Part shown: positions 1 through 32,192 of the stretch, piece after piece
Position numbering within the stretch: position 1 is the first letter of the stretch
Layout of the letters: each line of letters opens with the position of its first letter
Assembly (NCBI GenBank): GCA_017478105.1
Contig: JAFVEF010000024.1
Location: forward strand, 1-32,192
Length of the DNA: 32,192 bases
From: Bacilli bacterium
GTDB taxonomy: Bacteria > Bacillota_I > Bacilli_A > RF39 > UBA660
Reading direction: 5' to 3'
Translations under genes and position numbers: made by a program
The notes under the pieces: generated by a model
What the model was told of the DNA's origin: nothing
Database searches by the model: none
What the model saw: only the letters and a program-made list of their open reading frames with translations

Positions 1-256
1 ATGGTCAACAATCCTCCCTTGCGAACGCGTAGTTCTGGCAGACACACGTTGACCAATTATTCTAACTACATAATAATTAAAAAGAGCGTAATAATCAATC
101 CAAATTAATGAATTAACTATTACACTCATATGGTACCAGGTAGACACTCAACAACTAAATGTTCCTAAAAATAACGTAACATATATGTTTACATATGTCA
201 ATCGAACAAGTAAAGTAACTATATACAAAAAAAGCAAATAAATTATTTGCTTTTTA
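1..256 (+). ncRNA. possible 3' part of a structured RNA, unidentified
   Basis: No convincing gene lies here. The first 56 bases are clearly richer in G+C than the surroundings and contain an exact 8-bp inverted repeat (TGGTCAAC at 2-9 with GTTGACCA at 48-55) enclosing a small GAAC/GTTC hairpin (23-26 with 32-35). A second helix can form between 84-93 and 118-127, with nine of ten positions paired. The stretch ends in a strong intrinsic terminator at 227-256. These features fit the 3' portion of a non-coding RNA read on the plus strand whose 5' end lies outside the window. I could not match it to tmRNA, RNase P RNA, 6S, SRP RNA or a T-box. The strand is inferred from the terminator, which also works the other way. 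Confidence 0.3.
227..256. terminator. bidirectional intrinsic terminator
   Basis: A seven-base stem GCAAATA (234-240) / TATTTGC (244-250) with a three-base loop is flanked by a run of seven A on the left and five T on the right. It can end the minus-strand gene at 261-1289, whose stop codon lies just beside it, and any plus-strand transcript coming from position 1. Confidence 0.8.
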
Positions 257-260
257 TTAT

Positions 261-1289
261 TTATTTTATAAAGAAATTAACTAATTTATCTACATCAATA
301 TCTTTATTCAAAGAATTTAAATATTCTTTTATTTCATCAATCATATTATTATCATAATCATTAGTCTTAACTAGCTTTTCTAATACATTCTCAAGACCCA
401 ATTCATAGTTTAAATAACTATCTACTATTTTAAAATGATCTTCTTCTACTCCATAACATAAATAATATTTAGAGTATCTATTATCTGATTTAAAATCTTC
501 ACTCTTTAGTACCAATTCTAATCTATAAAATGGCTTTTTAATCCCTTGTAACATACCACTAAGAATAGTATATACTTCTTCTCCTAATACATCTAATTCC
601 CTACTAAATACATTTAAAATATTAAGTCTTTCAATTAACTCTAATACAATAAGTTTTCCCCCTATTACTCCATAAGTATAATTACCAACTGTTTCTATAA
701 ATTCAATATCTGAAACATCTAATTTAGTATTTAAAACATCCTTAGAAAATAATGCCTTATAATCACTAATATCTATATCAAAACTACCATTGTATTTAAA
801 AGAATCAAATGATGAATCAAATTCCCCTAATAACTTTTTACATAATTCACTCACAATATTAGGAGCATGTTCAAATAAAGTCACAATTATATCAAAAAAT
901 ACTACATAGTTTTTATCAATATATCTAGTAAATAAATATTTATTATTAACTCCACCAACATTAGTATTAATCTCAATATAATAAGAAGAAATATCTTTAT
1001 TACGACAATCTAAATCATATTTATTATCCTTTTGAAAAGTATTAATACAATCCATTATATAATTAACAGTCTCTACAAAAATAAATTGGTAACAGAAATA
1101 CTCTTCAATATTTTTTATATTATCTACTCCATCTAATGGTACAAATAGCACTTTAAATTTCTTTATCTTTTCATTATATACAATTGCGAAATAAAAATTA
1201 CTCTTATCATAGTCTTTAATATATAAATCTAGTATAACTGATTCTTTTCTTTTCTTTAAAGCCTTCAATATCTTATCAACATATTCCAT
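261..1289 (-). CDS. hypothetical protein, 342 aa
   Basis: I do not recognise this protein. It is predicted soluble: no signal peptide or membrane segment is visible. It is rich in Lys, Asp, Asn, Ile and aromatic residues, as expected for this AT-rich genome. The N-terminus (residues 1-15) is a short basic stretch and the C-terminal third looks helical. The ATG start at 1289 is preceded by GGAG with 6-7 bases spacing (1296-1300), which supports the start. The gene is the last before the terminator at 227-256 and follows the 135-aa gene on the same strand after a 74-base gap, so the two could be cotranscribed. Nothing in the neighbourhood gives a function. Confidence 0.7.
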   Translation of the reverse strand: MEYVDKILKALKKRKESVILDLYIKDYDKSNFYFAIVYNEKIKKFKVLFVPLDGVDNIKNIEEYFCYQFIFVETVNYIMDCINTFQKDNKYDLDCRNKDISSYYIEINTNVGGVNNKYLFTRYIDKNYVVFFDIIVTLFEHAPNIVSELCKKLLGEFDSSFDSFKYNGSFDIDISDYKALFSKDVLNTKLDVSDIEFIETVGNYTYGVIGGKLIVLELIERLNILNVFSRELDVLGEEVYTILSGMLQGIKKPFYRLELVLKSEDFKSDNRYSKYYLCYGVEEDHFKIVDSYLNYELGLENVLEKLVKTNDYDNNMIDEIKEYLNSLNKDIDVDKLVNFFIK

Positions 1290-1363
1290 ATTATTCTCCT
1301 TTCATTATAGTATTTACTAGTTATAAAGAATTATTCATAATACTATTTTATCAAGAAAAATAT

Positions 1364-1771
1364 CTATTTACTAGTACTTTCTATGGATATCTTCTTTTCC
1401 ATTAAAACATTCTGTAGTACTTTTATATTACTAAATACTGTAAAATTAATTATTTTTGTATTAAATCCTTCTTTTTCAAGTATCATTCCATAGTTAGAAT
1501 ATTCCGGAACATTTAATGAAGTAAAAGATAAAGACTTAGGTGCCGGTAACACTATATTATCAATTATTCCACTATCATCACTTAATCCATCAAAAAATAA
1601 AACATTATACTCACCTATATCTTTATAAATCCTAACTCTAACACCTTCTACTGGTAATAATCCATTAGTAGTAGTTATTCCTACCTTTAAAAATCCTTTA
1701 TCAGGATTTTTTTTCATAAAATCATTATATATATCTAATGATTTAAATTCATCAAAAGTAATAAAATCCAT
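1364..1771 (-). CDS. small protein with a carboxypeptidase-regulatory-like (prealbumin-like) domain
   Basis: The 135-aa protein has a short N-terminal segment followed by one beta-sandwich domain from about residue 27. The pattern GFLKVGITTTNGLLPVEGVRVRIY, then FFDGLSDDSGIIDNI, an LPAP element, a YGMILEKEGF strand and a closing N-V-x-x-L-Q-x-V-x-M motif resembles the carboxypeptidase regulatory-like domain seen in clostridial spore cortex-lytic proteins such as SleC (recalled family pattern, not searched). No catalytic domain, signal peptide or membrane segment is attached, so it is probably a binding or structural module. The start is supported by AGGAGTG upstream of the ATG. The gene is divergent from the rhomboid gene, with an 86-base shared intergenic region. 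Confidence 0.6.
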   Translation of the reverse strand: MDFITFDEFKSLDIYNDFMKKNPDKGFLKVGITTTNGLLPVEGVRVRIYKDIGEYNVLFFDGLSDDSGIIDNIVLPAPKSLSFTSLNVPEYSNYGMILEKEGFNTKIINFTVFSNIKVLQNVLMEKKISIESTSK

Positions 1772-1810
1772 ATAATCACTCCTAAAAAATAATATGAATT
1801 AAAACTATTA

Positions 1811-1840
1811 TTAGACCAATCAATTACTTTATTGTATAAT
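1811..1840 (+). promoter_or_regulatory. probable promoter of the rhomboid gene
   Basis: A perfect TATAAT (-10) lies at 1835-1840, with a weak -35 (TTAGAC, 1811-1816) 18 bases upstream. A GAGG ribosome binding site follows at 1847-1850, seven bases before the ATG at 1858. The -10 is convincing, the -35 is not. Confidence 0.4.
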
Positions 1841-1857
1841 AATATTGAGGTAAGAAT

Positions 1858-2472
1858 ATGGAACTAAGTTTTAATAATTTAAAATTTGATTATAATTCTA
1901 AAGTAATAATAACTTATTTATTAATATGTTTAATTGCTTGGTTTTTAAACACTATTACTAGAGGAAAAACTAATAAATTACTATTTGAATCATACAGATC
2001 TTCTCCATTAAATCCTCTAACTTATATAAGATTATTTACTCATTGCATTGGTCATAAAGATTTTGATCATTTAGTTAGTAACTTCTTATATATATTATTA
2101 GTAGGACCTATGATAGAAGAAAAATATGGAAGTATAAATACGCTAATATTATTATTACTGACAAGTTTAGTTATAGCTCTATTTAATATTATATTTACAA
2201 ATTACCGAATACTTGGAGCCAGTGGTAATGTCTATATGTTAATAGTATTAAGTTCATTTTCCAATATATCTGAAGGGAAAATTCCAATTACTGTTTTACT
2301 AATACTAATTTTCTATATAATTGGCGAAATTAAAAATAGTATTTTAGAAGGAAATAAAAAAATATATCATGATGGCCATCTTCTAGGAGCTTTATGTGGA
2401 TTAGTATTTGGAATATTATTTTTAAAATATCCTAATTGGACAGATATATTTACTAATTTATTTATAAAATAA
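1858..2472 (+). CDS. rhomboid family intramembrane serine protease
   Basis: This 204-aa polytopic membrane protein shows the rhomboid signatures in order. H-K-D-x-x-H-L-x-x-N at residues 66-75, before the second membrane helix, ends in G-x-x-x-E-x-x-x-G. GASG at 120-123 carries the catalytic serine S122. The last helices contain HDGHLLGALCG with the catalytic histidine probably H174. Rhomboids cleave single-pass membrane proteins within or next to the bilayer. The protein is near the minimal size for the family, with six predicted helices and no extra domains. It has its own promoter and is followed 41 bases later by trpS in the same direction. The substrate cannot be read from the context, although the window encodes many single-pass proteins. 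Confidence 0.9.
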   Translation: MELSFNNLKFDYNSKVIITYLLICLIAWFLNTITRGKTNKLLFESYRSSPLNPLTYIRLFTHCIGHKDFDHLVSNFLYILLVGPMIEEKYGSINTLILLLLTSLVIALFNIIFTNYRILGASGNVYMLIVLSSFSNISEGKIPITVLLILIFYIIGEIKNSILEGNKKIYHDGHLLGALCGLVFGILFLKYPNWTDIFTNLFIK

Positions 2473-2481
2473 AGTTTTTTA

Positions 2482-2490
2482 TGATAAAAT
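2482..2490 (+). promoter_or_regulatory. possible extended -10 promoter of trpS
   Basis: TGATAAAAT fits an extended -10 element (TGn plus TAAAAT) directly after the rhomboid stop codon, with no clear -35. A start just downstream would give a very short leader before the ribosome binding site at 2501-2505. No T-box or other tryptophan-sensing leader is visible upstream of trpS. Confidence 0.25.
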
Positions 2491-2513
2491 ATAAGAAATG
2501 AGGAGTGATTAAC

Positions 2514-3515
2514 TTGAAAAAAACAATTCTAACAGGACTAAGACCTACTGGTAATTTACATTTAGGACATTACTTTGGTGCATGTAAAAACTGGCTTAAT
2601 CTTCAAGATGATTATAACTTTTATTTAGAAATTGCTGATGTTCAAGCACTAACAGATAATTTTAATAATCCTGAAAAAGTAAGAGAAAATGTTTACGAAA
2701 TAACAAAAGATTTATTAGCTTTAGGAATAGATCCCAATAAAGTAAATATCTTTATTCAATCACAAATAAAAGAAATAGCTGAATTAACTATTTTTTATAG
2801 TAATTTAGTAACAGTATCAAGACTACAAAGAAATCCTACTGTTAAAACAGAAATTGCCCAAAAAAAAGAATTATTTGGTAATAATGGAGAATCAATTACT
2901 TATGGATTCTTAGGATATCCAGTATCACAAGCAGCTGATATAACTTGTTTTGAAGGAGAACTAGTTCCAGTTGGAGAAGATCAACTTCCTCTTCTAGAAC
3001 AATGTCGTGAAATTGTTAGAAAATTTAATTCAATATATGGAAATACATTAATAGAACCAGAACAATTACTTAGTAATTCTCCACGTGTAAAAGGATTAGA
3101 TGGTAATGATAAGATGGGAAAAAGCTTAGGTAATGCGATTTATATTATTGATGATGAAGAAACAATTAAAAATAAAATTATGTCCGCAGTAACTGATCCA
3201 AATAAAATAAAAAAAGATGACAAAGCCAATCCAGAAATATGTATGGTATATTACTATCACAAATTAGTTAATAATGAAGATAATATAAATAAAGTATGTA
3301 GTGAATGTAAAAAAGGAGAACGTGGTTGTGTTCAATGTAAAAAAGAACTTATAGAAGCAATGAACAATTTCCTAAAACCTATTCAAGAGAGAAGAAAACA
3401 ATTTGAAGATAACAAAGTAGTAGAAGAAATATTAGATAAAGGAACTAAAAATGCTCAACTAAAAGCTAAAGAAACAATATCTAAAGTAAAAGAAGCTATG
3501 AAAATAAACTATTAG
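2514..3515 (+). CDS. trpS: tryptophan--tRNA ligase
   Basis: A class I aminoacyl-tRNA synthetase that attaches tryptophan to its tRNA in the cytoplasm. From the chosen start it is 333 aa, typical for bacterial TrpRS. The HIGH-type motif is NLHLGH at residues 14-19 and the KMSKS loop is KMGKS at 200-204. GLRPTGNLHLGHY and the G-E-D-Q element of the tryptophan pocket region are intact. Two CxxC pairs (C262/C265 and C272/C275) in the C-terminal helical domain could hold a metal ion. The open frame extends to a GTG at 2505, but that codon overlaps the AGGAG ribosome binding site at 2501-2505. The TTG at 2514, eight bases after it, gives the expected N-terminus. A strong terminator follows at once. 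Confidence 0.97.
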   Translation: MKKTILTGLRPTGNLHLGHYFGACKNWLNLQDDYNFYLEIADVQALTDNFNNPEKVRENVYEITKDLLALGIDPNKVNIFIQSQIKEIAELTIFYSNLVTVSRLQRNPTVKTEIAQKKELFGNNGESITYGFLGYPVSQAADITCFEGELVPVGEDQLPLLEQCREIVRKFNSIYGNTLIEPEQLLSNSPRVKGLDGNDKMGKSLGNAIYIIDDEETIKNKIMSAVTDPNKIKKDDKANPEICMVYYYHKLVNNEDNINKVCSECKKGERGCVQCKKELIEAMNNFLKPIQERRKQFEDNKVVEEILDKGTKNAQLKAKETISKVKEAMKINY

Positions 3516-3541
3516 AATGATTAAAAATCATTCTTTTTTTT
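3514..3541 (+). terminator. intrinsic terminator after trpS
   Basis: A nine-base perfect stem AGAATGATT (3514-3522) / AATCATTCT (3526-3534) with a three-base loop is followed by a run of T to 3540. It overlaps the trpS stop codon and the last codons of the convergent small gene on the minus strand. Confidence 0.9.
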
Positions 3542-3760
3542 ATTAACAAAAAATAAAATTAATCCAATAAAAAATAATAAACATTCTCCTCTCGTAATAA
3601 TAAAACATAAATAATCATAAAAAGAATAACCAAAAGTAATTAGATTCAAATATATTAAAAGAAAAGACAAACCAAATACCATCATAAAATAACTTATTAA
3701 ATAGAGAATAATTCTTTTAAACATATTAAATATTATGAAAAAGATAAAAGAACTATTCAA
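3521..3760 (-). CDS. small two-helix membrane protein
   Basis: A 79-aa protein with two predicted membrane helices (about residues 17-38 and 60-74) and a basic tail (VNKKKNDF). I do not recognise a named family. The frame begins at a TTG (3760) that overlaps the end of rmuC by eight bases, with a weak AAGAG upstream, so translation would be coupled. An alternative ATG at 3724 gives a 67-aa protein beginning MFKRIILYL but has no visible ribosome binding site. The gene ends inside the trpS terminator. It is the last gene of the VTT protein-rmuC unit. Confidence 0.5.
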   Translation of the reverse strand: MNSSFIFFIIFNMFKRIILYLISYFMMVFGLSFLLIYLNLITFGYSFYDYLCFIITRGECLLFFIGLILFFVNKKKNDF

Positions 3761-4838
3761 GCTCTTTTATCTTTTCATTACTTATATTATCTAATTCAAC
3801 TTTATTAATACTTTCAAATTTCCTACTAATCTTATCAGTAGTAATAGATACATTTTCAACATCTCTATTAACCATCTGAATACTTTTAGAAAGTTTATCC
3901 CAACGTTCCCTATATCTGGCAAATTCTAATCCTAGTTTATTTAATTCTTCATGAATAATTGATGTATATTTATCTCTTTCAATATTCTTAATAATCATCT
4001 GAATTACCGTTAAAGTTGATATTAAAGTAGTAGGACTAGTAATCCATACTCTTTTTTTATAAGCATAACTAATTATATCAGCATGATATGCATTAATTTC
4101 TGCAAATATAGCTTCAGCAGGTAAAAATAATATTGCTTGTTCTGATGTTTCTCCAGGAATTATATATTTAGAACTAATCGCATCAATATGATGCTTCATA
4201 TCTTGTTTAAATAATCTTTCATATTGTTTTCTCTCTTCTAAACCTAATTTTCTATCTACCATCATTTGATAATTTTCTAAAGGGAATTTTGAATCAATAC
4301 AAATAGCTCCTAAAGGAAGTGGTGCAAACAAAATAGAATCACAAATAGTTCCATTACTAAGAGGATATTGTAATCTATATATAGAATCATTTTTCTCACC
4401 AAATACACTAACTAAAATATTCTTTAAATTAACTTCACCAAATATTCCTCTTGTCTTCTTATCAGTTAATACAGATTGTAAACTAACAATATCAACTGAT
4501 AAATCTTCTATCTTCTTTTGAGCTTCATCAATCTTAGATAATCTCTCTACTACATTCATAAAAGTTTTATTAGTTTTTTCAAAATTCTGATCAAGTCTTT
4601 CATTAACTTTTTCATTTATAAGTATTAATCTTTTCTCAACACCTTCATTAAGTTTATTAAAATCATCATTCATATTTCTACTTAAATCAGTTTTAAAATC
4701 TCCTATTTCTTTCATCATAGAAACTTCTAAATTAGAAATTCTATCAGTAATATGAGCTTCATTTATATTTTTCATTAAACTAACTACTACTAAAACAATT
4801 AAAATAACAAGTAAAATAATTATAACAATATCAATCAT
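3753..4838 (-). CDS. rmuC: RmuC family DNA recombination protein
   Basis: RmuC proteins are predicted nuclease-like proteins linked genetically to limiting inversions at short inverted repeats. This 361-aa copy has an N-terminal membrane anchor (residues 3-22) and a long coiled-coil region (about 30-120). The RmuC core follows: LTDKKTRGIFGEVNLKNIL, then a CIDSKFPLENY element of the predicted PD-(D/E)XK fold, FLPAEAIFAE, and ITSPTTLI. A second coiled segment closes the protein. Length and order match the family. The start has an AGGAG site (AGGAGTGTTAAG before ATG). It lies ten bases after the VTT gene and is cotranscribed with it. Confidence 0.93.
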   Translation of the reverse strand: MIDIVIIILLVILIVLVVVSLMKNINEAHITDRISNLEVSMMKEIGDFKTDLSRNMNDDFNKLNEGVEKRLILINEKVNERLDQNFEKTNKTFMNVVERLSKIDEAQKKIEDLSVDIVSLQSVLTDKKTRGIFGEVNLKNILVSVFGEKNDSIYRLQYPLSNGTICDSILFAPLPLGAICIDSKFPLENYQMMVDRKLGLEERKQYERLFKQDMKHHIDAISSKYIIPGETSEQAILFLPAEAIFAEINAYHADIISYAYKKRVWITSPTTLISTLTVIQMIIKNIERDKYTSIIHEELNKLGLEFARYRERWDKLSKSIQMVNRDVENVSITTDKISRKFESINKVELDNISNEKIKELE

Positions 4839-4848
4839 CTTAACACTC

Positions 4849-5430
4849 CTATTCTATTCCCATATTATAAGAAACAAACTTAGATAAAACATATGCAAGA
4901 ACTAAAGCTACACCAATAAAAATAAGTGAATAAATATCAGTAACACTATGAATTAAACTCTTACCAATATAAGCCCAAAATGAAGTTGAAAATACTTTTC
5001 CAATCAATAATGCAAAAAAATATTTATCTTTATTAACATGAGAAATTCCACATATAATATTTATTAAATACGAAGGTGTAAATGGTAAAGTAATAAGTAA
5101 AACTAATTGTGAAAAAGTAATAGAATTAAATCTAGTAATAGCCTTATTAATCTTAGAAAAAGTACTCTTATTTAAATATTTATTTAAATATTTTTTTTCT
5201 AAAAAATAAAAAAATAAATAACATAAATAACTACCAATACATGTAGCAAGCCAAGATACTAGTAATCCGGTAAAAAAGCCAAAAGCATTTATATTTAAAG
5301 TAATAAATACACATAAAGGTAAAACAGGAATAAAACATTCAATTAGAACTATAAAAAAACCAAATACTATTCCTAAATCAGCAATATAATTAGTACTTAT
5401 ATCTACTATAGTTTTAACAATATCCATCAT
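4849..5430 (-). CDS. VTT-domain (DedA/TVP38-like) membrane protein
   Basis: A 193-aa polytopic membrane protein. Residues 26-60 hold the acidic-proline motif I-E-C-F-I-P-V-L-P-L typical of the VTT/SNARE-associated family, followed by N-x-x-x-F-G-x-x-x-G. The middle has LPFTPSYLINIICG, the F-x-P-x-x-x-x-N-x-x-x-G motif seen in TVP38-type members. DedA/VTT proteins act in membrane homeostasis, some as undecaprenyl-phosphate or phospholipid scramblases; the exact substrate here is unknown. Two ATGs open the frame. AAGG is only 4-5 bases before the first (5430) and about 7-8 before the second (5427), so the second may be used. A good promoter lies just upstream at 5450-5478. Confidence 0.85.
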   Translation of the reverse strand: MMDIVKTIVDISTNYIADLGIVFGFFIVLIECFIPVLPLCVFITLNINAFGFFTGLLVSWLATCIGSYLCYLFFYFLEKKYLNKYLNKSTFSKINKAITRFNSITFSQLVLLITLPFTPSYLINIICGISHVNKDKYFFALLIGKVFSTSFWAYIGKSLIHSVTDIYSLIFIGVALVLAYVLSKFVSYNMGIE

Positions 5431-5449
5431 ATCACCTTCTACTATACTA

Positions 5450-5478
5450 ATTATAGTATAATTCTATCTTTCTAACAA
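5450..5478 (-). promoter_or_regulatory. promoter of the VTT protein-rmuC unit
   Basis: On the minus strand, -35 TTGTTA (5478-5473) and a perfect -10 TATAAT (5455-5450) are separated by 17 bases. The leader before the ATG at 5430 is about a dozen bases. The -35 lies inside the last codons of the rhodanese gene. A 7-bp inverted repeat TACTATA/TATAGTA (5440-5446 with 5452-5458) overlaps the -10 and could be an operator. Confidence 0.7.
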
Positions 5479-5748
5479 GTAATTATTATAACCACCATTT
5501 ATATTAACACATCTAAATCCTAAACTATTTAAATAATAAACTAATCTTTTACTACGATTTCCAAAATCACAATAGATATAATAAGTATTATCTTTATCTA
5601 AATATTGTGAAGGATTATTAGTAAGATTATATTCATCAATATGAATACTACCAGGAATATGATTATTATTATATTTACTAATATTCCTAATATCTATTAT
5701 TATGGGATTATTTAACTTCAACAACTTTTTTATATCAATAGAATACAT
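5464..5748 (-). CDS. single-domain rhodanese-like protein
   Basis: A 94-aa single-domain rhodanese. The active-site loop is CDFGNRSK with the sulfur-carrying cysteine at C60, matching C-x-x-G-x-R-S, and the family elements IIIDIR near residue 20 and HIPGSIHI at 30-37 are present. Such proteins move sulfane sulfur or act in small redox steps. The open frame extends to 5808, but the upstream part would cross a terminator. GGAGGTGAA (5760-5752) sits right before the ATG at 5748, so that start is chosen. No good promoter separates it from the upstream terminator; it may depend on readthrough. Confidence 0.88.
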   Translation of the reverse strand: MYSIDIKKLLKLNNPIIIDIRNISKYNNNHIPGSIHIDEYNLTNNPSQYLDKDNTYYIYCDFGNRSKRLVYYLNSLGFRCVNINGGYNNYLLER

Positions 5749-5773
5749 ATATTCACCTCCATAATAATTAATG

Positions 5774-5804
5774 AAAAAAAAAGAATCTATCATATAATAG
5801 ATTC
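5774..5804 (-). terminator. intrinsic terminator of the virD4 unit
   Basis: On the minus strand, the stem GAATCTAT/ATAGATTC (5804-5797 with 5790-5783), with a six-base loop, is followed by nine T. It lies four bases after the stop codon of the 412-aa gene and marks the left end of the Tad/T4SS cluster. Confidence 0.9.
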
Positions 5805-5808
5805 CCAA

Positions 5809-7047
5809 TTATTTAATTATATATGGATCTTCTGGAATACCAGTTCCACTTTCATATATTGTTCTACTATCAAGTCGAATAACAGGTCTAACAGAAAAGA
5901 CAGAATAAGCCTTCTTTAAATCAACATCACCATTATTTCTAACCATGAAAACTGAATAAGTATCACTACTACTTCCAGTCATTAACCAGAAATTAGCTTT
6001 ATTAACTAAATAATTATAGTTTTTACAACTCTTAGTACTTGGCCCTTTACAATTAGAATCAGTACTTGCATTTAGATAATCAGATAAAGTTAATAATCCA
6101 ACTTTTTGTCCTTTAAACTGCTTAGAACACTCAATTCTATTATCAACAGATTCAGTAGTTAAATCTCTTTTTCCAACACATAAATCAAAACTAGTTAAAT
6201 GTTCTTTAACATCTAATGAAACCAACAATTCACTATCATGTATATTCTCAACTAAATAAGATTTATCAAGAAACTCTTTTACACGACTATTTTCATAATC
6301 ATTTATACCAAATTCACTTGAAACAGTTTGATTATATCTATCATCCCAAGAACTAGTATAATTTACACTTCTTTCTAATACTAATTCAACAGAATTATCA
6401 GAATCAATTTTAACTACTCTCCAGATACGTTCATCTAATTTAACATAGTTATTAACAACTTCTCCACGGAATGAATAACTACCATTTTTAGAATATAAAC
6501 CATATCCTGATGTAACAGGAGGATTATCTTTAATTATTCTTTCATATAAAAATTCTGTTTTATATAAATCCCCACAATCTAAATAAGGCCTATAAATATA
6601 AGTATCATTTTCATTCTCAACTTGAACACTACCAGTACATGAATCTGATTTTGTATAAGAAGATAATTCTTTCATTTTTCCATTTTCTGCCAAAGTAGAA
6701 GCATCCACTTCTACAACACCACCACTATTCTTAGGTAATGAATCAGCGTTATCTTTAAAATAAGAAACAGCTGCTTTTTTTAAAATATTTTCAACTTCTT
6801 CATAAGAATATTGCTTAATAGCTCTAAATAGGTATGATGATAAGAATATTATCAAAAACAACACAAATATTCCCATCAAAATAACAATAAATAATCTAAG
6901 TATTCTACTTTTTCCACGAGGTTGATTAGATAAATACTCATCATCATCGTCATCATCTGTTTCTAATTCAACTACATTTTCATCAATAATTGTACTTTCA
7001 GGTTCTTCTTTTACCCCTTCATCTTTTACTTCATCTTTCTCATCCAT
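5809..7047 (-). CDS. pseudopilin-like membrane-anchored surface protein (paralogue of 28656-30464)
   Basis: A 412-aa protein with a very acidic cytoplasmic N-terminus (residues 1-45, including a run of six Asp at 31-36), one membrane helix (about 48-75), then a large outer part. Residues 91-160 (KKAAVSYFKDNADSLP, a TL-x-x-x-G element, two cysteines C137 and C158, Y-L-D-C-G) match residues 42-113 of the 602-aa protein at 28656-30464. The C-terminal part (about 200-412) has one copy of a module that the paralogue carries twice: NYV...IWRVVKI near the start and VRPVIRLD...G-x-G-x-x-x-D-P-Y-I-I-K at the end. It is the last gene of the virD4 unit, 14 bases downstream, so it is probably a surface part of the machine. 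Confidence 0.65.
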   Translation of the reverse strand: MDEKDEVKDEGVKEEPESTIIDENVVELETDDDDDDEYLSNQPRGKSRILRLFIVILMGIFVLFLIIFLSSYLFRAIKQYSYEEVENILKKAAVSYFKDNADSLPKNSGGVVEVDASTLAENGKMKELSSYTKSDSCTGSVQVENENDTYIYRPYLDCGDLYKTEFLYERIIKDNPPVTSGYGLYSKNGSYSFRGEVVNNYVKLDERIWRVVKIDSDNSVELVLERSVNYTSSWDDRYNQTVSSEFGINDYENSRVKEFLDKSYLVENIHDSELLVSLDVKEHLTSFDLCVGKRDLTTESVDNRIECSKQFKGQKVGLLTLSDYLNASTDSNCKGPSTKSCKNYNYLVNKANFWLMTGSSSDTYSVFMVRNNGDVDLKKAYSVFSVRPVIRLDSRTIYESGTGIPEDPYIIK

Positions 7048-7061
7048 AATAATACTCCTTT

Positions 7062-9332
7062 CTAATTATCAAAAAAATCATCAAAGAAATCATCTTCATC
7101 TTCACCTTCAGAATCCAAATCATTTTTCTGATTATTCTTTTCCTCTTTTACTTCATGAATACTATTAATACTATTTATATCAGATTCTTTTTCTTCTACT
7201 TTTATGTCAGATTGAAGATTATTTTGAACATTCTTTTCTTTTTCACGTCTTTCTTCTTCCTCAATCTCAGCAATTTTAGCATCAATCTTTTTAACTAATT
7301 CATCTATGTCAAAATCAACATCATCATCGTCATCATCAATATCAACTTCTTTAGGAGCAGAAGTAATTACACCCCTACTAACATTAGAAAAAGGTCTATC
7401 TATTCTATTCTCATCAACTTCATTATTAACTGCATGAATATTAGGAATTGTAGGTCTACTAATAACTTCTTTTTCTTCATGTTCTAAAGGTCTATCCATT
7501 ACAGGAGCAAAAGGATTTCCTGCATTTCTAGCAGTTTGTAATTCCCTAGGTAAAGATGAAAAAGGATTAAATCCCCCTGGAGCTTGCATACCAGAATCAT
7601 CTTGTTCATTCATCATTTCCAATAATTTTTTCTTCTTTTGAGCTTTAACAAATTCCTTTATATCAAATGTGTGAACAACCTCTTTCTTTCTAATAGGATA
7701 TTTAGCTTTAGGATATTCTTTACCCCAATCAATTTTAAAGAAAGGTGTAAATTTAGTTTTAAATGGTTGTTTTCTCATTCTCAAAATAATAACTTCAAAT
7801 TGTTTCATTCTTTGTAAATCAGAAACAGTTACTAACGGAGTTGAAGCTGTCTTATCATCTTTTTTAGATTTAACCTCACCACACATCTTAGATATTTCTT
7901 CCAAAGCTTTTAACTCAGTAGTAATTAAATAAATAATATTACCACAGTTACCACGTATAGTTTCAGCTTCTTCTTTTCCATAAACATCATCAAGTTGAGC
8001 AAAGTTCTGAATAATCATTGTAAATCTAATTTTTCTTGAACGAGCAGCAGTAATCATTGTTGTAACATCCTTTAATGGTGGCATATTAGCAAACTCATCA
8101 AGTAAAAAATTTGTTCTAACAGGTAAACTACCACCATGTCTTTGAGCAACACTTATTAAAGTTTCATATATTTGTTTTAATAAAATAGTTACTAAAGAGT
8201 GATAAGTTTTCTTTTCATCTTGAATAACAATAAATACAGCAGTTGGTTTTTCTCCAATAGTTTCAAGATCTATATCACTATGAGATAACATTTCAGATAA
8301 ATTTTCACGAGATGCGAATAATTTAACTTTTTGTTTAAATACAGATAAAATACTTCCTTTTGTTTCATTAGGAGCCATAATTGTACTTGAAGCATTAATA
8401 GCTGCCGCACTAGCAGGATCTTTTGCTGCAAAATACTCTTTAATATAAGTAGATCCACCAAACTTATCCTCACCAACTGTAGTAGCAAGTGAAATACTAT
8501 TTATATTAATTTCTTCTGGTTTAGCATCTTCAAATAATCCTAAAGCAACACCAGAAAAATAATCAGCAGAAGTCTTCTCCCAGAAAGGATCAGCATTCTT
8601 ATTAGAATCATCATACAAAATATTCAAAGCTAAATCATCTAATAACTCAATAGCCTTATCTTGATTACCAGACTTATATATCTGATAAGGAAGTGCCATT
8701 GGATTCCAAGAATTACCATTTTGTGGGTCGCGGAAATTTAAAAGTAAAATTTGATATCCTTTAGCCCTAAGCATATTTGAAGTCTTTTCGTATATTTCAC
8801 CTTTAGGGTCAGTAATAATCATAGACTCTTTAGCCTTAGCTAAACTATAAACCATAGGTAAAATAACAGTTTGTGTTTTACCAGAACCAGTAGCACCAAT
8901 TACCAATGAATGATACTCACCATTATCAACCCACATCTCTTTTTCGTTTAAAATTAAAGGAATTCCAGCAGCTTTAGCATGTTTAGCTGTAATAGGAACA
9001 TACTCTAATTCCTCTTTAATCTCTTTTTCCTTTGCCCATCTAGAATAACCTTTATCTTTCTTTTCAGTAGTTAATCCAACACCTTTTTCTCTTTCAAAAA
9101 ACAATGAACTAACACTCGCAAATATTCCAAGCAAAGCTAATATATAAATAGAAAGTGTTGAAAAAATAAAATCAGGTCCAAAAGCAGGAAAAGGATTTAA
9201 TCCAGATAACTCACCAGTATCTGCAAAAGTACCTATATTAACAACACCAATAGCTACAATATATAAAAGAAAAAACGCAAAGATTCCAAATATAATTAAA
9301 TCTTCTGAATCAACTCGTAATTTAAATTTCAT
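7062..9332 (-). CDS. VirD4/TraG-type coupling ATPase
   Basis: The T4SS coupling protein that brings substrates to the channel at the inner face of the membrane. It has two N-terminal membrane helices (about residues 12-33 and 55-76), Walker A GATGSGKT at 146-153, the TDPKGE box near 174-179 and Walker B FLLDEF at 409-414 followed by ANMPPL, all typical of VirD4/TcpA/TraG. The last about 180 residues are disordered and acidic, with a run of six Asp and an end of EDEDDFFDDFFDN. The frame opens at a GTG (9350), but GAGGGAG just before the ATG at 9332 makes that the likely start, giving 756 aa. It has its own promoter (9356-9384). No relaxase is nearby, so the cargo may be protein or DNA handled by another route. 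Confidence 0.93.
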   Translation of the reverse strand: MKFKLRVDSEDLIIFGIFAFFLLYIVAIGVVNIGTFADTGELSGLNPFPAFGPDFIFSTLSIYILALLGIFASVSSLFFEREKGVGLTTEKKDKGYSRWAKEKEIKEELEYVPITAKHAKAAGIPLILNEKEMWVDNGEYHSLVIGATGSGKTQTVILPMVYSLAKAKESMIITDPKGEIYEKTSNMLRAKGYQILLLNFRDPQNGNSWNPMALPYQIYKSGNQDKAIELLDDLALNILYDDSNKNADPFWEKTSADYFSGVALGLFEDAKPEEININSISLATTVGEDKFGGSTYIKEYFAAKDPASAAAINASSTIMAPNETKGSILSVFKQKVKLFASRENLSEMLSHSDIDLETIGEKPTAVFIVIQDEKKTYHSLVTILLKQIYETLISVAQRHGGSLPVRTNFLLDEFANMPPLKDVTTMITAARSRKIRFTMIIQNFAQLDDVYGKEEAETIRGNCGNIIYLITTELKALEEISKMCGEVKSKKDDKTASTPLVTVSDLQRMKQFEVIILRMRKQPFKTKFTPFFKIDWGKEYPKAKYPIRKKEVVHTFDIKEFVKAQKKKKLLEMMNEQDDSGMQAPGGFNPFSSLPRELQTARNAGNPFAPVMDRPLEHEEKEVISRPTIPNIHAVNNEVDENRIDRPFSNVSRGVITSAPKEVDIDDDDDDVDFDIDELVKKIDAKIAEIEEEERREKEKNVQNNLQSDIKVEEKESDINSINSIHEVKEEKNNQKNDLDSEGEDEDDFFDDFFDN

Positions 9333-9355
9333 TATAACTCCCTCTTTCACAGTAT

Positions 9356-9384
9356 ATTATAACCTAAGTTTATAATAATGTCAT
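9356..9384 (-). promoter_or_regulatory. promoter of the virD4 unit
   Basis: On the minus strand, -35 ATGACA (9384-9379) and perfect -10 TATAAT (9361-9356) are 17 bases apart, with a leader of about 17 bases before the ATG at 9332. virD4 and the 412-aa gene can therefore be expressed separately from the T4SS core. Confidence 0.75.
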
Positions 9385-9389
9385 TACTT

Positions 9390-10160
9390 TTAACTAGAAA
9401 TAACTACATCGAATTTTTCTCCATTAAAAGAATATAAAATATTACTTTGACCATTAACACTATAAGAAGAACAACTTAAAATAAGTTCATCTTTTGAATC
9501 ACCATCTATATCTAAAAAAGAATTATAATACGGTTTACATCCATTAAAACCATTCCCAGAAGAAATGTTTTTATATATATAATATAATCTATCATTTTTA
9601 AGCATAAAAGCAAGTGAATAATAAGTACTATCTTCACTAAAAACATTACTCAAAATATAAAACTCTTCTATAATACCATCTTTATCAAAATCAAGTGGAA
9701 TTTTAGTAAAAGAATTATAATTAGAATTGCTTAAAGATACATCATTATCCTCAAGTATTTGCCTAAATATACTATTATCATTAACATCAACTACATCAGT
9801 TTTAGAAACACTAATATTATAATTAGAACTAATTCCTAGAATTTCACCATCAACATAGATAGCCTTTTTATCATCATCAAATACCCTCCAGATGTTATTA
9901 TCTTTCCATAAATAATAATTACCTAGTTTTTCATGATTAACATAAATATCGTATTTTTTCCAATTTAAACTATCTAAAGATGTATTATTAGTAATAGTAC
10001 TCCATCTATTATTATTTAAAGACCAAACAACATTATCAGTAACTATAGTTGCTTCATGTGAATCATTTTTATGATAATCTCTTCCAAATAAATAATACAT
10101 AAGAGCTCCAAAAACAACTAGTATAATTAGTAAAACTATATATATTTTTTTATCTCTCAT
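9390..10160 (-). CDS. single-pass membrane protein with FG-GAP/calcium-loop-like repeats
   Basis: From the ATG at 10160 this is a 256-aa protein with a short basic N-terminus, one membrane helix (about residues 6-26) and an outer domain. Two acidic loops near the end, DFDKDGIIEEF and DIDGDSKDELI, look like the D-x-D-x-D-G-x-x-E calcium-binding loops of FG-GAP/VCBS or dockerin-like repeats. The middle has N-N-R-W and N-N-I-W-R-V segments of unknown fold. The frame extends to 10193, but AAAGGTGA ten bases before the start picks the ATG at 10160. It follows the SpoIID-C39 gene by ten bases. Its topology fits the place of a VirB8/TcpC-like subunit, but I see no sequence support for that. Confidence 0.6.
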   Translation of the reverse strand: MRDKKIYIVLLIILVVFGALMYYLFGRDYHKNDSHEATIVTDNVVWSLNNNRWSTITNNTSLDSLNWKKYDIYVNHEKLGNYYLWKDNNIWRVFDDDKKAIYVDGEILGISSNYNISVSKTDVVDVNDNSIFRQILEDNDVSLSNSNYNSFTKIPLDFDKDGIIEEFYILSNVFSEDSTYYSLAFMLKNDRLYYIYKNISSGNGFNGCKPYYNSFLDIDGDSKDELILSCSSYSVNGQSNILYSFNGEKFDVVISS

Positions 10161-10170
10161 AAAATCACCT

Positions 10171-12528
10171 TTAATCAACCCTATAATATGCAAAAGTAGA
10201 AGTATTATACCAAGGATGAGTACTCCATAAATCAGTAGCTTGTAAACCTGGATCCATCATAACAATATTATCTCCTTGAACAGCATCTATTGCTACCCAG
10301 TGTTGTCCAGTATTACCTTTTACTTCCGCAACCACATAATTATGACTATCACTTACTAATTCTTTTAATTTATTAAGTTTTGCTTCCCTAGACCATCCTA
10401 AAACATAAATTTGTCCTTGATAATTAAATCCTGGTGCTGCCGCAGTAGCTCCAGCCCATATAAAATTACCACCAGCTGCAAAACCACCATGTGTATTTAA
10501 AAACTGAACAAAAGTACCTGGATTAAAATTTTTAATTTCTGGTGTTGGAAGTCCACTCTTAGCAATCTGCATTGAAACAGAAGTAACTAAACATCCTATA
10601 CCTGCAATAGTATATCCACTATTACCCATAGGAACACTACCCCAAGCAGGAGATCTTTGTTTCCAATTAATAAACTCACCTGTAGAAATATCGCCACAGC
10701 CAGCCGAAGTATTAGAACAACTAGCTTTTGATACACTATGCGCACCAGAATTTCTACTTCCCTGATTATATACTTGCAACAATATTTGTTTATAATCTAA
10801 ACCATTATTCGCAAGTCTTACAAATTCATTTTGCTCAGTACTTGTATAACCAGTATATATAATATATCCAGAATCATTAACTAAAACTTCACCACTAGTT
10901 TCTTTATTATAAGTACGTAGAGGTGAATCACTAGGCATAGGTTGTCTTGCAAATCCAGTATTATAATTTAATCCACTATGTATTTGTCCCCATTGTCCAT
11001 CATTAGAAGAACATCCTTTATCAGGATCACAATAAACTTGATCTGCTGTACAACTAGCTGCCTGTATTACCCATTTATTACCTTCTTTTTTTAGAGTTCG
11101 CCAAGATCCCATAACAACATGACGAGCCAAAATATAACTCCTAGCCGCAACCATTTGAGCTTTTATTGCTTCTCGAGGTGCAGATGGACCAATTTCTTGA
11201 TAAGCAACACCTAGTACATATTTTTCAAATGGAACTAATTCTTCTCCTCCTAGAGGTTGTCCATAAGTCCCACCATAATTATGACCATCAGAAATACCAC
11301 ATTGCATAAGTCTTACATATAAATTACTAACTTTTGCTTCATCACTAACATTTCCTCTACCTCTAATATAATATCCTTTTATATCATAAGAACAATCTCC
11401 ACTTTCAGAAGAACATATATCATCATCTTCTTTTAATCCTATAAATTGGTTATATCTAGAAACATAATCAATAATTTTATCAGCAATCAATTCTGCTTCA
11501 GCATCATCAGAAACATCTATATATTTAGGAATTATAGTACTTACTAAGTTTTGTTTAAAAGTATCATCACTATACACACTACCACTAAACATAGCATTAG
11601 CAACCTCTGTTATCTCAGCAACACCCATATCATTATATTCTAATCTAGCACCATAAGTATTCATAACGTCATAAAAACCAGCAATTAAAACAGGATTAAA
11701 ACTCTTTCCTGATGCCGCAAAAGAATTCTTAACAGAAGAAACACGTTCAAAAAAAGCTATTTTATCAGGATCAGATGTTTCATATTCAATATTTCCAGTA
11801 TCGCCACCTGATGAATAACTAACACCTAAACCAGTATCAAATTCACCTAGTAATCCAGTTGATTGCATAGCAATTAATAATGCTAGAAAAAAGGCTGCAG
11901 CAATTCCTCCTATCATAATAACATGTCTTGGAATTCTTATATTAAACTGAGCAGTACCAGAATCATTATTTTCTCCATTCTGTTCCTCTTCAAAAGAAGA
12001 TCCACCAAACATATCAAAAATAGATTTTCTTTTCTTTTTACCACCTAATAAATTAGATCCAAAAGAACTTTCTCTACCAAAACTATTTTGATTATTACCT
12101 CTACCATTTGAACCATTACCATTACCTATAGAAGGATTATTACTTTCTACACCACCGGTACTACTAGTAGTATTTACTCCACCTGAAGAAGGAAGAGCCC
12201 TAGCTCCTCCATTATTCCTTCTAAATGTATTTTGATTATTATTAATACCATTTTGAGAACCACCATTAAAAAGGTTACGTCTACCACTATTATTACTATT
12301 TCTTAACCTATCCATTTTTGTTTTTAATGGATTAAAATCATTAGCTCTTCCAATGGCTTTGCCAACAGCTTTACTAGCTTTACCACCAGTAACTTTGTCA
12401 ACCCCTTTAGCAACCATACCAGCGCTTTTAACATAAGGATTAACAGATTTAGAAGCAGCATCAACAACACCCTTACCTATTTGTTTATTCTTCTCATCTT
12501 GAATATTATTTTGATTAGAATTGTCCAT
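10171..12528 (-). CDS. membrane-anchored SpoIID domain - C39-like cysteine peptidase fusion
   Basis: A 785-aa predicted wall-remodelling protein. Residues 1-202 are cytoplasmic, low-complexity and rich in Asn, Gly and Ser; a membrane helix lies at 203-221. Residues about 425-590 form a SpoIID/LytB-like domain (LVPFEKYVLGVAYQEIG, then EAIKAQMVAARSYIL, ending in L-D-Y-K-Q-I-L-L-Q-V-Y). SpoIID itself is a lytic transglycosylase acting on stripped glycans. Residues about 615-785 look like a papain-like C39_2 domain: IGCLVTSVSM with C646, QHWVAIDAV with H743, and MMDPG with D759. Gram-positive T4SS loci usually have a lysozyme-NlpC/P60 protein (VirB1/CwlT) in this role. AGGTGG precedes the ATG at 12528; a GTG at 12540 is less likely. 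Confidence 0.82.
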   Translation of the reverse strand: MDNSNQNNIQDEKNKQIGKGVVDAASKSVNPYVKSAGMVAKGVDKVTGGKASKAVGKAIGRANDFNPLKTKMDRLRNSNNSGRRNLFNGGSQNGINNNQNTFRRNNGGARALPSSGGVNTTSSTGGVESNNPSIGNGNGSNGRGNNQNSFGRESSFGSNLLGGKKKRKSIFDMFGGSSFEEEQNGENNDSGTAQFNIRIPRHVIMIGGIAAAFFLALLIAMQSTGLLGEFDTGLGVSYSSGGDTGNIEYETSDPDKIAFFERVSSVKNSFAASGKSFNPVLIAGFYDVMNTYGARLEYNDMGVAEITEVANAMFSGSVYSDDTFKQNLVSTIIPKYIDVSDDAEAELIADKIIDYVSRYNQFIGLKEDDDICSSESGDCSYDIKGYYIRGRGNVSDEAKVSNLYVRLMQCGISDGHNYGGTYGQPLGGEELVPFEKYVLGVAYQEIGPSAPREAIKAQMVAARSYILARHVVMGSWRTLKKEGNKWVIQAASCTADQVYCDPDKGCSSNDGQWGQIHSGLNYNTGFARQPMPSDSPLRTYNKETSGEVLVNDSGYIIYTGYTSTEQNEFVRLANNGLDYKQILLQVYNQGSRNSGAHSVSKASCSNTSAGCGDISTGEFINWKQRSPAWGSVPMGNSGYTIAGIGCLVTSVSMQIAKSGLPTPEIKNFNPGTFVQFLNTHGGFAAGGNFIWAGATAAAPGFNYQGQIYVLGWSREAKLNKLKELVSDSHNYVVAEVKGNTGQHWVAIDAVQGDNIVMMDPGLQATDLWSTHPWYNTSTFAYYRVD

Positions 12529-12548
12529 TGACACCACCACCTACAAAA

Positions 12549-14339
12549 TTAGAATCCTCCACCGATTCCAAATGAATCTAATTCTTCTTGAGTAACCGCA
12601 ACATTAATCCTCATTCGACGATTACCACATACAAACAACGCTTCACCTTGTGAATATTGTTTTATACTCTCTTTTTCACTTTCATTTAAATCAATTAATA
12701 AACTTAAATCCTCAACAGCCTGTTTTCTAAGACCCATAATAAGATAATAAGATGAATTATCAAAAATTGCTTTTCCTTGCGTAATAACAGCAGGATCAGA
12801 AAAATCACTAGGTTGTTGTGTAATAATTACACTACCAGTATTATATTTTCTTGCTCTTCTTTGAACTTGAGCTAAGAAATCAGCACCTAAAGCATTATTA
12901 TCTCCTAATAAAACATGTGCTTCATCGACCATTAATATAGTATTAACATTAAAATCTAAACATAATCCCCAAGCATATTTTAATACATTAAAGAATAATG
13001 CATTTTTAACAGATGAATCACTATTCATTAACTCTTTAATATTAAATACCATAAAGTCACTACCCTTACGTATAGTAGTATGACCATCAAAATAAAATTT
13101 TAATTCCTTAACAATAGGTCTAACTTTAAGTTCCAATCTCTCCATTATCTCTCTCTCATGAGTTTGTTCAGTCATAGACATAAGTCTTCCTCTAATAGTA
13201 GAATATAAATCACTAAAAGTAGGATAATCTTGAGAAGTAAAATTAGAAAAATCAGTATTAAAATCTATTCCAAAACGCTTATAAGTATCTTGAGCAATTT
13301 CCGAAAACATAGTTAATACATCTTCTTGTATAGATGGATCATAATACTTCATAAAAGCTTTTAAAAATTGTAAAGTACGAGTTAAAACAGTATAACCTAA
13401 TCCCTGTTTAATTTCTTCCTCATCTGCATCAATTACAATCTCTAATGGATTAATTAATCCAAACTCTCCACCTTTACCAATATCTATACTATCTCCACCA
13501 AAAGCACGAGTAATTTCTCTAAACTCATCTTCAGGATCGATAATAACTATTTGACAACCATTTCTAATATGACTTCTAAGTAATAACTTAGCAGCAGTAC
13601 TTTTACCAGAACCAGAAGTACCTAAAATAATCATATTAGCATTATTTCTATTATTTTCTTTACGTATTTTATATAAGAATTGATTAAATAAAACAACTCC
13701 TCCAGAAAAATCAACACCAAGTAAAGTAGATAATCCTGGATCTTTTAAACTATCAAAAATAAATGGATACATAGCTGCTATTGTAACAGATGGAATTGGA
13801 GTACCAATTCTTTGTTCAATATCAGTAGCATCAAATACTGGAATAATTGATTTTAAAACTTTTTCTTGTTCAAATCTTAAAGCTACTGCTCTTAATTCCA
13901 TTGAATCTAAATAATTCTTAACATTTAATTTTTTAAGTTCAAGTTCTTCTTTAGTATCAGCGGTAATCATAATATGTAATTGAAAATCAAATATACGAGC
14001 TTGACTACCAGCAAGCATAGAAGTAAAATACTCCAAACTTTCAGCATCCTGTCTAATTCTTTCTCTTTCAGTTTGATCTCTTTCGTTATTATACTTTTCT
14101 TTTAAATCAGCTATTTGTTTATTCAACATTTTAGACATTTGTTGAAAAGGAACTGGTATATGTTTAACTACAACTTTAATACCACTCATATTAGTAAGAG
14201 TTGCTAAATAACCAGGCATAATATATTTAGGATATGAAACAACAGTTAATATAGTTGCATATTTATCACTAATAATAAAATCACTAGGATTAAAATGTAA
14301 TCCTTTAGGAGCAATTTGACTCTTTAAACCAAAACTCAC
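12549..14339 (-). CDS. VirB4-type ATPase, C-terminal part (ATPase domain)
   Basis: The main ATPase of a T4SS, here 596 aa. It starts within what is normally the middle of VirB4: APKGLHFNPSDFIISDKY followed by the V-x-x-Y-P element. Walker A GTSGSGKST is at residues 240-248, the IIDPEDEF motif at 266-273, Walker B ILMVDEAH at 468-475, and the ITQQPSDF sensor region follows. The missing N-terminal part is encoded by the adjacent 182-aa gene; together they add up to about 780 aa, the usual VirB4 length. The start is a GTG at 14339 that overlaps the upstream TGA stop as GTGA, so the two parts are probably translated by coupled re-initiation. Confidence 0.92.
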   Translation of the reverse strand: MSFGLKSQIAPKGLHFNPSDFIISDKYATILTVVSYPKYIMPGYLATLTNMSGIKVVVKHIPVPFQQMSKMLNKQIADLKEKYNNERDQTERERIRQDAESLEYFTSMLAGSQARIFDFQLHIMITADTKEELELKKLNVKNYLDSMELRAVALRFEQEKVLKSIIPVFDATDIEQRIGTPIPSVTIAAMYPFIFDSLKDPGLSTLLGVDFSGGVVLFNQFLYKIRKENNRNNANMIILGTSGSGKSTAAKLLLRSHIRNGCQIVIIDPEDEFREITRAFGGDSIDIGKGGEFGLINPLEIVIDADEEEIKQGLGYTVLTRTLQFLKAFMKYYDPSIQEDVLTMFSEIAQDTYKRFGIDFNTDFSNFTSQDYPTFSDLYSTIRGRLMSMTEQTHEREIMERLELKVRPIVKELKFYFDGHTTIRKGSDFMVFNIKELMNSDSSVKNALFFNVLKYAWGLCLDFNVNTILMVDEAHVLLGDNNALGADFLAQVQRRARKYNTGSVIITQQPSDFSDPAVITQGKAIFDNSSYYLIMGLRKQAVEDLSLLIDLNESEKESIKQYSQGEALFVCGNRRMRINVAVTQEELDSFGIGGGF

Positions 14340-14884
14340 TGTATCATCACCATCCCAAACTCATTAGTATTTCCACCATTAAGGAAATTTTCTAATATAA
14401 GTCTTAAATCAGAATTACTAATCATTGAAGCATTTAATCCACAAGTTGCTAGACCAGTAATCATTTGACGAACCCTCTTTTGAAATAAATCAACATCTTT
14501 TGTTTTAAATATAAGATAATACTCAGTATCTACAACATTACCATCTATAAACTTCTCACCTTTTTGAATATCTTGAAGTATTAATTTACGAACTGCTGGA
14601 GAACTAGTATCATTTAATAATTGTTGCATCTGAGACATATAAACAGAAAGATCAACCGGTCTATCTGCAGATATTAACCAAAATTCATAATCAATAGTAT
14701 TATAAAAATTACGAAGAGCAGTCAATATATTATTTTGCATATCAAAATCTAATATAAAGATATTTCTTGGGGTAACCTTAACTCCTCCAACTTTATAATT
14801 ATTAGTAGTAATAATCATATTATTCTGTATACTTCTAACAGGTAACCAATCCTCAGTAAAAGGACTATTTGACTTTTTTGCCAT
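14336..14884 (-). CDS. VirB4-type ATPase, N-terminal part as a separate protein
   Basis: This 182-aa protein resembles the N-terminal domain of VirB4/TraE/ConE: W-L-P-V-R-S-I-Q-N-N-M-I-I-T-T at the start, a V-T-P-x-N-I-F strand, L-x-N-F-Y-N-T-I-D-Y-x-F-W, and R-P-V-D-L-S-V-Y-M-S-Q. It ends just where the next gene begins. No ATP-binding motif is present. The frame extends to 14950 inside the PrgI gene, but the family-like N-terminus begins at the ATG at 14884, which overlaps the PrgI stop by 20 bases. The ribosome binding site is weak (AAAGG about a dozen bases upstream). The pair could be a true split or an old frameshift; the clean GTGA overlap favours a real split. Confidence 0.75.
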   Translation of the reverse strand: MAKKSNSPFTEDWLPVRSIQNNMIITTNNYKVGGVKVTPRNIFILDFDMQNNILTALRNFYNTIDYEFWLISADRPVDLSVYMSQMQQLLNDTSSPAVRKLILQDIQKGEKFIDGNVVDTEYYLIFKTKDVDLFQKRVRQMITGLATCGLNASMISNSDLRLILENFLNGGNTNEFGMVMIQ

Positions 14885-15176
14885 CTCGCCAACACCAACC
14901 TTTCCATTTATAAGTTTGTCTATTCGTAATAAATTCATATAATTCAACAAGAATATTTAACATGTTATGATAATACTTTACTGGTAGAACTAAAAAACCA
15001 GTAATTAATCCAGGAGCAAGTGCCAGTATTGTTACCCAAACATCTCCCAATGGAAGAAAAGAAAGTAACAATATTGAAACTAAAACACCAGACCCAAATA
15101 ATATTAAATCAAAAGGACGAAACAAACCTAATATCAATTGTCCCTTTTTTGTATTAGCAGGTATTAAATAATTCAC
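14865..15176 (-). CDS. PrgI/VirB3-like membrane protein
   Basis: A 103-aa protein with two adjacent membrane helices (about residues 24-42 and 46-67) and a basic, aromatic C-terminus (TYKWKGWCWRDGKKVK). The N-terminal IPANTKKGQLILGLFRPFDLILF matches the PrgI family pattern. PrgI/VirB3 proteins sit in the inner membrane next to VirB4 and are almost always encoded just before it, as here. The start is GTG at 15176 with a GGGAG site eight to nine bases upstream. The stop overlaps the start of the VirB4 N-terminal gene. Confidence 0.85.
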   Translation of the reverse strand: MNYLIPANTKKGQLILGLFRPFDLILFGSGVLVSILLLSFLPLGDVWVTILALAPGLITGFLVLPVKYYHNMLNILVELYEFITNRQTYKWKGWCWRDGKKVK

Positions 15177-15192
15177 TTATATCACACTCCCT

Positions 15193-17349
15193 TTATTTTT
15201 TGGTACTATAAAAATCATTAGCTTCTTGTATACCACTCGAACGTTTTGCATTTGCTGCTTCAGCAGAAAGCTTTTTAGCTTCATCATTAAATACACTTCG
15301 TACTTCTTTTCCAGTCTCACCATAAGATTTATTACTAATAGTATCACCAAACGAACCTTGACCATAAAGTGCATCATAATCACTAACCAGTGTTTCAAAT
15401 TCAACATTAGGTTTAGCATTTTGGGCGTTAGGATTTACACCTCGATTGAAAATAAAATCAGCCGCATTGCTTTCTTTTAAATCATTATCCAAATGCTCTG
15501 CTTGTAACGTAGAAATAGTTTTTCCATCAAACACAAAAGAAGATTTATTAGCAGCTTTAGCAGCATTACGTGCTTTAGTCCAATCAGCATAATTACCCTT
15601 AACATCAATTGTTGTTCCACTACTATCTGTCCAAGAAGCTTTACCAGTTGTCCAAGAAGCAGATGCAGCTACTTTTTTCTCAGCAAAATCCACAATCGAA
15701 GAATTAGCTTTACTTTTATTCTCAAGATTTTTCATATCACGAGTTAACTCACTAGATTTTGATTCCCCAGTAAATAATGTATGTGCTGCAGATTTAGCTC
15801 TACCAAAAGCAGTAGAACCACTTTGTCCCCGAGCAACAATATCACTATTTCTTTTAGATAATGTACTTAAAACTTTCTTATAGCTTCCATCCTTAGCAGT
15901 AGCAGCTCCAACACCAGCTGCCAAGCCACCAAAACCGCCACCGATACCAGCAGCTATATGTTTCCCAGTATTCAAAGTTTTTTGTGCAAGATTCATACCA
16001 TTTCTATCAACACCATTTGCCTTATCAGCAGCAATACTAGCTCTACGTCCAGCTGCAAAAGATCCTATAGATCCAAGAGCAGCAGTACCTAAACCAATAC
16101 CAGTAGTAATAGCTCCTAATCCACTGAATAAACCACCAGGTTCTCCTTTTATTCCTAAAACATCATAGACAAATTTAGGGGCTTTTTTCGCAAAAGCAAA
16201 TAAACCTAAAATAATGAAAATAATTGACATTACACCTATAGAACTATCAGCACCTATACCTAAAGATATTCCTCCAGATACTATATTTTGAGCAATAAAT
16301 ATAACAAACATTATTAAAGCTAATCTCATAAATAAATCAAGATAAGTCGAAGTAACCAAACCAGTCCATGATTTCATTGCTTCATCACCTTTACCATTAG
16401 GATTCATATAACTAATAATTGGTATAGGTGCAAGTAATCTAAGTAAAGCCAACTTTATTGACCTAACTGCAACATCAATTGTAAAGCTTACTAACATCAC
16501 TAAGATAAATATACTTACTAGACAAGAAGTTAATCCATTATATGCAAAAACATATCTTTTTACACCTGGTAACCATCTTGGCTTCCACCACTCTGCATCA
16601 ACAGGTTTACACTTTTCATTAACCAGATCGAGTAGGTCTTGTACTTCTACATCACTAGCTTCATAAACTTCTAATTGATCATCAATGTTATCACCGCATA
16701 ATCTATTTTCCGCAAAATACTCATCAGGCTTGCCCTCTTCATGTTTTTTTCTATTTTCTTCAGGAACTAGATTAATTCTAAAAAAGCTTCGAAAAATACC
16801 AACTGTAAACTCTCTTGATGATTCAGCGAGTGCTTCATTATTTGATTTACTATTACTAGAATTCATATTTGTAGTTAATTCAGAATCATCACCAAGTATT
16901 ATTTTTCCAATAGTATTACTAGCTAAAACACGATGTTGTAAAGAATATAAAGTACCAAATAACAAACCATTATTATTTACACTTCTTTCATATTCATTAT
17001 TTCCACCATTAGGCATACGTATTGGAACAATACAAGCAAGTAAAACCATCGCCGTAATAATTCTAGTAATTAAATTACCAACACCTTTTTTAGAATCAGT
17101 AAATGAATCTGGATCAACTAAACCTCTTATAATGGTCATTCCAAGTTGAAACAACATAAAAACACCCAGTATTAGCTGAATTCTTCCAAATAGATTAAAC
17201 ACTGTTTTCCCATCTAAAATATTAGCTCCTGCAACATTAAAAAATATTTGATAAATAATAGAAAGTAGCCAATATACAACACTATCTACAAAAGAAAAAA
17301 TAGTACGAACAAAATCATATAAAGGATTAGCCGCATAAGTCTGATACAT
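15193..17349 (-). CDS. VirB6/TrbL-like polytopic membrane protein
   Basis: A 718-aa candidate for the inner-membrane channel subunit. Predicted membrane segments lie near residues 24-40, 54-78, 92-112, 270-292, 296-312, 336-358 and 370-388, with a large polar loop at 113-265 probably outside. The element LLRLLAPIPIISYMNP at 302-317 resembles the conserved core of VirB6/TrbL proteins. Residues 405-435 form a Gly-rich possible extra helix, and the last about 280 residues are polar, Ala- and Lys-rich and without membrane segments. The start follows the upstream TAG directly (TAGATG), with AAAGGATGGTG inside the end of the VirB2-like gene as ribosome binding site. An antisense open frame at 16685-17149 is a shadow. 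Confidence 0.82.
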   Translation of the reverse strand: MYQTYAANPLYDFVRTIFSFVDSVVYWLLSIIYQIFFNVAGANILDGKTVFNLFGRIQLILGVFMLFQLGMTIIRGLVDPDSFTDSKKGVGNLITRIITAMVLLACIVPIRMPNGGNNEYERSVNNNGLLFGTLYSLQHRVLASNTIGKIILGDDSELTTNMNSSNSKSNNEALAESSREFTVGIFRSFFRINLVPEENRKKHEEGKPDEYFAENRLCGDNIDDQLEVYEASDVEVQDLLDLVNEKCKPVDAEWWKPRWLPGVKRYVFAYNGLTSCLVSIFILVMLVSFTIDVAVRSIKLALLRLLAPIPIISYMNPNGKGDEAMKSWTGLVTSTYLDLFMRLALIMFVIFIAQNIVSGGISLGIGADSSIGVMSIIFIILGLFAFAKKAPKFVYDVLGIKGEPGGLFSGLGAITTGIGLGTAALGSIGSFAAGRRASIAADKANGVDRNGMNLAQKTLNTGKHIAAGIGGGFGGLAAGVGAATAKDGSYKKVLSTLSKRNSDIVARGQSGSTAFGRAKSAAHTLFTGESKSSELTRDMKNLENKSKANSSIVDFAEKKVAASASWTTGKASWTDSSGTTIDVKGNYADWTKARNAAKAANKSSFVFDGKTISTLQAEHLDNDLKESNAADFIFNRGVNPNAQNAKPNVEFETLVSDYDALYGQGSFGDTISNKSYGETGKEVRSVFNDEAKKLSAEAANAKRSSGIQEANDFYSTKK

Positions 17350-17814
17350 CTAAATCACCATCCTTTGTATAGCACCTACTCCACAAGTAGGATCTCCAGT
17401 AATACCAAAGACAGATAAAATTAATTGTACAAAAACAGGAAGAAAAAACAAACTAGCCGCAAGAATAAGTCTTGTAAATAATTTCTTTTTAGCCTTAGCT
17501 AATTTATCATCATCTCCAGTAGTTATTACTTGAGCAAAATCTATGCTACTTAAAACCACTACAATTAATGGGCCACCAATCTTAACATAATCCAATAATT
17601 TGTTTAATAGCCAAACAACAGAATCATCTTCATTGTTGCTATCTAACGAACTACAATCAACCATTTTATGTTTAACAAAAGTATTATTAAAACTTAATGA
17701 CTCCACATTATAATTAAAAGAATTATTACTTTCTAAAGCATAACTTTTAATAGGAAAAACACTAAAAAAAGCAAATGTAACTATTATAAATAACAAATAT
17801 TTAAACTTTCTCAT
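17350..17814 (-). CDS. VirB2-like small membrane protein with signal peptide
   Basis: A 154-aa protein with a signal peptide (basic start, hydrophobic core to about residue 20, P-I-K-S-Y-A-L cleavage area), a polar stretch, then two membrane helices (about 76-95 and 110-134) linked by a basic loop D-D-D-K-L-A-K-A-K-K-K. This is the VirB2/TrbC pilin layout. It is paralogous to the next gene at 17898-18209: both have G-x-P-L-V/I core, I-D-x-x-x-x-V-I, a charged loop, then R-L/F-I-x-A-A-x-x-F-F. The C-terminus ends GVGAIQRMVI; the motif GVGAIQ (145-150) also occurs near the end of the Flp-like protein at 20329-20532. It heads the T4SS core unit. Confidence 0.72.
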   Translation of the reverse strand: MRKFKYLLFIIVTFAFFSVFPIKSYALESNNSFNYNVESLSFNNTFVKHKMVDCSSLDSNNEDDSVVWLLNKLLDYVKIGGPLIVVVLSSIDFAQVITTGDDDKLAKAKKKLFTRLILAASLFFLPVFVQLILSVFGITGDPTCGVGAIQRMVI

Positions 17815-17832
17815 CTAATCACCTGATAATAT

Positions 17833-17861
17833 ACTATATCATAATATAGTTTATCATACAA
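17833..17861 (-). promoter_or_regulatory. possible promoter of the T4SS core unit, with inverted repeat
   Basis: On the minus strand, TTGTAT (17861-17856) and TATAGT (17838-17833) are 17 bases apart. An inverted repeat ACTATAT/ATATAGT (17833-17839 with 17844-17850) covers the -10 area and could be an operator. The position directly after the upstream terminator makes a promoter here necessary unless transcripts read through. Confidence 0.4.
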
Positions 17862-17890
17862 AAAAAAAAATAGCAATCAAGATCACTATT
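17861..17890 (-). terminator. strong terminator after the lone VirB2-like gene
   Basis: On the minus strand, the ten-base stem AATAGTGATC/GATTGCTATT (17890-17881 with 17878-17869, two wobble pairs), with a two-base loop, is followed by ten T. It ends the transcript of the 103-aa VirB2-like gene seven bases after its stop codon. Confidence 0.88.
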
Positions 17891-17897
17891 TTAATTA

Positions 17898-18209
17898 TTA
17901 AATATTTTTCCAACAAGTTGCCCAGCTACCGTCTCCAGCATCTTCACTATTATCAGATACAATATTCATAAGAACAGTAACTAATGTAGTAACAAAGAAT
18001 ACAAGAGCAGCATAGATAAATCTTTTAATTAATCTACTTTGAGCAGCTTTAACTTCTTTCTCGTCACTCGCAATAACAGCTTTTCCTAAATCAATAGTTC
18101 CATAAATAATTAAAACAATTGGAATACCTATTTGAACTAAAGGAAAAACACCATGTTTGATTAAACGAACAATTGGATCTAAACCTCTACATACTTCTAA
18201 TAAATACAT
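17898..18209 (-). CDS. VirB2-like small membrane protein, candidate major pilin
   Basis: A 103-aa protein with two membrane helices (about residues 22-42 and 66-87) joined by a charged loop (ASDEKEVKAAQSRL), followed by an acidic tail and WATCWKNI. The helix-loop-helix layout is that of VirB2/TrbC, and it is a shorter paralogue of the protein at 17350-17814, lacking the cleavable signal peptide. The gene is alone between a full-consensus promoter (18233-18262) and a strong terminator (17861-17890). This monocistronic, high-expression layout is expected for an abundant structural subunit. AGGAG (18222-18218) lies eight bases before the ATG. Confidence 0.72.
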   Translation of the reverse strand: MYLLEVCRGLDPIVRLIKHGVFPLVQIGIPIVLIIYGTIDLGKAVIASDEKEVKAAQSRLIKRFIYAALVFFVTTLVTVLMNIVSDNSEDAGDGSWATCWKNI

Positions 18210-18232
18210 ATTAACAACTCCTTTACAAATAT

Positions 18233-18262
18233 ATTATATTATTATAAATATTAATTTGTCAA
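18233..18262 (-). promoter_or_regulatory. consensus promoter of the lone VirB2-like gene
   Basis: On the minus strand, a perfect TTGACA (18262-18257) and a perfect TATAAT (18238-18233) are separated by 18 bases. A start near 18226 gives a short leader with AGGAG before the ATG at 18209. This is the best promoter in the window. Confidence 0.85.
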
Positions 18263-18266
18263 TTGT

Positions 18267-19337
18267 TTATCTTCTAAATAATCCAAAAATTCTATTGGAA
18301 TTACTACTATTTGAATTAACTAATCCAAGTTTACTTAAAAATTCATTTAAAATTGAATTCTTTTTTCTTTCATCCAAAGGAGGCATATTATAAAATACCC
18401 TTAATCCTGTCTCAGTTTCAAAATCTGAAACATCATTACTTGACAATAAACTTTTATTAAGAATTATTTTTTTATTCTTTAATAAATCAAAAACCATGTT
18501 ATTTCTCATAACTAATTTATTAAGTTTAATAGTACTAGGTTCTAATAAGTATAAAACATCATTACAGAATTTAGTGTCTTTACATTTATTTAAATCCACA
18601 AGAATTATACTTATATTTTTATGTTTTTCAATAAACGAATTCATCTCACCGCTTTTAATTGTAAATAAATTCTTATCTCTAAATATTGAAAAATCATTCT
18701 TATCTAACTCCACTCCAACAACATGCTCATTACCATAAATATATGATAATTCTTTTCTAAGCATATATATAAGTGTAGTAGCACCAGCACCATCAGTAAC
18801 ATCACTAAAACCAATAATAGTAACACCATCTGATACTTTACCAGTAACTTTAACATTCTCTTCTACATTATTTTCATTTCTAACATTATTTTCATTATTA
18901 AAAGTATTAGTATTATTAGTAGTATTATTATCACGATTGATTATACTATTTTTTATAGCTAATTTTTGAATATGTTCAACACTCTCTAAAGTATTTGGCT
19001 TCTTAAATAAATATTTAATACCATCCACACTAGTTGTAAAATTATAAATACCTAAAGTAATTAATTGACTTAAAAAATTAGGAGTACATAAAGAACTATT
19101 TTCAGGTAAAAGAAATATAATCTTTGTAGGATCTAATCCCTTAGCTAATTCTTCATAAGTTTGTAAATCTTTATAATTATTAAGAGCCGTCACGTCTAAA
19201 ATCATTTTATTATAAAAAAAACTTTTAAACATAGAAACAATATCAGTAGCATTATATGTACCACTGATACTCTTAATAATATCTATATCTAAAGAAGATA
19301 ATAAATCTTTTTTCTCATTAGAAACAACTACATTCAC
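18267..19337 (-). CDS. TadZ/CpaE-like protein with a degenerate P-loop
   Basis: TadZ/CpaE proteins place Tad pili at a cell site. From the GTG at 19337 this is 356 aa: a receiver-like N-terminal domain (about 1-125), a linker very rich in Asn (132-165), and a MinD/ParA-like domain from about 172. The place of the Walker A motif reads DGAGATT (182-188) rather than KGGxGKT, so both signature lysines are missing and ATP hydrolysis is doubtful; atypical P-loops are known in TadZ. The C-terminus ends in basic IFGLFRR. A TTG at 19346 overlaps the upstream stop as TTGA but touches the AAAAGGG site, so GTG, nine bases away, is preferred. It is the last gene of the Flp-TadE-TadE unit. Confidence 0.75.
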   Translation of the reverse strand: MNVVVSNEKKDLLSSLDIDIIKSISGTYNATDIVSMFKSFFYNKMILDVTALNNYKDLQTYEELAKGLDPTKIIFLLPENSSLCTPNFLSQLITLGIYNFTTSVDGIKYLFKKPNTLESVEHIQKLAIKNSIINRDNNTTNNTNTFNNENNVRNENNVEENVKVTGKVSDGVTIIGFSDVTDGAGATTLIYMLRKELSYIYGNEHVVGVELDKNDFSIFRDKNLFTIKSGEMNSFIEKHKNISIILVDLNKCKDTKFCNDVLYLLEPSTIKLNKLVMRNNMVFDLLKNKKIILNKSLLSSNDVSDFETETGLRVFYNMPPLDERKKNSILNEFLSKLGLVNSNSSNSNRIFGLFRR

Positions 19338-19342
19338 AATAA

Positions 19343-19849
19343 TCAACCCTTTTTAACTTCGTCAACAAAAGTTTTTGTATTTCCTCTTATTTCAAATATT
19401 GCATTAGAATAATTATTATCACTTACATCAACATTTTCATTTCGTGATCTACCATTAATCAAACGAATAATATTTCTTAAAATAGGAACATCAATAACTA
19501 CATTCGTATAAATAGTATAATAAACCATCTTATTTTGATATTCATTACCATCCTGAACTACATTTTCTTTATAACAAAATAATCCACTTTCATGTCTAAA
19601 ATATTTAGTTTTACACGTTAAAGTCCTGTCAGCAGTATAACCTATTCCTCTAGCATATTCTCTTAATTCATCAACACAACCGTTCTCAGTAGTACAAACA
19701 CCATTATAACGATTATATGTATCAATAGTTTTATCTCTCATTCTAAATGCCTTTGTATAATTAACATTAAATGCTAAATAACCAAGTATTAAAACAATAA
19801 AAACAACAATTATAATTATATTAACTAATCCACCTAAAGAATCTCTCAT
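19343..19849 (-). CDS. TadE-like pseudopilin, second of a tandem pair
   Basis: A 168-aa protein with an N-terminal membrane helix (about residues 8-27) and an outer domain with four to five cysteines. It shares the start D-x-x-G-G-L-x-N-x-x-x-I-V-V-F and the segment Y-T-K-A-F-R-M after the helix with the gene just upstream, and also the later D-x-P-I-x-x-x-I-x-x-L block, so the two are tandem paralogues. The single-helix layout fits TadE/TadF-type minor pilins. The ATG overlaps the upstream stop as ATGA, so translation is coupled. The cleavage site for a prepilin peptidase is not clear. Confidence 0.65.
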   Translation of the reverse strand: MRDSLGGLVNIIIIVVFIVLILGYLAFNVNYTKAFRMRDKTIDTYNRYNGVCTTENGCVDELREYARGIGYTADRTLTCKTKYFRHESGLFCYKENVVQDGNEYQNKMVYYTIYTNVVIDVPILRNIIRLINGRSRNENVDVSDNNYSNAIFEIRGNTKTFVDEVKKG

Positions 19850-20298
19850 TCTACACCACCAGTATTACTAAAAATCTTTAATTCACGTGTGTCTCCAGAA
19901 ACTTGAAACATTCTTAAACCCATAATCCTATTAATTATCGGAATATTTAAATCAACTTGCGTAGTAATAGTATAAATTCGAGTTCCTCTACCACTGTGTG
20001 CCTCACTTTTTTCACGAGAGCAAAACAAATTACCAATGTTGTTTTCATCGGTATTACATCTTATATTTACTGTAGGTGCATACCCAAGCTCATTTGCATA
20101 AGCTGCTATTTTTTCCTGACAACTGCTACCTACAGTTTCACATCCAATTCCATCATACTCTTCAAAAGTAGTAATTACATAGTTTTTCATGCGAAATGCT
20201 TTAGTGTAACTAAAAGTAAACCCAAGTATTCCTGAAACAATTACTAAGAATACAACAATTAATACCATATTTAGTAATCCACCAAAAGCATCTTGCAT
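19846..20298 (-). CDS. TadE-like pseudopilin, first of a tandem pair
   Basis: A 150-aa paralogue of the next gene: short MQDAFGG start, membrane helix (about residues 8-27), Y-T-K-A-F-R-M-K-N-Y, then an outer domain with four cysteines (two in the G-C-E-T-V-G-S-S-C segment) and the closing D-L-N-I-P-I-I-N-R-I-M-G-L block. AGAGGTGA precedes the ATG. It lies 30 bases after the Flp-like gene with no terminator between them. The role as a minor pilin or initiation-complex part is inferred from the layout and neighbours. Confidence 0.65.
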   Translation of the reverse strand: MQDAFGGLLNMVLIVVFLVIVSGILGFTFSYTKAFRMKNYVITTFEEYDGIGCETVGSSCQEKIAAYANELGYAPTVNIRCNTDENNIGNLFCSREKSEAHSGRGTRIYTITTQVDLNIPIINRIMGLRMFQVSGDTRELKIFSNTGGVE

Positions 20299-20328
20299 AA
20301 AAAAATCACCTCTATTTAATAATTAAAA

Positions 20329-20532
20329 CTATCTAATTTCAAAAACATAATTTTGAATAGCTCCAACGCCACCATGATTATTATTTTCTCTTGTATTACC
20401 TGATATATCTCCCCATTGTTCATTAATTGTTTCTTGAATTTGTGGCCACATAGCCCAGAAAAATGCAAGTACTGCAGCAATGGCAATCAAAGTAATAACA
20501 GTTAAGTTTAATTCTCCTGAAGCTGCCTTCAT
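20329..20532 (-). CDS. short Flp-like pilin candidate
   Basis: From the ATG at 20532, which follows AAAGGATGGG, this is 67 aa: a short N-terminus MKAASGELN, one membrane helix (about residues 9-27), an acidic amphipathic stretch and a polar end. Small size, an N-terminal helix behind a G-E pair and the place beside tadE, tadZ and tadC genes fit an Flp-type major pilin, although the usual cleavage motif is not certain. The end HGGVGAIQNYVFEIR contains GVGAIQ (55-60), also present at the end of the VirB2-like protein at 17350-17814. The open frame reaches 20568, but that part holds the promoter and ribosome binding site. Confidence 0.6.
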   Translation of the reverse strand: MKAASGELNLTVITLIAIAAVLAFFWAMWPQIQETINEQWGDISGNTRENNNHGGVGAIQNYVFEIR

Positions 20533-20567
20533 ATCATTATCCCATCCTTTCTCTATAATACAAATCA

Positions 20568-20596
20568 ATTATAACAAAAAAAATATTGAAACACAA
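20568..20596 (-). promoter_or_regulatory. promoter of the Flp-TadE-TadZ unit
   Basis: On the minus strand, -10 TATAAT (20573-20568) is perfect; TTGTGT (20596-20591), 17 bases upstream, is a moderate -35 lying inside the loop and stem of the preceding terminator. The leader before the ATG at 20532 is about 30 bases. Confidence 0.5.
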
Positions 20597-20605
20597 TATT
20601 TTTTT
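20576..20605 (-). terminator. intrinsic terminator after tadC
   Basis: On the minus strand, the eight-base stem AAATATTG/CAATATTT (20601-20594 with 20588-20581), extended by A-T pairs, with a five-base loop, is followed by a T run. It overlaps the tadC stop codon and ends the long unit that begins at 32021. Confidence 0.85.
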
Positions 20606-21407
20606 AAAACATCATCATCATAGATATTAGTATAACTAACATAACACCTACACCAGTAACTACTAACATAACCATAGTTTGACTTTCCATATGATTAAGT
20701 CTTTCTTTATACTTAGTCTCACGTGCTTTGTTCTGTAAACTTGACACTGTTCTTGAAAACATCATCAAACGTTCTTGTTTTCTTTCTTGAGAACCAATTC
20801 CTAAACGATACAATAATCTCATCATTCGCATAGAATCACGTACTGGATAAGTATTCGCAAACTCCATATAAGGATCAACTGAAGAATCACCAGAATTAAT
20901 TCTATCAATCATACGTCTAAGACCTGGCTTAAAAATATCTGGTGCATCTTCTATACTTTTACCAATCGCAACAGGAACAGTATAGTGTTGAATTAAGATT
21001 TCTAAACTTTTTAAATAATAAGGAAGCATAACATCTATATCATGTAAATGTTTCTTATAATAACTCTTTAATTGAGTATAAGAAGATTTAAAAACAACAA
21101 ATGCAACAACTGCAGCCAATATTAAGTTCAAAAAGAATTGCGAATTAAACACCTCAGCAGAACTACTACCAGAAATAGATAATGCTAAAACTATCATGAA
21201 TGCTACTAATGCAGAAGTTATTCTTTTTGAATACAATTGATCAACATCGACATCTTCTCCATACCTAGCATATACTAAAAATTGATAATCTTCCTCTTTT
21301 AAAAATTCTAAATACTTTTGATTATCAGCAAAAAACTTATCTTTATCAATAGTATTATTATATATAAGTATAAAGATAATTATTGCCCCTACTAATAACA
21401 CTTCCAT
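20604..21407 (-). CDS. tadC: TadC-like T2SF membrane protein
   Basis: A 267-aa inner-membrane platform protein of the Tad/type IVc pilus. It has an N-terminal helix, helices near residues 67-80 and 90-107, a cytoplasmic T2SF domain (DIDVMLPYYLKSLEILIQHYTVPVAIGKSIEDAP) and a final helix ending in a run of Met. The T2SF domain contacts the TadA ATPase. The ATG shares its first base with the stop of the preceding tadB (TAATG), so translation is coupled. Assignment as TadC rather than TadB rests on order and on the short form; the two are hard to tell apart by eye. Confidence 0.8.
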   Translation of the reverse strand: MEVLLVGAIIIFILIYNNTIDKDKFFADNQKYLEFLKEEDYQFLVYARYGEDVDVDQLYSKRITSALVAFMIVLALSISGSSSAEVFNSQFFLNLILAAVVAFVVFKSSYTQLKSYYKKHLHDIDVMLPYYLKSLEILIQHYTVPVAIGKSIEDAPDIFKPGLRRMIDRINSGDSSVDPYMEFANTYPVRDSMRMMRLLYRLGIGSQERKQERLMMFSRTVSSLQNKARETKYKERLNHMESQTMVMLVVTGVGVMLVILISMMMMF

Positions 21408-22309
21408 TATTCAGCACCTACATTCTCATTATAGTATTTCTCACCTTTTAATAAGAAATAAGTATTTATAATTAACACCCCATGCATTAGTACTTGAACA
21501 TACCATTTCTGAACCAATACCAAATAAGAATCCCTTCCTAATAAATACTGAACTAACATAACCAACAAGTAAAGCATTATACCAAATTGTAAGAATGACT
21601 TATGAAAAGATGCTCTTTCAATTCTATCACGATAAACACCTTCAACCAAAACATCAATATCCAATTGCATATTTTCAAGAGAATCAGCAGAATTTTGTGC
21701 ACCTTCCTTAGTAATTTGTAAAAACAACTGATGCATATTCTTAACAATGTAATAAGGATATAATTTACTCATATAACTTAATGCTTCATCTATTGTACCA
21801 TTATCATAACTCATATTAATCATTTGTCTAACATCACTAAGAACTGGATCTTCTAATACTCCAGAATTAGCAACACCCTCTAAAGCTTTAACAAAAGACT
21901 GTGTAGTTGCAAACTCCATAATAACATTAGAAGTATATATTTGAACTTGCTCAAATATAAATTCTGAATAAGTTTTTTTACATCTTAAATATGTTAAATA
22001 TGGAACAAAACCAACAGCTATTAAAGCATATATTATACTAATAATTAAATTATAAAAATATAAATAAGAAACTACTGCAGCAAAAGATGCAAACAAGGTT
22101 ACTTGAATAGCATATTGCCTAGGAGTATATTCTTGTCCTAACTCCTTAGTTTTTTCTCTAACAACTTTAAACGAATAAGGAGCAAATCTATCATACATAC
22201 CTTGAACTTGAGTTAAAACATATTTACCTACATTTTCACCCTTATAGTTTCTATAAATATATATGAGAAAGAAAAATACTAATATTATAAATAACTCTTC
22301 AATATACAT
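21407..22309 (-). CDS. tadB: TadB-like T2SF membrane protein
   Basis: A 300-aa membrane protein with helices near residues 5-20, 72-88 and 89-107, a cytoplasmic T2SF domain (FIFEQVQIYTSNVIMEFATTQSFVKALEGVANSG) and two C-terminal helices. Together with the next gene it forms the two-protein platform typical of Tad systems. AGGAG precedes the ATG at a normal spacing. It follows the TadA ATPase gene by 14 bases. Confidence 0.8.
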   Translation of the reverse strand: MYIEELFIILVFFFLIYIYRNYKGENVGKYVLTQVQGMYDRFAPYSFKVVREKTKELGQEYTPRQYAIQVTLFASFAAVVSYLYFYNLIISIIYALIAVGFVPYLTYLRCKKTYSEFIFEQVQIYTSNVIMEFATTQSFVKALEGVANSGVLEDPVLSDVRQMINMSYDNGTIDEALSYMSKLYPYYIVKNMHQLFLQITKEGAQNSADSLENMQLDIDVLVEGVYRDRIERASFHKSFLQFGIMLYLLVMLVQYLLGRDSYLVLVQKWYVQVLMHGVLIINTYFLLKGEKYYNENVGAE

Positions 22310-22323
22310 ATAATAACTCCTTT

Positions 22324-23631
22324 CTATCCATCTAATTTAGCAATATTTGGAATCAAATTAACAACCGAAGAACTATTAGTAGTATTAGGACTACTATTTA
22401 CTAACTGAGGTTGCTCTTGAACAACTCCAGGAGTTTGATTTAAAACAACAGGATTAGAATTATTAACAACTTGTGAAGTTGTAGGATTAACCTGATTTGC
22501 CACAACATCTTTTTCCACAACTTCTTGTGTATTATTATCTTCTAAATCACTATCAGTCTCATGAAGAGGTAATTCCTCAGGTAAATCTTTAATGATACTA
22601 CGAACCTCAATATTTTGATTTTCTAAGTACTCAACTAAATGATCACTAGGCATACACATCATTGGTTTTCCAAATATTTTTTGATATATAACACGAGATT
22701 TAGGCTCATTATTATCATCAACATAAAATTCACAAACTTCATCTAATTCACGATGAAATTTACCATATTCCTTACTATAAAAAGCTTTTATATGTACACC
22801 TAATTGAATATAACGATAAATCGTTGTTAAAAATTGATGTACGTCCAAGTCAGTTTCCATTAAGGAATATAAACGATATGGAATAGCACTTGCTTTATCA
22901 GCATGGATTGTTGATAAAATATTATGTCCAGATGAAATTGAGTTACGTACAGCAGAAACAGCTTCGGCACTACGAACCTCAGATAGTAGAATCCATTTAG
23001 GATTCTGACGCATACAAGTAACTAATACATCAGAATAACTTGCTACATTATTAGTTTTCATTGCAACTATATCTCTCTTTGGAAATATTTTATCCAAATG
23101 CAATTCCAAAGTATCTTCTATAGTAATAATCTTCTCATTAGTTTTAGTATGAGAAGCTAAATATTTAACAAACTCTGTTTTACCAGAACCAGTTTCTCCA
23201 GCAACCATTATATTACAATGACCTTCAACACATTTAATTAAAAAATCATGTATAGCCGGAGTAAAATAATCTTCTTGTAATAATTTCTCTTTATTTAAAC
23301 GAATCTTAGCAGGAGTTTTACGTATAACTAAAGCAATACCATTAGTAGCAATAGATTGATGTACAAAGTTCATACGTAACTCTGCACTTTCAGCATCTAA
23401 AAATGGTTTAGCATTATTAAATGTCGTTCCCATAACATTCGAACATTGAAAAGCTAACTTTTCAACAAATTCAGGAGTCGCCCCCTCAACTTCTACTCTC
23501 ATAGAGCCTTGAGTTAGAGAACGAATCCAAATTTGCCCACCATTATCATAAGAAATATCAGTTATATCATCATTATCAAGTAATGAACGAAATGGTCCGA
23601 AATCCAATTTGTCAAAAATATTTTCGTTCAT
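22324..23631 (-). CDS. tadA: TadA/CpaF-type secretion ATPase
   Basis: The hexameric ATPase that powers Tad pilus extension (and in some systems retraction). In the 435-aa protein, Walker A GETGSGKT is at residues 145-152, the Asp-box IEDTLELHL at 171-179, Walker B-like WILLSEVR at 213-220 and the His-box GHNILSTIHAD at 235-245. The Walker B acidic residue is preceded by Ser, as in CpaF/TadA. The N-terminal domain is short, and the last about 70 residues are a disordered tail rich in Asn, Gln, Pro and Val. A GGGAAGTGAG site precedes the ATG. This is the surest marker that the right half of the cluster is a Tad-type machine. Confidence 0.93.
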   Translation of the reverse strand: MNENIFDKLDFGPFRSLLDNDDITDISYDNGGQIWIRSLTQGSMRVEVEGATPEFVEKLAFQCSNVMGTTFNNAKPFLDAESAELRMNFVHQSIATNGIALVIRKTPAKIRLNKEKLLQEDYFTPAIHDFLIKCVEGHCNIMVAGETGSGKTEFVKYLASHTKTNEKIITIEDTLELHLDKIFPKRDIVAMKTNNVASYSDVLVTCMRQNPKWILLSEVRSAEAVSAVRNSISSGHNILSTIHADKASAIPYRLYSLMETDLDVHQFLTTIYRYIQLGVHIKAFYSKEYGKFHRELDEVCEFYVDDNNEPKSRVIYQKIFGKPMMCMPSDHLVEYLENQNIEVRSIIKDLPEELPLHETDSDLEDNNTQEVVEKDVVANQVNPTTSQVVNNSNPVVLNQTPGVVQEQPQLVNSSPNTTNSSSVVNLIPNIAKLDG

Positions 23632-23665
23632 CTAACTCACTTCCCTTTTTTCTTTTTTATTTTAA

Positions 23666-24478
23666 TTAATTATCTGTCCAAACAGTATGATTATTAATCC
23701 ATTCTTTTAATTGTTCACTAGATAAAGTTATATCACCTGGTTCATCTTTTTTACTTTCATTTGTTGGAACCAATTCAAGAGATGTTTCATAAGTTCTCAT
23801 ATAACGAGCTTTACTTAATAAAACATAATACTCTTCAGGTACAGCAAATATAATCATAGATGGAACACGAGCCTCATCAGTATTTTGAAAAACATTTTGA
23901 CCATTAGAATCTAAAACTGCTAAAACTTTAATATTAGATATTAACTTACCATACATAATCTTATCAGCATCACGATTTCCAGCAGCAATTTGTTCATCAG
24001 TTACTTTATTAACAGCTTTTAACCAAATATCGATATAATTACCAGGATAAACAGAATTACCATAAGTTGTATTATTATCAACATTCAAGCGATATAAAAC
24101 ATACCCTGATTGATATTCAGAAATAATATTATCAGGTAATTGTTCTTTTTCTACTACATTTCTTCTATAAAATAAACATCCTTCTGGAATAACAGAATCA
24201 ACAGCAGAATATTTATCAATTATCTGTGCCTTATCTTGAAGAACTTCACCTGCTAACATTGCAGGAGGTACTTCTCTTAAACCAATCATACTTTCAGTAA
24301 TTTGAACACCAGGTTTAATAGTTTCTTTCGCATAAGGAACTAAAACTGGATTTATTGCAGATTTTACTCTCATCGTATATGCAAAATATAATACAAATAC
24401 TGCTAGTACAGCACCAACTACAGTAACAGTATTTTTGTTTTGCATAAACTTTTTTATACTTAAACTTAAATTACCCAT
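23666..24478 (-). CDS. cpaB: CpaB/RcpC-like pilus assembly protein (SAF domain)
   Basis: A 270-aa protein with one membrane helix (about residues 17-35) and a SAF-type domain (about 40-115): P-Y-A-K-E-T-I-K-P-G-V-Q-I-T, then R-E-V-P-P-A-M-L, and an I-P-E-G-x-x-x-x-R-x-x-V strand. The rest has the CpaB-type fold with YPGNYIDIWLKA. In diderm bacteria CpaB/RcpC links the pilus to the outer-membrane secretin; no secretin is encoded here, so it may bind the cell wall or another surface part. It lies between a pseudopilin-like gene and tadA, as in many Firmicutes tad loci. Confidence 0.85.
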   Translation of the reverse strand: MGNLSLSIKKFMQNKNTVTVVGAVLAVFVLYFAYTMRVKSAINPVLVPYAKETIKPGVQITESMIGLREVPPAMLAGEVLQDKAQIIDKYSAVDSVIPEGCLFYRRNVVEKEQLPDNIISEYQSGYVLYRLNVDNNTTYGNSVYPGNYIDIWLKAVNKVTDEQIAAGNRDADKIMYGKLISNIKVLAVLDSNGQNVFQNTDEARVPSMIIFAVPEEYYVLLSKARYMRTYETSLELVPTNESKKDEPGDITLSSEQLKEWINNHTVWTDN

Positions 24479-24494
24479 TTTTATCCTCCTTATT

Positions 24495-24974
24495 TTATTC
24501 TATAGGTGTGGCAATTCCATTATTACCATTTACAAGTCCTTCTTCAACCAAAGGATTTACATTATAATCAGTTTCTAATATTGCATCATAATTTGTAGAT
24601 ATTGAAGCCCCTTCACGTTCTCCAGTATCACGATTTTTAGCAGATAAAACAGTAACAGAATCAATCTTGATACTAACTTTTGGAGGTACCTCATTTATAT
24701 CATAAACATATACATCATAAGTTCTAGTTTTATCAACTGCATCAGCAAATCGATAAAGAAAGCTCTCAACGAACTTTTCTTTATCAATTCTATGCAATCC
24801 AGCGCTTTTATAATAAGAATAATCAATTGCATCTACCATTGCAGCATCTACTGTTTCTTTTACTAAATAATAATCTAATTCGCTACCAGTAGAGTAGTTA
24901 GATAAAATATTTACAAACAACAATGCTACTACACTTAATAATATAATACCAATTGTTAAAATTCCTTTATTCAT
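24495..24974 (-). CDS. pseudopilin-like single-helix protein
   Basis: A 159-aa protein with a membrane helix at the N-terminus (about residues 5-24) and an outer domain beginning with an acidic helix (ELDYYLVKETVDAAMVDAIDYSYY). This is the layout of TadE-like or other minor pilins, but I do not recognise a named family and see no prepilin cleavage motif beyond M-N-K-G. The domain has no cysteine. It lies directly between the large cysteine-rich protein and cpaB. It is unrelated in sequence, as far as can be seen, to the TadE-like pair at 19343-20298. Confidence 0.6.
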   Translation of the reverse strand: MNKGILTIGIILLSVVALLFVNILSNYSTGSELDYYLVKETVDAAMVDAIDYSYYKSAGLHRIDKEKFVESFLYRFADAVDKTRTYDVYVYDINEVPPKVSIKIDSVTVLSAKNRDTGEREGASISTNYDAILETDYNVNPLVEEGLVNGNNGIATPIE

Positions 24975-24992
24975 ATATTCAATTCACCTCCA

Positions 24993-27827
24993 CTAATTTG
25001 TTGAACAAGCTGAACTGTTAGCTAAGTTATTACATCCAAGTAACGTATGATCTGGTTTTTTTCCTACAGCACCTCTAGCAGCTAACATATCAAGTAAAGT
25101 ACTTTCATACACAGAAACACCATTTTTAACACATTGATCACTCTTAGAGCATTTAGTATACTCTGTGTAAGAACCATGCCTATTTACATTTTTATCTCTT
25201 ACAATTTCTCTTAAATCTTCAGAAGACAAATGGAATTCATATTCAATATTATTAGAATCTGCATAAAGATCATTACCTAAAGCTTGAACTCTTATTGCAT
25301 AATCAGCCGGATTTGAAGAATAACTACTGTTAACATTATTCTGAGCATATTTAGACCAGTTAAATCCAGGTTCTCTTCCTATCTCAGTAGGATTATTTGC
25401 AGTATCAGTACCATCTGTTTTAGGGAATAGATTTGCCAAATCAACAGATCTTATTCTATAGTTAGAAACACCTGGAACACATTTCTTGCATTCTTCATCA
25501 CTATCACAGTCATCATTTGTTTTATTATCTGGTTTTTGTTGTTTTAAACCATAGAAACACTTAACATCAAAATTCCATTCAAAATATCCAAATTTACTAA
25601 TTTTAGCTAAGATATTCCAAGTAATAGGACTATTTGCATTACCAGTATCAACTACAGGATTTTTTGCATCTTTTACTTTAGCATTACAATACTGAGCTAC
25701 AGTATAAGGGCTATTTTCAAGATTATTTTCATACGGCTTATATTGTTTTACATATAAGTAATGATTATACCAATCAACATTTTGATCCTTAAAGTTTACA
25801 GGTAAACAAATCTTACCAGGTCTATACTCCCATCCAGAATCACTGCTTGGATTCTTATATGAGATTCCATCTTTTTTATTATTAATCCATGAACCAGGGA
25901 ATGATATATGTGAATGATACCAATTCTTAGCATCACATTTAGCATAACATCCACCATAATGTAAAACTATATTATGAGAATCAGCTTTACCCATAGCATC
26001 ACAATCATGAGTTAACTTTTCCTTATCTTGTTTATTTAATTCATAAGGGAATTTAATTACAGTTTTATCATTTGTTAAACTTATAGTGAATTCAGTACTT
26101 CTAGTTGAAGAAGAACATGCAACTGAATTTTCACAAGTTTTTACAGCTCTTTCATATTTAGCTTTATCTTCATTCCAAATACGTCTTACATCTTCATCAT
26201 TTAAAGGATCACCATCACATCCACTAAATGAACATTCATCATTACAATCTTCATGATAAATACTAAACCTTGCTGTTGCACGAGGAATACCATCATTTTT
26301 AAAGAACCAATTTCCATCTAGATAATTACTTACAGTATAATGTCCCTGTCCTAAATTATGATAATACCAAGTAGCAAGTTTACCACAAAAATATATAAAA
26401 TCACCATCGCGATAATATTTGCCATCTTCTTTACCATTACAATTACTTACTCTTCCAGTAAACATCTTACTTGTAGTATAATCTAAATCTAAAGTTGAAG
26501 CTTTTTTACTACTAGAAGTACCATATACTTGTTTATAACACTTTTTAGAACATTTAGAAGTATATTTACCACCATCGCAAGACTTTATACAACGATCAAA
26601 ATCTTCACTTGGACCACCTTGATCAAATGTTGCACCATGACCATAGCAAGTTGGTTTTGGATAACATACTTCGTGATCTGTAGGTTCTTTTGGAGCTTCA
26701 GCCATTTTACAACTAACAACAGAAGTAACTTTTACTTGATATTCATAACACAAACCAGCAATTGCTGCAATTGGAGGCCCATATTCAACCATTACTGCTT
26801 CTTCACAGTCAACATTACAAGTTAATTCTTCTGAATCATTCCAATATTTTTCTCCTGTATGAACTAATTCAGTACCAGATCCATAATAAAATCTCTTATT
26901 AGCATCAATATTATAGATATTGGCAACACCGTCAGCGCCTTTTATATACATATCATTAGAACCAGGATCGTTTTGTTTTTCAACAGGAGTAACATCAGTA
27001 GAACAAGTCATCGTCTCTGTACCACTAACTTTAGTACCATTATTTAAATTATTATATACTTTGCCTGCTGCAATAGCTAAATCCCTAGCTCCACAGAAAA
27101 ATTGCTTACTTGCATCAGTAGCCCCAGCAAAACCATCAGCTACTCTGCTATCATCGTCTTTATATTTAAAAAGTGTAGCCATATCATCAGCAGTTTTAGG
27201 ATAATTTACATTCTTACAATCAATTGTATTATAACCAGATGTATCAATTTTTTTAAGTGGTTCTAAACCACTAACTTTTCTACGTACCTCAGTTCCACCA
27301 TCAGTTAAATAGCTACTAACAGTAATAGAATTTACATCACATGAAGCATTAGTAAATAATGCTTTTTTTACAACATCAGGTATTTCAGTAGCTTTCAATT
27401 CAATATAAAAGGCAAAAGGAAGACCTGTTGTATCAACAAGTGGTTTACCATTTTCATCTCTAATAGAAGTAGCATCTACGAAATTAGAAGATATAGTGAT
27501 TTTACCATTACCCTTTACTGTTTTACCAATATTACTATTGTCCTTCAAACTAGTAGCTGTATTAATTTTAGTAATAGTGAAATCCATACCTTTAATAGCA
27601 TTTTTTAAACTAGTATTTGAAGAATTTGGTTTTAATACAACATCAAACACATTTTCTCCATATCTTTCACTTTTTCCTTGACTAACGCTTACTCCAAAGA
27701 ATGTTTTTAAATCTACATTAGACTTTAAAGTACATTCATCAGCATAAACATTTAACAAAGAGAAATAGAAGGAAAATATTCCAACTAGTAAAACCCCAGC
27801 CATTCTTTTACAATAACTACTCTTCAT
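24993..27827 (-). CDS. large secreted cysteine-rich protein
   Basis: A 944-aa protein with a signal peptide (KRMAGVLLVGIFSFYFSLLNVYA) and about 35 cysteines in the mature part, many in close pairs such as C-x-x-x-C and E-C-K-K-C, so it is probably cross-linked by disulfides or binds metal. The N-terminal third (about 35-200) is beta-rich and poor in cysteine; the rest is cysteine-rich with N-W, W-Y-H and G-C motifs. No LPxTG-like signal or C-terminal membrane helix is seen, despite the sortase gene directly upstream. I do not recognise a family. Candidate adhesin or tip protein. The start overlaps the sortase stop by 11 bases, with AAAGGTGATGATGTAA before the ATG. Confidence 0.7.
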   Translation of the reverse strand: MKSSYCKRMAGVLLVGIFSFYFSLLNVYADECTLKSNVDLKTFFGVSVSQGKSERYGENVFDVVLKPNSSNTSLKNAIKGMDFTITKINTATSLKDNSNIGKTVKGNGKITISSNFVDATSIRDENGKPLVDTTGLPFAFYIELKATEIPDVVKKALFTNASCDVNSITVSSYLTDGGTEVRRKVSGLEPLKKIDTSGYNTIDCKNVNYPKTADDMATLFKYKDDDSRVADGFAGATDASKQFFCGARDLAIAAGKVYNNLNNGTKVSGTETMTCSTDVTPVEKQNDPGSNDMYIKGADGVANIYNIDANKRFYYGSGTELVHTGEKYWNDSEELTCNVDCEEAVMVEYGPPIAAIAGLCYEYQVKVTSVVSCKMAEAPKEPTDHEVCYPKPTCYGHGATFDQGGPSEDFDRCIKSCDGGKYTSKCSKKCYKQVYGTSSSKKASTLDLDYTTSKMFTGRVSNCNGKEDGKYYRDGDFIYFCGKLATWYYHNLGQGHYTVSNYLDGNWFFKNDGIPRATARFSIYHEDCNDECSFSGCDGDPLNDEDVRRIWNEDKAKYERAVKTCENSVACSSSTRSTEFTISLTNDKTVIKFPYELNKQDKEKLTHDCDAMGKADSHNIVLHYGGCYAKCDAKNWYHSHISFPGSWINNKKDGISYKNPSSDSGWEYRPGKICLPVNFKDQNVDWYNHYLYVKQYKPYENNLENSPYTVAQYCNAKVKDAKNPVVDTGNANSPITWNILAKISKFGYFEWNFDVKCFYGLKQQKPDNKTNDDCDSDEECKKCVPGVSNYRIRSVDLANLFPKTDGTDTANNPTEIGREPGFNWSKYAQNNVNSSYSSNPADYAIRVQALGNDLYADSNNIEYEFHLSSEDLREIVRDKNVNRHGSYTEYTKCSKSDQCVKNGVSVYESTLLDMLAARGAVGKKPDHTLLGCNNLANSSACSTN

Positions 27828-28641
27828 TTACATCATCACCTTTCATAACTTTTTCAACTCTCTTATAATTATCATTTTTAGAAACTTTATAATTATCTAA
27901 AACCTCGTCATCATGAACTCTTCGACCAACAATCATAAAATCACTTGTTCCATCAGTACCAAACATTCTAGTACAAGTAATAACTGCTACCAAATCATCA
28001 TTACTATTAACTGAAACATCATAATCATAAATAGAATTTTCTTTAACAAATTTTATATAGTCTTTTACCTGACTTTCAGTATAATCACCAGTAGGAAGAA
28101 GCTCAACATCCAAAGGATATACAAAACTTGCTGCAAATATTTTATAAATATAATCCTCGCCATCTATAGTATATTGAATATATTTATTATCTTTAGCAAA
28201 ATCTTCATATACAAAAGCCATAACATCTTCAAATCTATGAAAACTATCTTCACTAATCATTGGATTAGCACTTAGATTAAATATATTATGTCCCATCAAA
28301 TTTACAACATTATGATAATTATCATCAGGCTCCATCGTCCATCCAAATTTTTCAATTTGTACAGGATATTTTTCAGAAGAATCTTTAACTAAAGACCTAA
28401 CTATAGGTAAATCTATATTAGTGCCTTGAACTTTTAACCAGCTCATATTAACAAATCCTTGTGTTTCCTTATTCATCTCTTCCTGTAATTGACTAACCCT
28501 ACTTTCAACTTTAAAAATAGGATCTTTATTTTTCATAAAGCTAAGAGAAAGCAGCACTACTAACGAAACAATTAAAAATCCAATAACTAATAGTAAACAC
28601 CGTTCATATTTCAAAACTTTTCTTTTCTTTTTCTTACTCAT
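27817..28641 (-). CDS. class B-type sortase
   Basis: A 274-aa transpeptidase that cleaves a sorting signal and joins the protein to the wall or to another pilin. It has a basic start, a membrane helix (about residues 15-36) and a sortase domain from about 60. The catalytic residues are visible: MGHN with H118, V-I-T-C-T with C223 and the arginine in V-G-R-R-V (R240/241). The long insert between strands and the M-G-H-N form fit class B better than A. No obvious substrate signal is found in the window, so its target may be elsewhere. It is cotranscribed with the cysteine-rich protein that it overlaps. Confidence 0.88.
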   Translation of the reverse strand: MSKKKKRKVLKYERCLLLVIGFLIVSLVVLLSLSFMKNKDPIFKVESRVSQLQEEMNKETQGFVNMSWLKVQGTNIDLPIVRSLVKDSSEKYPVQIEKFGWTMEPDDNYHNVVNLMGHNIFNLSANPMISEDSFHRFEDVMAFVYEDFAKDNKYIQYTIDGEDYIYKIFAASFVYPLDVELLPTGDYTESQVKDYIKFVKENSIYDYDVSVNSNDDLVAVITCTRMFGTDGTSDFMIVGRRVHDDEVLDNYKVSKNDNYKRVEKVMKGDDVNEE

Positions 28642-28655
28642 ACAAATACCTCTAA

Positions 28656-30464
28656 CTACTTAACTATATAAGGAGAATAATAAGAACCATCACCATTGCT
28701 AATAACAAGTCCTTTTTTCAAATAAGCAACTACCCTAACACCAAATGATTCTCCTACTCTTAATTCTCTATCAACAACACTTCCAGCAAAGAATACTGCC
28801 GCTCCTGTATATTTTGCCTCAGATGTATTCATTAACCAATATGAACTATACTCAGAAGATTCTACAGAAAGTGTACTCTTAGTACTAAATATCTCATACA
28901 TATTAGGAGCAGACAATATAACATCATACTTATTAGTTTTAGCTTCTTTACCGTAAATAAATTTGTCTTTATATACTGGAACTTCAATAGTATGTTTAGC
29001 AAAATAATTAGTATCATAATACTTAGTAGCTGCATTATTTATGTAATAAGCAACACTACCTTTATCTTTAGGATTATATGTAATTACTTCTTTTGTTGCA
29101 TCAAATGTAGTTTCAACAACATCGTTTCTAGAACCAACAGCATGATCAGCAATTACCTTTGTTGTTCCATCCTTCATACCTTCAATAACTCTAAATAATG
29201 TACCATTAACAGATAAATATTCACCAGTTTCTCTCTCATTTACTAGTGTTCCACCTTTGCCTTTCTTAAAATCAGATAGAACAAATGGTTTTTCAAAAGT
29301 ACCTTCACCATCTACTATTAAACTAGCACCTTTAATGACAATCATTGGTCTAACCCCATAATTAGTATTAGGATCATATAACATATAATTTTTACCAAAA
29401 CCATCGCCGTTAAAGTAACTTCTAGTTAAATAAGCATTTCCATCAGGACTAGTATTAGAAACCCAACTCATAGTAGAAGGTTTCATAAAGCTATTACCAT
29501 CAACAAGAGTTTTATTAACATCAACTACAGAAGGGATATATATTTTTCTTCTCTTAGTAAAACTATTACAATCAACAATTCCCTCTGCCGCAACACTATC
29601 AACTTCCATATTACAGAATTTAGAAGAAACAATCATATTTTTAGCCGCATCATCAAGCAAATTATAATAATAATCTAACCACTTATCAATTTTATTATAA
29701 TTAACAAATCCAATGTCTTCAGCAGAAACTAACATTACATTATCACCAGACATACCATATATTTGATAAATAACATTAGAAAATCTCACATAATTATTAG
29801 CAGGATATCCTTTAAAATTAGCTTCCCCATTTAATAATTTCTTAGTTGTTGAACCAATAGTCTTAACAACATTAACTTCTCTCGTTACAACACTTCTATT
29901 TTTTAAATTATCAAAAGCAATATATTCAATAGTATATTTTCCAAGTTTATTAGCATCAACATTACCCTTAATAGTAACATCTTCAACTTTTAATTTACCA
30001 TCATTTTTATCAATTACACTTGCAACGCCCGCTTCTTTATATTCTTCATCGATACCAAGTGTAACTTCACTAGAACCATTTAATTTTATTTCAGGTCCCT
30101 CATGATCTATTTTACTTCTAAACATACCACATTCTAAATAAACGTAATAACGGTAAAGGTTATCTTCCTTTCTAACCTTTACCCAACTATTCCCTATAGA
30201 ACAAACTTTTTTAGAATTTGGAACTTCAATATCCCCTTCTAGTAATCCATTATCATATAACTCCTTTAATGATAAAGTTTTTACTCTACTACCAGTAGGT
30301 AATGAATTACTATGTATTTCAAAATATCTTTTTGCAGCTTTCTCTAATTTCTTCTCATTATTATGAAAAGTAATCATAGGAGAAACTATCAAGAACCAAA
30401 CGAACCCAAATACAATACATATTGTAACTACTAATTTAATTATACTATTTCCTTTTTTATTCAT
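28656..30464 (-). CDS. pseudopilin-like Ig-domain surface protein with duplicated C-terminal module
   Basis: A 602-aa protein that begins MNKKGNSIIKLVVTI, like a type IV prepilin leader, but with Lys where pilins usually have Glu5. The helix (about residues 8-30) is followed by a region shared with 5809-7047 (residues 42-113, cysteines C88 and C112). Residues about 121-200 form an Ig-like DUF5011-type domain (E-Y-K-E-A-G-V, then L-G-K-Y-T-I-E-Y). Two copies of another module follow (about 214-396 and 405-602), each opening with a Y-V/L-x-x-N-x-x-x-F/Y core and closing with VRPMIV or VRVVAYL and G-x-G-x-x-x-x-P-F/Y-x-x. It is upstream of the sortase by 14 bases. Confidence 0.68.
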   Translation of the reverse strand: MNKKGNSIIKLVVTICIVFGFVWFLIVSPMITFHNNEKKLEKAAKRYFEIHSNSLPTGSRVKTLSLKELYDNGLLEGDIEVPNSKKVCSIGNSWVKVRKEDNLYRYYVYLECGMFRSKIDHEGPEIKLNGSSEVTLGIDEEYKEAGVASVIDKNDGKLKVEDVTIKGNVDANKLGKYTIEYIAFDNLKNRSVVTREVNVVKTIGSTTKKLLNGEANFKGYPANNYVRFSNVIYQIYGMSGDNVMLVSAEDIGFVNYNKIDKWLDYYYNLLDDAAKNMIVSSKFCNMEVDSVAAEGIVDCNSFTKRRKIYIPSVVDVNKTLVDGNSFMKPSTMSWVSNTSPDGNAYLTRSYFNGDGFGKNYMLYDPNTNYGVRPMIVIKGASLIVDGEGTFEKPFVLSDFKKGKGGTLVNERETGEYLSVNGTLFRVIEGMKDGTTKVIADHAVGSRNDVVETTFDATKEVITYNPKDKGSVAYYINNAATKYYDTNYFAKHTIEVPVYKDKFIYGKEAKTNKYDVILSAPNMYEIFSTKSTLSVESSEYSSYWLMNTSEAKYTGAAVFFAGSVVDRELRVGESFGVRVVAYLKKGLVISNGDGSYYSPYIVK

Positions 30465-30473
30465 ATAAGCCTC

Positions 30474-32021
30474 CTAAGCCAATTTATAAACATAATGTTT
30501 ATTTCGAATTATAAAATCAAAACTAAGTTCATTTGATGATGAAACTTCATTAGGGATTCTCAAAAAAACACTCTTACCATAGTACTGTCTACCAATAGCA
30601 TTTACTACCTCACAAACCTCATCTTCACCATTACTATCCTTATAATTGATTTTACCATACTTTGTTAAAAAGTCAACCATGTTTTTGACTGTCGCATACT
30701 CAGAACCAAAGGTAATTTCCATTATTTTATAACTACCATCACTAACTAATTCTAAATTAACATTACTACATTTTGAAGAGCTACAATTTCTCCCAACATA
30801 AGACACTCTATCAGCAATATCATAATAATCAATACTTACAGTATCATGCTTACCCTTTATTGGAATTTCAATATTATCACCAACACTTAGATTTTCAATT
30901 TCTCCAATCTTACTAACATCATTTAGTCTTAGTTTAATTTTTCGTAAATATCCCCCATTTTCTTGATAATATAAAACAAATCCATTCTTACCATACTTCT
31001 TATCAACTTTAAATATTATAATAAAACTAAACTCTTCATCTCTTTTAACATTTTTAACTTTGTCATAACATTCCCCAAAATCATTAAATTCCTTTTCATA
31101 TATTTTTCCAGTAGTAATATAATCATCAACACCATTCTTTACATGAAAATTTTCCATATTTATCTTTCTCATCTTATCATTATTTCTAATAGTAAAATCA
31201 ACCACAATAAAATTACTATCTTTAGATATAACATTTCCATTATAATCTTTATCAGTAAAATATGATTTATTAACTTTTATAGTTAAACCATTAACGGAAT
31301 AAAAATCTCCTTCACTATATTGTTTATGAGTAACAAAGAAATATTTATATATATTAAATGAACCAACAATAAATAAAATACTAAGAAAAAAATTACATGT
31401 TTTTCTATGCTCTACATAAAAATATTTAACATTTCTAAAGAATCTTCTATATAATCTTTTAAATGAATTAATATCAAAATCAATTGCAACTTCTACTTCT
31501 TCTCTATCTTCTTCACTTAACTCTAAAAACTCTTCATCTATATTAAATCTAAACTTATTATAGTCTAGCCCTAAAACCCTCATTGCAAATAAACCTATTG
31601 CCCCAAGATGACTTATCAAAAATATCAGCAACAAGTCATTTACAAATCTTATATCAGCATTATCAATACCATAAGTATAATTTTTAAAGAAACTATTAAC
31701 CATTCCAAGAATAAATAATAGTATTACATATTCTATTATAGGTACTAAATATAATTTCCAAGGTTTACCTTTATGACTTAATAAGAATAACAAAGCTACA
31801 CTTAAAACAATCATTATAATTATAACAACTCTAAGTAATATTGTAATATGAATACCTATAGGATTACTATAAGCATCATAGATACCATAATTTATGAAGT
31901 CACCTACAAAGCTATATATATCTATTACTTTATATCCCACATATAAACTTAAGATAAGTAATAAAATATGAATCCTTTTAAAATTCTTAATCAAGAAGGC
32001 ATAAGGTTTTCTAATTATCAT
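30474..32021 (-). CDS. membrane protein with DUF4352-like C-terminal part
   Basis: A 515-aa protein with four N-terminal membrane helices (about residues 17-36, 58-82, 90-110, 128-150), an acidic cytoplasmic segment (ELSEEDREEVEV), a fifth helix (210-230) and an outer domain. Residues 240-370 contain DSNFIVVDFTIRNNDKM, like the DUF4352/telokin-like fold, and a C-terminal part with paired cysteines (C-S-S-S-K-C). I do not recognise a specific function. It is the first gene of the long unit ending at the tadC terminator. A GGAGGGTGG site precedes the ATG. Its place suggests a membrane platform or regulator for the surface apparatus, without proof. Confidence 0.6.
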   Translation of the reverse strand: MIIRKPYAFLIKNFKRIHILLLILSLYVGYKVIDIYSFVGDFINYGIYDAYSNPIGIHITILLRVVIIIMIVLSVALLFLLSHKGKPWKLYLVPIIEYVILLFILGMVNSFFKNYTYGIDNADIRFVNDLLLIFLISHLGAIGLFAMRVLGLDYNKFRFNIDEEFLELSEEDREEVEVAIDFDINSFKRLYRRFFRNVKYFYVEHRKTCNFFLSILFIVGSFNIYKYFFVTHKQYSEGDFYSVNGLTIKVNKSYFTDKDYNGNVISKDSNFIVVDFTIRNNDKMRKINMENFHVKNGVDDYITTGKIYEKEFNDFGECYDKVKNVKRDEEFSFIIIFKVDKKYGKNGFVLYYQENGGYLRKIKLRLNDVSKIGEIENLSVGDNIEIPIKGKHDTVSIDYYDIADRVSYVGRNCSSSKCSNVNLELVSDGSYKIMEITFGSEYATVKNMVDFLTKYGKINYKDSNGEDEVCEVVNAIGRQYYGKSVFLRIPNEVSSSNELSFDFIIRNKHYVYKLA

Positions 32022-32043
32022 AAGCCACCCTCCCTATTATCAT

Positions 32044-32084
32044 TCTCTTTAAGTATAAACTATTTTTAAATAGTTTAAAAGAGA
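32044..32084. repeat. inverted repeat upstream of the long tad-side unit
   Basis: A perfect nine-base inverted repeat AAACTATTT (32057-32065) / AAATAGTTT (32068-32076) with a two-base gap is flanked by an outer seven-base repeat TCTCTTT (32044-32050) / AAAGAGA (32078-32084). There is no T run in either direction, so it is not a simple terminator. A TATACT-like -10 (32057-32052 on the minus strand) overlaps it, so it may be an operator for the unit that starts at 32021. Confidence 0.45.
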
Positions 32085-32090
32085 AAATAA

Positions 32091-32111
32091 AAAAAAACTA
32101 AAAAAATTAGT
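32091..32111 (-). terminator. weak intrinsic terminator of the gene running off the right edge
   Basis: On the minus strand, a five-base stem ACTAA/TTAGT (32111-32107 with 32101-32097) with a five-base loop is followed by nine T. The stem is short and mostly A-T and overlaps the stop codon of the partial gene. Confidence 0.35.
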
Positions 32112-32192
32112 CTTCTCTAAAAAAATATAAATAGTATTTAAAACCATCTTTATATTCACTAATTATTTTAGAATCTACATCATAATATAAAA
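32107..32192 (-). CDS. 3' end of a gene running off the right edge
   Basis: The last 28 codons of a minus-strand open frame are visible, ending at a TAA at 32107-32109. The residues read LYYDVDSKIISEYKDGFKYY and then LYFFRED. Too little is present to name a family. It lies about 85 bases upstream of the 515-aa gene on the same strand and may belong to another unit, given the terminator-like hairpin and inverted repeat between them. Confidence 0.5.
   Translation of the reverse strand, partial: LYYDVDSKIISEYKDGFKYYLYFFRED

Follow-up and report, generated by a model that had tools for sequence, protein, structure and literature searches.

In Gram-positive bacteria, the VirB1 proteins of T4SSs combine an SLT or muramidase domain with CHAP and LytM domains, as outlined in a recent review (PMC12857230). 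PrgK of pCF10 is one of the few enzymes to have been dissected for the passage of a Gram-positive T4SS through the thick cell wall. It carries three such domains, and in the work described in PMC11323569 the SLT domain alone cut, and LytM and CHAP showed no activity. An apparently active domain may therefore have just a regulatory role. A different kind of glycan cutter, SpoIID, acts in B. subtilis and C. difficile after SpoIIP strips the stem peptides, and a Waddlia SpoIID enzyme is also active on peptidoglycan sacculi (PMC6221140, PMC6635528). Phages and conjugative elements encode a few polyvalent proteins with SpoIID-like transglycosylase domains, which are thought to help breach peptidoglycan (PMC5512222). 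Neither SpoIID nor C39 occurs in the main text of the T4SS review cited above. Among the literature matches listed, from a coverage that excluded most subscription journals and all preprints, none described a T4SS hydrolase that combines SpoIID with C39, or a T4SS linked to Tad genes in the Bacilli analysed here; PMC5512222 was the nearest.

We analysed a 32,192-nt stretch of DNA, the window (GCA_017478105.1, contig JAFVEF010000024.1, positions 1 to 32,192 of the forward strand), in which a sequence-only reading had placed a SpoIID domain and a C39-like peptidase on one membrane-anchored protein in the position of VirB1. The evidence throughout is sequence and prediction, and the genomes are largely metagenome assemblies. 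With a probability of about two in three, the protein serves a chromosomal T4SS of the Gram-positive type as its VirB1-type wall hydrolase, in which a SpoIID glycan cutter is joined to a cysteine peptidase, each with a predicted activity.

The fusion recurs in a chromosomal T4SS locus

With the C39-like domain as query, a scan of the genome collection found 163 relatives; the analysis covered the best 80. Sixty-one of these have the middle, SpoIID and C39-like domains, 6 have SpoIID and C39-like domains, and 13 have the C39-like domain only (446-560 aa). The survey of T4SS loci that the sequence-only reading called for thus found the fusion at 67 loci, a recurrence that rules out a chance or one-off fusion. 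The assignment to the VirB1 place was borne out: the gene lies between those of VirB4 and VirD4 (Table 1), and the same neighbours, VirB4 immediately upstream and the partner gene immediately downstream, were found in 61/67 loci. The remaining 6 loci meet a contig end on the upstream side (5) or the downstream side (1). VirD4 was present in 66/67, RmuC in 57/67 and a class I (W/Y) tRNA synthetase in 42/67 of the SpoIID + C39 loci, some contigs stopping before those genes. The labels TadB/TadC, TadZ and VirB3 were assigned from gene place and size. Between window positions 5809 and 32021, the genes of the T4SS, a Tad-like pilus, Ig-like/DUF6273 surface proteins and a sortase lie together on one strand, next to core genes.

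Table 1. Features of the window, with positions on the forward strand
Feature	Positions	Strand	Basis or remark
VirD4 coupling protein	7062..9350	(-)	Pfam PF02534, E=1.2e-57
Partner gene FG267, partner family A	9390..10160	(-)	N-terminal membrane helix and ectodomain
SpoIID + C39-like membrane-anchored wall protein	10171..12528	(-)	785 aa from ATG; a GTG at 12540 would add 4 aa
Low-complexity tail, residues 1-202			predicted cytoplasmic
Membrane helix, ~residues 203-221	11866..11922	(-)	hydropathy
Helical middle domain, residues 232-371	11416..11835	(-)	AlphaFold2 pLDDT 95.0, pTM 0.89
SpoIID domain, ~residues 400-603	10720..11331	(-)	
Catalytic-type E445	11194-11196	(-)	
C39-like cysteine peptidase domain, ~residues 612-785	10174..10695	(-)	
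C646	10591-10593	(-)	
H743	10300-10302	(-)	
D759	10252-10254	(-)	
VirB4 C-terminal ATPase part, 596 aa	12549..14339	(-)	
VirB4 N-terminal part, separate gene	14336..14950	(-)	NCBIfam NF045975, E=1.1e-15, below cut-off
VirB6-like membrane protein	15193..17349	(-)	weak NCBIfam matches below cut-off
Two T4SS_pilin-like small proteins	17350..18209	(-)	both below cut-off
Tad-like genes	20604..24478	(-)	CpaF (T2SSE 2e-27); CpaB below cut-off
Two TadB/TadC-like membrane proteins	within 20604..24478	(-)	place and size; no Pfam match

The division of VirB4 into two genes is conserved. An N-terminal part of ~182-222 aa was a separate gene in 56/56 SpoIID + C39 loci where it was found; no N-terminal part was seen in 6/62, and in 5 of those 6 VirB4 was cut by the contig end. 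A frameshift artefact was rejected, as the split recurs and the C-terminal part has its own frame of ~578-621 aa among the matches listed. VirB4 matches at E<=1e-100 were obtained in 172/193 genomes of the window's order, nearly always as one copy, so the T4SS seems chromosomally fixed and not a passing element: it looks like a machine kept by most of the order. VirD4 (PF02534) likewise has one copy in the genome, inside the window. Across the class, 12/247 genomes matched the ectodomain profile (E<=1e-15), some over one domain only, and all 12 belong to the window's own family. No relaxase was found among the 29 window ORFs scanned, and PF03432 had no match in the window genome (86% complete). 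A Mob_Pre relaxase is encoded on another contig of this genome (G000:C59:571-1077), and the chromosomal T4SS might mobilise it.

In 9/13 C39-only loci (best 80 of 163 relatives), the C39-like gene directly follows that of VirB4, apparently in a second, ICE-like kind of T4SS. In L095, L098, L100, L101, L104-L106, L109 and L110, the C39-like domain is on a protein of ~520-560 aa directly after an unsplit VirB4. The one locus typed (L104) has VirB4 of family CD1110 and VirD4 of family CD1115.

Layout and anchoring of the protein

The ORF at 10171-12540 (-) is open from end to end, and the ATG at 12528 gives 785 codons. Numbered from this ATG, C646, H743 and D759 fall where they had been reported, and the ~200-residue low-complexity tail described before the helix is present, its cytoplasmic side being predicted from topology. 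Single hydrophobic segments, starting at residue 139-246, were found in all 63 SpoIID + C39 homologues with an intact 5' end (63/63; 67 homologues among the best 80 of 163 relatives). An AlphaFold2 model of residues 232-785, built from 44 sequences, had a mean pLDDT of 90.2 and a pTM of 0.52; the single domains are therefore trustworthy and their relative placement is not. Searched with Foldseek, this model gave one match at E<=0.001.

When the middle domain was modelled separately, Foldseek found no PDB match to it at E<=0.001. A helix motif noticed by eye had raised the idea of a degenerate lysozyme, which was unsupported at the same threshold; the similarity to goose lysozyme (Z 3.6 over 97 residues) is in the noise range. 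Nor did the window protein have a Pfam match at E<=0.01 to a lysozyme-like or NlpC/P60 domain, the pair found in CwlT/Orf14.

The ectodomain contains 9 cysteines. Those near C372 and near C611 were both present in 62 sequences and both absent in 6, one of which (L102) is merely cut off. C410 and C493 occurred together in 59, were missing together in 6 and were found singly in 2. By their covariation, C372-C611 and C410-C493 look like disulfide pairs, which would leave C646 as the likely free cysteine.

The SpoIID and C39-like domains

The SpoIID domain matched Pfam PF08486 (E=1e-10; 42.6 bits against a cut-off of 23) and missed the cut-offs of NCBIfam SpoIID_LytB (TIGR02669; 43.8 bits versus 83.3) and of the sporulation-orthologue model spore_II_D (TIGR02870; 30.9 bits versus 234.75). 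Its closest fold matches were C. difficile SpoIID (5i1t; Z 14.5, 2.7 Å over 155 residues), SleC (9h68; Z 13.2) and B. anthracis SpoIID (4rwr; Z 10.7). In the family profile, E445 aligns with the catalytic E101 of C. difficile SpoIID, which is required for activity (PMC6221140). Three conserved cysteines lie around the position of the four-residue zinc site of C. difficile SpoIID, yet one of them, C493, covaries with C410 like a disulfide. At other places in the genome lie a SpoIIP gene and one more SpoIID-like gene.

E445 is kept in 62/68 sequences (the window protein and the 67 SpoIID + C39 homologues from the best 80 of 163 relatives). When the 68 were placed on a tree computed with the E445 column left out, the six replacements (L039, L041, L050, L081, L083 and L088) were six separate changes, so the SpoIID part is not catalytic in every homologue. 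The C39-like triad is intact in each of the six, and three also lack the otherwise conserved Q458. A protein from a separate search (L006) likewise lacks the SpoIID glutamate and has an intact triad.

No C39 match was obtained with Pfam at E<=0.01 in the whole window protein. Scanned alone, the C39-like domain gave E=0.13 (PF03412; 12.5 bits versus a cut-off of 22), and the homologous domain of a relative, L145, passed PF13529 (27 versus 24 bits). In structure comparisons, the C-terminal part matched papain-fold enzymes: PeiR (8z4n; Z 12.0), PCAT1 (Z 11.0), the C39-like peptidase 3erv (Z 10.5) and ComA (Z 10.2). The phytochelatin synthase-like enzyme 2bu3 scored Z 12.9 over a matched range that includes other parts of the model too. 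The motifs GC..TS, H and D-P are common to the domain and to C39 families. With the window protein included, C646 and H743 are conserved in 68/68 and D759 in 67/67 readable sequences (L084 is cut before the Asp), and the triad is kept in 13/13 C39-only proteins (best 80 of 163 relatives). The domain is probably a cysteine peptidase with a Cys-His-Asp triad in a papain fold. A phage or plasmid source was considered and rejected: phage and plasmid records gave no match, and 0 of 50 pattern matches in viral contigs were confirmed.

HMM search and structure prediction, the checks proposed in the sequence-only reading, thus support both domains on one membrane-anchored chain: SpoIID by PF08486 and fold, C39 mainly by the papain fold together with the homologous PF13529-passing domain. 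At the level of fold and of aligned residues, the level at which the refuting condition of the sequence-only reading was checked, both active sites (E445 and the triad) are predicted to assemble.

The slot after VirB4 holds exchangeable modules

The region after VirB4 was surveyed in 48 further genomes, two of which were cut off; the other 46, the window and 14 earlier genomes gave 61 rows on a VirB4 tree. Slot proteins were classed in 55 of the 61 (54 genera, the window and G013 being one genus and two of the 55 rows), leaving G097, G008, G071, G169, G051 and G221 unclassed. Classes were taken from Pfam, else from local profiles; the SpoIID of G103 was judged by eye and the lysozyme of G060 is below cut-off. 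This gave 23 slot labels, some distinct only by the lysozyme or carboxypeptidase model, and on the tree each protein received one peptidase class from a fixed list.

The slot pairs SpoIID, lysozyme or glucosaminidase with C39-like, M23, CHAP, NlpC/P60, M15/VanY or other modules, in more than 10 combinations. Glycan and peptidase modules were both detected in 40/55 slot proteins. At first classing 16/55 had no glycan module, from which it follows that the glycan cutter may be dispensable. SpoIID (31 proteins) and phage-type lysozyme (10 proteins) occurred together in 0/55 (Fisher 6.7e-5, on counts that ignore kinship), which fits the expectation for substitutes. One protein (L230) pairs the C39-like domain with a glucosaminidase, no SpoIID being detected in it. 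Within the genus g110, M15, NlpC/P60 and glucosaminidase + C39-like proteins are mixed, and in genus g1 SpoIID + C39-like proteins were found in 4/4.

On the VirB4 tree, module classes are spread almost at random. Peptidase class required at least 29 changes (mean of shuffles 32.4; 16/300 at or below), the glycan module 22 (mean 22.6; 126/300) and C39-like presence 11 (mean 13.3; 24/300), counts for which G148 and G103 carried their first labels, without SpoIID. The SpoIID + C39-like fusion is, as judged from these sequences, one of many exchangeable solutions in the slot and not a single oddity. The premise that Gram-positive loci usually use a lysozyme-like plus NlpC/P60 protein was too narrow, given the SLT/muramidase combinations with CHAP and LytM described in PMC12857230 and the more than 10 slot combinations in this order. 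The proposal of a different solution for the same step, should both parts cut, is partly supported.

A few slot proteins carry other modules. Those of L118 (121-3000) and L152 (1717-3447(-)) have GDSL-type esterase-like matches below cut-off, perhaps a wall O-acetyl esterase, and the former additionally has CHAP and phage lysozyme domains. The slot protein at L125:145-3072 combines SpoIID with a NAGPA phosphodiester glycosidase, for which a teichoic-acid target is conceivable.

The downstream gene tracks the C39-like module

Most genes located between those of the hydrolase and VirD4 can be assigned to three families, L118 and L235/L236 being among the few outside them. Family A proteins have one N-terminal helix and an ectodomain, family B consists of one or two small anchored proteins, and family C proteins are, by eye, lipoprotein-like with a C-terminal helix. 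No clear kinship was detected among the three; the one weak A-B match was over the membrane helix alone. The ectodomain of partner A has two conserved cysteines and two conserved acidic D-x-D-x-D/N loops similar to loops that bind calcium.

Slot module and partner were both known for 51 genomes. Among these, partner A accompanied the C39-like domain in 15/15 and was present in 2/36 without it; 12/15 C39-like rows, the window included, were found by searching with the window protein, the partner being no part of that search. Without the C39-like domain, SpoIID had no effect on partner A (1/17 versus 1/19). Partner B was found in 9 cases, all of them M23 proteins without SpoIID, and 3 more such M23 proteins have partner C. 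On well-supported branches, the 5 independent pairs for C39-like and A gave a mean of 4.9 in agreement and 0 opposed (median p 0.0625, the pairs being too few for 0.05); M23 and B gave 5.5/8 in agreement and 0 opposed (median p 0.031), and SpoIID and A 2.5/9 in agreement and 0.7 opposed. Among the best 80 of 163 relatives, partner A is present in 66/67 SpoIID + C39 loci, the other being cut off, versus 1/13 C39-only loci, some of which are short. The exceptions are two C39-like loci with C (L234, L237) and two loci with A and no C39-like domain (L022, CHAP; L132, M15). One locus with M23 and partner B (L240) has a local SpoIID-like match as well.

As partner A tracks the C39-like module, hydrolase and partner seem to be exchanged as a cassette. 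An obligatory immunity function of partner A for the C39-like domain was unsupported, A being present in 1/13 C39-only loci (some short). For partner B, a VirB8-like identity suspected by eye was not borne out by any PDB sequence match at E<=5.

Proposed mechanism and alternatives

In the preferred reading, one helix would anchor the protein and hold two wall-cutting modules outside the membrane. The C39-like domain, through its Cys-His-Asp triad, would cut stem peptides or cross-links, after which the SpoIID domain (E445) would break the glycan chain, in parallel to SpoIIP preparing chains for SpoIID in sporulation. Both cuts together would clear a gap for the T4SS channel or filament. By analogy with sporulation, a peptidase and SpoIID on one chain would couple the peptide and glycan steps. 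SpoIID of the B. subtilis type depends on glycans free of peptides (PMC6221140, PMC6635528), which an endopeptidase alone, unlike an amidase, would not make. If the C39-like domain is an endopeptidase, the SpoIID part would have to be Waddlia-like or need help. The downstream anchored protein may be a dedicated partner of the C39-like domain that either links it to the T4SS as an adapter, the role proposed for PrgL towards PrgK, or inhibits it.

The modelled papain fold does not by itself fix the substrate, and the other fold matches are protein-cutting enzymes. The C39 domains of ABC transporters cleave leader peptides, and the matches to the peptidase domains of PCAT1 (Z 11.0) and ComA (Z 10.2), along with the pilin-like and Tad-like genes of this locus, would fit a domain that cuts pilins, surface proteins or a passing substrate instead of peptidoglycan. 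We consider this distinctly improbable: the domain is predicted to lie outside the membrane, it swaps with peptidoglycan hydrolases and pairs with a glucosaminidase, and it occurs also in the second kind of T4SS locus, where no homologue of the window's TadZ-like gene is visible. As it swaps with known wall hydrolases in one slot, wall cutting is the economical reading. A more serious candidate, doubtful though with a real chance of being right, is that the C39-like domain alone cuts and that SpoIID is a glycan-binding or regulatory scaffold, like LytM and CHAP in PrgK (PMC11323569). The loss of E445 in 6/68 with the triad never lost (Fisher 0.028, kinship ignored), and of Q458 in three of the same six proteins, point this way. 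Against it, E445 is present in 62/68, the window protein among them; SpoIID stays while the peptidase changes to CHAP, M23, NlpC/P60, M15 or VanY; and SpoIID and phage-type lysozyme exclude each other (0/55).

The turnover of modules bears on whose wall is opened. If the protein attacked the wall of a neighbouring cell, fast turnover would be adaptation to varied targets, consistent with the near-random module classes on the VirB4 tree (29 versus a mean of 32.4; 22 versus 22.6), their variation within genera such as g110, and the results for relaxases (none among the 29 window ORFs, no PF03432 in the genome). In Patescibacteria, T4SS clusters are mostly without relaxases, and peptidase and lysozyme genes directly after virB4 were essential for one species' epibiotic growth (PMC12102498). 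This reading is improbable in our judgement, as the anchor is in the producer's own membrane, turnover may also be neutral exchange of equivalent modules, and, with a Mob_Pre relaxase on another contig, the T4SS may still transfer DNA. We also entertain, as a tentative and rather unlikely proposal, that the slot is a cassette site in a core T4SS-Tad machine shared by a whole order of gut Bacilli, no relaxase gene being found in the cluster. Hydrolase and cognate partner would be swapped among relatives as a unit, like toxin-immunity or lysin cassettes, to open varied target walls, with the partner restraining or aiming the peptidase; the pairings would be C39-like with A, M23 without SpoIID mostly with B, and others with C.

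The analysis also points to a T4SS that uncultured gut bacteria have retained across most of an order. At a single fixed locus, glycan and peptide cutters have been exchanged naturally many times on one machine, and a partner gene is linked to them. This makes testable which activity is needed, whether SpoIID replaces lysozyme, and what the neighbouring gene does.

Comparison with known systems

The C39-like domain shares fold and motifs with Peptidase C39 and C39_2 (ComA, PCAT1, 3erv); it differs in falling below the Pfam cut-offs and in being on a wall protein, predicted to lie outside the membrane. PeiR, a pseudomurein endoisopeptidase, is likewise a papain-fold wall peptidase (Z 12.0, 14% identity) and acts on the archaeal wall. 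The match to SleC, a cortex-lytic enzyme of spore germination (Z 13.2), is confined to the SpoIID part. With SpoIID of the SpoIID/SpoIIP pair the window protein shares the fold and a catalytic-type glutamate, but it is fused to a peptidase and is not the sporulation orthologue. The polyvalent proteins are multidomain and thought to enter with DNA, whereas the window protein is anchored and encoded in a chromosomal T4SS cluster; their SpoIID-like domain is given as PF07486 in PMC5512222, that of the window protein being PF08486.

The window protein has the features of a VirB1-like protein: its gene is in a T4SS cluster, it has a membrane anchor, and its predicted wall-cutting domains lie past that anchor. 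TraG of pIP501 (ALPHA), PrgK of pCF10 (DELTA) and Orf14 of Tn916 (BETA), as described in PMC12857230, are likewise membrane-anchored with extracellular wall-cutting domains, and the cytoplasmic part and two enzyme domains of the window protein give it an ALPHA-like layout (PMC12857230). In contrast to all three, its glycan module is SpoIID and not SLT, muramidase or lysozyme, its peptidase is C39-like and not CHAP or NlpC/P60, and it has an extra helical domain between the helix and the enzymes.
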